From Candidatus Altimarinota bacterium (GTDB lineage Bacteria; Patescibacteriota; Gracilibacteria; BD1-5; UBA2023), in contig JAQTWP010000002.1 in the NCBI GenBank assembly GCA_028689205.1, positions 203,718-267,717 on the forward strand: DNA of 64,000 bases, in the 5' to 3' direction. A model generated the notes under the pieces. The model was not told where the DNA came from and ran no database searches. It saw only the letters and a program-made list of their open reading frames with translations. Shown here piece by piece: positions 1-64,000 of the stretch (the stretch's first letter is position 1; each line of letters begins with the position of its first letter). Made by a program: the position numbers and the translations under genes.

Positions 1-1
1 A

Positions 2-1102
2 AATAGAAATCTCGATAAACATCAAAATGCCTTAGAAAATAACTGATCTCAAAGTTTGTCTAATTCTTCATATAGAGAACCTCAATATATTCCTTCTCCA
101 GAAATATATATAGATACAGACAGTCTTGCTGATGCTCAATATGAAATATCTGATAGACTAGAATGAGTCTTAGATGCTCAAAGAGATTTAGTTAGAGCTT
201 CTAATAGGAATAATTCTTTACAGAAAAAACTTGTATCAAACCAATGAGTAACTAATAATTTATTAGATAATCTTACAAGAACTTGAAATCAGCATGCCGT
301 AAATGCATATAATCAAAGAGAAAATCAGCTCTCTGAACTTATGAATATTACAAACTGAGTTTGATGAGTAACTAGAAGTATTGATAAAACTAGAAAAGTT
401 ATACAGTCATTATTAACAGATATTGGATGAGCAATTACTAATCTTTCAAACGAGCAAATAATTACAAGAATGTGAGTAATTCAAGCTTTATCTAAAATAG
501 AATCTACTTTCTTGCAATCTCATGAAAATGAAATGTTATCTCACCAAAGAACTCAAAATCTTCTTCAAGAAATACTTATGAAATCTGGCCAAACCGAACA
601 AGAAAAACACGCAAGACAATTATGGGAAAAAGCAGAATTTCTGCGTTATCAATGAAATTTTGAACAAGCCTTAATAGAACTAAAAAAAGCTTATGAACTA
701 GATGAAATGAATCCTCAAATCTTACTTTCTTCAGCAATAATACAATCTTCTATATGAAATTTTCCTGAAGCATCAAATCTTTTCTTACAAACTGAACAAA
801 TTGCAGAATTCAAATGACCACATATTAATTCCTACATTCTTATGAATATGACAAGTAATCTTATGGAACTAAAAAGATATAATCATGCTGAAAGAGTAAT
901 GTATAAAGCAATTCAAAAAGATCCATCAAATCGTGAAGTATGGTTTAAATATGCTATTACAGCATGGAAAACGCCTGATAAGAAAAACAATGCTTTAGTA
1001 TGTCTTAAACAATTACTACAACTTAATCCAATATATTACAAAGCACAAATAGTTATAAATCCAGACTTGGAAGATTTAAGAGATTTATTAAAAGGATTTT
1101 AA
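2..1102 (+). CDS. TPR-repeat protein, 5' end outside window
   Basis: Open from the left edge to TAA at 1102 under UGA=Gly (366 residues visible, start not in window). The last third has tetratricopeptide character: helix pairs such as KAEFLRYQGNFEQALIELKK, then a unit with NFPEA, then YNHAERVMYKAIQKDPSNRE and a final unit ending LLQLNPIY. The N-terminal part is polar, Gln/Asn/Glu-rich and probably coiled. TPRs mediate protein contacts; no enzyme motif is seen. It lies 35 bases before the MORN/WG protein on the same strand and may share its transcript. TPR assignment is firm, role unknown. Confidence 0.75.
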
Positions 1103-1137
1103 AATTTAAAACAATTTATTTATTAACTTTTATTATT

Positions 1138-2157
1138 ATGCAAGATAATATAGATCAAGAATTACTAAGTGAATTATCACAACTAATGAAATCAACTGGA
1201 AGTTCTTCTAATTTAAGATGAAATATAAAAGATATGGTTTCTCAAATAATTAATGAAGATTGAACTTATGTATGAGATACTTGGAATTGAATGAAACACT
1301 GAGAATGAATTTTTCAATATAATAATTGAGATAGATATGTATGAGAATGGAGAAGAGACAAAAAACAATGACAATGAACTATGTATTATGATAATTGAAA
1401 TAGATATGATTGACAATGGATAGATGATGATGAAAAATGAAAATTTAAGGCTGTGCCTATTGGCATGGAATTAATGGTAGTAATCAAAAACGACAATAGG
1501 ATATGCAAAAAGGATTGAAAATATTGACTTATAGATCGTGAATGAAAAATATTAATTTCATTTGAGAATGATATGATAATAAATAGTCTTATATCAATCT
1601 ACAAAGATGGATTTACAATATTATCAGTCGAAAAAGATAATAAATATTATATTACTGATAACTTTTGAAAAAAAATTAATAATAATTATTATAATTATGT
1701 TGGATTAAGAGATTATAAAGACCCTTATATTGAAGAAATAATTGCAATAGTAGAATTGAACTGAAAATATTGATTAATAGATAGTCAATTAAAAGAAATA
1801 ATTCCTTGTATTTATGATAAAATAGATATTCCTAAAGAAGATGAAATTAAATTATTAAAGGTAATGAAAAATTGAAAATATTGATTAGCTGATTTTAAAT
1901 GATATGAACAATGGCCTTGTATTTATGATTATATAGATTTTTTAACTGACGATTTTAAATGATTAATGATAGTGAAAAAAAATTGAAAATATTGAATTAT
2001 TAATTTCTCTACCTGAGAAGAACTTTACGAATGCATGTATAAGTACATTGCTTTTATGAAAAAGCAATGACGTATAATAATCGATACAGGTGAATCATAT
2101 AAATTTTATATTAAAAAAAATTATCGTGAAGGAGCATATTATGATCTTGAAGATTAA
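1138..2157 (+). CDS. MORN-repeat plus WG-repeat protein
   Basis: 339 residues, start ATG 1138, stop TAA. Residues about 40-105 form MORN-type units (YVGDTWNGMKHGEGIFQYNN, then RYVGEWRRDKKQGQGTMYYD, then NRYDGQW), most glycines being UGA. The rest carries WG-type repeats of the form NGKYGLIDxxxKEIIPCIYDKI (around residues 215-300). Both repeat classes are beta-rich binding scaffolds, not enzymes. No signal peptide, so probably cytoplasmic. The pairing of MORN and WG repeats in one chain next to a TPR protein suggests a scaffold or surface-interaction role, which is inference. Confidence 0.75.
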
Positions 2158-2228
2158 ATATATTTCAATATTTTGCATTTTTGCCTAAAATGTGATAAAG
2201 TTTTTACAAATATTTTTAATATTAAATC

Positions 2229-5200
2229 ATGGTAAATAATTCAACAACTAATTCAGTAATAGAAAATTGAGAAGATAAACAATTAAATTCAGATAAAAAA
2301 GATAATCTAATAAAAAAAGCTATTAGAGATTTTACTGAAATGAATTTACTAAAAAAATGATGATTGAATTTTTATAATAAAGTGAAAAACAACACCGATA
2401 ATTATAGAACAGTTTGAATTAAAGATGATTTTCTAAAATTTAAGCTTTTAAATGAAGAATTTGATGGTTTTAAAAAAATAGATATTAACAATGATGAAGA
2501 ATTAGAAAATAAATTCCTTAGAGAAGTATTAATCTATGGTATTAGATTCGAAAATATGAGGAAAGAGTCTTTTAAGCTTATAAAGGAAAATTATGAATGA
2601 ATAACTAATGATCAAGAAAATCTTCTGATTAAAGAGCTTGAAGAATTACCTATTACAGAACTCAATGATATATTATTTTCACAAGAAAAAAGAAACAAAT
2701 TCATAAATAAAATATTTGATAAAAAAGCTACTCGTCCAAAGGAAAAAGATTATCTTAAATTTCTGGGAGATATGAATATTGATGGCACCAAACTAAATGA
2801 AGAACAGACGAAGACATTAAAAATTATAAAAGAACTTAAATATGTTACACAAGAAGATATAACTGCAATTCTTCCATTATTTCCTGATTTAAAACAAAAA
2901 CAATTACTTATAAAAGCTTTTTTACCAGTTATTACATTACAAAAACTTATAGATTTATGAGTTTTGGAAGACAATAATGTTAAGAGTTATTTAAAAAAGA
3001 AGATAAAAGATTGATTACTTGAAGGTTTTCAGACGACACTGGATTCGGATATGGAAGAAATTGTTATAAAAAATATCAGACCGGAAGAAATTGTAATATC
3101 AACTCAAATTCTTCCAGAAGAAGATGTAGATAAAATCCTAAACTGACATTGAGCAAAAGTAATCGCAGAAGAACTTACTTGATTAAGAGATAATATTCTA
3201 TCAAAGGAGGCAAATAATAGGAATAAATTCAAAAAAGATAAGCAGTGAAATATTACCCAAGGCTTCATAGATGAAGTTAAAAAAGATACTAAATTAAATA
3301 AAATCCATTCATCAATAGATAATTTCAAAGAATGATCTGTTCTTGAATACAAAATTAAAAAAATAGAATGATGATTTGATACATGATATTATAGAATTGA
3401 TCAATTAGATGCTTGAGTTACAACAGAATCAAAAATGATTCATCTGACCAATCTTTCATTGAATTGATGAATCAAAAAAAATCCAAGCACAACTGACCAA
3501 GAACTAGTAAGTTATAATGATTTTTATGAATTATTATGAATTATTGCTGAATGAACTTTCATTAGTAAAGAAGAATTCGAAGCACAAAAACAGAATTGAA
3601 CAATATCTGAAGAAATAGAAGATAATGAAATAAATACTCTGGAGGATCTTGCTAAAAAAATAGATAAAGAAGATGCGGCTTGAGCTCAATACAAATTAGA
3701 GACATGAACGACATTTGAAACTAATAATAAAGATAGAAACTCTGACGATTTTGGAACATTCAAAATATCTAAACTCAACAAAGATACTCATCAAATATGG
3801 GTTACAGATTGATGTAGGAATGAGGAACAATGACCTTTGAGCTATATTCAATTTTTTATGGCATTCAAAGAAAGAGAGTCAAAAAGAATGTCAAAAATAA
3901 ATGATAAAAATAGTTTCATTACAGCACTAAAAACCAATACCTCTTGAGATATGCAAAAGGCATTTAGCGTATTAAATATTGACAATAACAACAGAATAAT
4001 TCCTTCAGATAGAAAAGATCTTGAAGAAAATAAAAACTTCAAATGAGTTCAATATTTCGTATGAAAAGATTGAACTGCTATATATATTGAAGAAATAAAA
4101 GACGGTCTAGTAAAATTCTCAACTTGAAAATATAATGAGGGATCAATAAAAAAAGATAAAAACTGAAAAGATGCAGAGGATAAAAATTGAGATAAAATCT
4201 ATAATAATGATAGCTACAAGTCAGAATTCAAATCAGAATGGCACGGATTTGAATTCCTTTATCAAAAAATACATAAGTTATCAGTTCTACCAAAAATTAG
4301 CAAAAAACCTGTAGAAGATATAAAAACAAAAGATGCTCCTGCAATGAAATCATGAATATTAAAATCTTATCTAAGATGAACTAATTTTGCTGAAATACTA
4401 AAATGATGAAAACAAATCATAGATTTTGCAAAAAATAGATTAGAACAATGATCAAAACTCAACGCATCCAAATTTGCTTACGGATTATGAACTGCCCTTC
4501 ATTTACCAAAAGATGTAATGCTAGATCTAAAATCATCTGTAGAATCTGCTGATAAAAAAGTAATGGAAGAAATAATATCTTCAATTAGTAATCTTCATAG
4601 ATCAGAAATAATAAAAAAATTGGAAATCATTGCATTAAATGATGGTTCGGCAAGATATGAATTACAGGCCGCACTTATTGTATCACTTAAAAAATTCTGA
4701 AGAATATACGTTTGAGGAGAATTATGAAAAGCTGAATGATCATTCATGTGGTATAAAAAATTCGGTTGATATCCGAATGATAAATTCATGTTACAAGCAA
4801 GAAAAGAAATAGAAGAAGAATGAGGACAATTTTCTGAAGAAGCCTTATTAATAAAGTATTTTAAAAAATTATGATGAGACGGTATTGTAAATAAAAATTT
4901 TGAAACAGATGTAAAAGTAGCTTGGCAAGAATGAAGACAATGAGCAGCCAAATGATGAGCTAGTGACACTGAATTCCTACTTTCTGGAAAAGCAAGATTA
5001 AACTATGCAGTGAATGAAATGCAAAATTCTCAAAAATATTATCATTCAATATGAGCACTTAAGAATATATGGTGAAAATGATGAACAGCAACAGAAATGA
5101 ATAAAGTACCTTTTTTACTTGTAATGTCTTGAATATCTACCAAACTTAATCAGGAAGAACTAAGAACTCTTACAGGATATTTTGGAAATTGAACTTATTC

Positions 5201-6176
5201 TTTCCCGGCTTTATTTTTTACAGATACAGATAAAAAAAGAGAGTTATTTCAGAATTTAATTAAAGAATTATCTACAAATTTGGATTGAGGTGCTAAAGAA
5301 GAAATATCTTGACTTTTGGAAGAATTAAGAAGTGGAAGATATGATGAAAGTAAATTAGTAGGAAAATTATCGACATTCTGGGATAAACATTGAGATCAAT
5401 TATCTGCAAAACTTAGTATGACAAAAGATCCAGAAATATTTCTAAAAAAAGATGATGCTTGAAAAAGTGTATATCAAGAATATTATAAAACTCTTGCCGG
5501 AGTTACAAATAGTGCTGATTTTAAAATAAATAAATGAGAAATCTGAAATGATGTATATAATTATGATCATTCACCAATTATATTTTCATGAATAAAAACA
5601 TTCATGGATAAATGAATTAGAATTGGAAGAGATTGAAAAATAGGTGACCTTACTATGGATTGACGTCTTTTTGAAACAGTTATAAAGTGAGTGAAAGAAA
5701 TTAAAAATCAAAAAATTGATAAAGAAAATAAAGAGAACAATAAAAAATATCAAGAAAAGCTGTACATTGAATACACTAGAAATATTTATGCATATCTAAA
5801 TGAAAATAAAGTTGATTTTGATCAATTCAAAAAAACACCGTTTTGACAACAGCTTGTTGCGCAGTGAATGGATTTTGATTTTGGTGGCGAGGAAATAAAT
5901 CAAGAAGGCGTAATGGATTGAATGTATGATGATAAAATAGTAAAAAGCTTCAATCGTTATATTTTATGAGAAAACACTAAAACAGTTAAACCTAAATCTA
6001 CAGAGGAGGTTAAGAAAAAAACAGAATGATCATTTACACAAGTTATGCAAAATGCAAAAGAATCACAATCAATAATGACTAAAACTGCATCAAAAGTTAG
6101 AAAAACTAAAAACCCTGATAATTATCAAAACCTAGAACAACAAGAAGATGAAGAATATTTGGATGAAGCTGTTTAA
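2229..6176 (+). CDS. Large conserved-type protein of unknown function, 1315 aa
   Basis: A single uninterrupted table-25 frame from ATG 2229 to TAA 6176, 1315 residues, dense in UGA glycines. Highly charged (Lys/Glu/Asp/Asn-rich) with no signal peptide or membrane segment, so probably cytoplasmic. A mid-protein region around residues 710-1000 has better mixed hydrophobicity and looks like a folded helical domain; the C-terminal tail (after about residue 1255) is low complexity. I recognise no catalytic motif and assign no function. It follows the TPR and MORN/WG genes on the same strand. Its 3' end overlaps the convergent YggU gene by 4 bases. Confidence 0.6.
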
Positions 6177-6436
6177 TTAATCCTCACCAATTTAACACTA
6201 TCCCCTGCTCAGGCAATAATTTCTATTCTATCTTTTGAAATATTTAATGAAGCAGATAAAAAGCGAGTGAGTTCTTCATTCGCTTTTCATTTTTCTGGGA
6301 CTGCCTTCAGACGAATTTTGATTGTTCAGTCATCCATAACTCAATATAATTCAGTCTTACTTTGACGTGGAGTTACTTTTATTTTTATGTAATTTTTTTG
6401 TCATTCAATTAGATTGACATAATCTGTTAATTGCAT
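6173..6436 (-). CDS. yggU: DUF167/YggU family protein
   Basis: 87 residues: IKIKVTPRQSKTELYGV, then KIRLKAVPEKGKANEEL and IEIIAGAGDSVKLVRIN at the C-terminus. The VTPR(x)SK and VPEKGKAN(x)E motifs are the signature of the DUF167/YggU family, a small alpha/beta fold of unknown biochemical function; length matches the family. Start chosen at ATG 6434-6436. Convergent with, and overlapping, the 1315-aa gene. Confidence 0.85.
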
Positions 6437-6569
6437 AAATTGTCTCTAGTTTTTAGATAAATATTTTTTGGTTTTTACACTTAAAAATAAGTATGTGATT
6501 TGATTGAATAAAATCAAGTAATTTTTCACTGCAATCTTAAATTAAATAGTAATCTTAAATAACAATATA

Positions 6570-7685
6570 ATGAAAATCTGAATTGACTGTAGGATGTATT
6601 CTCCTAATTTTACATGAATTGGAAGATACGTTTTTGAATTAGTTTCTTATCTTATGAATAATGACACTGAAAATGAATATGTACTTTTTTTCAATGAACC
6701 TCACTATACAAACTTTGAAATTCCGAATGAAAGATGGAAAAAAGTCCTAGTTAATGCAAGACATTATTCCTATAGAGAACAAACTGTTTTTTTATATAAA
6801 CTTTATAAAGAAAAATTGGATTTAATGCATTTTACTCATTTCAATGCACCAATTCTATATTTCAGACCTTCTGTTGTTACGATTCATGACCTTACACTTT
6901 CTTTTTATCCAGGTAAAAAGATGACCAAACCTCACCATAGATTAGCTTATAATTGGACAATAAAGAATATTACAAAAAATGCTAAAAAAATAATTGCAGT
7001 TTCTCATCATACCAAAAAAGATATTGTGGAAATACTTGATATTCCTGAAAATAAAATTCAAGTTGTTTATGAATGACTTAATAGAGAAGATTTTTTTATA
7101 GCGTCTACAGAAGAAATAGAAAAAATGAAGCTGAATTTTGATATAAAAAATGATTATCTTTTCTATGTTTGAGTTCTTAGAGAACATAAAAATCTCCTAC
7201 GTTTAATTAAGGCTTACAAAAGCCTACTTGATGAATGAGTTAAGAATCTTGACTTAATTATAGCCTGAAAAGAGGATGTTTATCTAGAAATCAGGAATAC
7301 AATTATTAAAGAAAAACTTCAAAAAAATATTAAACTTCTAGGGTTTGTGTCAGAAGAAGACTTGAATATTCTTTATTCAGGAGCAAAAGCCGTAGTCTAT
7401 CCATCACTTTATGAATGATTCTGACTTCCTGTATTAGAAGCCATGGCTCATTGAATTCCACTTGCCTGTTCTAATCTTTCTTGTTTACCAGAAATAGCAT
7501 GAGAAAATTGAGCTGTATTTTTTAATCCTCTAAGTGAAGAAAGTATCAAGAAGTGAATTAAAGAAGTTATAGATAATGAAGAATTAAGGAAAAAATTAAT
7601 TGATAATTGATTCAAAAGAGTTGATGAATTCAGATGGGAAAAAATGTGAAAAGAAATCCTAGATTTATATAATAATACTAAATAG
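6570..7685 (+). CDS. GT4-family glycosyltransferase
   Basis: 371 residues, beginning MKIGIDCRMYSPNFTGIGRY, the usual GT4 N-terminal glycine-rich loop. Middle: TIHDLTLSFYPG and IIAVSHHTKKDIVEILDIPE (second-domain linker). C-terminal donor-site region: FYVGVLREHKNLLRLIKAY, ILYSGAKAVVYPSLYEGFGL and PVLEAMAHGIPLACS, the EX7E-type nucleotide-sugar site. Two-domain GT-B retaining enzyme, probably mannosyl- or glucosyltransferase acting on a cytoplasmic-side glycan; substrate not determinable. A 4-base gap to the next gene suggests co-transcription with the membrane acyltransferase. Confidence 0.9.
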
Positions 7686-7689
7686 TAAA

Positions 7690-8766
7690 ATGAGTTCAGC
7701 ACATAAGAAAAATTTCTACATCTCTTATCTTAAATGAATAGCAATAATTTCAATTATATTGGTTCATCTTATCAATTGGTCGGAAATGGCACCTTCAAGT
7801 AATACTATTTCCTATTATCTTAGGGATATGTTACATATATGACTTCTCTTTTTTATAACTCTTTCTGGAAGTCTTATAATTATAGCTTACGGTAAATATG
7901 AAAGCCTGAAAAAACCAACAATCAAACTACTCAAAAGAAGTTTTCTTCTTCTCTTTATTTATTTTACATATAGCATTATAAAATACTATATTTATAATTT
8001 TAATAAAGAACCTTTTTTTCTGCAATTTGTAGAAAAATGAACTATGAATTTAGTATGAATTCTAAGTTTTCAATCATTCAGCGTACCAATAACAGTGCTT
8101 GTATTATGGTCAATGTTTCTTGCTCTGACTCCTATAATACTTTATATTAATAAAACTCGTTACAAAAAATCAATTCTACTTTGAATAATTGCTTTTTTTA
8201 CCGTTATGAATTATTTCACAGTAATACCAAGGAATGCTTTTACAGAAATTCTTTATTGAGAAAATAATGTATTATTTTCATTTAATTTATGGGTTTTACC
8301 GTACTTAATATGAATATATCTTGGAATGATATGATTTCAGAAAAAAAAGAAAGAAATTCTAATGTTTTTTGGTATAACTTCTCTGACTTTTCTATTATTC
8401 CAATTAAAAGATAATCTTCCCTATACGCTTGATTCATATATGTATCCACTCAAACCCTATTACATTTCAATAAGTTTTTTCGCAATGTTCGTATTCGTAT
8501 ATTTTTTCATTTGGCTAGAAAAGAAATGAAACAAAAAGATTGATTACATACTTTCTTTATTAAAATTCCTTTGAGATAATACTCTTTTTATATTCATATG
8601 ACATTGGATCGTAATTGATCTAACTATTTGGTTGTTTCATCCTAATATATGGACAATTTGGATAACTGTAATATTATTTATAGCTATTTATACTTACTAT
8701 TATAGAACAAAAATTACAAAGAATATAGAGGAATTGAATGTATTTAGAGAACATTTTAAGATTTAA
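7690..8766 (+). CDS. Multi-TM acyltransferase-like membrane protein
   Basis: 358 residues with about ten hydrophobic helices. The start YLKGIAIISIILVHLINW is typical of acyltransferase-3 / DUF1624 (heparan-alpha-glucosaminide acetyltransferase-like) families: a helix with an early conserved His. A late segment LGDNTLFIFIGHWIVIDL also fits. These proteins transfer acyl groups onto envelope sugars across the membrane. It directly follows the glycosyltransferase, consistent with glycan decoration. Family placement is moderately sure, substrate unknown. Confidence 0.7.
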
Positions 8767-8802
8767 TATATAAAAGAACTATTATTAATTCATTAACTAA
8801 AC

Positions 8803-9792
8803 TTATTTTGAGATTCAATCTTTTATCTTGTTAATTTTTTGTATATCATCTAATTTTGAAACTAATTCAGGAGGTAGCGTAAATAATTCATTATTAATAT
8901 AGTTAATTAATTTATTTAATTCATTAACTAGTTCTGAATTATATTTAGAAACCATAGGAATGATTATATCAATAGTTTCTTTAAGATATTCAACTTTCTT
9001 TTCTTTTGTTCAAAAATTTAGAGAAAATATATTAGCTAATCTATCGATTCATTTTAATACAGCAAGCTTTTCATCATTTGATAAATTAATATAGTAATCT
9101 TCTGTTGAAATGATTATTTTTCAATTTTCTTTCTTAGACAATGATAATACTTTTGAGGCTACATATTCTCAAAATTCTTTTTTAATCTCATCAAAAGTCA
9201 AATCGGTATCTTCAATTGTATCGTGTAATAACAATACAAGAATATCTTCATAAGACATTCAAAATTCTAATCATTTAATTGCAGTAAATATTGGATGAGA
9301 GTAGTATTCAACTCATTCATCTCTAAGTTGTCATTTATGTTTAGTTTTACATAAATTCATCGCTTTTATAATATTTAATTTCTGTTCACCTGAAAAATTA
9401 ATAGTCTCTTTTATTTGAGATAAAAACCATTTTTCAGTATCCTCAGGGGATAATATGATTTTCAATTGATTCTCTATTTGTGCCTTATCCGAAAACTGTT
9501 CTTTTAGGGAATTCCCCAAAGAATTAAATTTTTTGTTAAATTCTTCAAAAGTTAATCTATCCAAATCATTTTCAGATTTATGATGTCATACATTTTCAAG
9601 TTTTCAATCTCTGAAAATATAATATGTATTATCTCTTAAAGAATAAATCATTGGTTCATTATACCAATCAATATAATCTAGTTTTCAGTCTAATCTTTTT
9701 TCATAACTTTCTAATGCTCTTTTTTTGTAAGATTCAGGCTGTTCTTGAATCCAGTCTTGGTTTAAAAATTCTTGCTTGAGTAATTCTCTCAT
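8803..9792 (-). CDS. RelA/SpoT-type HD hydrolase domain protein
   Basis: 329 residues. N-terminal 170 residues unrecognised and charged. Then HPIFTAIKGLEF, LLLHDTIEDTDLTFDEIKKE and GEYVASKVLSLSKKENG, followed by LAVLKGIDRLANI: the His, HD, ED and late D motifs of the (p)ppGpp hydrolase domain of RSH proteins (HDxxEDT). No synthetase motif follows. Stops 15 bp upstream in the operon from the next gene's end; the pair reads 11582 to 8803. Its partner has a synthetase-like C-terminus, so this could be the neutralising hydrolase of a toxSAS-like pair; alternatively a housekeeping alarmone hydrolase. Confidence 0.75.
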
Positions 9793-9806
9793 TTTAATAA
9801 AAATTA

Positions 9807-11582
9807 TTAATTAAATTTTTTTCATGTTCTTTGTTTATATAAATCTCTTGCGTATAAATTCAATTCTCTTTGCAAATCATTTAACTTATCTCTTAATTTT
9901 TTTTCAATTAAACTATCTCAAAGACTCCTGGTTATTTCGTATATCCCATGTCAAGAAATATTCTCTATATTACTAGGTAAATTAATTTCTTTGTCTAATA
10001 ATCTAATTCATTTTTTTCATTCTTTTATTTCCTCCAAAAGCAATCACTCTTCTTTGGTCCACATCTTAGTTAAATCAATTATATTTTTATCTAGTTTAAA
10101 TCAAAATTCTTTTGCTCGTAAAGTTTCTTTTATGTGGAGTTGAACTTCTCAAACAAATCAGTTTGGAAATCTAATATTTAAGAGAATGTCATTTGCATTT
10201 ATATCATTTAATCTATTTTTAATGTGTATTATACTGATTTTATCGCTATCTTTAAATAATTGTAATCACTTTTTTAAATCATAAATATCATCATATACAA
10301 TACTTCATCTTAATATATCTCTTATCATCTCAGGATGTTTTCATTCATAATCTGATTTTATTTTATCTATAACCTTATCTCTATTTTTTAATGGAATATC
10401 CTTGGAATTTAAAACCTTTATTGGTTTACTATCGCTTCATATTTCCGTTAAAAGCTTATCATAATCTTTTCTTGTTCATTCAGCTAACTTAAATAAATAA
10501 TCAACCTGTTCATTAAGATTTTCTCATTTAATTTCTAGTTGAAATATTTTATCATCAGAAACTTTGGCACAAACTCACTTTTCCATTAAAACTTTTCTTT
10601 CATTTTGATTAAATCATACTTTTTTTAGAATTTTAGCTTTTTGTTTTAATTCCTCAGGTGTGTAATTATTCATTCAGGCTCAGTGTCTATCATTTCAAAC
10701 TTCATGAGCTTCTATAACTGCTTTTTCTTGTTTTGGCGTAAGTTTTTTCTTCAGATAGAAACTTCCTGCTTCTAATCTTTCTTTATTTCATAATTTAGCA
10801 ATATCTTCTACTAAAAAACTCTCAAAATTTAATTGTTTTTTAGGAACTAGTTCATCAACTTTGGATACAGTTTTATAAATAACTGATTTAATTTTGGGAC
10901 TTCAAGCAATAATTTCACTTTTTCATCTGAATTTAACGATTTGTTTCATTCACATTTTAAATCATTTCTTTCCTATAGCGACTGTGGCTCAAACTCAGGT
11001 AGTTATAAGTCATAATTGTGCTACTGATTTTCATTTTTCGTAGGCATTTCAAGCTAGCAAATCCCAAACATTTTTTCATAGAGATTTTGCGATATTTTTT
11101 ATTCATTCCCAACTAGCTAAATGTTCTAAGGCTGAAAGTATAATTTTTCAATTGGTATTGATTATTTCTATCGCTAGTTCATAATTTCAAACCACAAGTT
11201 CATCAATTATTCATTTCAAAAAATTTTCTACTGGATTATTTTTATTTAAATCATCATTTATTCAGAGGTTTTCATAAATCATATTTTTAGCCTCATTAAC
11301 TAGTGATTCTTTATCAATTTTCTCTCTTGTCTCTGTCTTAATTTCTTCTTTAAGAGTTTCTCATAAATTAATTCTTTCAATATCTTGACGTTCTAAGAGT
11401 GATTTTATCTTTTCTAGTAATTTTGATAAATCTTTTTCATTTATTCAATGTCTAATCTCATTTTCAACAAAATTCCTTGCTAAATCTTTAATTTTATTCT
11501 CATTTTTAGAGTCAGGAATACCATCTCATTTTACATCTATGTTATTAATATATGGTCTATATTCCTGTAGTTTTTCAGCCAT
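9807..11582 (-). CDS. Protein with RelA/SpoT-synthetase-like C-terminal domain
   Basis: 591 residues. Residues about 1-250 are helical/charged; a hydrophobic Gly/Ala patch near 180-210 (KGKSVAQLGLITTGVGATVA) might contact membrane. A middle block with AHEVGNDRHGAGMNNYTPEE and KKVGFNQNERKVLMEKG follows. Around 400-520: KHPEMIRDILRSGIVYDDIY, IIHIKNRLNDINANDILLNI, and VWEVQLHIKETLRAKE, matching in order the DxxR, NR...DxxxN and E(x)QL motifs of RelA/SpoT nucleotidyltransferases. The assignment is by motif order only. The HD hydrolase gene follows 14 bases downstream. All motifs need alignment to confirm. Confidence 0.5.
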
Positions 11583-11774
11583 TTAAACGTGATTTATCAT
11601 AGTTTGTTTAAGTATTATAATGATACAATATTTATTGAAATATTGCAACTATTAGGAATATTATTAATATGGGAAATCTCTCAAAAAAATTCACTTTTTG
11701 AACCGCACATATTTTAGTATTGTAATATATTTCAATTTAAGTTTAATTTGTAAACTCTTTACAAATTAAACTTA
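11583..11774. other. Intergenic region with no gene seen
   Basis: About 190 bases upstream of the synthetase-like gene. AT-rich, no ORF with a plausible product on either strand. It should hold the promoter for the leftward pair; I see no near-consensus -35/-10 pair that I trust. Confidence 0.4.
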
Positions 11775-11792
11775 GGTGCCGAAGATGGGACT
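11775..11792 (-). repeat. 18-bp copy of the tRNA-Leu 3' end
   Basis: The 18 bases GGTGCCGAAGATGGGACT here are identical to 11896-11913, which is the 3' end (CCA and acceptor/T-arm portion) of tRNA-Leu read on the + strand. The copy diverges right after. It looks like the remnant left by a recombination or integration event at the tRNA 3' end, though the separation (about 120 bp) is far too short to bracket an element now. Confidence 0.65.
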
Positions 11793-11855
11793 TACCCGTC
11801 CGCTTCGCTACCGAGCATAAACTTCTCGTCTCCTATCTTCGCAATCCAAAAAACA

Positions 11856-11890
11856 GAAAAGATCTTGTTTTCACAAGACCTTTTTTAATT
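11856..11890 (-). terminator. Putative terminator after tRNA-Leu
   Basis: Imperfect hairpin (AAGGTCTTGT / ACAAGATCTT arms on the reverse strand, GAAA loop) followed on the reverse strand by T-rich sequence, just downstream of tRNA-Leu. Confidence 0.5.
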
Positions 11891-11894
11891 TTTT

Positions 11895-11982
11895 TGGTGC
11901 CGAAGATGGGACTCGAACCCACACATCCTTACGGAAACAGCCACCTCAAGGCTGCGTGTCTACCAATTTCACCACCCCGGCA
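11895..11982 (-). tRNA. tRNA-Leu (anticodon GAG)
   Basis: Reverse strand gives TGCCGGGGTGGTGAAATTGG at the 5' end, a five-pair anticodon stem CAGCC/GGCTG around loop TTGAGGT (anticodon GAG), a class II long variable arm, T-loop GGTTCGAGTCC, acceptor complement and encoded CCA (11895-11897). 85 bases without CCA, right for leucine. Confidence 0.95.
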
Positions 11983-12019
11983 AGGGGAATATAAATTGAG
12001 GTTTAAATTATTGCACGGT

Positions 12020-12082
12020 GCCACCTCAAGGCTGCGTGCCTGCCTGTCGGTAGACAGGTCTACCAATTTCACCATCCCTGCA
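12020..12082 (-). pseudogene. tRNA-Leu 5'-half remnant with a palindromic insertion
   Basis: Reads like the 5' half of the neighbouring tRNA-Leu(GAG): the acceptor 5' strand, D-arm and anticodon loop are recognisable (12059-12082 and 12020-12038), but a 20-bp insertion CCTGCCTGTCGGTAGACAGG (12039-12058) splits the D-arm from the anticodon stem and the 3' half is missing. Cannot fold as a tRNA. The inserted bases contain the palindrome CCTGTC(N4)GACAGG. Confidence 0.75.
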
Positions 12083-12174
12083 TTTTAGTAGAGCTGTGAA
12101 TTGAGAATTAAGAATTTGGTTTTAAAAATTAAATCCTAAACTCTCGGCTCTCAGTTCTAAATTCTTATAAATGG

Positions 12175-12248
12175 TGTGCCCTACAAGATTTGAACCCGCA
12201 CCTAGAAGTTTCGAAAACTTCTGCTCTATCCAATTAAGCTAAGGGCAC
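12175..12248 (-). tRNA. tRNA-Arg (anticodon TCG)
   Basis: Reverse strand starts GTGCCCTTAGCTTAATTGGA, anticodon stem GAAGT/ACTTC with loop TTTCGAA (anticodon TCG, reads CGA and by wobble other CGN), T-arm GGGTTCAAATC, acceptor complement AGGGCAC, discriminator A, CCA encoded at 12172-12174. Confidence 0.95.
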
Positions 12249-12253
12249 AAATA

Positions 12254-12478
12254 TTATTTAGTGTTTAGAGTATTTATTAGTCTTTGTAATACTCTATTTT
12301 GCACTTCCGGATTTTTCATAGCTCTAGATATATTATCACAAGCAACAGCAAATGGATCAAGTCACTTTTCTTCTAATATCTTCCTTCTTTCTTGCCTTTG
12401 AGCTTGAACCCAACTAAAATGACCTTTATAAGGAAATTCTTTTCATCAAATTGATATAAAAGACTTATTATTAGTCAT
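12254..12478 (-). CDS. Small hypothetical protein, 74 aa
   Basis: Table-25 ORF of 74 residues starting MTNNKSFISIGGKEFPYKG and containing WVQAQRQERRKILEEKGLDP, ending RLINTLNTK. Polar, helical, no membrane segment; not recognised. It follows secF on the same strand with a 19-base gap (secF stop at 12498, this start 12478), so it is probably co-transcribed with secF. Internal UGA glycines support coding. Confidence 0.6.
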
Positions 12479-12497
12479 ATAATTTCTAGATTAGGTA

Positions 12498-13469
12498 TTA
12501 TTTTTTACCACTAAAATCATAAAGCATCGGAGCAGCAATTGCGATAGATGAATATGTTCAGAATACTGTACCGTATATCATAGCAAGGATGAATCATTTA
12601 ATTGTAACTGGCCCGAAGAAGAACATTGCTAGTAAAGTAAGGAATACTGCGAATGAAGTGAAAAGTGAACGAGCAAGAGTTTCGTTTATAGAATTATTAA
12701 TAAGCGTACCAAATTCAATTTTTTTAGTCATTTTTTGTTTCAGATTAGAGCGAATACGATCCATGATTACAATAGTATCACTTACAGAATAACCAAGAAC
12801 TGTAAGCATTGCAGTAATGAAGAAAGTATCTACTTTGAATTCTGGAAAGAAAAAAGAAGTAATAAGGTAAAATCCTAGTGCAGCAAGAACATCATGAGCA
12901 AGAGAAACCATTGTAACCATTGCAAAAGGAAAACTAGAAAATCCTTCAATTGAACCGCGGAAAGCCCATGCAATATATAGAGAAATTGCAAGAATTGTAA
13001 TAATTATAGTAACGTATGCAGTTTTTTTGATATAATCACCAAAAGATTCTCCTATATTAACGTACTTAGTTAAAACAACATTATTTCAATTAATTTGTCA
13101 TAGTTTTTTTGATAGTTTTTCTTTAAAAGATGTTTTGATATCTTCTAAAGTTTGTCATTCTAATTTACTTAGTTTATTAAATCATGCTTCTACTACGAAT
13201 TTGTTTTCTCAAGTAATCTTGTAAGTAGCAATATTATTAATTGCTTCTTGATTATTGAATAACAATTCTTTCTTAATTTCTAGTGCAATAGGTTCAACAA
13301 TAGCCTTAATGTCTATTTGTTTTGAGAAACTATATTCAATTTGTACTCATCCAGTCATATCTATTCAAAGATTAAGAGGAAGTACTAATAATGCTATAAT
13401 GGCTACTAGACTAGTGAAAATACCAAAAGAATAAAAACCAAAACGTTTAGATATAAAATTAAATTTCAT
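12498..13469 (-). CDS. secF: Protein translocase subunit SecF
   Basis: 323 residues. N-terminal TM helix, then LGIDMTGGVQIEY (the D-TGG motif of SecD/SecF), a periplasmic domain of about 130 residues, and a five-helix RND-type bundle with SLAHDVLAALGFY, FITAMLTVLGYSVSDTIVIM and NETLARSLFTSFAVFL, all characteristic of SecF. Works with SecD using proton motive force to help SecYEG export proteins. SecD is not adjacent in this window. Divergent from the prgI-like gene. Confidence 0.95.
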
Positions 13470-13550
13470 TTTAAATATTATTAATGATAAAAAATCCACC
13501 TATTTATAAGACGAAAAGGTGAAAAGTCAAAACAAATATATATATTTTTC

Positions 13551-13579
13551 TTGCGAAATTCCTATAAATAAGTTATAAT
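13551..13579 (+). promoter_or_regulatory. Sigma-70-type promoter for the prgI-like operon
   Basis: TTGCGA at 13551-13556 and TATAAT at 13574-13579 separated by 17 bases, about 28 bases before the ATG of the PrgI-like gene. Best promoter match I found in the window. Confidence 0.65.
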
Positions 13580-13607
13580 AAAGCTAGAATTAACTAAAAT
13601 ATTTTAT

Positions 13608-14015
13608 ATGCAGTACAAAATTCCTGTACAAGTAGAAAATGAAGATAAGATTTTTCTTAATCTTAGTATAAGACAAATTGTTATAATTATGCTAGGTTGA
13701 GCAATCGCATATTCAATTTTTAATTGATTAGAAAAAGATTATGGATGAGCTGTTGCACTTTTCCCAGCATGAATTGTTGTTTTTATAACTCTAGTTATCG
13801 CACTTTTCAAAACTTCAGAAATGACATTTTTTCCATTTATGTTGAATTTATTAAGATTGAATCTTAATTCTTCAATAAGAGTATGGTCAAAATGAGTAGA
13901 TAGCTTTGATAAAATTACAATTTGATATGTCGCACCTCCATTTAACAGCACTCAGGATCAATTAAATACTAAAATAATCAAAAATGTGCACGAAGATATA
14001 TTATCTAAAATCTAA
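13608..14015 (+). CDS. PrgI-family (VirB3-like) T4SS membrane protein
   Basis: 135 residues: MQYKIPVQVENEDKIFLNLS then IRQIVIIMLGGAIAYSIF and a second TM helix ALFPAGIVVFITLVIALF. The KIPQ-like start followed by a two-helix hairpin is the PrgI family layout (small membrane proteins found before VirB4/TraC ATPases in type IV secretion gene sets). Fourteen bases downstream lies the TraC-like gene, as expected. Promoter at 13551-13579. Confidence 0.75.
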
Positions 14016-14028
14016 TTAAATCAGCAAT

Positions 14029-14754
14029 ATGACCGATAAAACTGTAGTATCAGTAAAATCTACGAAAAAACCTACTTCAGATACAACAACTCAAAGATAT
14101 CTGCCTTTTTCTGAAATCAGAGATAATCTTATAATAATGAAAGATGGTTCTACAAGAATGGCACTTAAGGTAAAAGCAATTAATTTTAACTTAAAAAGTG
14201 AAGAAGAACAAGATTCTATAATTTATTCTTATCAAAGATTCCTCAATTCTCTACGCTTCCCTATCCAGATTATTGTAAGATCTCTAAAAGTAGATATTGA
14301 GGCCTATCTTAATAAATTAAAAACGCTCGCCGTTAAACAAAAAAATCCACTTCTACAAGAACAATCTTATAGATATATTGACTTTCTTACGAATCTTGTG
14401 GATATGGCACAAATTATGAAAAAGGATTTTTATATAATTATCCCTTATGACACTGATGATAACAAAAGCGTAAAACAAGTCTGAATTGTTGGAATATTCA
14501 AGAATTTTTGGTCGGCAATTACACAGGAAGAAAACGTCTGAACAATAAGAGAAAGAAGAAGAAACATTGCTAAATTAAAAAAGGAAAATCTAGATAGATT
14601 AATAATAGTAAAAACTAGTCTTGACCAAATTTGAATCAAATCTGATGAAGTACAAAAAGATGAACTAGTGAAACTACTTATGAATTATTATAACCCAAAA
14701 GTTAATACTGAAGTTAAAGTTCGTGATGATATATCAAAAATTAACGTTGAATAA
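14029..14754 (+). CDS. TraC/VirB4 N-terminal-like T4SS protein
   Basis: 241 residues: RYLPFSEIRDNLIIMKDGST, RMALKVKAINFNLKSEEEQD, SYQRFLNSLRFPIQIIVRSL and KDFYIIIPYD match the N-terminal domain of TraC/VirB4-type ATPases, but the P-loop ATPase domain is absent, as in stand-alone TraC-like proteins. Probably assembles with the PrgI-like protein at the membrane. The stop overlaps the yraN start (TAATG). Confidence 0.7.
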
Positions 14755-15116
14755 TGGATATTTCTAAAAGGAAAATATGAGATATTTGAGAAATAGTAGC
14801 TACAAAATATCTTCAAAAAAACTCTTTTCAAATTATTGAAACCAATTATCAAATTAAATGATGAGAAATAGACATTATCGCAAAAGATGAAAATCAATTT
14901 GTTTTCATTGAAGTAAAATACAGAAGATGAAATAAATTCTGAACCCCAGAAGATGCACTAACTAAGACCAAAAAGAAAAATATACTATATACGATAAAAA
15001 TATACTGTCTCAAAAATAAAGTAGATATCAACAATGTGAGATTTGATTTTTTGGCCATAACGGACTCTCTTATTAGTCACAGAGTCAAACATTATAAAAA
15101 TATTTCGTTATATTAA
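14754..15116 (+). CDS. yraN: YraN/UPF0102 family endonuclease-fold protein
   Basis: 120 residues with GDIGEIVATKYLQKNSFQII, KGGEIDIIAKDENQFVFIEV and KYRRGNKFGTPEDAL. The G(E)ID...F(I)EVK(x)R pattern is the restriction-endonuclease-like active-site signature (E, D, ExK) of UPF0102. Function unsettled; often linked to competence or recombination genes. Starts in a TAATG overlap with the TraC-like gene. Confidence 0.9.
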
Positions 15117-15411
15117 AAAACTAGTTAATTATAAACTTAAATTAAAAATCATTAATTCAAACATTTATATCAAAATATTTTATGATGTTCTGGAAGCAGT
15201 ATTAATTTTTTTAATATTTCATTTGTGCATATTCTCTGTAATATTTTTCTTTATATTCGAGGCAGAATACTTAGTATTAATATCTGTAGACTGATATTGA
15301 AGATATAGAATAAAACCCCAATAATACAATTGAGATGTTTTTTAAAAAATAAGTTGATAATAACTGTGTTTTAATTATAAATGTCCGGCTTAAAAATTTA
15401 ATTTAGCAAAA
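15117..15411. other. Gene-poor stretch; one membrane-like frame without a start codon
   Basis: About 300 bases with no confident gene. A frame 15181-15324 (+) would encode a strongly hydrophobic segment (LIFLIFHLCIFSVIFFFIFE) and ends in TAA, but has no ATG, GTG or TTG start after the preceding stop. Could be a decayed small membrane protein; not called. Confidence 0.3.
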
Positions 15412-15417
15412 GGAGGG
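15412..15417 (+). promoter_or_regulatory. Strong Shine-Dalgarno AGGAGG
   Basis: AAAGGAGGG with AGGAGG ending 6 bases before ATG 15424. Such a full match is rare in this window, where most genes have weak or no visible SD. Confidence 0.7.
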
Positions 15418-15423
15418 AATTTC

Positions 15424-15645
15424 ATGTATTATTATCTTGTTTCGTTTTTTGTTGATATCTCCGGAGAACTAACTCAAAAAGAATTGATTGTCTGTAAAAA
15501 AGAATCAGGTGGACTAGAAATATTCAGTCTGCTGAGAATCTTAAAAAAAACTTTATGTTCAAATTACGTAGATGTAATAAGTTCAAGAAATATTGATTCT
15601 GAAGTGGCCGCCACATACAGCGATGACAACTTCGTCATAATTTAA
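15424..15645 (+). CDS. Small hypothetical protein, 73 aa, with strong RBS
   Basis: MYYYLVSFFVDISGELTQKE..., 73 residues, ending SDDNFVII. Not recognised; beta/alpha-like soluble protein. It uses GGA/GGT and no UGA for glycine, has an excellent SD and is followed immediately by a perfect terminator, so it is a self-contained monocistronic unit, probably well expressed. Confidence 0.65.
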   Translation: MYYYLVSFFVDISGELTQKELIVCKKESGGLEIFSLLRILKKTLCSNYVDVISSRNIDSEVAATYSDDNFVII

Positions 15646-15657
15646 TTACATGAAACT

Positions 15658-15688
15658 AAAAACAGACCAATATTGGTCTGTTTTTTTT
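15658..15688 (+). terminator. Rho-independent terminator
   Basis: Perfect inverted repeat ACAGACCAATATTGGTCTGT with T8 on the + strand and A-rich start; serves the 73-aa gene. Confidence 0.85.
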
Positions 15689-15703
15689 GATTTCATTAAA
15701 TAA

Positions 15704-16351
15704 TTAATTAGCAAGAGCGTAAACTGAATTTTTTGCTCATCAAGTTCAAGCTGGTCATCCCCAAGCTGCTGCTCATGTAGGAACTTCAGTTGTAATTTTT
15801 CACCATTCAATTGAACCTCATCAAGTTGATTGAGTAACTGTTTCATAAGTAGGAGTTGCAGCATCGCTTACAATAGCTGTAGCTCATGATAGAGTTGCAT
15901 TAGATTTTGCAAACGCTTCTATATCTGCCATAAGAATATATCATGCTTTAGTAATTCAACCCTTATTTAATGCAGCATAAAAATAAGCACCTGCTTGACC
16001 ACATGTTGCAGATAACGATGTTAATTGAGGATTAAGAGGAACTGTTCATCACTTGAACATAGGCTGTAAATCTGTAGCAGTTTTTCATTTAGTATCACTT
16101 ATACAATTAAGTTTTCATACTTCTCAAGTGGTTGTAGCTACTGCTGTTGCACTTGGAAATTGTCAAATATCGGAAAAATAAGTTTCTAATACAGCTGATA
16201 TATTTTGAAGAGAAGCTACTCTACCTGCATCTCTAGCTCTTGCTTGAGCTCAAGTAAGTGCTGGTACAATAGTTACTGCTAGTACTCAGATAATAGCAAC
16301 TACTATCATAAGTTCGATAAGTGTAAAACCTTTTTTTATCTGTGGTTTCAT
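15704..16351 (-). CDS. Type IV pilin-like protein
   Basis: 215 residues. Class III signal KPQIKKG|FTLIELMIVVAIIG with Glu at +5, then VPALTGAQARARDAGRVA and an N-terminal helix; ends SVYALAN. Exported and processed by the prepilin peptidase encoded nearby (18401-19738), then assembled by the GspE/PilB ATPase (58428). C-terminal head is Gly/Thr/Ala-rich with two Cys in range for a disulphide. Likely major or minor pilin of the competence/T4 pilus apparatus of this lineage. Confidence 0.9.
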
Positions 16352-16500
16352 ATAATTATATATTAATTAATAAAATACGTGCGTCATTATATTTATTACT
16401 AGAAAAATAATAAATCTTTTGATATAGACAATAAGTTAAAATATATTGTTATATAATGACTAACTAAGTTTAGGATATTTTTAATGAAAAGTCAAATATA
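16352..16500. other. Intergenic region upstream of the pilin gene
   Basis: 149 AT-rich bases between two leftward genes; should contain the pilin promoter and 3' end of the secreted-protein transcript. No convincing hairpin or promoter consensus seen. Confidence 0.3.
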
Positions 16501-18339
16501 TTACTTAGTTTCAAAACCTAAGGGCGGATTGGTTTGTAATCTTGGATCATAATCAAGAATGAAGGCATTAGTTATATTTGAATATTTTCTTGTTCAATTT
16601 CAAGAACTTACCTCTGTAACTGAAGATCATACTTTTTTATAAGTTCTTCATCAAGATATTTTAATATCTTGTCAATCTATTCACAATGGAACTGTTGTAA
16701 TTGAAAATGGAGAAACAGCTGATGTAATTCAATAATAACTTCATCAATCAATTAATTTATATCTTCTGAAAAATAATAAATCATATTTTTTGGCAATTTT
16801 ATCAGTACCACAAGTAGTATAATTGACAGATCAATAAGGACACTTAAGAATTCAAATACTTCATCAAAGCGTATTTTTACTTATAAATGATCATTGCCAA
16901 TATAGCTGATTCAATCATCTATTATTGATATTTGTTGCAGTATATATATTTACATCAGTTCAATTATTATAACTGCTTTGGATACTTCAGTCTGTATATA
17001 TTGTTCAGACTCAGTTTGTGATTTTTTCATCAATATATACTTGTGATTTACTTCAATTTCATGGATTTCAAATCATTATTATTCAAAGCATACCTCAAGC
17101 AGAATAATTCAAATTTGATTTAATATATAAATTTCATCTTTCTATTATGTAGGTTATATTATTTGCTATATTACAATAAGGTGAACAGTTAATAACAACA
17201 TTTCTATCCTTGAAATAAAAAATTGTTTTATCTCAAATGACTATTTTTTTATTAAAGGGTGGAGTTGTTATATTAGTAATACCTGCTTCTGGCCAACTTC
17301 AAGAACTTCTATCAACTCATTTAAGTAAAATTTCAACATTCTTCCTTATTTGCAACTTTATATCGTTTGTGTTTATACTAGAAAAGTTATCAGCTATTTG
17401 AGTTCAAGATGTTAAAGAACTAGTACTAATTGTAGTAGCTAATGTTTCTGAACTTTTCTGTGTAATTCAAGTTGTTTTGAAATTTCATGCAGTTAATGCT
17501 GATAAATCTCAAGAGCCATCTAATTTATAAGTCACAGGAATTGTAGTGTTTCATACATTGTCTATAGCCTGAAAAGTTCCTGCACATTTTAGATTAGTTG
17601 ATGAAACTGAATTAGCTACATTTAAATCTACATTTGTACATATATATTCATAAGTGGTAGCGTTTACTCCACTCCATGAATTAGGTCAAGTTTCATTTGA
17701 ATTAATTAACCAATTTGTAGCACATCAAGAAAGACCCCAGTCATTACAGCTTGCAATAACTTTCAATGTCTGAGAAGAAGTTAAATTTGATAAATCATAA
17801 GATATGGAAACTGAAGGAGGATCCATATCTACTCTAGCTCAAGGAGAAGTACATACAGTAGTATTTCAAGCTACATCTGATATTATCAAACTACATGTTC
17901 ATAAATAAATTCAGTATGGAGTGGTACAAGTTCATCCAGCTACAGATATTCAACTTCATCATGCATCTGTAGATCCTGCTAAAGTGAATGTATTAGTATT
18001 ATTAGTCCATGGATGCGGATTGGGTGTCCAAGTACCACAAGTCGGAGCTTGTCAATCCCATTTAATACATTGCATAGTTCATGAAGGAATTACAATAGAA
18101 AAGTTAGTTAGGTATGATAAAACACTATAAGAATTCTGAACTGGATTAGGTATTAATGAACTTCAAATAGTAACTGCCGAGTCTCATCAAAGAGGTGATC
18201 ATCAAATATAATTTCAATCAAGTGGACAACTAGTTGAAGTTCCATTAGTATAATTTAAAGCCGTGTTTCAGTACCGAATAGCATGGGTTATATTCTGTGA
18301 TAATAAAAATAAAATCGAGAATAAAAATAATTTTTTCAT
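16501..18339 (-). CDS. Secreted surface protein, 612 aa
   Basis: Start ATG 18337-18339 gives MKKLFLFSILFLLSQNITHA, a standard signal peptide with AxA-like cleavage. The mature chain is rich in Asn, Ser, Thr, Gly and Cys (for example TMQCIKWDGQAPTCGTWTPN), beta-rich in style, with no catalytic motif or C-terminal anchor. Between pilin and prepilin peptidase genes, it may be a pilus-associated adhesin. Resembles secreted Ig-like/adhesin proteins in composition only. UGA supplies most glycines. Confidence 0.65.
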
Positions 18340-18400
18340 ATATTTAAATATATTAATATAATGCAATAATTAAATCATATTAATATAATATAGTCAAGTT

Positions 18401-19738
18401 ATGGTATATTTTTTTACTGTTTTTTCTTGTATTTTTTTATATATCAATTATTTGATAATATATTCTGACCTTAAATTAAAAAAAATCCCGAATAAGCTTT
18501 TATTGGGACTAATTATTTTATTACCGTTTTATTATATAAATCAATATTTAAATTGAACTCAATTTAATATATTTTTTATAATTCAATTTTTAGTTTCAAT
18601 ACTTATATCATTTATACTATATTACTTCTGAATCTGGTCAGCATGAGATGCAAAATATCTTCTTGTCCTGAGTTTATTTATAACGAACATTTGAACCATT
18701 CCTTTTATATGAAATATTGCCCTTATTACTCTAATATATTTACTCTGATATTTTATATATTTTTATTGAAAAATTTTAATAAATAAATCTTACAGGAAAT
18801 CACTCATAGAAAAAATTATTATTGAACAAAAAGATAAAACTATAATCTTTCTTAGAAATCCTATTACATGAAAAATTATGAAAAAGGATTCTATACTTAA
18901 ATTAATAAAAGGTATTTTATATTTTCTTTTGTTTTTTGTATTTATAAGATTACTTAGGACAGATATAATTGAAGGAATTAAAAAAATAAATTTTATAAAG
19001 AATAATTCTGAAAACTTAGGAAGTTATTTTGTTTTTTGAACTTGACTAGTCAGTATATATATAATCTATTCATATAGATTTATATTAAATAAATTAAAAG
19101 GTTTTGTATATAAAATTCTAAAAAATAGAATAGACTTAAAAATATGAGAAGAAAAAATGAAATTAATAAATATTTTTTTAGCAATAATTTTTCTTATTTT
19201 AATAATAATATATGATTATTCAAAAAATTGAATTGAAGTTTTCCATAAACTTTATTTAATTTTTACACTATATCTTGCTTTATCAATTTGAATAAAAATG
19301 TTATTTTATAGCTATAAAATAACATTTCAAATATGAGAACAGAATTATATAAATATAGAAGATTTAAAAACTTGAGAAATAATAGATAAGACTTATTTAA
19401 TTAAGATGTTTTGAGCTCAAATTCCTCTTGGTTTTTGAGAAGAAAATAAGAAATGAATTTTTTATCCCAATCCAACAAAATATATATTGGAATTAGAAAA
19501 TCCTGTGAATAAAAAAGAAGTGAAATTAATAAATAAATTATATAAAATAGTAAATACATATCACAAAAAAAATGATGGAAATTATATTGAAAATTTTAAA
19601 ATAAAAATTTTAAAAACATTTTCTTTTGGGCCATATATTTTTTTATGATTTCTAATAACTTTTTTTTATTGAGATAATATTGTTTCTTCTCTTATTGTAT
19701 ATTTTATTAATATATTCAAAAGTTTTACTAATCATTAA
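18401..19738 (+). CDS. Prepilin peptidase (A24) with long C-terminal membrane extension
   Basis: 445 residues. YSDLKLKKIPN (Asp23, first catalytic Asp) and GIWSAGDAKYL (Asp83 in the GD second motif) fit the A24 prepilin peptidase aspartyl pair; multi-TM. The usual A24 domain ends near residue 130-150; here about 290 more residues with further TM helices follow (ILYFLLFFVFIRLL, KMKLINIFLAIIFLILIII). Cleaves class III signals of the pilins in this window. The 3' end overlaps convergently with the last gene of the radical SAM operon (stop 19728). Confidence 0.75.
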
Positions 19739-20627
19739 TAATTCTAAACTCTTCCCATCAATATATTTCAATATACTCTTTCCATGGTCATTCACATATT
19801 TTAAATTTAGAACATTTTTTACATTCTTCCCTTTTTGATTTTCATTCATTCCATCTATATTCAGCATAACTCTCAGTTCTATATTCAGCATCTACGACTG
19901 TAGTTTCTGGCATGTAATTATATTCTGCAATTGCCCATTCATATCACTGCATAAGACAAAATGGTATAGCTTCAGTCATACAAATTATTCAATATTTTTT
20001 TCAAATATCTAGTCCTTTTTTTATGTAAGGCATCGCGAGCGATTTTTGGGGGACTATTTCATCTTTATTTTTATCTGCACTTCAAAGAATATGGACAAAA
20101 GCAAATTGAAACTGAGAAACTCATAATTTAGCTAGTAGTAATGATAACTGTGGAATTTCTGTATAATTTTTCTTTGTAATTACTGAATTTATTATTATTA
20201 TCTGGTTTAGTTTTTTTAAGTTTTTTATTCATTCTACCACTTCTGCCCAAGCTCAAGGGGCTCAAACCAATGTATCATGCGTTTCAGACTTAAATCAATG
20301 AATTGATGGTCAGAATTCAGTAACTCAAGCACTTATTAATTCTTTAACATATTCCAAATTAGCAAAAGTTCTTCAATTAGATTGAATCTGGATTTGAGAA
20401 TATCAAAGTTTTTTAGCGTATTTTATGCTTTCTGTTAAATCTTTATGTATTGTTGGTTCTCATCAAGTAAAGACTAAACCTCTACATCAGGAAATATATT
20501 CATCTTCTAGGATTTTTTTTATTTCTTCAAAGGTACGTTGTTTATGATGAAATCTCTTATCTCACTGAACACAAAAAAGGCATTTATTATTGCAGGCAAA
20601 TCATACTTTAACATCAGCTCTTTTCAT
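19728..20627 (-). CDS. Radical SAM protein 14 of the cluster (SPASM-like tail)
   Basis: 299 residues. FACNNKCLFC gives CxxxCxxC at 12/16/19 for the [4Fe-4S]-SAM site; TGGEPTIHKDL and QIQSNG follow, then SIHGFKSETHDTLVGAPGAW. The C-terminal CKKCSKFKICEGPW is a short auxiliary-cluster-like Cys motif (SPASM/twitch type). Last gene in the operon; start ATG sits one base after the stop of the gene upstream. Acts by 5'-deoxyadenosyl radical chemistry, substrate unknown but plausibly a peptide given the Hxs context. Confidence 0.85.
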
Positions 20628-20628
20628 A

Positions 20629-21576
20629 TTAATTGGAATTAATTATATTTATGATTGATTCTTTTTCTGTTTTAGAGAGCTTTTGTGGTTTAACTTTTAC
20701 ATAACTATAGAATTTTTCTGATTCATAAACTCAGCCACATATTGGATTTAAATCACACTCAGTACATTCTGGCTTCTTGTCATGAATAAAATCAAGTCAT
20801 TTATCATTTATAACTTCCCTACTATCTAAAAAATATACTAGTCTTTCTTCGTTTTTAACTATTTTTCTGGTTTCTGTAGAAACAAATTCATATCATCTCA
20901 TAAAGCATAAAGGTACTCTTTCTGCTCTAAATGTTTTTCTTTTTGAAGTCAGAAAATCCATTGCTTTTTTTAAGGATATTTCAAAAGCGTCAAAGTTTGG
21001 AAGAGTTGTAAGCGCTATTTTTGTTTGTTGCATCATTAGTGGATCAAGATTATTCCAAACAAAGTGGTAAATATTGGGAAATTGTTTATTGAGAAACATC
21101 ACAATTTTATCAAGATGATCTTCATTGTAATGATTAATCACTGTATTAATTTGTACCTCTACTCAAAGCTTAGTCATATTTTGGATTGATTTAATTACAT
21201 TTTGATATGATCCGGGATTTCAAGTAAGAAAATCATGTATTTTTTCGATATGTGAATATATTGAAAAATGAATTAGTTTAAGTCAAGCATCTTTGAGTTT
21301 TTTGGCAAAATCAAAATCAGAAGTTATACTTCAATTAGAAATAACTCTTGAATTTATAGATTTTGATTTAGCATATTCTATCCATTTCGGGAGATCTTTT
21401 GATAGAGTTGGTTCTCCTCCTGTAAAAATTACTCATTCATATTTTTTTAAAATGAATTCATTTATTAGCTCAATTCATCTCTCATAACTTATATCCTTTT
21501 CATTACTAGGATTAGAACAAAAATGACAGTTGTTATTACAATATCTATTAACTTGTATGTATCAAATATTAGCCAT
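20629..21576 (-). CDS. Radical SAM protein 13 of the cluster
   Basis: 315 residues. YCNNNCHFC at 13/17/20, FTGGEPTLSKDLPKW, SNGSI, FSIYSHIEKIHDFLTGNPGS, and C-terminal PECTECDLNPICGGVYES with CxxC...C typical of a SPASM/twitch auxiliary cluster. Very similar domain order to the gene downstream, from which it is separated by one base. The start overlaps the stop of the upstream gene (21569-21571) by 8 bases, suggesting translational coupling. Confidence 0.85.
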
Positions 21577-22846
21577 TATTATTAATTGGATTTAGAATAT
21601 TAAATCAGTAACTTCTAATGAAATTAATATGGATTCATTCACATTTATCATTATATTTACATTCAGCACATCTCAAAGATTTTTTCCTATAAAGATCATT
21701 TATATATTTTTCAGTGTAATCTTCTATAGATTTCTCTTCCATAATATCATTATATGTCTCATAAATTCAAGTTCACCCTAGGCATTTTGGTAAATTAAGA
21801 ATTGGCTTATCTATATTCTTAAGAAAACCGATAAAATCCTCCTTATTTTTTCCGTATTTTTCATAGACATTACTAGGAAATTCTTCTCATTTTAATATGA
21901 AATATTTCTGCTTATCATCAATTATTTTCTTTTTTTGATTATCTATAAAATCATTGCAATATTGCTTTAAAAAACATGAGTCACAAGCCGCAGGAAAACA
22001 TTCTTGTTTTTCATTTCAATTAGATAGAATAAATGGCTCGAAATGATGTCTTCATTCTCACATAACCTCAGATTTTATTTTTCTTGGGTCTTGAATAAGA
22101 TCTTCGAAATTTTCAAAAGCTTCTGCAGGAAATCTATTTGTCCACATATACATTCACTTAATTTTTGATAGCTTCCAAGTCTCAGATAATTTATTACTAT
22201 AATCTTCCAACTTATAAAAAAGCTTTTGCCTATTTTCATGAAATCATCTACCAAAAGGTATTATTTGCAAAATATCAAATTCGTATATTCCGAGTTTCAT
22301 ATAAAATTTTACAATATCTGGCAGATAATTTATATTTATCTTATTAACAACTATATCTATATTTATAATGATATTTGGAAAATGTTTTTTAATATACAAA
22401 AGTCATTTAAGTGACTTTTTAAATGTTCCTGGAGTTCCCACAAGATAGTCATGGAGTGTTTCATTATGTCAGTGCATTGAAAATGTAACTTCCTCTAGTC
22501 AGGCATTAAATACTTTTTTACAAAAGTCTTCAGAAGCAAACATTATTCAATTAGTGATGGTTTGGACTCTATTGTATCAAACCTCTTTAGCATAGCTGAT
22601 ATAATCTGAAAATTTTGGATTTATGGAAGCTTCTCATCAAGAAATAATTACTCTGTTATTAAAACCTTCCTTAAATCAATCTTTTATATTTTTTTTAATT
22701 TCTTCTTCATCTGAAAAAGTTCAATCATGAGCATTTGAATCAAGACAAAAAATACAATTATTATTACAAACTGAAGCTATTCTAACCCATATTCGATTTT
22801 GTTTTTGGGTTTTTTCTTTAGATAGCAGATTAGAATTATTTGGCAT
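21569..22846 (-). CDS. Radical SAM protein 12, two C-terminal Cys clusters
   Basis: 425 residues, longer than its neighbours. VCNNNCIFC at 27/31/34; ISGGEASINPKFS in the GGE position; TFSMHGHNETLHDYLVGTPG. Two separate Cys groups follow: CFPAACDSCFLKQYC and, after an inserted 90 residues, CAECKYNDKCEG, so two auxiliary iron-sulfur sites are possible. Its start lies within the 3' end of the preceding ORF (stop 22836-22838). Confidence 0.8.
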
Positions 22847-23315
22847 TATTATTTAAAATTGAGATAAAAGTCTTTTCCAACTTAGAAACTAATACAATAT
22901 TTTTGATTATAATTGATTTTAGGTTTAAATCCAAATTATCCAACATTAAAATAATATTTTTATTAGTTCTAATTTTCAAATTTATTCAGATATTTCCCAT
23001 TTTTTGATAATATTTCTCATCAGGAAAAATCATTGTTATATGTAAAGTACAATAGATATTGAATTCTTCATTGTATAATGTTATCTTAATTTCTCTGTTT
23101 AGACTTATTGAGATTTCAAATAAAGCAAATCATAATATCATTTTTGATATATGTCCAAATAAATAATTTTCTAGATTCTGAATTTTATCAGTTAGTCAGT
23201 TTCTTTTTTTAGGAAATTGCAATCAGCTTATACAACTGGATTCTGGACATATTATTTTTTTATTTGAAGATAATATATTTTGCAGATCCTCTATTTTATA
23301 TCTGATACGATCCAA
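22836..23315 (-). CDS. Unknown protein, about 159 aa, uncertain (TTG?) start
   Basis: Frame open from 23363 to stop TAA 22836-22838. After the upstream in-frame TAA (23364-23366) no ATG or GTG precedes the conserved-looking part; the best start is TTG 23313-23315, which overlaps the end of the upstream radical SAM gene by 20 bases. Sequence includes CPESSCISGLQFPKKRNG (two Cys) and mixed hydrophobic strands. Not recognised. Its stop overlaps the next start exactly as other pairs in this operon do, which argues it is real. Confidence 0.4.
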
Positions 23316-24171
23316 AGTATAACATGGTCATAAAATAACTTCTCAATTTGCTGATATATATGCTTATATTATTTTTGGAAATAAAATGACATTCATATCA
23401 TTTATAAATGTTTAATTTTTTAGATTTTAAATCTTCAAAAGTATATTTTTTAGATTTTCAGTTTTGATACTTAATCTCGGTGCTTTTGTTATTTGTTTTT
23501 TTATGACCACGGTCGATATCTGCATTCACTTTATTATAATACATAAGTATTCCTCTATCATAAGTTTTTGAAATCTCTCAATCAGCATCGATAATTAGAT
23601 AATTATCATACTTATCATTATCTATTCAAGTCTTTTCTAATATGTAATTTTTAATCTTCAGAAAATTATCTAACTTCTCTCAGTTATCTGGCAATAAGAA
23701 TTTAATTTTAAAATTTAAATCATTACTCAATAAGTAATTGATTGATTTGATAAACAAGTCCATTTTATCTTTATATTCAAAATAATGGAAAGATATATTA
23801 AAAAATATGTTATCTTTAAATTCTATAGTACTAAGATCTAGAACTGATAATAATAATCAATTTGTTGATACTTGAAGTTTAATATTATTCATACCTGAAA
23901 AGATTTTTAATATATTTATAAAATCTTTATGCAAAGTAGGCTCTCATCAGTTAATGTCAATATTTATAGTATCATTTCAAATGACTAATCTTAATTTATT
24001 TACAGAATCTATTAATGTATTTATTTTATCAAGCGATAACTCATCTTTTGAAAATTCTCTGCCAGCAATACAATAATTACATTTAAAATTACAAGTATTA
24101 TTAAGGTGCACTATAAAAGATATAGATTTCTCTATTGGGATTAATTCTTGTATTATATCATTTTTATACAT
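23296..24171 (-). CDS. Radical SAM protein 11 of the cluster
   Basis: 291 residues. NNTCNFKCNYC at 27/31/34, DINGGEPTLHKDF, QVSTNG. No clear C-terminal Cys cluster beyond GYECHFISKNN, so possibly only the SAM cluster. Overlaps neighbours at both ends (start within the kinase-like gene's stop region; 3' end overlaps the unknown 159-aa ORF). Confidence 0.8.
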
Positions 24172-24895
24172 TTCAAGATTTATTATTTAAATTAACAATT
24201 AGATATATAGTTTTTAAAAAATTATTCTTATTTATCTCATGAAGTTTTGCTAATGAATATATTTCTGACAAGAGTTTGCTAAGATTTATTTCCTTCATTC
24301 AATATGCTATTAGAAATTCCTTTATAAAATTACTTTCTAAAAAATATCAATAACATATCCTTGCTATATCTTGTTCTATATATCATTTATAATAAGATAC
24401 TAGATCAAATATTCATATTTCTCATGACTTTGTCAGAAAAAAATCGCTAGTATGAATACTTCAATGTATATATCAAGATTTTAAAGTATGAATTTTTTTT
24501 ATAAAATTTGCAAACTTATTTATATCTAATTCTGAAAAATTCACAATTTTTTTACTAAGTCTGCGTATATTTTCTATTTTTGCGTATTTAAAGATATAAT
24601 TTCATATTTTTACATCTCAGCTAGATATATATTTTGGTATTAAAACATTGTTTTTTAAAAAAAAATCATAATTATTCTTTTCTTTTTCATATACGGAAAA
24701 CCTCTTCTCATTTCAGGTCTTATCGGACATGTATGAATCTGATAAATAATATTTAATTATATGATTGGAATAATTGGGGATTACTATAAAGCCTACATTT
24801 GAATATCGTATCTGAATATCAGAACCGTATGTATCCTTAATGTAATTCTGAATATTATTATCCTGCCTTATTATATCTCTAAATATAAATAACAT
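24164..24895 (-). CDS. Degenerate kinase-like (APH-fold) protein
   Basis: 243 residues. Residues 130-185 read FIKKIHTLKSGYIHGSIHTS, DFFLTKSGEIGIFDLVSYYK and EQDIARICYGY, the layout of aminoglycoside-phosphotransferase/Kdo-kinase-like catalytic loops (HGDxxxxN ... DFD ... DLA). But the catalytic Asp is Ser146 (HGS) and the Asn position is Asp151, while Asp164 of the metal motif remains. Hence probable pseudokinase or altered catalysis. Its stop overlaps the radical SAM gene downstream. Family match is by motif only. Confidence 0.5.
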
Positions 24896-24901
24896 TTTAT
24901 A

Positions 24902-25720
24902 TTAATAAAACTTATCATAAATAAAATCGTCAAATTCCGTATCCGAAAAAGTGTGCGGAATTATTTTATTATTGTTTTTTAGCATCAAATTAGATAGCTC
25001 CTTATATTTAATTAAATCTGGATGATTTTCATCAAACTCAAAAAGCGTCATATTCTTTTTTTCAGCTTGTAATATTCATTCCGATCTATTCATAACTCAA
25101 ACAATCTTACTTCAAAGTTTAGCGGTGAAATCTTCTACCACTTTTTTATCACTATCATTACTTCTCAGATTTAATATAATTCATGATAATCAAATTCAAT
25201 TCTTCTGATAATTCACTATAGCTTTTGCAATATTATTTGCTGCATATAAACTCATTATCTCTTCTGACAATACAATATAGACCTCATCTGCAAATCAGAT
25301 TTTAAGTGGCGAAGCAAATCAGCCACATACAACATCTCAAAGTACATCAAATATAACTATATCATAATTAGAATCATCCAATAATCCTATATCCTCAAAA
25401 ATTTCAAACATTAAAGAAATTCATCTTCATGCGCATCATAATCAAGCAATAGGTCATCAAGCTTCTATGCAGTCAATTCAAAATCTTCATTTATGAACAA
25501 TAAGCTCTTTTGTAAAATCATAAATATCTCTATCTTTAGATAAATCTATTACAGTTGGTATATTTTTTACTCATTGTAGTATCCTTTTACAGGAATCATG
25601 TTTTGGATCACATCAAACTTGAAGCACTCTCAATCATTTTTTTGCAAATGCTACTGAAAGATGAGTAGATGTTGTAGATTTACCTATTCATCATTTTCAG
25701 TATATTACTATTTTTTTCAT
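24902..25720 (-). CDS. Nitrogenase iron protein (NifH/BchL)-like ATPase
   Basis: 272 residues. KKIVIYGKGGIGKSTTSTHL is the NifH-type deviant P-loop (residues 8-16); VGCDPKHDS is the switch/Walker A' segment; EAGGPIAGLGCAGRGI has Cys96; DVLGDVVCGGFASP has Cys132. Cys96 and Cys132 correspond to the two residues per subunit that hold the intersubunit [4Fe-4S] cluster in NifH/BchL (Cys97 and Cys132 in NifH), and the GCAGRG and GDVVCGGF motifs separate this family from ParA/MinD. Length and order fit NifH/BchL/BchX. It would donate electrons with ATP hydrolysis to a component-1 partner, which is encoded by the two genes upstream. Confidence 0.9.
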
Positions 25721-25749
25721 ATTTTAATTAAAAAAGAACTATAATTTTC

Positions 25750-26949
25750 CTAAATTTTGTTTGGATTACTAATTTCATTATAAAGTCTTTCTATAAAATT
25801 CAAAATTCAAACAAATCAAAAATAAGATTTATTTGTAAGAAAATGTGAATTATATGATGGGAATCAAAATTCAAATTTTAGTCACGAGTAGTTAAAATCA
25901 GAATTTCATATAACTAAATCTATTTTTTCTTTTTCTAAATTCCTGTCAAAACTTACATCTTTTGTTCAGGTATAAGAATATGTTTTTATATGATTCATTC
26001 ATAAAAAATTTCATATATCAATTATTCATTTTTCAAGAAATGGATCTCAAGCATATATATAATTTTTATCTAAAAATATTTTATCATCTAAGTTTATAGT
26101 TTGTGTTTTTATATTATTTAGTTCTTTTTTGATAGTATTTTGTATAAATTCTTTATCAATTCCTAATTTATCTCAAATTTTTTCCAAAAATTTTATAGTA
26201 GAATCTATTCAAAAAGGAATATCTAAAAATATTTCATCAATTCAAAGTCTTTTTGATAATATTTTTGCAGCTTGTTCTCAATATGAAAAAGAAACTATAA
26301 GCTCTGAGTTTTCAATTTTTTTTAAATTAGAATATTCTCATCAATCAAGCCAGATAGAATCAATAGTCACTCATATTAGAGATAAAAGCCTTTTTATTTC
26401 CTCTAAATTTCACTTACAGTCTCATTCATTTCTATCATATAAAAATCAAACTATTGAAATATGTTTTTTTTGTTTTTCTTTTTTATCTAAATATATTTTT
26501 TTTGCTATTTCTTTGAGCAAAGCTGCATATCAATCGATCCGAAATTTATCTGTTTTAGATGGAACGAAAACAAAATCTTTTTTAAAATCTGAATATATAT
26601 TATCGTATTGTATAGCCAATAATCATGTTACAGGCATACAAGTAATGACTCCCAAATTAAAATTATCATTCTCATCTATAAAAGATAATTTTCTTTTTAT
26701 TTTATCATCATATCATCTCACCATTTTATTTGGCATAACTCATGAAAAATATAGCTTTGAATCTATACTAGGAGATTTTAAATTAGAATTTATATCATGT
26801 GTTTTATATATCATATCTGCTTTATAAAAAACACAATCTGGTCAATCTACATACAGGGCGGCATCTTTAATAGAATTCACTCACATCATAACTCAAGTCA
26901 AAAATGGACTTCCATATATCTGAGAATATTTTTCAATTATATCTGACAT
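25750..26949 (-). CDS. Nitrogenase component-1-like protein (NifK/BchB-like), 399 aa
   Basis: 399 residues. GVMMGVNSIKDA and VDGPDCVFY (Cys39) match the first cluster-Cys region; NLGVITCMPVTGLLAIQYDN (Cys104) matches the TTCxxEIIGDD region in degenerate form. Then FVFVPSKTDKFRIDGYAALL, HISIVGFLYDRNEGD, EIKRLLSLIGVTIDSIWLDG, SYGEQAAKILSKRLGIDEIF, DIPFGIDSTIKFLEKIG and a last LVIGNSDFNYSGLKFEFGFP; GFVGILNFIERLYNE: all in the order of the three Rossmann-like domains of NifD/NifK/BchN/BchB. Cofactor ligands equivalent to NifD Cys275/His442 not evident. Adjacent to the NifH-like gene. Confidence 0.8.
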
Positions 26950-26951
26950 AT

Positions 26952-28604
26952 TTAATTATTTAGAAAATATTTAGAATTATATTTCTGTTTTTCACACTTT
27001 TTGATTATTTTAGATAAAGTTCTGTAAAATCAATCAATTCAATATTCGAAATCTCATACAGAAAACTGTTCTTTATTTTTTTCTAATATTCTTTTATCAT
27101 TTGCAATTTCAGAATAATAAGATTGTATATTTATATCGGACAAAAATATATTTAAATCTTCTTTTCTAGAAGAAATTATTGTATTGAAATTATTTTTATT
27201 ATCTAAATCATTTTTACTATTGAATTCATCAATATCTTTTTTATATTTATCAGAATAAGAATATATAAAAAAATGTAAATGAAATCACATATCTCTAAAA
27301 AGAGATAATATTGGAACTCATCTAAAATTATCTAACAAAAATTGTCTTATATGAAAATCATGAATAATAAATCACAGATTAAGATTTCTAGCTTTATTGT
27401 GAAGAATAATATTATCTTCTTTAATTTTATTTATAATTTCTGATAATTTTTCTAAATATTCCTCCTTTCAAAATTTCTGTAATATATTCTGAATTAGTTC
27501 TTCAAATTTTGTTATTCAATAAGGAATTTTAAAATCAAATTGATTTATTGGATAAAGTTTAAATAAATTCTGAGCTTTTACTTCTCTTCAAGAAAAAAAT
27601 ACCGCTAAATTATAATTTAATATATTAAATAAATCCTCTTTATTAATATTTGGAAGTAAAACATTTCAAACTTCAAGTCAAAAATTATTTTGTAAAAATT
27701 GTATTATTTCAAAAGTATTTTTATTTTTATTTAATCAAAAAAATAATATCTTGTTATTTTTTTGATTAAACTCACTTAAATTAATAGTTTTTAAATAATT
27801 AATTATAGTTCTATAAGGGCTATCTATATTTTGATCAGTATATAAATATTTTTCTTCTGGGATATTATTATATTTAAATATTGACCCTAAATCATCTCAC
27901 ATTATAACAGATATACATGTTTTATTCAAAGAAATCATATCATGTTTATCTATCAGTTTTTTATCGGATAATATTTCATTTATTTTTTCATTTCATCAAA
28001 TAGTTATTGATTCATAATCATTAACATTTGTATACAAAAACTCTGATTTAGTTTTTTTAAATTCAGATATAAAATATTTTTTATCTATAATATCATCAAA
28101 GTTTTGAAAAGATGTAAAAGCTTCTCTTGGTCAAGAACATTTAGAACATTCAAAATCACTATGATATATATCAAGTATAGATTTATCTTCTAATTTAAAT
28201 TCATTTTGAATTTTTCTTCTATAAGAATAATCATCTAAAAAACTAAAATCTAATTTATTTTTAATATCTATAAATTTTAATTCTTCTTTATCAAAAATAT
28301 TTATAAATTCTGATTCATCTCATAGATTAAATAAATTTATTCTCTTAAATTTCAAAAATGATAAAAATAAATTTTCATATTTTTTTATAAGCAATTCTAA
28401 TTTAACTCAAATTGTTGATTTTTCTCAAGAATATTTTTGAATAGTAATATTATCAGCCTTAAGTAATATTCAAAACAAGCAAAAATCTTTTCCATCTGAA
28501 ATACTTATAAAAAACTCATTATAAAGATACTCTGTTTTTATAACTGAGTCTCGGAAGTTTATATAAAAAATTTTATTTATTGCTTTTAATATATTTTGCT
28601 GCAT
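26952..28604 (-). CDS. Nitrogenase component-1-like protein (NifD/BchN-like), 550 aa
   Basis: 550 residues. An unrecognised N-terminal 140 residues precede FECSKCSGPREAFTSFQNF (Cys153, Cys156; the CxxCGPxxAxxG-like region) and LNKTCISVIMGDDLGSIFK (Cys230), which is the TTCxxExIGDDL motif of NifD/NifE/BchN. Later KILFFGLNKNKNTFEIIQFL and FGLEVGNVLLPNINKEDLF fit domain 2, and NLGFIIHDFHIRQFLLDNFR, GVPILSLFRDMGFHLHFFIY fit domain 3. Three Cys here plus two in the partner could hold an interface Fe-S cluster, as in DPOR. Ends 2 bases before the partner's start. Second subunit of the predicted heteromer. Confidence 0.75.
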
Positions 28605-28615
28605 TTGATTTTTTC

Positions 28616-29263
28616 TTATTTTTTAAATACATAATAAGCTCTTCATATTTTTTCATAATTTATAAATCATATATCTAATATCTTCTGTATATTTATATCT
28701 ACCTTTCAATCAATATGAATATATTTATTTAAAACTTTATCCCATTTTTGATATCAATCTCAAATTGAAAAAAAAATTATTCATCAATCTTTTAACAAAG
28801 CAAATGATTTTGATAATGTATCATATATAAATTCTTTGCCATTTTTTTTTATAAATGAATATTCAAATACATGTAAACATGATATTACATCAAATTTAAT
28901 ACTAAAAATACTAAGAATATCTTTTATATCTCAAAAATATAGATTTCTTATTCATAATTTTTTTCAAAAAATAATGCTTTTTTCAGAATAATCTAATCAA
29001 TATATTTCTTTAATTCATATATAATTTAAAAAATGAATATATAATCAAATGTAACACCCTAAATCTAATATTTTAATATCACTTTTAAAATAGTCCTTAT
29101 CAATTAAATAATAATGAAGTATACTATATCTATCCAAACTAGTATAACTAGAACTAAGTATGTTTTTTTTTACTTCTATATCATTAAGTTTATCAAAGAA
29201 GGATTTATTTTTATCACAAAAAAATTTAAAAAAACCCTTCTTTAAAAAAATATCTTTAATCAT
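28616..29263 (-). CDS. SAM-dependent methyltransferase
   Basis: 215 residues with IKILDLGCYIGLYIHFLNYI (motif I, DLGCxxG), IYGLDYSEKSI (motif II acidic), FGDIKDILSIFSIKFDVISC and SFALLKDGGIIFFSIGDGY (motif IV/post region), the class I Rossmann methyltransferase plan. Probably methylates the cluster's product or cofactor; substrate unknown. Located between the component-1-like genes and a radical SAM gene in the operon. Confidence 0.8.
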
Positions 29264-29269
29264 ATTAAA

Positions 29270-30307
29270 TTAATTTAAAAATTTAGCTATTTTATCTCTT
29301 ACATTTTCCTCTCAAATAAACTCTATCCAATTCTTATAAAATCACAAACAATAATTATTGTATATACACTTATTACATTCTTCAAGTTTGTGTTTCTCTT
29401 TCCATAAAAATTCATAAGATTCTAAATTTGATTTGTTTATATTTCAATCTATCTTATTTTGTTCTAATTTTTTTAATCTTTCATATTCCAAATTATACTC
29501 AGGATAATTTATAATACAAAGTGGTGGACAAACAAAGTGAAAATCTGGTAATATATTATTATCTTTACATAAATTAACAATTCTATCAACTTCTATAATT
29601 TCAGATTCCGTATATTTTAATAAAACTTCTTCTTTATTTAACTCAGCATATCAATTTGGTTGAACAAATCAAAAAGATATTTTATGGGTAATTTTTCAAT
29701 CATCCATAAACCTATCTGCTATAACATTAATAAATCCAATTCTTAATAAAAGTAAAATATAATCATAAATATGAAAAATATTTATTTTTGTAACAACAAT
29801 ATTGAGATAAATTGAAATTTTTTTATGTATATTATTTTCCAATATGAATTTGGTCCATTCTAAAAAATCTTCTATTTTATAAAAAATTCATAGCTCTTTA
29901 TTTATATTCTCGTCTCAAGAGTGTTGAGCTAAAAATATTTCATTTAGTCAAGCTTCTATTAAATCTAGAATGTATTTTTTTTTATTAAATAATCTGGTTC
30001 AATTGGTTTGAATTTCTACAACTCACACTCATATTTTTTTAGCAAGTTTTATATATCCAAATAATTTATTATCCAAAGTTGGTTCTCCTCAAGAAAAAGA
30101 TAAAATAAGATTTTCCCTTTGTTTTAGAGTATATTTTCTAGTTAGATTTAATATTTGATATATTATTTCTTTTTTACTAACATCATATTCTCAAAAATTA
30201 TTTGTTTTTAAAACATTACAAAATTTACAAGACCAATTACACTTATAAGTAACTCTAATTATTTCATTTATATATATTTTTTCGGCATTTCAGTCTTTTG
30301 TAGTCAT
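29270..30307 (-). CDS. Radical SAM protein 10 (SPASM-like)
   Basis: 345 residues. TYKCNWSCKFC at 23/27/30, SFSGGEPTLDNKLFGY, VEIQTNGTRLF. C-terminal PEC-like region: CPPLC and later ECNKCIYNNYCLG with auxiliary-cluster spacing. Its stop lies 7 bases before the methyltransferase start. Confidence 0.85.
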
Positions 30308-30313
30308 AGCAAT

Positions 30314-31252
30314 TTATTTTATAAAATTAATTTCGTCAAGTCAATAAAGCTCATTATATATTTTAGATGGTCACCAGCAATTACTCACATATTTACATCA
30401 TTTGCATTTATAACAATGACTCCTCTCTCTAGGTAGGCTATCAACATCTTTCAAATCTCATCTATCTAATTCCTCTCAAGTATGTATTATTTTTAATCTA
30501 GTTTCAAAATCATAATCATCTGTTAATTTTAAATATTCTCAGATATTATCTAAAGGAAAAACACAAAATGGAAAATCCGGTAGTTTCAAATTTATATTAT
30601 GATATTTGCATAATTTAATTATCGGTAAAATCTTTTGCATACATTCAGTATATTTTGGTGCAATCTTATTTAAGGTATGTTCTTTTCAATAATACTCCAT
30701 TTCTATATCAGGATATGTTACTGAAATATTTTTAACTCATTTTTTATTTAAAAATTCAACTATTTCAAAAATTTTATTTTTATTATCTTGGGTAATGACA
30801 ATGTTTGTCTTTAAAAAAGATCATTTCCAATATTTTTCTATATTTTCAAATACCACATCCCAATTAACATAATTTGTTGTTCTTGAAATAATTTGTTGTT
30901 CTTTTATGGAAATTGCCTGTACCGATAAAAGTAATTCATCTATATATTGCAAAGTATCCTTAGATTGATTATCAATATGTAAAGTAGTACAATTAGTGGC
31001 AACAAGAATTGTATATCAAAGTTTCTTTCATATTTTTAAGGCATCTAAAAAAACTTTTTGTATAAAAGGTTCTCCTCATAGATAAGTAACATGATTATAT
31101 CAAAGTTTTTTATATTTAATGAGTGTTTTTAAAATGTCATATTTACTAACCTTTTTATGCCATACTTCTTCCATATTTCTATATTCCATGCAATATGTAC
31201 ATCTTTGATTACAAGTCCATCAAACATATATTTCTAATCTCTTAAAAGTCAT
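30314..31252 (-). CDS. Radical SAM protein 9 (SPASM-like)
   Basis: 312 residues. GWTCNQRCTYC at 14/18/21, TYLGGEPFIQKVFLD, VATNCTTLH, C-terminal CYKCKGCKYVSNCWGP rich in Cys (auxiliary clusters). Most similar to the radical SAM gene at 37696 in its N-terminal motif. Its start is overlapped by the stop of the upstream gene (31242-31244). Confidence 0.85.
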
Positions 31253-32141
31253 TTCAATTATTATTTAGGTATACTGAAAAATAATCCATAATTTCATGCA
31301 ATTCTTTTTGTCATTCACTTTTATTATACACAAAATTTTCTAAAACCTTAATGATTTTCTTATATTTTCAAAAATCTAAATTAATAAAATCATTTAAATT
31401 TGATTCAGCTATATCTCATATAAATAAATGCCTTTTGTAGGGGTTTCACAAATATGTAGAAACTATATCACTATAGTATATTTTTGAATCAGTATCAATA
31501 AAGAAACTCTCATTTATAAGAGAAGAAACATAACCTTCATTTTGTTGAAATCAATAATAATCTAGATTAAAGTTTAAAATATTTTTTATATTCTCAGATA
31601 AAGCTAAAAGATTTTTTTTATTCCATTCTTTTGTATAATAAACTGGAAGTATATTATATTTATTTATTCAATATTCTTTTAAAATAGTAAATTGTTCAAG
31701 ACTGTTATTCTCTTCTCATGGATTAATCACTATGTTAAAATAAAGCTTATGATTTAATGAAAATTGATTTATAAAATTTATGACTTTTTCATAATTAAAA
31801 TCGTTTTCAGTATCTATACTAAAAAATATAGTTTCAAAATATTTGCTAAAATATTCTCAAATTTCATCATTTAAGATTTTAGCATTAGTAACTATTACAA
31901 ATTTGTTTCATATTTCATCTTTTGTATTTTCAATAATATGTTTTATATCATCAAATACTAATATTGGCTCTCATCCAAAAAATTTAACAGTGTTTATATA
32001 TTGACTATTAAATTTTAGAAAATTAACAATATCTTCGATATTTTGTTTTGAAAAAACTGAATTATCTTTTATAACATTGCAATATGAACAATTATAATTA
32101 CATCTTCTAGTCATATTAATGATTATATCTTTTTTTATCAT
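31242..32141 (-). CDS. Radical SAM protein 8 (no clear auxiliary cluster)
   Basis: 299 residues. TRRCNYNCSYC at 14/18/21, KFFGGEPILVFDDIKHII, VIVTNAKIL. No C-terminal Cys motif visible. Clearly paralogous to the gene at 39512-40399 (same length, same FFGGEP(I/L)LxFDxxK block), implying duplication inside the operon. Confidence 0.8.
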
Positions 32142-32962
32142 TTTTTATGGAATTTACAATTATCTTTAATAAAACACGAATAACATCTATTTTCTCTTAA
32201 ACAGAAAGGCTTAATATCTTTTAGTCTTAAAATATCCTCTTCATATATTTGTTCTAGAATTCATTTATCAAAATTATAAAATAATTTATATTTATCAAAA
32301 AAATCTTTACTGAATTTTGTGAACCTAGCATTTAATTTTAAGTGAATTATCATTATAAATAATTTATTTATAAAAATTCTACTTTCAACATAAGAATATT
32401 CGAGTATTTTTTTATAATCATCATAAGGCCTATCAAAAGGGAAATAATTTACGAATTCAAAATTATTTACAAGATATTTTTTATTTAAAACATAAACATC
32501 ATTGAAAAGAGTCTCTATATTTTGTTTATTAACATGAATTATAGCTTTATAAAATATTCAACTTTTTTTAATTATTTGTATATTTTCTAATAATTGATCT
32601 AAATTAATTCATCAATTTACAATTAATTCATGATTATTCTTGTTAAAAGTATTAAAATAAAATCAAATGCCTTTTAGTCATAAATTAATCAATTCGCTTA
32701 AATAAGACTCAGTTAATCAATAAGTATTAGTCAAAATTCATATATTTTCATATCAAATTGATTTACAAAATATTATTATTTCAGGTAAATCAGGATGCAG
32801 TAAGGGATTTCATCAATAAAAAGTAATATTATCTTTAGTTTTATCTTCTAAAATCATCAAAAAAATTTCTTCTTTATTGATATACTTCGGCTTATCTCTA
32901 TAAGATTGTTCTAAACAATAGCAGCAGTTATTATTACATGTATTTACAATTCTTAAATCCAT
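32135..32962 (-). CDS. Radical SAM protein 7 with altered GGE motif
   Basis: 275 residues. NTCNNNCCYC at 9/13/16; the GGE motif is replaced by FYGGNPLLHPDLPEI (Glu to Asn); ILTNTYGLT. C-terminal CLRENRCYSCFIKDNCK carries four Cys. ATGATAA-type junction with the next gene. Radical SAM fold likely retained; the loss of the GGE glutamate is noteworthy but occurs in some families. Confidence 0.75.
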
Positions 32963-32964
32963 AA

Positions 32965-34332
32965 TTAAAAGGTAATTTTATTATTAATATCTCATAATGA
33001 ATCAAAAGAATTATAACTTCAATTGATCATATTGGCAACCATTCTACTTCATCATCTGCAATCTTCTTTATATTTACAATCTGAACATTCTTCAGGTAAG
33101 AATCAATTATTTAGCATTTTTTGAATAAAATCTCATTGCCAAATATCTAAAATATTGTTTTCAAATATATTTCATACATTCGAATCAAATGCTGACATAA
33201 TTTGTATATTTCATTCAGTTCAGATTATAGTTTTTACATTATGATTAACAGAAAGCTCTCAATCTATAATTTTACTTGCAATATCTATGTCTTTTGTGAC
33301 ACAAAAAGGGACAGAATCAACTATTTTAAAATCTACATCATATTCCTTATTTAATTTAAAAATCTTATGAATTGCCAAATTAATCATAGGTCTAGAAATT
33401 CAATTACAATTAGCAGTAGAATATAATCTGAAAAAATGCCAATTCTCAAGATTAAAATTTTTAAGTACAAATTCATAAATCTTTTCAAGATTAATAATAT
33501 TCTTATTTGTAAGTATAGTTAAAAAATCTAGAGTTAAATTTTCATAATTATTTATAGATTTAAGCATTTTGAATTTGTTTTCAAATTTATTCTCAAATGA
33601 TTTAGCCTCCTCTAATCAATGTATGCTGATAGCGCCTTTTTGATTTATTTCAAAATAATCTTTATTATTGAATTCATGTAAAGAAACCATTAAATTTAAG
33701 CTAAATCAGTCATTTAATTTCTTTAAAATATTTTCAAATAATAAAGTTCAATTGGTATTTATTCTAATAAATATTCACTTTTGTTTTATATATTCTAATA
33801 ATTCAAATAAAAAACTTGAAGTTAATGGTTCTCATCAGGTAATAATAATATCTCTAGTTCAAGCACAATAGAGTTTATCAACTATTTTTTTATATTCATA
33901 TAGTGATAATGAATTTCTGAAATTCCTATTTTTTAAGGGGTAATCATATTCATTAAAACAATAATTGCAGAATAGATTACATTTACTTGTAATAGTAAGT
34001 ACAGTTCAAAAAGGTATATTATTATAAAATTCTTTTTCTTTGAAAAAATTAAAATCATTAATCTCATTTATTATTACCAAATCATAAACATGTCTTACTA
34101 AACCAATATCATCTCAGAATAATTGCCAATTTTTAGTTTTATATAAAAAATCTGTTTTTTTAAAATCATTGTGTACAAAAATTATAATTGTTTTTTTGGT
34201 TTTATTTCTGAATATAACTTTTATTTCTCAAAATTTATTTTCAGAAATTCCACAAATATTGTATCCTAATATTGATTTATTATAAGTAATATCTGGGAAT
34301 AGAACCAAAGAATAAAAAATTTTATTTATCAT
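32965..34332 (-). CDS. Radical SAM/SPASM protein 6 with N-terminal extension
   Basis: 455 residues. About 105 residues of N-terminal extension (ITYNKSILGYNICGISENKF, then INDFNFFKEKEFYNNIPFG), reminiscent of peptide-binding leaders in RiPP radical SAM maturases. TSKCNLFCNYC at 118/122/125, IITGGEPLTSSFLFEL, INTNGTLLF, and SPASM-type EECSDCKYKEDCRGGSRMVA near the C-terminus (CxxC...CRGG). Classical SPASM peptide maturase layout. Gap of 2 bases to the next gene downstream. Confidence 0.85.
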
Positions 34333-34380
34333 TTATAATTTATAATTATTATCTATAATAAGTATATCAACAACATCTTC

Positions 34381-34692
34381 TTAATTTATAAAATCATTGT
34401 AATATGTAAGTAAAAGTTTTGATATAGATTGTTTATTTATGTTTACGTTTTTTATAATTATTTCTTTTGTGTTTTTATTTATTTTTTCAATATCTACTAG
34501 CTTAATTAATTTTTTTAATCATAAGATAAATATCTTATAATAATTTTTTCTTCAAAAAAAATCAGAATTGGGAAAATATTTAATTCTCGCTATTCTTTCA
34601 AGTGTTACAGCTTTAATATTGTCTCAATATTTAATAACTATGCTCCATTTTTCATCTGTAACATTATAGTTTGAAGCAATCAATAAATCCAT
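34381..34692 (-). CDS. Small unknown protein, 103 aa
   Basis: 103 residues: MDLLIASNYNVTDEKWSIVI..., Lys/Ile/Asn-rich, single UGA Gly codons present. Not recognised; small size next to RiPP-type enzymes allows a leader-binding helper or a second substrate, but nothing in the sequence proves either. Stop 34381, then 48 bases to the radical SAM gene. Confidence 0.5.
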
Positions 34693-34694
34693 AA

Positions 34695-35678
34695 TTAAAA
34701 ATATTTATCACAATTAAAACAATTATCACAATCCCAAATACATTTTTTTATATCCTCAAAAAAATTAAACTTTGTTAATTTATCATTATCTATATAATTA
34801 ACAATATTTTCATGATGCCAAACACAACTAGGTATAATATCAAATAGATTTCAATGGTAATATCATTGTACATATGCTAATAACATTAATTCCACTTCTT
34901 TTATGGGATTATCTCTTGTAGTAAGTTTAAATACATCAGTCAATCATTCATAATAATGTAAATCTTCGGGTCTTACAAATGGAACTCTAAATACCATTCT
35001 TTTGTTTTCAGCCAACAAGGGAAGACACGAATATTTTTCAAGTAAATTATAATTTCATTTTGAATTATTCCTGACATTATTTTCAACTCAATGTGAAATA
35101 ATATTAAAATGAGTATTTCTGAAAGGACAATTTCTAAAACATCATTCATTTAATAATATTTGAATAGGTAATCATGTTCTTACTTTTATTTCTTTAATTA
35201 AGTCTAAATCTCTATTTATATCTCTATCAATAGTTAAAACATCAATTCATATTTTTTTCATATATAATGCTTGTTCAACAGTTTTCACATAACAATTTAC
35301 TGAAGAATATATTTTTAATTCAGGTATAGATTTTTTTATAAATTTTACATAAAGTAAATTAGTTAAAGATATTGAATTTAATCAAATTTTTCTTAATTTC
35401 TTTATATATGATATTAATTCTAATAGATGATATTTATCTCAAGTTTTCTCTCATTCACAAGTTGCATTTATAACCAAAATATTTTCTATTCAGGATTCCT
35501 TACATATTTTTATAAGATTGAATATTTTCTTTTCATAATAATTATCCTGTTCTAAATCTCTTCAAGAATTTCATAAACTTAAAGGCAATGCAAAATAAAC
35601 AGATTCAATGTTATCTTTGTATTTCATTAATAAATCTGAAAAATCGTTAGTCTGATTATATCAAATTGAAAATTTCAT
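34695..35678 (-). CDS. U32-like (UbiU/UbiV-type) Fe-S protein, copy 3
   Basis: 327 residues, TIM-barrel style: GIENILVINATCEGEK, GLNSISLTNLLYVKFIKKSI, PELKIYSSVNCYVKTVEQAL and GIDVLTIDRDINRDLDLIKE follow the U32 peptidase-family pattern, then LLNEGCFRNCPFRNTHFN gives a CxxxCP(F)xxxH metal-like motif and the tail CIWDCDNCFNCDKYF adds four Cys. In UbiU/UbiV-type members such Cys hold [4Fe-4S] and support hydroxylation or RNA/cofactor modification. First of three tandem paralogs (read 37664 to 34695). Confidence 0.65.
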
Positions 35679-35699
35679 ATTTATATATAGGTTAAATTT

Positions 35700-36674
35700 T
35701 TAAAAAAATTTATCACAGTTTGTACAAGTATCACAATCTTTTGGGCATTTAAGCATATCTTCAAAAAAGCCTAATTTTCATAATTTTTTGTTGTCAATAT
35801 ACTTAATTTTATTATTAGATATATCTGAAAATGCCACCTCCAATATATCTAATATATTTCAATCATAGTTCTCACTTATATAAATATTTAAAAGCTTATC
35901 AATAAAATGTGTTTCTCTATCTCTTGTAGATATTTTAAGGTAATCTACGAATTCATAATTTTTTAAATCCTCTGGCCTAATAAATGGTACTCTAAAAAAT
36001 TTTCTTCTATTGTATCTAAATATCTTTCAGCATGCTCATTTTTCCCATATTCTTCAATCTGGTTCACAAAAATGAGTAGCCAAATTAGCATGTTGTTTAT
36101 CAAAAGGGCACATTGACATACAAGAATTATTTATCAAAATTTTGATTTTCAGTTTTGATTTTTCTTTTATTTTTCTGATTAAAGAAACATTATAATTTAT
36201 ATTTGAATCTATTGTTAAAATATCAACTCATATATTTTTTAATATTAAAGATTCTTCAACTGATTCAACTCAAAAAGCATTTAATGAATTACAAATAATT
36301 ATATTTGGAAATTCATATTTAAATCTATTTACAATAGATAAATCTGTTAATGTTACCGTGGTTAATCAATAGCTATATAAAGGTTTTACTAATTTTATAA
36401 TTTTATCAATAAAATCTTTATTTCAAGTATTCTCTCAATCACAGACAGAATTTAATAATAAATCTGTTTCTATTCAATAAGATTTACAAATTATTATTAA
36501 TTTAATTACTTTATCATAATATTCTTTTAATGTCTTTGTCCTTTCTGTTATTGATCTTCATGATCAAGTTATATGATGAAACATAGGAAAATATATAGTT
36601 GATATATTATTCCTATATTTTTTGACTAGTTCAAAAAAATCATTTTCTTCATTATATCAAATAGAAAATTTCAT
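35700..36674 (-). CDS. U32-like Fe-S protein, copy 2
   Basis: 324 residues, about half identical by eye to the copies on each side. Barrel motifs GIETDLLLNSVCDGENTGN, GLTTVTLTDLSIVNRFKYEF, NAFGVESVEESL; central LINNSCMSMCPFDKQHANLA; tail CPKDCDTCTNCDKFF. Cys positions conserved among all three copies: the CxxxCPF pair and the CxxxCxxCxxC tail. Likely result of tandem duplication with conserved function. Confidence 0.65.
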
Positions 36675-36695
36675 ATATATTTATTTAATTCTAAA

Positions 36696-37664
36696 TTAAA
36701 AATATTTATCACATTTAGTGCAAGTATCACAATCTTTTGGACATTTAAGCATGTCTTCAAAAAAGCCTAATTTTCATAATTTTTTATTATCTATATACTT
36801 AATAGATGTTACTTCTGAAAAATCAAATTCTAATAAATCCAATAAATTACCTTCAAAATCTTGTTTTATATAAATACTTAAAAGCTTATCAATATAATCA
36901 GTATTATTATCTCTTGTATTTAATTTTAGATAATCAATAAAATCATAATTTTTTAAATCCTCTGGTCTAATAAACGGAACTCTAAAAAATTTTCTTCTAT
37001 TTTTATTATATATCTGTCAACAAGTAGACTTAATCCATTCATTTGACTCTGGCTCTACTAAATGAGCCAACATATTTGCATGTTGTCTATCAAAAGGACA
37101 GTTTGAGATACATGATTCATTAATAAGTATCTTCATTTTTAATTTAGTTTTTTCTTTTATACTTTTTAAAAGTTTTAAATCATAATTAATACTTGGATCT
37201 ACTATTAGTATATTAACTCATAAATTCTTCAAATCTATTGCCTCTTCTAATTTCCTTATTCATCATAAATTTAAAGAATTAGCTATATTTAATCAAGGAA
37301 ATTCATTTTTTATTAAATCAATATACCATAAATTTGTTAATGTGATAGTAGTAAGTCAACACCTTTGTAACGGTTTAATATGATTAATAATATTTTTCCG
37401 ATATAAATCATTACATGTATTAATGCCATCACATGCAGAATTTAATATTAAATCCGTTTCTATTCAATATTTTTTACATAAACATATTAGTGTCATAACT
37501 TTATTATAGTATTCTCTTATAGTCTTAGTTCTATCAAGTATTGTTCTTCCTGAATAAGCAACTTTATAAAACATTGGGAAATATATTGTTGAAATATTAT
37601 CCTTATACTTGTTTACCAAAGAAAGAAAATCTAATTCCTCATTGTATCAAATAGAAAATTTCAT
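36696..37664 (-). CDS. U32-like Fe-S protein, copy 1
   Basis: 322 residues. GIETDLILNSACDGINTC, GLTTITLTNLWYIDLIKNEF, ILINESCISNCPFDRQHAN, tail CPKDCDTCTKCDKYF. Nearly the same as copy 2; all begin MKFSIGYN. Probably binds Fe-S clusters and an as yet unknown substrate together with its paralogs. Gap of about 20 bases to each neighbour. Confidence 0.65.
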
Positions 37665-37695
37665 TTTATGTGTAACTTAATAAGTAATATTTATT

Positions 37696-38628
37696 TTAAA
37701 TTAATATTTTTCAATTATCCCTATCTTCAGGGCTCATTTTATTTACCATGCATCAGTACTGACATGTTTTACCATAATAATTACAGTCTTTACATATATT
37801 CGGAATAGTTTGTCTGAGATTCTTTATATAAGGGGCAAATTTTTTAATATATTCGGGAATATTATTGTCTAGTAAATAACTTATGCTTGTCGTAAATGGT
37901 AAAGCTCAGCAAGGTAATATTGTTTCTCAATCAGGATTTATTATCGTTTCGGTTTCACCTTGAGGTAAAGGAGTATCGCACATACCAGATAAAAATGTAT
38001 TATATTTTAAATATATAAACTGTTCTTGTGAGAACATACAAATTGGATGTGGTCATGCTGATATAACTCTGATGCCTTTTTCTTCTTTTAGGTATCTAGC
38101 TAATTCATAATAATAATTTCAAATATCTTTGGAAGGTTTTTGATCATAAATAAACTCCAGTAAGGTAGTTAATTTAAATTTAGATAATACTCTTTTTACT
38201 AATTCTAAATCATACTTTCAAATATCGTGAACATTATATGTTAAAGTTACTCTAGAATTCCTTCGATAAAAATCTATATTTCTTATAATATCGGCATTTT
38301 TAGTAAAAAATAATACATTTGTATGTATCGATACTTTGTCTGGTATTTCTGTTAATCTCTTTATGGCATTGGTATCTATGTTGGTTATAAGACCTATTTC
38401 CTTAGCAAACTTTATTGCTTCATTTATATATTTCCATAAAGTAGACTCTCATCATATAAATGAGATATTTTTAGTTCCGTTAGCTTTTAATTTCAGGGCT
38501 ATTTCTTTAAATCTTTCAAATGATAATTCTATTCATTTATACACATTTTTATATTTTCTCGCATAACAGTAAGTACAATTTGCATTGCATTCATATGTTC
38601 ATACAAAAGCGACTTCATTGAAGTTCAT
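37696..38628 (-). CDS. Radical SAM/SPASM protein 5
   Basis: 310 residues. TYECNANCTYC at 14/18/21, SFIGGESTLWKYINEAI (GGE kept), NIDTNAIKRL. C-terminal MCDTPLPQGETETIINPDGE then LPCGALPF and CKDCNYYGKTCQYGCMVNKM: a full SPASM domain with the hydrophobic INPDG strand and Cys array. A convincing peptide-type maturase. Gap of 11 bases to the next gene upstream. Confidence 0.88.
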
Positions 38629-38639
38629 GATATTTAATT

Positions 38640-39518
38640 TTATATATTAATATTAGTCCTATAATTATAATAACTGCAATTAATACAACTATTATAAGAT
38701 AATTTAGAAATAAAAAGATTATTATTTAATTTATTTACATTTCACAGAAAGAAATTTTTATCAAACCTTTTTAATCAACATTTATAAATATCTCAATTGT
38801 AATCAAAAAATAAATATTTTCAAATAAAAGCCTCACATCTTTCTCAACCAAATCTCTTATTTATAAACTTATTCAAGATATCAAAATTAAAAATTTGTCT
38901 ATATTCACTATCCATTAATAATCATCCCCAATTATGAGGAATAGAATAAATAAATTCTTTTCAGAATAACTTAGAAAAGTTTTTATAAATATTAACATTA
39001 CCAATGTTAATATTGTTTAATAAGAATTCAAATGAAAAATTTATTCATTTTTTATGACTATATTTTATTAAATTCAATAAAGAATCAAGATCCCCTCATC
39101 AAGTAATATCATGATATGTATTTTTATTCAATGAAAAAATAGAAAATGTTAATCCAATATTAAAATTTTTAAGTTTATATTCAAGTATTTTATCAATATC
39201 ATAATTCTTTACAGATTGTCACTTAGTCATTATATATATTTTTATTTTTGGTATATGTTTAAATATATGATCAATAAATTTATATAAATCTTTATGCAAG
39301 AATACATCTCATAATCAAGATAATACTATTTCAGTATATCACTTATTTTTTATAATTTCTACTATGGATTTCAGTATATCGAAAGTTAAAAATCAGAAAT
39401 ATTTACATTCTTTTCTGATACATCAAATACAATTAAGTCAACAATGATTTGTTAATTCTATTTCACATCAATTAACAACAGCACTACATTCAAATTTTTG
39501 TATATCATTTTCTATCAT
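38640..39518 (-). CDS. Radical SAM/SPASM-like protein 4 with altered GGE region
   Basis: 292 residues. Start MIENDIQKFECSAVVNGCEI; LTNHCGLNCIGC at 26/30/33 (CxxxCxxC); SGLGDVFLHKDLYKFI replaces GGEP; barrel KIYIMTKGQS. C-terminal RCEAFIGKYLFFDYNGDIYK then CGLKRF, and CINCSYYNYR: the FFDYNGDIYKCG strand is SPASM-like. Overlaps the upstream gene's TAG stop by a few bases. Confidence 0.75.
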
Positions 39519-40399
39519 CAATTTAATATATTATCTATAATACTATTTTCTGACAAAACACCTTGACTTTTTGGAATTAGAAAAATTAGCTTCAGTAAAT
39601 CTTCTATATTATAAAGTTTGAGTAATTTTTCTAAATCAATCTCTTTATCAAGAAGTGAAAACAATGTCGTTTTTTTATTAATTTCTTCTTTTAATGCCAG
39701 ATTAATATTTTTATATTGTTTCTGTAACCAGAGCAATGAATCTAAATCAGAGTAAAAATATAAATCTGTATCAAGTATAAATTGTTTATCTATAGAAACT
39801 CAATTAAAATATTTAAAAAAAATTATATTCATATCATCTGAGTTAGATTTTATGTATTTATAAATATTTCACAGCTTATACAAGCTACTAGTGGACCACT
39901 TCTTTGTTGAAAACACTGGCATAAATGAGATATTTTTAAATCAATGCATTTTTATATCTTCAAAAACCTGTATGGAATTATCTAAATAGTCAGGATCATT
40001 TATAAAATTTATTTTTATATCATTTTTATAATGAGATAAAAAAGATAGATCGATATCTGCTCATTTTTTTACATTATCTACAGAAAGATATATGCTGACT
40101 TTGTTTTTAATCAAATATAAAATTTTTGTTTTGTTTAATAAAATTCAATTAGTTCAAATAGAATATTTATTTACATATGATTTTGAATTTTCTAGAAAGT
40201 ATTTTAATTTATCAAATTCAAGCAATGGTTCTCAACCAAAAAAATTAATTGTATAGTTAGCTTTATTATTCTTTAAAAATTCTATGAACTTATCAAGATT
40301 AGAATAAGAAAATGATTTATGACTAAAATCAAGATCACAGTATTGACACCTCTTGTTACATCAATTCGTTATTATTAATTCTATATATATATTATGCAT
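39512..40399 (-). CDS. Radical SAM protein 3, paralog of the gene at 31242
   Basis: 295 residues ending ILNGG under UGA=Gly, with the real stop TAG at 39512-39514. TNGCNKRCQYC at 14/18/21, NFFGGEPLLEFDKLKYFL, SIGTNGILL. No C-terminal Cys cluster. Under the standard code this gene would end at the first of two consecutive UGA codons, which is one of the clean local examples that UGA is sense here. Stop overlaps the downstream start. Confidence 0.8.
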
Positions 40400-40420
40400 T
40401 ATGGGGTATACAATTAATAC

Positions 40421-41269
40421 TTATTTATTAAAATCATTAACCATATAATCAAAAAATCAATTACACTCTTTATTAGTATAAAAATAAAGATAAACCATTC
40501 AAATTAAATGATTTTCATTTATTTCATTTTTATCATCAAACTTTTTAAAAATTGATTCAAATATTTCTTTTTTATCATCAAACTTTTTTCAGTTTAAAAT
40601 TAAAATTAAAGAATATTTTTCAAGAGAATAAGCTAAATTAGCACTATTTATTCACATCAAAGAAATTACTTCCCTATATGAACTGGTATTAGCAATTTTT
40701 AAATGGAGTTCTGAAAAATTATTAGAAAAAAGATTATTTAATTCAGCTTTCAAATTATTTAGTTCTTGTCATGTAATACCACTATATTCTGATCATAGTA
40801 TATATTCATCTTTTAAACTAAAGCTACTTGAATTTTCTAAAATTTTTCATCAGTCATAATAGTTTTTACCTCAAGTTATAATATTGCACCTTCATTTTAA
40901 AAACATAATAGCATCCATATTTATTGATAAGTTATTAAATTCTCTAGTTATTTTAGTTAAATCTGATTTTTTTAAATTATATTTTTCTAAATATTCAGTT
41001 TCTAAATTAGATAAATACCTCTTTTCTAATTTAATATTATCGATTTCAGCTAAATCAAATTTCTTTTTTTCTAATTCAATAATCTTTTCTTTCGAAAAAA
41101 AAGATTGTTTATTTTTTTGTAGGGATGAATTTTTAATATTTTTCTCATTTTCTTGTATATTTTTCTCATTTTCTTGTATATTTTTCTCATTTTCTTGTAT
41201 ATTTTTTGATGAAAAAAATGAACAAGATGTCAAAAATATAAGAAATATAATGCTAAATAATTTTTTCAT
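40421..41269 (-). CDS. Lipoprotein with NIQENEK heptad repeats
   Basis: 282 residues. MKKLFSIIFLIFLTSCSFFS is a lipoprotein signal with lipobox LTSC (Cys16 lipidated). Next come three exact heptads NIQENEK (about residues 23-44), giving a coiled-coil stalk, then a helical domain rich in Lys/Glu/Asn. Possibly presents or anchors product at the membrane surface. The only clearly exported protein in the operon. Stop TAA 40421. Confidence 0.75.
41140..41204. repeat. Three 21-bp tandem repeats inside the lipoprotein gene
   Basis: Period-21 repeat TTTCTCATTTTCTTGTATAT present three times on the + strand; encodes the three identical NIQENEK heptads on the reverse strand. Identity at DNA level points to recent expansion. 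Confidence 0.8.
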
Positions 41270-42074
41270 AGTTAAATTTTTTTATTATGTATATAAAATT
41301 ATTGTAATAATCTTCTATATAATTTCTATTCTTCTCTTTAATATCTGATATAATAAGATTCATGATATCATCAACTATGATTCTTTTTATATTTTTATAG
41401 TAAACTTCTCATTTACTATTAATGCAAAATATTTGTCATTTTCATTCTTCATATCTAAAAATAACTTTCTCTCAATTAATTAAGAACAACTCAATTATAT
41501 ATTCTATATTTTTTATATTCCTGTCTATGAATTTATAATTTATATTTATTTTATTTTCAGGTAATCATAAGAGATTGTTCAGTACATAATGTGTATCAAC
41601 AATGAGTGATTCTTTTTTATATTTTTGTTTCAATAAATTATCCTTATTTTGTAAAATCAAACATTTCGCATAATGTATTTTATCAAGGTTATTCTTAACA
41701 AAAAAATTAAAAAAATCTAATTTGGATTCCATTAACATAAGAAAAAGTCTTTCATTACTTAAATATTTATTTAATAAATAAGAATTAAATGTTAGTGGCA
41801 AATCTGATAATATATCATAGTTGTAATTTTCAGAATATTCAAATAATTCTTCATATATATCAATTGGATATACCGACAAAACAAGTAAATCAATATTATT
41901 ATCCAGTACGTTTTTATAATTTGTAACAACATTTATTCAGAATTCTCTTTCAATATTTTCTTTTGTTTCAATCGTTCTACATACTCATACGACTTCATAA
42001 TTATTTTTCAAAAAATATTTTAAATATTGTCTTCCTTGAAATCATAATCAAAAAATACAAATTTTTTTATTCAT
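41253..42074 (-). CDS. Gfo/Idh/MocA-like NAD(P)-binding oxidoreductase
   Basis: 273 residues. MNKKICIFGLGFQGRQYLKY is a Rossmann GxGxxG nucleotide site; VVGVCRTIETKENIEREFGI and DLLVLSVYPIDIYEELFEYS follow the Gfo/Idh/MocA N-terminal pattern. The C-terminal domain is less conserved. In RiPP and NRPS clusters such enzymes reduce azolines or imines; here the substrate is unknown. Its stop overlaps the lipoprotein start by 17 bases and its start overlaps the upstream radical SAM stop. Confidence 0.65.
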
Positions 42075-43002
42075 ATATCGGTTTTAAAGTAAAATTCTCA
42101 TAAACGTCCTTATAATCCTTAGTAATGCCTTTGCAAATATTATTCAACTTACAATCAGCACATTCATCTAGTTTTGTTTTATTAAAATCATCCAGGAACT
42201 CATCGTATTTTTCATTAACAGTTATAGAATCTCTTATTATAAATATTCTATCTAAAATATTTTTCCAATATTTTCTATTAATTAAACAAAAGGGAATATT
42301 TTCTATAACAATTTTTTTATTATAATAATTTCAAAGTATTAAAGATTTTATAATATATGGAATAACTACTTGATATTCTGGAATAATTTCTTTTTTTTCT
42401 TTGATACTAAAATTTCATAACGAATAAGCAATTACCAATTGTAACCTTGTAAAATTAAATTTTGATAAAAAAGCAATTATACTAGTTAAACTTTGGTAAT
42501 TAAAAGTACATACTACAGTATTTATATCAAAAATAAAATTATTATTAATTTTCTTAAGTGCTTCAAAATTTATAAGAGCTTTTTTAATTATATCAAAACT
42601 TCATAATTTTCATGTAATATTATCATGAATGTTATTATATCAATGAATAGATATTGTAACTCAACTCAATCATTTATTATATAAATCTTTAAGGTAATCA
42701 AAATTTATAAATCAAAATCAATTTGTATGAACTCTTATATGTATAAATCAAAGTTTTTTAGAATATTCTATATAATAAGATAAATTAATATCCAAAGTTG
42801 GCTCTCATCAAGAAAATATAATAAATCTTTTTCAATTATTATATCAGTCTTCAAGCAATTTTATAATTTCTTTTTTCTCTATATTTTTTGTATATTCTTT
42901 TCTTAAATTTTTTTGATAGCAAAAAAAACATTTTAAATTACATGTATATCACAAAAAAATCTCTAATCACTTTAAATTTTTTATATCTTCTTGTATAAGC
43001 AT
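42067..43002 (-). CDS. Radical SAM protein 2, next to the precursor (HxsC-position)
   Basis: 311 residues. GYTCNLKCFFC at 21/25/28, IFSGGEPTLDINLSYY, VHTNGFGFINF, TISIHGYNNIHDNITGKLGS, C-terminal DECADCKLNNICKG. In position it is immediately downstream of hxsA, where hxsC would sit, but similarity to HxsC specifically is not obvious, so I do not assign the name. Gap to hxsA stop is 13 bases. Confidence 0.85.
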
Positions 43003-43015
43003 AATTTTTAATTTT

Positions 43016-43453
43016 TTACCATCTACTACCGTGAGAACCGTGAGAACCGTGAGAACCGTGAGAACTATGTCATAATGTAGCATTACCCGCTAGTGTTGAC
43101 GCTCAGCTAAAATGTCAATTAACTATTCAACTTGCATGAGTTGGTACAATAGTTCATTTTACTCCGCAAAGTCATAAGTTTGGTAATGAAGAAGTTTCTG
43201 ATGTTCATGCTCAATCATCAGTTATATCATCTGGAGTGGGTGAGTATATTGGGTCGGCAAGATTAGCAGCCGTACAAGTATTTCAGTGTGGTGATGCAAA
43301 AATTTCATTAATTCATCCCAATAATAAACCTCAAGCAGCTAAGCCTAATGCATCTTTTTTACTTATTTTACCACTTTCATCTGTAAGAAATCATTTGATT
43401 TTCTTACTTAATTTTGGAAAAAATTTCTTTTTTTCTAGAGACATAAAAGACAT
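43016..43453 (-). CDS. hxsA: His-Xaa-Ser repeat precursor peptide (HxsA-like)
   Basis: 145 residues. Leader MSFMSLEKKKFFPKLSKKIK, then GKISKKDALGLAAGGLLLGG, a Gly-rich hydrophobic segment, then a Gly/Ser/Thr-rich region and a C-terminal core: H106-A-S, H114-F-S, then HSSHGSHGSHGSHGS (129-143) and RW. Seven His-Xaa-Ser units in total, the hallmark of HxsA, the ribosomally made substrate of HxsB/HxsC radical SAM enzymes. All four Gly of the HGS repeats are GGT, while elsewhere UGA dominates. Two in-frame ATG (43453 or 43444); the first is used here. Flanked by hxsB upstream and a radical SAM gene downstream. Confidence 0.88.
43029..43064. repeat. Four 9-bp repeats coding HGS units
   Basis: Perfect tandem CCGTGAGAA on the + strand (TTCTCACGG on the reverse), four units, encoding the repeated Ser-His-Gly. 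Expansion or contraction by slippage would change core length in 3-residue steps. Confidence 0.85.
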
Positions 43454-43505
43454 TTATATTAATAAAATTATCTGAATAATACCACTTCCTTAATAAAAAT
43501 CAAAT

Positions 43506-44999
43506 TTATTTACATATAGTGATATCATCTTTTCAAAGCCATTTGTTAAATAAATTCAAGTTTTCAGTATTTCTTAGTTTATCAAAAAGGTAATTAAGTA
43601 TAATATTTTCTAGTTTATTTCTATTGTCTTTTGAATAATTAGAATATATATTTCATAATATTTTATAATTATATATAGGACATATTCATATATAAGGCTT
43701 GTAAACACTTTCATTATATCAAGGTAATCAATCAATTGTAGAAGATTGTACCATTGTTTTCGTTAATTCTGAATTAATTATATTTTCATATACTTCCTCT
43801 GGATTCTCTGAAACTTCTCAAGCTAAAAAATCATTAATTCACATTCTAGACATCATCCTTCATTCATCACACGTGTAAACATTTCAATCATAATTATATG
43901 CCAATTGACCTATACATGCTCAACAAGGACTTCTTTCGTCTAGATAATTAGGATCTTTTTGGTTAAGGATTTTAGCTAAATATATAGATGATAATTGTTC
44001 TCTAAAATTAACTCATCTACTATTTAGATCTAAAATATAATCCAGAGAATTCCTATAGAATTCTCAAAATTCTTCTGGAGAATACGAAAGTTTATTTAAA
44101 TCAGATTGAGCAAATCAATATGGATTAAGAGATCTTAAGAAAATTCAGTCTAATCAAAGAGCAATATAAGTATCAATTATTTCTTTATATTTTGGAAGAG
44201 CATTTTTTGTAACAGTAAGCAGTGCTCATATTTTATTAAATTCTCAAACCGTATTTTTTATTCATCTTTTTTCATATTCTTCATTAATTTTTCTTATCCA
44301 ATAAGTAACTTTTTCAAATGAATTTCAATTTTTGAAAATTCTATTTTCATTATGGAGTAATTCGTCTCAATCAAGTGAAGTGCTTATATTTATTCCATTA
44401 TTTATAATATAGTCTAATTTTTCCTCATCCATTAATGTTAAATTTGTAACCAAGGCGAACCTAATATTTTTTGCAAGGTGTAAAGCTTTGATTTTTCATT
44501 CCTCAACTACATATTTAAATACATCCCAATTAAGCAAAGGTTCTCATCATTGGAATTCAATAATTATATCTTCAGATGATGTATAAAATATTGTATCTAA
44601 TACTTTTTTTGCGGTTTCTAGTGTCATATCTAATCATTTTGCTTCCTTATTACCTGCTGAAGCGTGACAATAAAGACATTTATGATTACATCTGATAGTT
44701 GTTACTAAAATATGAAGAGATGGTCAATAAGCTAGAAAATGATTTTTTGTAGCATATTTAATAGCCATTTCATTGGTATATTTTTCATTTTTTATAAATC
44801 ATTTACTTTCTAGATCAGTGAATTTATCTCAAGAATTAATTTTTCATGAAATGAAATCTCAAAATTCTTGAGAAGTTAAAAAAGAATATTCTCAAATATC
44901 ATTGGTGATAAGATAATTATCTTTATCGAATTTTTTAAATCTGAAAAATCAGATTTTATCACTTTTTAGTTTTTTAATTTTATTTAAATCAAGTGTCAT
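43506..44999 (-). CDS. hxsB: His-Xaa-Ser system radical SAM maturase HxsB
   Basis: 497 residues. N-terminal FFRFKKFDKDNYLITNDIGE and YSFLTSQEFGDFISGKINSG is the HxsB-specific leader-binding region; GPSLHILVTTIRCNHKCLYC gives Cys104/108/111; IIIEFQGGEPLLNWDVFKYV; FALVTNLTLMDEEKLDYII; ISTSLDGDELLHNENRIF; the C-terminal SPCGACIGQLAYNYDGNVYT then CDEGRMMSRMG is the SPASM domain. Length and all motifs match HxsB, which is taken to modify the HxS repeat of HxsA. 52 bases upstream of hxsA. Best-assigned member of the cluster. Confidence 0.93.
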
Positions 45000-45080
45000 A
45001 TTTTTTAATTAATTTCTTAAGAAATAACATTAATATTATAAAGGCTTAGTTTTAAAATAATGAGAAAAAACTAGTTTCAT

Positions 45081-45290
45081 TTAAATTGTTTCGTTTTGAA
45101 TTCACAAAGTATAATTCATTAATTCGTTGAAAATCTCTTCAATTTCTTCTGTAGAATTTCAGAATATAGTTAAAACAGATTTTGAATATTTAATATCAAA
45201 TCACTCAAAGTCTTTAATAGCTATTTTTAACATAGCTTCGTCATATATACTATTCTCAAGCTTGAAATCTTTTTTTTGCATCTTTGACAT
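45081..45290 (-). CDS. hxsD: HxsD-like small protein (short)
   Basis: 69 residues (start ATG 45288-45290; an internal ATG at 45281 would give 66). FKLENSIYDEAMLKIAIKDF and EEIEEIFNELMNYTLGIQNE follow the HxsD plan: IYSxEAxxxA... then FxNELxDxxxR. Shorter than typical HxsD. Overlaps the end of the upstream HxsD-like gene by about 40 bases. Probably a partner for HxsB or for the leader. There is a second HxsD-like gene next to it, which is unusual. Confidence 0.6.
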
Positions 45291-45828
45291 TTTTAGGATC
45301 TAATGTAATTTCTTTTTGGCTCAATTTCTTTATTTCTGTTTCACTTTCTTCTTCAATTTCTTTAAGTATTCTTTCTATTTCTGCTTCGTCAATTTTCAAG
45401 TCAGGATCATTCTCAATTTCTCTTAGAATTTCTTCAATATCTTTATCAAAATCTATTTGATTATTATTTTGGATCTGATTATTCGTATCAAGAGAAACAA
45501 AATTCTTTGTATCTATAGAATTTCATAATGCAGCTACAACTATAGCTTCTCTTATAACTTTGTTATCTTTTTCTAAAATATCTCTTAAATATGTATTTAA
45601 CAGCTCATCATAATAGTTTCCGATTATATTTTCCACTTTTTCTTCTACTGAATCTTTTCTACTAAACTGTAATATAATATTTTTATTTTCATCAAACTTA
45701 AAGAAAAAATATCATTTATCAAGAAAATTATATGCAGCTTTTAATATAATTTCTTTTGGAAAAATTTCACAATCGATAAGTAATTCGAACTTATCTCAAG
45801 TAATTTCCTTTTTTAAAAATTCTGTCAT
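45250..45828 (-). CDS. hxsD: HxsD-like protein with acidic C-terminal extension
   Basis: 192 residues. First 105: FELLIDCEIFPKEIILKAAY, NFLDKGYFFFKFDENKNIIL, YYDELLNTYLRDILEKDNKV, REAIVVAALGNSI match HxsD (His-Xaa-Ser system protein): IFPxExIxKAAYxFxD...NELLxxxLRxxI...REAI. The remaining 85 residues are an acidic linker ending in QKEITLDPKNVKDAKKRFQA. First gene of the operon, whose start follows the recG stop by 62 bases. Ends in TAG inside the next gene. Confidence 0.75.
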
Positions 45829-45890
45829 TTTATTTTTATTAATAAAAAATATACTGCTTAAGTTTAACTATTTTTCAGAAAAATCAACTT
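45829..45890 (-). promoter_or_regulatory. Gap between recG and the Hxs operon
   Basis: 62 AT-rich bases, the only spacer upstream of the first hxsD-like gene. Reverse-strand bases show no consensus promoter I trust, so the operon may start here weakly or be read through from recG. Confidence 0.3.
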
Positions 45891-48023
45891 TTATTTCTTA
45901 TCTCAACCAAGCATTTTTTCTATATCTTCCCTGATTTCTGATATTAATTCAAAATCTTTCAGATTGGCAATTTTGAACTCAGGAATTCAACTCTGTCTCA
46001 CTCAATAAACCTCTCATGGTCATCTGAGTTCAAGGTCAATTTCTGATAATTCAAATCAGTCATTTGTTTTTTCCATAGCTTTCAGTCTATCTCATTTATA
46101 TTCCTTAGTTGTGAAAAGATAACAATATGATTGATGTTCTCATCTTCAGACTCTTCACCTGAATTGATGAAGTTGAGATAAACCGAATCTTTCTGCAGCT
46201 TCTATACAAATTATTGTAGCATTTTGATTATCTACTCCAACTTCAATTACAGAAGTTGAAGATAGGACTTTTACTTTATTCTGCATGAATTCTTCCATAA
46301 CTGCGTCCTTTTCTTTTGCTTTCATCTTACCATGAATGAGTCAAATATTGTAATCTGGGAAAATATAGCTTAGATTTTCTTTCATTTGTGTGGCGTTGGC
46401 TATGTCAAGAGTTTCTGATTCTGTAACAAGCGGAGAAACCCAATAAGTCTGCCTTCAAGACTTCAATTCTTGTTCTATGAAATTATACATTTGTTCTCGC
46501 TCAGTTTCTTTTATAACTTTAGTATAAATTGGCTTTCTTCAGGCTGGATATTCGCTTATTGTAGAAATATCTTGATCTCAATAAATAGTTAAAGCCAAAG
46601 TACGAGGAATAGGAGTTGCTGTCATATTAAGGATATGAGGGAAAATTCATCAAATATCTTTTTGTCATTCCTGCGGAGGCAGGAATCTACCTTTTATTAA
46701 AGTTTTTCATTGTAAATCTTCTATGATTAAATCTATTGAATCTCATTTATAAGCGGGAGATTCCGGACAATCTTCCAGATTTCCGGAATGACATTTTTTT
46801 AATTCATTATTTTTACTAAAATAATTCTCTAGCACTTTTCTCTGTTCAACTCAGAATCTATGTTGCTCATCAATTATTACAAAACCTAAATTCTTAAATA
46901 TTACATCTTCTTGAATAAGTGCGTGGGTTCATATTATTATCTGGGTTTCTCAAGTTTTCAATCTTGCTTTTGCTTCTTCTTTTTGTTTTGGAGTTAGACT
47001 TCCTACTAATAAATCGGACTTAATATTATATTCAAAGAGAAGTTTTTGAATAGTTTCAAAATGTTGACGGGCAAGTATTTCAGTTGGAACCATGAAGGCT
47101 ACTTGTATATTTTTTTCTAAAATTGCATGTATTGCGATTATCAAGACAACTATAGTTTTACCAGTACCAACATCTCATTGAAGAAGTCTTTTCATAGAAA
47201 ATTCTCTTTCCATATCTTTTAGAATTTGGAATATTACAATTTTTTGAGAATTCGTAAGAGAATAAGGAAGTTTAGATATTATTTCTTTTATAAGGTCTGA
47301 ATTCATTGGTATCTTTGGAGCTTTTCACGAAGTTATTCATTCCAATTCCTTTTTACGCAATAATCATTCGTATTGCATTCTATAAAGCTCTTCGTAAGCC
47401 AATTCCCTTCTGGCTTCTTCAAAATCTTTTTCATTTTTTGGAAAATGGATTTTAAAAAGATTTTCAGCTTTATTTAAGAATCATTTTTTGAGTCTTATTT
47501 CTTCTGGAAGAGAATTTTTCACATCTTTGAAATAAATTTTCAAATCAGCTATTTTCTTTTCAAACCACTCAGAACCGATGTAATTAACTTCTGGATAAAT
47601 AGGTTTTATAGTTTTATTTTGAGAAGAGTAGAATTCAATATCTGGACTAAGAAAAGATAGCTTCCCATAAGAATATTTTGGCTTTCCGAAAATAAGAATC
47701 TTATCTCCAGCCTTATATTGATTAAGTAAATATTTCTGATTAAACCAAACAGCTTCACAGAGGAATCCCGATTTATCTTTTATAATTGCCTTAATAAGAT
47801 TTTTACCGAATTTTGTTTTTTCACTAATTATAGTCTCAATTTCACATGCTACACTGTTTTTTTCTTGAATATTAACATAACTAAAATTTTCTAATACATT
47901 ACTTTTATTCTCATAAGTACGAGGATAATGCTCAATTAAATCCTCAACTGTAAGAACTCAAGCATCAGTGAGTTTTTTGATATATGAATCAGTTGTATGT
48001 AGAAGTTTTTTATCTAGTTGCAT
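45891..48023 (-). CDS. recG: ATP-dependent DNA helicase RecG
   Basis: 710 residues. N-terminal wedge (OB-like) domain, Walker [63 protein letters not shown] (DExx), [56 protein letters not shown] (motif VI), all diagnostic of RecG branch-migration helicase. Residues between DEQHRFGVEQR and MTATPIPR contain an insertion of roughly 45-60 residues ([19 protein letters not shown] to PPQEGQKDIGGIF) that coincides with a 131-bp repeat (46663-46793). Reading frame continues through the insert. Confidence 0.95.
46663..46793. repeat. 131-bp palindromic-ended repeat inserted in recG
   Basis: Ends are inverted copies: TGTCATTCC at 46663 and GGAATGACA at 46785-46793. Inside the left end is the palindrome ATTCCTGCGGAGGCAGGAAT (46667-46686), like dRS3- or RPE-type dispersed repeats. 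It is translated in frame within RecG. Confidence 0.75.
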
Positions 48024-48178
48024 AATATAGAATTTATAATTTGATTTTAAGAATAAAAGCTAAAAAGAAAAATCCTTTTTAATATAAACTTATTTTCTCA
48101 AAAAATTTTTTGCTTTTTCTCTTATAATAAATATACTTCTCCAGCCTTTTTATTTGGGCAAATTTTTTATCTGTTTAT

Positions 48179-48256
48179 GGCGAATTTAGTTCAGTTGGTT
48201 AGAACGCCAGACTGTGAATCTGGAGGTCATGGGTTCGATCCCCATAATTCGCCCCA
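48179..48256 (+). tRNA. tRNA-His (anticodon GTG)
   Basis: GGCGAATTTAGTTCAGTTGG at the 5' end, anticodon stem CCAGA/TCTGG with loop CTGTGAA (anticodon GTG), T-arm GGGTTCGATCC, acceptor AATTCGC with C73 and encoded CCA (48254-48256). The G at 48179 is the G-1 expected in tRNA-His. Confidence 0.95.
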
Positions 48257-48360
48257 TTTTTAAGAACTGAGATATAAGAATTAAGAGCTGAGAAAAATTT
48301 TCTAAGTTCTAAGTTCTAAACATTCAATTCTAATTTATTTTTTAATCTTTATTTGTTAAT
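48257..48360. other. Leader upstream of rpsA
   Basis: AT-rich spacer of about 100 bases after tRNA-His; contains a repeated AAGTTCTAA motif (48302-48319) but no clear promoter or regulatory fold. Confidence 0.3.
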
Positions 48361-49602
48361 ATGGCAAAAGTTACACAAGATTTCTGAGAAATCTTAAAAA
48401 GTGCAGCGCCAATCATTTCTCCAAAAATCGGAGAAGTAGTTACCTGAAAAATATTAAGCATATCTTCTAAAATGTTTTTAGTTGATCTTAATAGCCAATT
48501 TACTGGTATTATTGCTGGTAGCGATATGCATTCTTCTATAGATGACGTATCAAAATTAAAAGTAGACGATATTGTAGAATCAATAGTTATTTGAGATGAT
48601 AAAGACGGTTGACTTGTAATTTTATCCATTAGAAAAGCTAGTCAAGCAAAACTTATTACGAGATTACATTCAAATTTTGACACAAAAGAAATTATTACTG
48701 TTATTCCAAATGAAGCAAACAAAGGTTGACTTCTTATTGATCTTGACGGTATAAAATGATTTATTCCAGTTTCTCAACTTACTCCTACTAACTACCCACG
48801 TGTAGAATGAGCAAATGCAGAAAGAATCCTAGCTCACCTTAACAAATTAGTTGGTAAACCATTCAAGGTTAGAGTTATTAATGTTGATCCAGATGGTAAA
48901 AAAATTATTTTCTCTGAAAAAGCTGCTGTAGAAGAAGAAAGAGGAGTTGCTCTAGGAAAATTAAAAATCTGAGATCAAGTAGAATGAGTAGTAAGTGGTA
49001 TACTAACTTACTGATTATTTATTACTTTCAGTTGATTAGAATGATTAGTGCACGTTTCAGAAATTGATTGGGGACATGTTAATGATCCTTCAAAATTCGC
49101 AAAAGTTGGTGATAAAGTTAAAGTTGAAGTTATCGGTATTGATACAGATAAAATCAGTCTTTCTATGAAGAGATTAAAACACAATCCTTGGGATGAATTA
49201 GCTAAAAAATATAAAGTTGGTGATATTATCAAGGCTCCAGTTATGAGAATTTCTAAATTTGGTATTTTCCTAAGTCTTGATGGATGAATCAGTGGTCTTA
49301 TCCACTTATCAGAAATCAGTAATGAAATGGTAAAAAATGCTGAAGACCATGTTAAAGTTGGTGATGTAGTAGAAGCAAAAGTTATTACTTTTGATCCTAC
49401 TGAAAAAAGAATTGGTCTTTCTCTAAAAACTACTGAAGAAGTTGTTGCTGAAGTAAAAGAAGAAAAGAAAGCTCCAGCTAAAAAAGCTAAAAAAGAAGAA
49501 GAAACTACTGAAGTATCAACTGAAGAAGTTGTTGCTGAAGTAAAAGAAGAAAAGAAAGCTCCAGCTAAAAAAGCTAAAAAAGAAGAAGCTTCTGCTGAAT
49601 AA
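48361..49602 (+). CDS. rpsA: Ribosomal protein S1-like protein
   Basis: 413 residues with four S1 RNA-binding domains: IGEVVTGKILSISSKMFLVD near 25, FDTKEIITVIPNEANKGGLL near 115, GDQVEGVVSGILTYGLFITF near 205, GDIIKAPVMRISKFGIFLSL near 290. The tail has two copies of EEVVAEVKEEKKAPAKKAKK (positive, disordered). Shorter than six-domain proteobacterial S1, as usual outside that group. Good terminator at 49622-49654. Delivers mRNA to the ribosome or acts as an S1-like RNA binder. Confidence 0.9.
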
Positions 49603-49621
49603 TTAGAATTATTACTGAATT

Positions 49622-49654
49622 AAAAAATCCCGATTTCAATAATTGGGATTTTTT
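49622..49654 (+). terminator. Rho-independent terminator of rpsA
   Basis: AAAAAATCCCGATT... / ...AATTGGGATTTTTT hairpin with poly-T on the + strand, 20 bases after the rpsA stop. Confidence 0.85.
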
Positions 49655-49689
49655 AATATACTAAAACTAATATAAATTATAATATACCT

Positions 49690-50559
49690 ATGTGATATTT
49701 TTTTATTACTCTTTGAGTTATTTTTTTTGCTCTAACAAATATTTCAGATAAATTTGTATCTAAATGAACAAACAAAAATGAGTCATTGTTGCTTAGATAT
49801 ATCTTTGCCATTATTTCAATACTATTAATTTTTTTAATAACCTGAATAGACCTTAATATTCCAGAATTAAAATATAGTATTATACTAATATTTACTTGAG
49901 TATTAGCCTATCTAATAAATAAAGTTATGTATATATGACTTAAAGAAGTGAATACTGGTAAATTTTTTATGGTCTGATATAGTTATCTTATATTTCTATT
50001 TATCTTAAATATATTTGTATATTGAAAAAGTGAAATATTATCAACGACAAAAACCATAATAGCAATGATTTTCATTTTTTATATACTTTATCTTACATAC
50101 AAATCAAGTACCTGAAAAGATAAAAATATTTTCAAATGAATTATATTAGCGCTTATTTGTAGTATCTGATGGACAATAATGTTTTTCTCAGAATGATATT
50201 TTATAAAAATTCATTTAGTTTCACCATTAGTAGTTATGTTTCTTGTTTTTGGTTGATCATTGATTACTGGATTAGTATTTTTGTTTTTATGAAAAGAAAA
50301 AACTCGTATATTATCTTTATCTAAAAAGGACTTTATTATTCCTAGTTTATGATGAATATTTGTTTCGCTTTGAAGTGCCTGATTACTATTTTCTTATAAA
50401 TATATACAACTTAACATTGCAAATGTATTATCATTATCTGAGCTTTTTGTAACTACAATAATGGCTATGATAATACTAAAAGAAAAGCATTCAAAAAAAG
50501 AGATAGAAGAAATAATTATTTGAATTATTATATTAATGGTTTTTGTTTGAATAAAATAA
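49690..50559 (+). CDS. EamA/DMT-family transporter
   Basis: 289 residues, ten predicted TM helices. GYFFITLGVIFFALTNISDK at the N-terminus and the repeated second half IFVSLGSAGLLFSYKYIQLN, ANVLSLSELFVTTIMAMIIL, LKEKHSKKEI are typical of EamA drug/metabolite transporters (two five-helix repeats; the final EK(x)S tail). Substrate unknown. Convergent to the PBP gene with a 9-base gap. Confidence 0.8.
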
Positions 50560-50568
50560 CATAAATAC

Positions 50569-52902
50569 TTACTTACTCTTCGGAATTGCATAATAATTAA
50601 GCAGATATTTTGCCATTTGTGAGTACATTGCAGAAGATGTGGTTTCCGAATATTCCGCAGTACGTGGACGTTCAATTTTAACTATCATTACGAATTTTGG
50701 ATTAGACGATGGTCAGAATCATCCATATGAAGTTATGGTATGTCAAGGTCAATCTTGTTCATATTTTCATTTTGCTGCAATCTGTGAAGTTCATGTTTTT
50801 CAGGCCATATCATAACCTTCTACTCATCATTTTTTCGCGAATCAAATATTAGCTCACTCTGTTAACATTGCAATTATTTTTTTTGAAGTATCTTCTTTAA
50901 TTACTCTTCTTACTGGTGTGGGAGTATTTTTAATTACTTTTCCATTAGGAAGTGTAATTGTATCAACAATATACGGTTGCATATACACTCACCCATTAGC
51001 TAACAAAGAATACGCTGATGCCATTTGAATAACTGTCGCAGTTATTCATTGTCCGAAAGCCTGAGTAAAAAGCTTAGCTCTTGACCATTTTTCATATGGT
51101 TGAATTTTCCCAAATACCTCTCATTCTAAAGTAATATTAGTTTTTGCTCAGAATCCAAAATCATTAATATATTTATAAAAAAGTGATGAACCTATTTTTT
51201 TAACAATATCAATCATTCAAACATTACAAGACCAATCAAGAGCATGTGAATAAGGATGATAACCAATACATTCTTTTGATACATTTGAGATTTTGAAGTT
51301 ATCAATTTCTACGAATCATTTATCAGTGTACATATCAGAAGGCTTGATATCTCACGTATCTATTCAAATAGCAGTTGTAATCGCCTTGAATACTGAACCT
51401 GGCTCATATAAAGATCCTATTGTATCATTTGTATAAGATAATGGACCAAGATTGTTTTTAAATTTATATTTAGGGATTGCTCTGTTTGTTAATTCTGTTT
51501 CATCAGCCAATCTAAGCTTTAACATTTTACCATCATATTTCAGTTCATCAGTTCATCCTAAAGAATCTTCCACAAAAACAGGTAATCAAAGAAGGTCAAA
51601 TCAAGGATTAGGATATTTATTGTAATTCACTTTTTCCAATTCATATACATCTCCGAAATTATTAGGATCATAATCTGGATAACTTGCCATAGCAATTATC
51701 GCTCATGTTTTTGGATCCATAACAACCACACTTCATTTATTCGCCTTGAATTCCTTTATTCATTTTTCGAGTATTCTTCAAAGTTCTTTTTGGATATTTC
51801 TATCAATTGTAAGTTTTATATCTGATCAATTAACAAGTTTTTGTTCTGGTTGTTCATAAAGTCAAATCTCTCTTCCAGAGATATCTTTTTTTGTAATTTT
51901 TACTCATTCTTGTCATCTTAATTCATCATTAAAATATCATTCAATTCAATATCTTCATTGTCATTCATTATCTACGAATCAAAGGATTTGTCATCCAAGA
52001 GCTTTCTCTGGATAAAATCTAGTAGGATGAGGCTCAAGAATAAGGAATTTATTTATTCATTCTTTTTCGTCTATAAGTCATTTTTTTAATGCTCCTTTTT
52101 CATTTTCTATACGTGCATCAATTTTATCTTTTGTTGATAAATTAAGTTTAGATAGGAATTTTATATATCTTACTTCTTTTTGAGTTAGGATTAATTTAAG
52201 ATTTTCTTGAGTTAAATTAAGTATATTAGCTAGTTTTGGAATTAAATCTTCTTTGGAAATATTTTTACTAAAATCAAAATATAGAGTATTTTCATCAATA
52301 ATTAATGATTCGGTTCCAAGTAGCGCAAGCTTTATTTTTTCTTCATTACTTAGTTTATCTTTAATTATAGAAAAATCTATATATCTTTTATCAAGTTTTC
52401 TTTTAACTTCTTCGCTTATTTTATTTTTTATATAATTAGAATCATCATTGTAAGTTTCTAATTCTTGAATTCTTAAAAATGAAAAGAGATTTTCCTGACA
52501 AGATTCAAGTTGATTTCATGTGCATAATTCTGTAAAAATTATATCAGTTAAGAAAGTATGTAACTTTTCTTTGGAACCTTCTTGAGTTGGATCAATAGCC
52601 AAATCAGATAGATCAGTCGAGCTCGCAAGTACTCAAATTGGATCATTATTTGAATATATTGTTCACCTATTTACCGAATTTTTGACTATTTTTGTTTGTT
52701 GTCATTCTGCTAATTTTGAATAATAACCGAATTCAAGTACACTATATTTGAATGCAGTAATTATTATAACAAAAGAATAAAAACAGAAAAAAGTGAAGAT
52801 AATTTTTGTCCTATCTATATTTCATAAGAACTTGAATAAAATCCTAAGTTTAGGATTCATTTTCTTTTTCAAAAAAATATTAATTTGTTTATTATAATTC
52901 AT
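50569..52902 (-). CDS. Class B penicillin-binding protein (FtsI/PBP2 transpeptidase)
   Basis: 777 residues. N-terminal TM anchor, a dimerisation region with GRYGIEGYFNDELRGQEGVK and SDIKLTIDRNIQKELGRILE, then SLYEPGSVFKAITTAIGIDT (SxxK catalytic Ser), SCNVGMIDIVKKIG (SxN) and MAGKTGTSQIAA (KTG). Cross-links peptidoglycan; FtsI versus PBP2 cannot be told from this context. Longer than usual because of a lysine-rich segment in the N-terminal domain. Ends about 10 bases from the EamA gene; its start overlaps the PriA-like gene's stop. Confidence 0.9.
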
Positions 52903-53765
52903 TAAACTGTCTTGTAAGTGTAATTATTAACTTTGCTAGAATAAAAAAATTCGATACTTGGTACACTTGAAATGAAATAGACTTCAAAAAAATTCTGATT
53001 TATCATTGATTTTAAAACATCGAGATTGGAATATTTTTCAAATTGGTTGTAATTATATTTTACCATTGAGTCCTCAATATATACAAGTTTTTTATATGCT
53101 CCAAGATTATATTGAAGAACCTTCCTAGTTCAAAACAAAATATTATTTTTCTTTGACAATATATCAAGAAAAGTTTTATATTTTTTAGAATATGTATACG
53201 AATTTTTATATATTGTAGCCCCTTGCTCAAAATCCTTATTTTTAGCAAGAAAAGAATCTATTGAAAAATCATCAGGAAAAATTATAACCGTATCTTCTAA
53301 ATTACCAATATTTTCTTTTAAGACCTCCTCAATTGATTTTATACTAATATTATGCAAAAAAACTGGTTTATTTTTTGTCTTTTGAAGATAAGTTTCATTA
53401 TTAATATTCAAAATATCCTGAAAAGAATTTTTTTCTAATCTATTTAATATGAATTTTGGTAAAAAAAGATTAAGAACTTTATGAATAGGTAAAAAATATT
53501 TTGCTGACAAATCAAAAATAATTTCAATTTGGTATTTATTAAGTAATGAAAAACTACATAAAACTTCAACAATAGATTTGATTTCTTGAGTTCAAATATC
53601 AGATGTTTTAAAAATACCCGATACTATTCAATGAGATATCTTATTTTTAATTGGAATAGAAACTACTGATCAAATATTTATATATTTTTTTTGATCTTCT
53701 TTTATGTAATAAGTAAGTGCTTCTTCTGAGAAAGAAATATCTAGAGGTATCGCTTTAATAAACAT
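52902..53765 (-). CDS. Reduced PriA-like protein lacking ATPase motifs
   Basis: 287 residues. N-terminal SVVSIPIKNKISHGIVSGIF and SAKYFLPIHKVLNLFLPKFI match the PriA 3'-end-binding domain. The rest aligns in order to PriA helicase domain 1 (WEKVYxx... then KKNNILFGTRKVLQYNLGAY, KKLVYIEDSM corresponds to the GTRSAxFxP / IIxDEEHD segments), but Walker A and the DEEH motif are missing. So a PriA remnant without helicase activity, possibly retaining DNA or protein binding. Its stop overlaps the PBP start. Confidence 0.6.
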
Positions 53766-53903
53766 ATAATTATATTAATTTTATAAGAGTTTAGTTTGAT
53801 TTATCAGAAATTCAAATGATTTTAAAATAAAAATCAAGTTTATTCCCTTTACAAATACGCAAATAAAAATAAAATTTAGATAATTAACATTCGTACCAAT
53901 AAA

Positions 53904-55019
53904 ATGATTTGAAAAAAAAGTAAAGGTTTCACATTAATTGAAATGATAATGGTTATAACTTTGTTTGCAATAATAATTTTAATTGCATTCGAAGCTATGT
54001 GAAATATTGCAGTTTTTAGAACAAGGTTAGCTAGTAGGCTCGATATAGAACAAGACCTATATTATACAACAGAAATGCTTTCATCAGAAATAAAAGACTT
54101 TTGATGAGATATAGATTATGAAGAATATTTTAATAGGAAAATGATATGAATTCAAACCGGTTCATGACATTATAGCAATTTCTCTTGATTCGGGAATTAT
54201 TGATCTGGTTCTACGCCTTGAACCGCTTGAGCTTATTGAGATTGACCTTATCTATGTTTAAGTTGAGATTGAACTCCCATGTGAGTTCTATGATGTGCGA
54301 TTAATTCTTTTAACAATTATTGAAGTTCTACAGCTTGAAAACCTCAAAGATTCTGAGAATACGCCCTACAATTCATAGATTATAATTCTAATGCAAGCAG
54401 TGATTTATGAGATGAAAATTGAGATTGAAATATAACCTGAGATGACGATGATGAGAATATATGACAATGACAAGAAGCATTTACAGGAAACAAAGTTGAA
54501 GAGCTTTATTTAATTAGGAAGTGAAAGGAAAATGAAAGAATGTTACTTAGACTTAATATAATAAAAGATCCTAATGCATTAACTTGATCAACATGTACTT
54601 TCCCAGCATGAACATGAAGTTGATGTCTTGGAAATATCCAGATATTAAAATTGAATTGAAAAGATTATGGACTTGACCATTCCTGATCTACTAATGACTC
54701 TGGGCAATTTGACTGAAGAATAGATACACGGATATGTAACAATGATTTTTATTGTCCTAAACTTTATAATATTCCAGGTTCCAATGAGTGACGGATTGAT
54801 TTGTTGCCGGATTATATTAATATCAAAAATATCAAGTTCTATGTTTATCCAAAAAAGGATTACAAATTTGCTTGGGCAGAAAGCGATCCTAATACGAATA
54901 TTAACCCCTATGTTAAAATAAATATCACTCTTTGATATGCTCGGAGTAAAAGAAAAATCCTAAAATGAATTAATCCAGAAATTAATATAACTACTACTAT
55001 TAATTTAACAAAAAATTAA
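53904..55019 (+). CDS. Pseudopilin (PulJ/PilW-like)
   Basis: 371 residues starting MIGKKSKGFTLIEMIMVITL: class III pilin signal with G|FTLIE. Head domain rich in Gly, Ser, Asn. Size and position before a PilX-like gene suggest a minor pilin of the T4 pilus or competence pseudopilus. Followed by a second gene one base later. Processed by the prepilin peptidase at 18401. Confidence 0.8.
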
Positions 55020-55020
55020 T

Positions 55021-55947
55021 ATGAAATTAGAATTATATAGGAATAAAAAATGATCAGCATTAATGATTGCAATTATTTGTATTGTAATAATTAGTTCTAT
55101 TATGATTTATTTCTTAGAAAAACTATTACCAATTGCCAGGAATATCAAATGAATAGAAAATAGTACAGTTGCATATTACAATGGTCTTAGTTGAATAGAA
55201 CAAAGTCTACTATTCATGAAAACCGCTTCAGTATGAACTGAATCTTGAGTGACATATAATACCTCTAATCCACAATGATACTCCTTCCAAATTACAGCTT
55301 CTGGAACAAAAATACCTATTGCATGAGAATGAAATAGCGAATATAATTCAGGTCGGAATATTATATGACCAGGTCAACCTATTCAATTAGCAATTTGAAG
55401 CTGAATAACTTGGAGCTCAGTTGAATTAAAATTCAAGGCACCGGATTGAATGTGATTAACATGAACATTAGATAATTCATGAATTATTAACTGGCAACTT
55501 TCTGGAAAGAATACAGATTGAACTTGAATAATACTATATGCTAGCTGAGAATCTAATATGATTAAATGAGGTATGATAGATTGAAATCCTATTTATCTTG
55601 ATACAAAAGATTGATTTGACTTGAATTGATCAGGTTGAACTTTTGATGATTTTTATGATACTGATTGATCTCCATTTAATGCAACAACTTGATTATGAGC
55701 AAATTGAGCAAATTGTACTTCTAATTCTTGTACCCTAAAACTATCAATTATAAATCCCCTTATCTGAACATGATGACAAGCAATTCCCTATCTTGAATAT
55801 AAGATTGATTTCTGATTTGTCAAGGTTCCACTTCAATATGCAATTATTCAGTCAGATTGATATTCTTATTGATTCAAGCGTCATATAAGAAGCACTGCAA
55901 GACAACAAACTACTTCTGAAGCACTAGATTTTACTATATTCCAATAA
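55021..55947 (+). CDS. PilX-like pilus-associated protein
   Basis: 308 residues. MKLELYRNKKGSALMIAIIC IVII... has a charged start and one TM helix like PilX/GspK-type minor pilins (GSALMIAI resembles a type IV pilin-like core without Glu at +5). The rest is Ser/Gly/Thr-rich extracellular head. Starts one base after the pseudopilin stop. Confidence 0.65.
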
Positions 55948-56057
55948 CATAGTAAGAATTTTATTAAAAAAAGATTTCTCATATATTATAATCCCGTAAA
56001 GCTTGCCTATATATACAGATTTTATTAATTAATGATTTAAACAATAATTATAAAAAC

Positions 56058-56534
56058 ATGAAGAATGAAAAAACTACAAACGATAGTTCCAAAAAAATGA
56101 AAAAACAAGAAATAATATATTCTGCAATTGTTGAAAAAGAGTTATTACATAATTGACTGGTTCAAAGAGAACAATTAAAAACTCTCAAAGAACTTAATAA
56201 TACAATTAAGGATTTAACTGAAATTTTGAAAGTATTTGAAACTCATCAATTCCTAGAAATTCATAAACATAAATGGAAAATTGTTCTTTATAATTTATCA
56301 CTTTGAATGCTTTTTGCAATTGGTACTGTACTTTGATTATTACTTCTATCTTGGTCAACCTATCATTTCTTCAAGGATTCTACAGCATTAAAAGATGTTA
56401 TAGATAGTCAATTAAAAATTAGGCAGTTCAGTGTACAGGACATAAAGGAGAAAGTGAAAAGTGAACTAAAAAAAGATCCTGAAATTAATTCTACAATTTT
56501 AGGACCTAATTCTAATATTTCAGATAGTAAATAA
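56058..56534 (+). CDS. DUF5665-like small membrane protein
   Basis: 158 residues: helical N-terminus NTIKDLTEILKVFETHQFLE, then IVLYNLSLGMLFAIGTVLGL LLLSWSTYHFF (two TM helices), then a polar tail. Layout matches DUF5665 proteins, whose function is unknown. Confidence 0.6.
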
Positions 56535-56540
56535 AATTTA

Positions 56541-56732
56541 TTATTCAAAATAAGTTTCATCAAAATAATTATCTTCTCAATCATTTTCTCTGATTCTTGT
56601 ATCGAGTTTATGTCATGTAATTTCTTCTTCTTCCTTTTTTTCTAGGTCATCAAGTCATTCTATCATTTCTATATCAAATACTTCATCATCTAGTTTTTCA
56701 TTTTCTATTTCTTCATTTTCTTGAGTGCTCAT
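56541..56732 (-). CDS. Small acidic hypothetical protein, 63 aa
   Basis: 63 residues, MSTQENEEIENEKLDDEVFD..., almost a third Glu, no hydrophobic core. Possibly disordered. Convergent with the DUF5665-like gene. Start ATG 56730-56732; the reading frame contains UGA glycines. Confidence 0.5.
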
Positions 56733-56748
56733 AAGTTAATTTTATTAA

Positions 56749-56783
56749 AAAATAAATCTGCTATATTTTAGCAGATTTATTTT
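56749..56783. terminator. Terminator hairpin upstream of the 63-aa gene
   Basis: 15-bp arms AAAATAAATCTGCTA / TAGCAGATTTATTTT; with T-rich ends on both strands, so it may serve the leftward T4SS-pilin transcript from the right. Confidence 0.7.
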
Positions 56784-56820
56784 TATTTTCAAATTATTAT
56801 AATATTTTTTATAAAAAATA

Positions 56821-57186
56821 TTATTGACCAGCACCGAATAAGCTTTTAATAAGAAATGATACAACAGAATAAGCTATAAATATAACTATAAGTCATAATC
56901 AAGCATTTGTAAGTATAGTTTTACCTTTCTTAACTTTTCCATCATCTCAACCAGCGCTTAATATCATAAATCATCCATATATGAAATAAATAACTGCTGC
57001 GAGAGCCATGAATCATAGAGCAAAGTTAACCCATTGTTTAATTACTACATCAATTGTCTTGTCGCTTCATTTTGCTCCTGCATCTATAGATCATCCTGAA
57101 CCTTCAAAAGACATTACAGCAAATGATTGTTGAGTTCAAGCTAATATTGCTAGAGAACCATATCAAATTTTTTTAAGTGTATTCAT
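56821..57186 (-). CDS. T4SS pilin (VirB2/TrbC-like) subunit
   Basis: 121 residues. An N-terminal hydrophobic signal segment, VNFALGFMALAAVIYFIYGG FMI (TM1), a charged loop with KVKKGKTI, and LGLIVIFIAYSVVSFLI (TM2), short tail LFGAGQ. This two-helix hairpin is the T4SS pilin / VirB2-type plan. Could form the channel pilus with the PrgI- and TraC-like proteins at 13608-14754, although these are 43 kb apart. Confidence 0.75.
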
Positions 57187-57260
57187 AATTATTGAATTAA
57201 ATATTAAAAAATACTTACCCAGTATATACTAGAAAAAAATAAATGCAATACCATTTTGCA

Positions 57261-57289
57261 AAAATAAGCCTTATTCTAAGGCTTATTTT
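57261..57289 (-). terminator. Terminator of the rpsF-ssb-rpsR operon
   Basis: Perfect 13-bp arms AAAATAAGCCTTA / TAAGGCTTATTTT with a TTC loop, T-rich flank on the reverse strand, just downstream of rpsR. Confidence 0.85.
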
Positions 57290-57301
57290 GTTTATAGTAT
57301 A

Positions 57302-57517
57302 TTATTTTAAATCAAGAATGTACGGAAGTAATGCCATATATCTAGCTTGTTTAATTGTAGTAGCAAGCTTTTTTTGATGTTTAAGACAAACTCAAGAATA
57401 ATATCTAGGTACTATTTTATTGAATTTTGTAATATATTTCTTTAGTAATTCTGTATCTTTGTAATTAATATCCTTTATTCATGCCTCACATAGAGGACAA
57501 GCTTTTGTATCTTTCAT
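57302..57517 (-). CDS. rpsR: Ribosomal protein S18
   Basis: 71 residues: KACPLCEAG (Zn-ribbon type CxxC), INYKDTELLKKYITKFNKIV PRYYSGVCLKHQKKL, TTIKQARYMALLPY. All standard for S18. Last of the rpsF-ssb-rpsR order, which is conserved across bacteria. Confidence 0.95.
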
Positions 57518-57536
57518 AGTTAGTTATTTTTAATTA

Positions 57537-57944
57537 TTAAAATTTATCATCATCTAAATCAAAATCAGTATCATCTATTTCTTCATTAGATCATTCTGAT
57601 CATTCAAAATCTGATTTTTTATTAAGGAAAATTAGATTAGAAATAACAACTTCGGTTTTATAAGTTTTAGTTCAATCTTCTTTATCGATAATTCTAGTCT
57701 TTAGACGACCTTCAATATATACCAGTTTACCTTTGGTAAGGAATTTTTCGCATTTTTCTGCTAAATTACCCCAAGCAATACAATTAGTATATTCAGCCTC
57801 ATTTTTTACTTCATCTTTTAGATTTTTGAAATATCTATTTGTAGCAACAGTAAACATTGCAACTTTTTTATTTCAGTCTGTATTTTTGATGAAAGGATCT
57901 TTTGTTACGTTTCATATTATTAGTACCTTATTCACTGTTCTCAT
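57537..57944 (-). CDS. ssb: Single-stranded DNA-binding protein
   Basis: 135 residues with the OB fold: MRTVNKVLIIGNVTKDPFIK, KVAMFTVATNRYFKNLKDEV, EYTNCIAWGNLAEKCEKFLT, KGKLVYIEGRLKTR, then an acidic tail ending DDTDFDLDDDKF. The C-terminal tail is acidic as in bacterial SSBs that recruit partners. Between rpsF and rpsR, the usual place. Confidence 0.95.
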
Positions 57945-57971
57945 GTTTTGGAGTTAATATTTTTAAAAAAA

Positions 57972-58259
57972 TTAATCTTCTATCTTGATAAACATATGTC
58001 TCCAAATGTCTTTTTTGATATTAAAAGATTTAGTGATATCAAAAAATTTACTTCAATCAGATTCAATATTGTAAATTATATAGTAACCTGTTTTTGATGA
58101 TCTGATTTTGTAAGCAAGGTCTTTCACTCACCAGATATCTTCACCTATTATCTTAACTCCTGCAGAAGTAAGTTCTAATTTGATATCAGCTATCGAATTA
58201 TTTCTTTCGTCATCTGTAAGTTCAGGATTAATTATAAGCATTAGCTCATATTTTCTCAT
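57972..58259 (-). CDS. rpsF: Ribosomal protein S6
   Basis: 95 residues: MRKYELMLIINPELTDDERN, GEDIWGVKDLAYKIRSSKTG, YYIIYNIESDGS, IKKDIWRHMFIKI. Standard S6. First gene of the S6-SSB-S18 operon. Confidence 0.95.
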
Positions 58260-58361
58260 AGTATCTATGGATTAAATCTTTTGAAAAACTTCAAAAGAAG
58301 ATATAAAATAAAATTGAACTATTTTTTAGTTCGCGGCCAATTATAAAATAATTTGTCAGGA

Positions 58362-58390
58362 TTGCAAATCAAAATTTTTGTAATTATCAT
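58362..58390 (+). promoter_or_regulatory. Candidate promoter for the GspE/PilB gene
   Basis: TTGCAA at 58362-58367 and TATCAT at 58385-58390 with a 17-base spacer; ATG at 58428. Confidence 0.45.
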
Positions 58391-58427
58391 AATAATATGT
58401 TAAACTTAATTCAGTTAATAAAATCAT

Positions 58428-59708
58428 ATGCAAATTAAAGATATATTAAAATTCATAAAACCAGAAAACACAGGATGAAATCTAGATACTTCAGCCATTT
58501 TTAGTGAAAATAATAGCGTAAATATTAATACTGATTTTTTTGATATCAATTCACTATTTGAATCAGCAGTTAAAATGTGAGCGTCAGATATACATATTGA
58601 ACCTGATGAAGATGAATTAAAAATAAGATTCAGAGTAGATGGTAAACTTAATAATTATAAAAACCTCCCTATAAGCAATTCTGCACCTATTTTAGCTAGA
58701 ATTAAAGTGCTTGGTGGATTAAAAATAGATGAGAAACGTCTACCTCAAGATTGAAAAACCAATTATAAAGATCCTATTAGTGGACAAGATATTGATCTTC
58801 GTATTAATATAATTCCTACAATTTATTGAGAAAAGGCTGCGATTCGTTTACTTAAAAAAGAAAATGAATGGGTAGACTTGAGAACAATAGGTATCCTGCC
58901 GATGAATATGGTAAAAATCAAAAAACATTTAAATGATACTTTTTGACTATGCATGGTTGTAGGTCCTACTTGATCAGGTAAATCTACTACACTTTATGCA
59001 ATATTATCAACATTTGATTCTAATGACAAAAACATTTCTACATTAGAAGATCCAGTAGAATATAGAATAAAATGAGTTAATCATACTCAAATAAATCCTG
59101 CGATTGGATTTAATTTTGCTGATTGATTAAGAAGTCTTCTTAGACAAGATCCTGATATTATGATGGTCTGAGAAATCCGTGATCCAGAAACTGCAAAACT
59201 TGCAGTTGAAGCTTCTATTACTGGTCATCAAGTATTCTCTACACTTCATGCTAATTCCTCTGTTAATAGTATACAGCGTCTAATTAATCTATGAGTAGAT
59301 TCCCTTCTTATAACTTCAAGTCTCAAATTAATAATTTCTCAACGTCTGGCTCGTAAACTATGTAATCATTGTAAAATTGCATATAAACCAGATGAGATTA
59401 TAAAAAATAAAGTTCTGAAAAGAATTTCTAAATTTATAAGCAATTCAGAAGATTTACTTTTTTATAAAGCAAATGAAGCTTGATGTGAACATTGTAAAGG
59501 TAAATGATATAAATGAAGGACTTGATTGTATGAAATACTAGAAATGACTGAATGATTAGAAAAACTTATTGTATCCTGAGCATCTAAAACACAACTGGAG
59601 ATTCAGGCGATTTGAGATTGAATGGTAACAATAAAAGATGATGCTCTAATAAAAGTTGTTCTATGAGAAATAAGTCTTGAAGAAGTATTTAATGTTCTTT
59701 GAAATTAA
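58428..59708 (+). CDS. GspE/PilB-type secretion ATPase
   Basis: 426 residues. [44 protein letters not shown] (Walker A), [40 protein letters not shown] (Asp/Glu box), [20 protein letters not shown] (His box), then CNHCK ... CEHCKGKGYKGRTGLYEILE: the tetra-Cys zinc motif of PilB/GspE. Powers pilus assembly using pilins at 15704 and 53904. The N-terminal N1 domain is shortened. Confidence 0.95.
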
Positions 59709-59805
59709 GCTTTAATATTTGTATTTAAAAGAAAAATATAATATAATGAGCTTGTGATTTTTGAAAAAATATTATAATTAGAAAAATTATTAAAAAAAAT
59801 CAAAA

Positions 59806-60111
59806 ATGATTAATTCACAGCTACTAAAATTAATAAAAGATTATAATATCCTACAAGAAGATGCAATAGAAATAATAAGGATATTTGAAGTAATGACAGA
59901 TAATAAAAAACTAGAAATTCTTGATAGCTGGCCAAAAATAGCAGCCCAGATTATAAAACATAGAGAAGAAATAGAACTAGAAAAAGAAATACTACTAATT
60001 AAAACTCTAGAAAATATTGAAAAGGATATTGAAGAATATAATAAATCACTTGTTGCAAAACATACAAAATCTGATATAAAAAAAATAAGACAAAAACAAA
60101 ATATTATTTAA
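59806..60111 (+). CDS. Hypothetical helical protein, 101 aa
   Basis: MINSQLLKLIKDYNILQEDA..., largely helical, Lys/Glu-rich, C-terminal NKSLVAKHTKSDIKKIRQKQ. Not recognised. A possible promoter TTGTGA-(15)-TATAAT precedes it (59752-59778). Co-directional with the 94-aa gene 10 bases downstream. Confidence 0.5.
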   Translation: MINSQLLKLIKDYNILQEDAIEIIRIFEVMTDNKKLEILDSWPKIAAQIIKHREEIELEKEILLIKTLENIEKDIEEYNKSLVAKHTKSDIKKIRQKQNII

Positions 60112-60121
60112 CAAAAAGATT

Positions 60122-60406
60122 ATGGCACATAGTAATGAATTAACAAATCTATTCTGACCAACTGATTTATTTGATATAGAAGCTCACAAACAAAGATTAA
60201 TTCAACAATATTTTCCAAATGTATGAAAAGATAGTTCTTTATGAGAAACTATTAAGTCTACTCTTATGGAAGCTAGAAATGATACAGAAAGACTTCGCCT
60301 AGAAATGATAATTAGTAATTGAAAAAGAAAATATTCAATTTGATGTCTTGCCCTAGAAGAACAAATGAAAACTAATATATGAAGTATTCTTGGCTGAAAT
60401 GCTTAA
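60122..60406 (+). CDS. Hypothetical protein, 94 aa
   Basis: 94 residues with UGA glycines: LTNLFGPTDLFDIEAHKQRL, ARNDTERLRLEMIISNGKRK, ends LGGNA. Not recognised; starts 10 bases after the previous stop, terminator follows. Two small conserved-style genes co-transcribed. Confidence 0.5.
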
Positions 60407-60415
60407 TACTAATAT

Positions 60416-60446
60416 TAAAAAGCTCCAGATTAATCTGGAGCTTTTT
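60416..60446. terminator. Bidirectional terminator
   Basis: Perfect palindromic arms AAAAAGCTCCAGATTA / TAATCTGGAGCTTTTT lie between the convergent 94-aa gene and rpmG. Confidence 0.9.
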
Positions 60447-60452
60447 AATATA

Positions 60453-60629
60453 CTAATGTTTTGTTTCTTTTAATTTAAACACAACATGTTTTCTAAGTTT
60501 TTTGTCGTATTTTCTTAATTCAAGTTTTTCACCTGCTGCAAAATTTTTCTTTTGCACATTTGTGATATATCACATAATTCCACTTTCAACGGAAATACAA
60601 GACATATATGTTCTTTTACCTTTTGCCAT
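60453..60629 (-). CDS. rpmG: Ribosomal protein L33
   Basis: 58 residues: MAKGKRTYMSCISVESGIMG YITN, FAAGEKLELRKYDKKLRKHV VFKLKETK. Matches L33; the Zn-type CxxC pairs are not present (C- form). Stop TAG lies 7 bases from the terminator. Confidence 0.9.
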
Positions 60630-60701
60630 ATCTATTTTTAATACGAAATATATTTATAAGTGCGCTAATTATATTAAAATAATATATTTTACAAATCTTT
60701 T

Positions 60702-60729
60702 TTGTAAAATATGTTTTTTTCTATATAAT
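60702..60729 (+). promoter_or_regulatory. Promoter for obg
   Basis: TTGTAA at 60702-60707 and TATAAT at 60724-60729 with a 16-base spacer, 39 bases before the obg ATG. Confidence 0.55.
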
Positions 60730-60767
60730 CCTTTTTGATATTATTATTTTTAATCTTCAATAGTAGG

Positions 60768-62135
60768 ATGTTTATAGACGAAGTTAAGGTCACTTTAATC
60801 GCATGAAAATGATGAGATGGTAGTGTATCTTGGAGAAGGGAAAAATATATTCCAAAATGATGACCATTTGGTGGTAATGGATGAACAGGTTGAAATATTA
60901 TTTTTAGGACAAATCCTAATGAAAATACTTTAGGTGAATTCCGTCATAAAAAAGTAATTAAGACAAAAGCTTGAGAAAATTGATGAATCCGGGATCTCGC
61001 ATGAGCAGGATCACTTGATGTTATTCTTAATGTACCAGTTGGAACTCTTGTAAAAGACGAAGAATGAAAATTAATTCGCGATCTTAGTACACCATGGGAA
61101 TCTTATGTCATATGTAAATGATGAAGATGATGATATGGTAATGCTCATTTTGTCTCAAGTACACGTCAAGCTCCATCTTTCGCTGAAATTTGAGATGTTT
61201 GAGAAGAAAAAACAGTTAATCTAGAATTAAAACTTGTTGCTGATATTGGTATAATTGGTTTACCAAATGCATGAAAATCAACACTTATAAAATCTATAAC
61301 AAATGTAAAGCCCAAAATTGCAGATTATCCTTTTACTACAATTATTCCAAATCTTGGAGTTCTTGAATATAAAGGTAAAAGTTTGGTTTTAGAAGATGTT
61401 CCTTGACTTATAGAATGAGCAAGTGAATGAAAATGATTATGACATAGTTTCTTAAAACATATTGAAAGAACGAAAGTAATACTTCATCTACTTGATTTGA
61501 ATTGACTTGATGATCTTGTTAAAAATTATGAAACAATAAGAAATGAATTAAAAAAATATAGCAAAGAGTTAGCTGAAAAAGAAGAATTAATCGTTCTTTC
61601 TAAAGCAGATTTATTTGATAATGAAATGATTGAATTTATTACAAAAGAATTCAAATCAAAAATCAAATCTAAAAATCCTATTTTTGTAATTTCTGCACCT
61701 TCACTTAAATGAATTGAAGAATTAAAAGACTTTTTAATTGAGAACTATGTATCAAAAAATAGTGAATTATTAGAAGAATCAGAAGTAGAAAACCAGGTTA
61801 AAGTATATGATTTAAAAAATGAAAAAGACATTAATGCATACAGAGTTATAGATTTATGAAGTATGAATTTTGAAATTAAATGAGATAGAATTGAACAAAT
61901 AGCTAGAATGACGAATATGCAGAATTACGAAGGTATAATGAGAGTTTATGATATTATGAAAAAACTGTCTATTATTAAAAAAATAGCTCATATATTAGAT
62001 ACAAAATATAAGGAAGAAATGAATTTAAGGTATTTTGAATGAGATGATGAATCAATTGATGTAATACCAAAAGTATATATCGCTTGAAGATGTTTCCCCT
62101 TAGATAAAGTTTTATTTGATTCCAATAACAGATAA
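60768..62135 (+). CDS. obg: GTPase Obg/CgtA
   Basis: 455 residues. Glycine-rich Obg fold ([33 protein letters not shown]; nearly all UGA), then GTPase motifs [20 protein letters not shown] (G1), [18 protein letters not shown] (G2), VLEDVPGLIEGASEGKGLGH (G3), [11 protein letters not shown] (G4) and an OCT-like C-terminus. Ribosome maturation GTPase. The glycine-rich loops are the best local demonstration that UGA means glycine. Confidence 0.97.
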
Positions 62136-62156
62136 ACTCATTACTTCTTCATTAAT

Positions 62157-62192
62157 AAAAAAATCGTTAACCAAATGTTAACGATTTTTTTT
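62157..62192 (+). terminator. Rho-independent terminator of obg
   Basis: AAAAATCGTTAAC / GTTAACGATTTTT arms with CAAAT loop and T8, 22 bases after the obg stop. Confidence 0.9.
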
Positions 62193-62207
62193 AAATTTTT
62201 TATTTCA

Positions 62208-62738
62208 TTAGGATAACTCAAGTTTTTTATTTACTCCAACTATTAATCATCAAGTTTCTTTATCTTTGAAATATAACTCATCGACAATATTAGTAACGAG
62301 CTGAAATAATCATCTTCATCTTTTACCCAAGTATACTTGTTGAGTTTCTAGCATTTTTTGTTTTCTGATATTTTCCATTTGTAAGCTGTTTTTTGCAAAT
62401 GCTCATTTTCAAGTATCGTGAACTTCAAGATTAATATAAAGAATGTTTCCTATAATAGAAAACCTGATTAAAAATGTGTTTTTATCTAGTGGTAAACTTC
62501 AATATTCAATTGAATTATTAACAAGTTCATCAGAAATAAGTGAAAATCTGTTTTTCCACGGAACATCAATTCAATTTTTTTCAAACAAAAATAATATTAA
62601 GTTTCTAATTAATCTTGACTGACTATAATCAGCTTTGTATTGAATAGACAACTCAAAATTTTTAATATCTTCTACATTATTTTCTATAAAATCAATTAAA
62701 TCTTGACTTTCTAGATTTGAAATATCTATATTTAACAT
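62208..62738 (-). CDS. RsbW-like HATPase (anti-sigma / sensor-kinase-like ATPase)
   Basis: 176 residues. WKNRFSLISDELVNNSIEYG (N-box), NLEVHDTGKGAFAKNSLQME (G1-type DTGKG) and KRGRGLFQLVTNIVDELYF (G2-type GRGLF) are the ATP-binding signs of HATPase_c_2 (RsbW/SpoIIAB-like). No histidine box. Could be an anti-sigma kinase; partner not in the window. Confidence 0.75.
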
Positions 62739-62789
62739 TTCTTTTTTGGATTAATACTCTTTGATTATATCAAAAAGGACTAAAAAAGT

Positions 62790-62824
62790 CAAAAAAAACA
62801 CCCCTACATAAATGTTGGAGTGTA
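62790..62824 (-). terminator. Terminator of the HU gene
   Basis: ACACTCC(...)GGGGTGT stem on the reverse strand followed by T8, 18 bases after the HU stop. Confidence 0.7.
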
Positions 62825-62841
62825 ATTTTTGTGTATAAAAA

Positions 62842-63117
62842 TTATCTAACAGCTTCTTTAAGAGTTTTACCTGCTCTGAAAACTGGAGATTTCATAGCTG
62901 GGATAGTAATTTTTTCTTTAGTTCTTGGATTAACTCCTTTTCTTGGAGCTCTGTTTGAAACTTTAAAAGCACCAAAACCAGTAATGTTAACTTCTCCGTC
63001 CTTCTTTTGAAGTTCAGCAGTAACGATATCAATAAGTGCATTCAAAAATTTTCCTGCAGCGTCTTGGCTTGATGAAGCTTTTGTAGCTAAAGCCTTAATT
63101 AGATCTTGTTTTTTCAT
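62842..63117 (-). CDS. hup: HU-family DNA-binding protein
   Basis: 91 residues: MKKQDLIKALATKASSSQDA, GEVNITGFGAFKVSNRAPRK GVNPRTKEKITIPAMKSPVF RAGKTLKEAV. Canonical HU/IHF motif and arm (GFGAFxVxxRAxRxGxNPxT). Chromosome-compacting protein. Its glycines are GGA/GGT/GGG, none UGA, consistent with high expression. A weak promoter candidate TTGCTT-(15)-TATAAT lies at 63157-63183 on the reverse strand. Confidence 0.95.
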   Translation of the reverse strand: MKKQDLIKALATKASSSQDAAGKFLNALIDIVTAELQKKDGEVNITGFGAFKVSNRAPRKGVNPRTKEKITIPAMKSPVFRAGKTLKEAVR

Positions 63118-63303
63118 AAGTTATTAGATTAGTTATAAAATAAACTTACAGGGCTTATTATAAGCAAAAAAAAATGAAAGCAAATTTTTTTTGCAAAAAA
63201 TGGCTATTATTATTGATTAAATCATTATATAAAAATTTTTTTGGCTTAAAATAAGCATTACTATTATGGTGAAATTTTATAAAAAAATATTATAAATTGC
63301 TGT

Positions 63304-63999
63304 TTATAGCGGATAATCCTGGTTTTTTGATAGTTTTATAATGAGTTCCGTAAGGTTTTTATTAAAGTTCAATATATCAAAATTGTAGCTATATTCTCTG
63401 ATTTTATGATAATCAAATTCCCTACTCTCAAATTCAATAATTGCCTTTTGTAGACTTTCAACAGTTTGTTCATTGAAAAAAACTCAAGTTGAGGGTAATC
63501 TTGGATTTTTATCTCTTACAGTTTCTAATGCTCATCATTTTGCAAATGCTATAACTGGAGTTCCGCAAGCCATTGCCTCTATTGGAACTATTCAAAAATC
63601 TTCTTCAGGAGGGAAAATAAGTGCTTTTGCTTCACCCATATAGCTTCTAACTTCTTCATTTGTAATTCCAAATTTCCATAATATATTGGATTTTGATTTA
63701 TTTTTTAATTTTTTATATAGTTTATTATTTGTTGCAGTTGCCAGTATTAATTCTTTTCAATTCTCATTAAAAGTGTCAACTAATAACTCAAACTTCTTAT
63801 ATGGTATCATTCTTCAAACATAAAAATAATAGTTCTTTTTACTATTATTAAATGGAAAACTATTTACATCAATTGATGGATAAATAATCTCTGAATTTCT
63901 TCTATAATATTTGGCAATTCTGTTTTTTGTATTCTGTGAATTGGCAATAAAAAAATCAACTCTCTGTGCTGCACAGTAATCCCATAATCTTAAGCTATG
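63304..63999 (-). CDS. GT4-family glycosyltransferase, 5' end outside window
   Basis: 231 residues visible, running off the right edge. RVDFFIANSQNTKNRIAKYY, YYFYVGRMIPYKKFELLVDT, YMGEAKALIFPPEEDFGIVP and IEAMACGTPVIAFAKGGALE (EX7E donor site) are C-terminal GT4 motifs (WbaZ-like). Stop TAA 63304-63306. Role: sugar transfer in envelope glycan synthesis. Confidence 0.85.
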
Positions 64000-64000
64000 G

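Follow-up and report, generated by a model that had tools for sequence, protein, structure and literature searches.

The window, by which we mean the whole 64,000-nucleotide stretch of Candidatus Altimarinota DNA that was analysed, was found to carry a gene system that we read, with a probability of roughly 0.6, as follows: it would encode a divergent HXS modified-peptide precursor, whose HxS units are modified, whose peptide is exported and whose gene cassette is swapped between fixed ends. The open reading frame at 43016-43453 on the minus strand gave 145 aa under translation table 25 and was open only when TGA was read as Gly (12 TGA). Judging by the homologues, whose sequences start with MS.. 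or ME.. at about codon four, M4 (43444), three codons inside the frame that opens at 43453, is the probable start, yielding an HxsA-like precursor of 142 aa (43016..43444). It contained HAS, HFS, HSS and four HGS units and ended in SRW, and the count of seven HxS units in the sequence-only reading was thus exact. The window HxsA scored 31 bits against the HxsA3 model NF038309 (cut-off 65), and this model matched the leader part in 28 of 28 homologues. The same reading had proposed an HxsA-like precursor, and this was borne out by the conserved leader and HxS tail and by the adjoining hxsB and hxsD; the C-terminal tail, on whose retention in close relatives the proposal had been staked, was kept in nearly all of them. 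Repeated His-Xaa-Ser units at the C-terminus are a feature of HxsA and HxsA3, and the H-x-S units also fit the Omega-x-x motif of triceptide precursors, in which the first residue is aromatic or His.

The HxsA profile was built from 28 homologues and detected HxsA in 44 of the 77 genomes of the order; the same 28 sequences were used for conservation. P10, F19, E23, S24, G25 and an NGH motif were invariant or nearly so, and four parts could be distinguished. The first is a basic start with FPKL, and the second, F-L-T-D-E-S-G-K-I-S-K-K-D-A-L, is almost invariant. The third is a stretch of moderate hydrophobicity; most sequences have V/A/I-x-A after it, a site for which the test was permissive, and the stretch may serve as an export signal. 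The fourth, the mature part, is made up of a variable core, the motif HASGIVNGHYSGTP and an (HGS)n tail ending mostly in W or Y. In the window, the leader (43295..43444, minus strand) comprised the basic FPKL part, the motif FLTDESGKISKKDAL, the hydrophobic stretch ALGLAAGGLLLGG and an I-x-A site, an arrangement that would resemble an export signal. The conserved mature-part motif HASGIVNGHFSGAS lay at 43097..43138 on the same strand (NGH nearly invariant, 28 sequences), and the tail HSS-HGS-HGS-HGS-HGS-RW at 43019..43069, also minus, included a perfect 9-bp tandem array at 43028-43065. By eye, variable-core types were common to different lineages (G047/G051; G000/G005/G010; G020/G035), which suggests that HxsA cores move between lineages. 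Loss of most HxS units, or of all of them, was seen in a few homologues (G013, G049 and one G029 copy), which means that some of them can do without the motif. The named HxsA matches were Gracilibacteria MAGs. Distant matches adjoined HxsB in Parcubacteria, Azambacteria and Elusimicrobia, and a planctomycete match adjoined a radical SAM gene; these other-phylum matches also showed the order of F-L-x-x-E-E-G-K-I leader, hydrophobic stretch and HxS tail.

The homology search returned one HxsA copy in the genome of the window, and a DNA pattern search for three HxS in a row gave no convincing second HxS-tailed peptide there. The remaining pattern matches lacked the HxsA leader, and one that was read fully was antisense to an unrelated gene. 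Two sets of matches were rejected by name: those on contig C8 were antisense to a gene whose product ends in a GEKG-type tail, and those at C15:64.7 kb were CATTCCACC repeats that, by eye only, looked antisense to a Gly-Gly-Met tail. Thus, the precursor, which had been called the only candidate peptide in the operon, was the sole peptide of HxS type that the homology and pattern searches detected in this genome. Among the relatives, one genome (G074) carried two HxsA copies on one contig (L132:650-1042 and L132:7358-7759) and a third beside its hxsB, and G029 had a copy whose tail consisted of Gly-Ser/Thr repeats, not HxS; L131:12371-12817 is also among the copies of these genomes.

The hxsA gene lay directly downstream of hxsB, an hxsD-like gene and hxsD, all on the minus strand. 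HxsB (43506..44999) is a radical SAM maturase that scored 488 bits against TIGR03978 (cut-off 370) and carried auxiliary-cluster-type Cys at 359, 362, 377, 440 and 496. HxsD (45250..45828) scored 56 bits against TIGR03976 (cut-off 50), and the HxsD-like HxsD2 (45081..45290) scored 29 bits against NF038315 (cut-off 41) and belonged to a family found in 20 of 23 loci. Across the 77 genomes, HxsA and HxsB were both present in 42 and both absent from 30 (Fisher 1e-15). In one HxsB clade (L034, L036, L044, L054, L056 and L062; 6/23 loci), all five auxiliary-cluster-type Cys were lost together; the clade had a single origin (support 100/99), and its HGS tails were mostly kept. This retention argues against one obligatory mechanism and suggests that the mechanism acting on HxS may not be the same in all clades or may rely on partners, and the clade offers a natural test of the need for the auxiliary cluster. 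The structure prediction of HxsD gave a bbabba fold with pLDDT above 90 over about residues 11-90, and a fold search returned only weak matches to RPB11-type dimerisation domains (best E 0.008). On the basis of this model and these matches, the assignment of HxsD as a PqqD-like winged-helix recognition domain was not supported. The HxsC-like radical SAM genes scored 65 and 108 bits against TIGR03977 (cut-off 267.9), and by these scores the locus contains relatives of HxsC, not the equivalog.

Downstream of hxsA, the cassette continued on the minus strand. Its first gene was an HxsC4/HxsC-like radical SAM gene (42067..43002; 86 and 65 bits, below the cut-offs), whose true start is probably 43002; its frame is open back into the HGS repeats (43002-43083), reading TVLTVLTVV, and the same was seen in some relatives. 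It was followed by a Rossmann-fold oxidoreductase (41253..42074; PF03807 26 bits, cut-off 21.6) and a lipoprotein with an LTSC lipobox (40421..41269). In most loci, as in other phyla, hxsA was followed by a gene for a lipoprotein or membrane-anchored protein about 210-350 aa long, in many cases with several Cys. Further along lay three radical SAM genes within 37696..40399 (39512-40399, 38640-39521 and 37696-38628; PF04055 over cut-off), three tandem U32-type proteins (34695..37664), five radical SAM genes (29270..34332), a nitrogenase-like trio at 24902..28604 (NifH-like 24902-25720, NifD-like 25750-26949 and NifK/NifE-like 26952-28604), and a radical SAM-type gene with a CxxxCxxC motif (23296..24171). 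For the U32-type proteins, PF01136 gave 29 bits at 34695-35678 and the other two clustered with this one; the three U32-type genes are an apparent local triplication, and one of the two scanned passed Pfam detection. The right end of the island (19728..22846) held three radical SAM genes, of which 21569-22846 and 20629-21576 (HxsC-like) form the recurrent end pair, so that the window contained 13 radical SAM genes besides hxsB. Beyond it lay a convergent, HXS-linked long A24 (type IV prepilin-type) peptidase on the plus strand (18401..19738; PF01478 27.5 bits, cut-off 26.5). A large protein with a Sec-type signal and no Pfam match (16501-18366) was encoded beside the A24 gene, and its relatives occupied the same place in most other loci.

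The comparison of 23 loci indicated that this island has fixed ends. The left end read hxsD-hxsD2-hxsB-hxsA, and the right end usually consisted of two HxsC-like radical SAM genes (14/23 loci) and then the convergent long A24 peptidase. In the loci with both ends located, the stretch downstream of hxsB comprised 8-32 genes, counting hxsA, and 1-17 of them were radical SAM genes by the CxxxCxxC motif. In genomes G062 and G056, HxsB was 89% and the leader 85% identical, and the genes flanking the island were of the same kinds at either end; even so, only 1 of 41 cassette families was common to both. In the equally close pair G035 and G044, 17 of 28 were. As judged from this likeness of HxsB and flanks beside unlike contents, the cassette can be exchanged as a whole between the fixed ends.

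From these results, we propose the following course of events. HxsD/HxsD2 and HxsB would engage the FLTDESGKISKK leader, and HxsB, with its HxsC-like partners, would modify the HxS units at His or Ser. The modification would most likely join the His imidazole with the Ser beta-carbon in a cross-link that spans three residues. We favour such His-Ser links by analogy, since radical SAM enzymes form links of this kind in i, i+2 motifs: HaaB and YhhB make C2(His)-Cbeta links, and MscB makes C4(Phe)-Cbeta(Ser) links (PMC11002830). The cassette enzymes would add further lineage-specific changes. The hydrophobic stretch before the V/A/I-x-A site would direct Sec export, the leader would be removed, and the mature peptide would act outside the cell. 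The swapping of cassettes between fixed ends would fit diversifying selection on a product that is secreted or lies on the surface. A more far-reaching version, which we offer as speculation, is that a streamlined bacterium of 1.25 Mb spends about 25 kb on one exported peptide. The exchangeable fixed-end island, which holds a nitrogenase-like reductase and, in relatives, as many as 17 radical SAM proteins, would then let close relatives decorate the same HxS scaffold entirely differently, a capsule-locus-like diversification on a ribosomal peptide. Should the nitrogenase-like trio act on the peptide, this enzyme class would have a new use. The order offers dozens of natural versions with a constant leader and HxsB and with different cassettes and cores, so that the chemistry and role of HxsA are open to direct testing.

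The first alternative to be weighed is that HxsB and the HxsC-like end genes alone modify HxsA, and that the variable cassette makes another thing, such as a small molecule or a surface modification, and shares the locus only. In the 17 loci that remained after leaving out five with an unplaced right end and G140, cassette content and the HxsA core did not vary together (partial Mantel -0.15, p 0.86), in keeping with such a separation, and the number of radical SAM genes was not correlated with the number of HxS units (Spearman 0.14, p 0.59). The cassettes also carry nitrogenase-like, U32 and oxidoreductase genes, for which we know of no precedent in peptide tailoring. Against a separate cassette, one locus after another has the cassette enclosed by hxsA on one side and the HxsC-like/A24 end on the other, with most of its genes sharing the strand of hxsA, and the NifH-like gene, found in 9 of the 77 genomes, was confined to HxsA-positive ones (9/9). 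We regard this alternative as less probable than the main reading. The suggestion of the sequence-only reading that the peptide is the substrate of a large set of enzymes was upheld as to the HxsA-like precursor; its link to the whole set found no support in the covariation across the 17 loci, which did not refute it either.

A second alternative assigns the His-rich tail to the binding of a metal or cofactor, with enzymes that build or insert a metal centre and with HxS modification as a secondary matter. Up to 36 His occur per HxsA protein, and in the cassette a radical SAM protein closest to NirJ2/AhbD stands alongside nitrogenase-like proteins, all of which would suit a metal centre. The strict H-x-S spacing, in which Ser is conserved alongside His, does not suit it, and no metal transporter was recognised among the proteins scanned. 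We consider this explanation unlikely.

The linked peptidase raises a third alternative, namely that HxsA is a pilin-like substrate of the A24 enzyme and becomes part of a fibre. Of the 35 genomes with the long A24 peptidase (about 445 aa), 34 were HxsA-positive (Fisher 9e-12, a value that overstates independence because the genomes are related), a linkage that also counts in favour of the main reading. No HXS genes were found near A24 in HxsA-negative genomes (five neighbourhoods of 15-18 kb and one of 5 kb). Several genomes carried a second, canonical A24 elsewhere, which suggests that the long form may be dedicated to the HXS system. Type IV prepilins have an F(+1)-x-x-x-E(+5) spacing, and HxsA has the same. 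However, residue -1 was G in only 18 of 31 sequences of the order (otherwise N, S, A or D), no hydrophobic run directly followed F, and in other phyla, where the same F-L-x-x-E is found, position -1 is V, K, T, R, A or E. HxsA was thus rejected as a type IV prepilin, and we consider a fibre role very improbable. Tat export of HxsA was also rejected, since TatC was absent from the genome and the motif has KK, not RR.

Lastly, the perfect 9-bp array of the window could be taken for a slippage-prone DNA repeat without function, an idea that is next to untenable because the HGS tail is kept across the order and is written with different codons in different lineages. The relatives used CATGGAAGT, CATGGTTCA, CACGGTTCT or CACTGAAGT (TGA-Gly), with different Ser, His and Gly codons, and this codon usage indicates that the tail is under selection as protein.

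Several known systems come close to the locus in the window. Triceptide or three-residue cyclophane systems (XncB, OscB, MscB, HaaB and YhhB) resemble it in the aromatic-x-x unit, here His-x-Ser, and in having, next to the precursor, a radical SAM enzyme that carries auxiliary-cluster-type Cys. Unlike their maturases, HxsB forms its own family, scoring 59 bits against the YhhB model (cut-off 445) and also far below the cut-off of the DynA model. The Mucilaginibacter lappiensis cluster likewise has radical SAM genes beside an HxS-motif peptide, but these enzymes were stated to be unrelated to HxsB and HxsC (PMC9062424). The closest likeness is to the HXS system (HxsA TIGR03979, HxsA3 NF038309, HxsB TIGR03978, HxsC TIGR03977 and HxsD TIGR03976), for which no product or chemistry was found in the literature searched. 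The window shares with it HxsB and HxsD over their cut-offs, the HxsA leader, the HxS tail and the HxsC-like radical SAM partners. It differs in that its HxsA falls below the HxsA model cut-offs, its HxsC relatives fall far below theirs, and this order adds an HxsD-like protein, an island with up to 17 radical SAM genes, the nitrogenase-like trio, the U32 proteins and the linked A24. In summary, HXS systems are an already named kind, of which the window system is a divergent member, and the fixed-end exchangeable island, the nitrogenase-like trio, the long A24 peptidase and the second HxsD are features outside the named HXS models.
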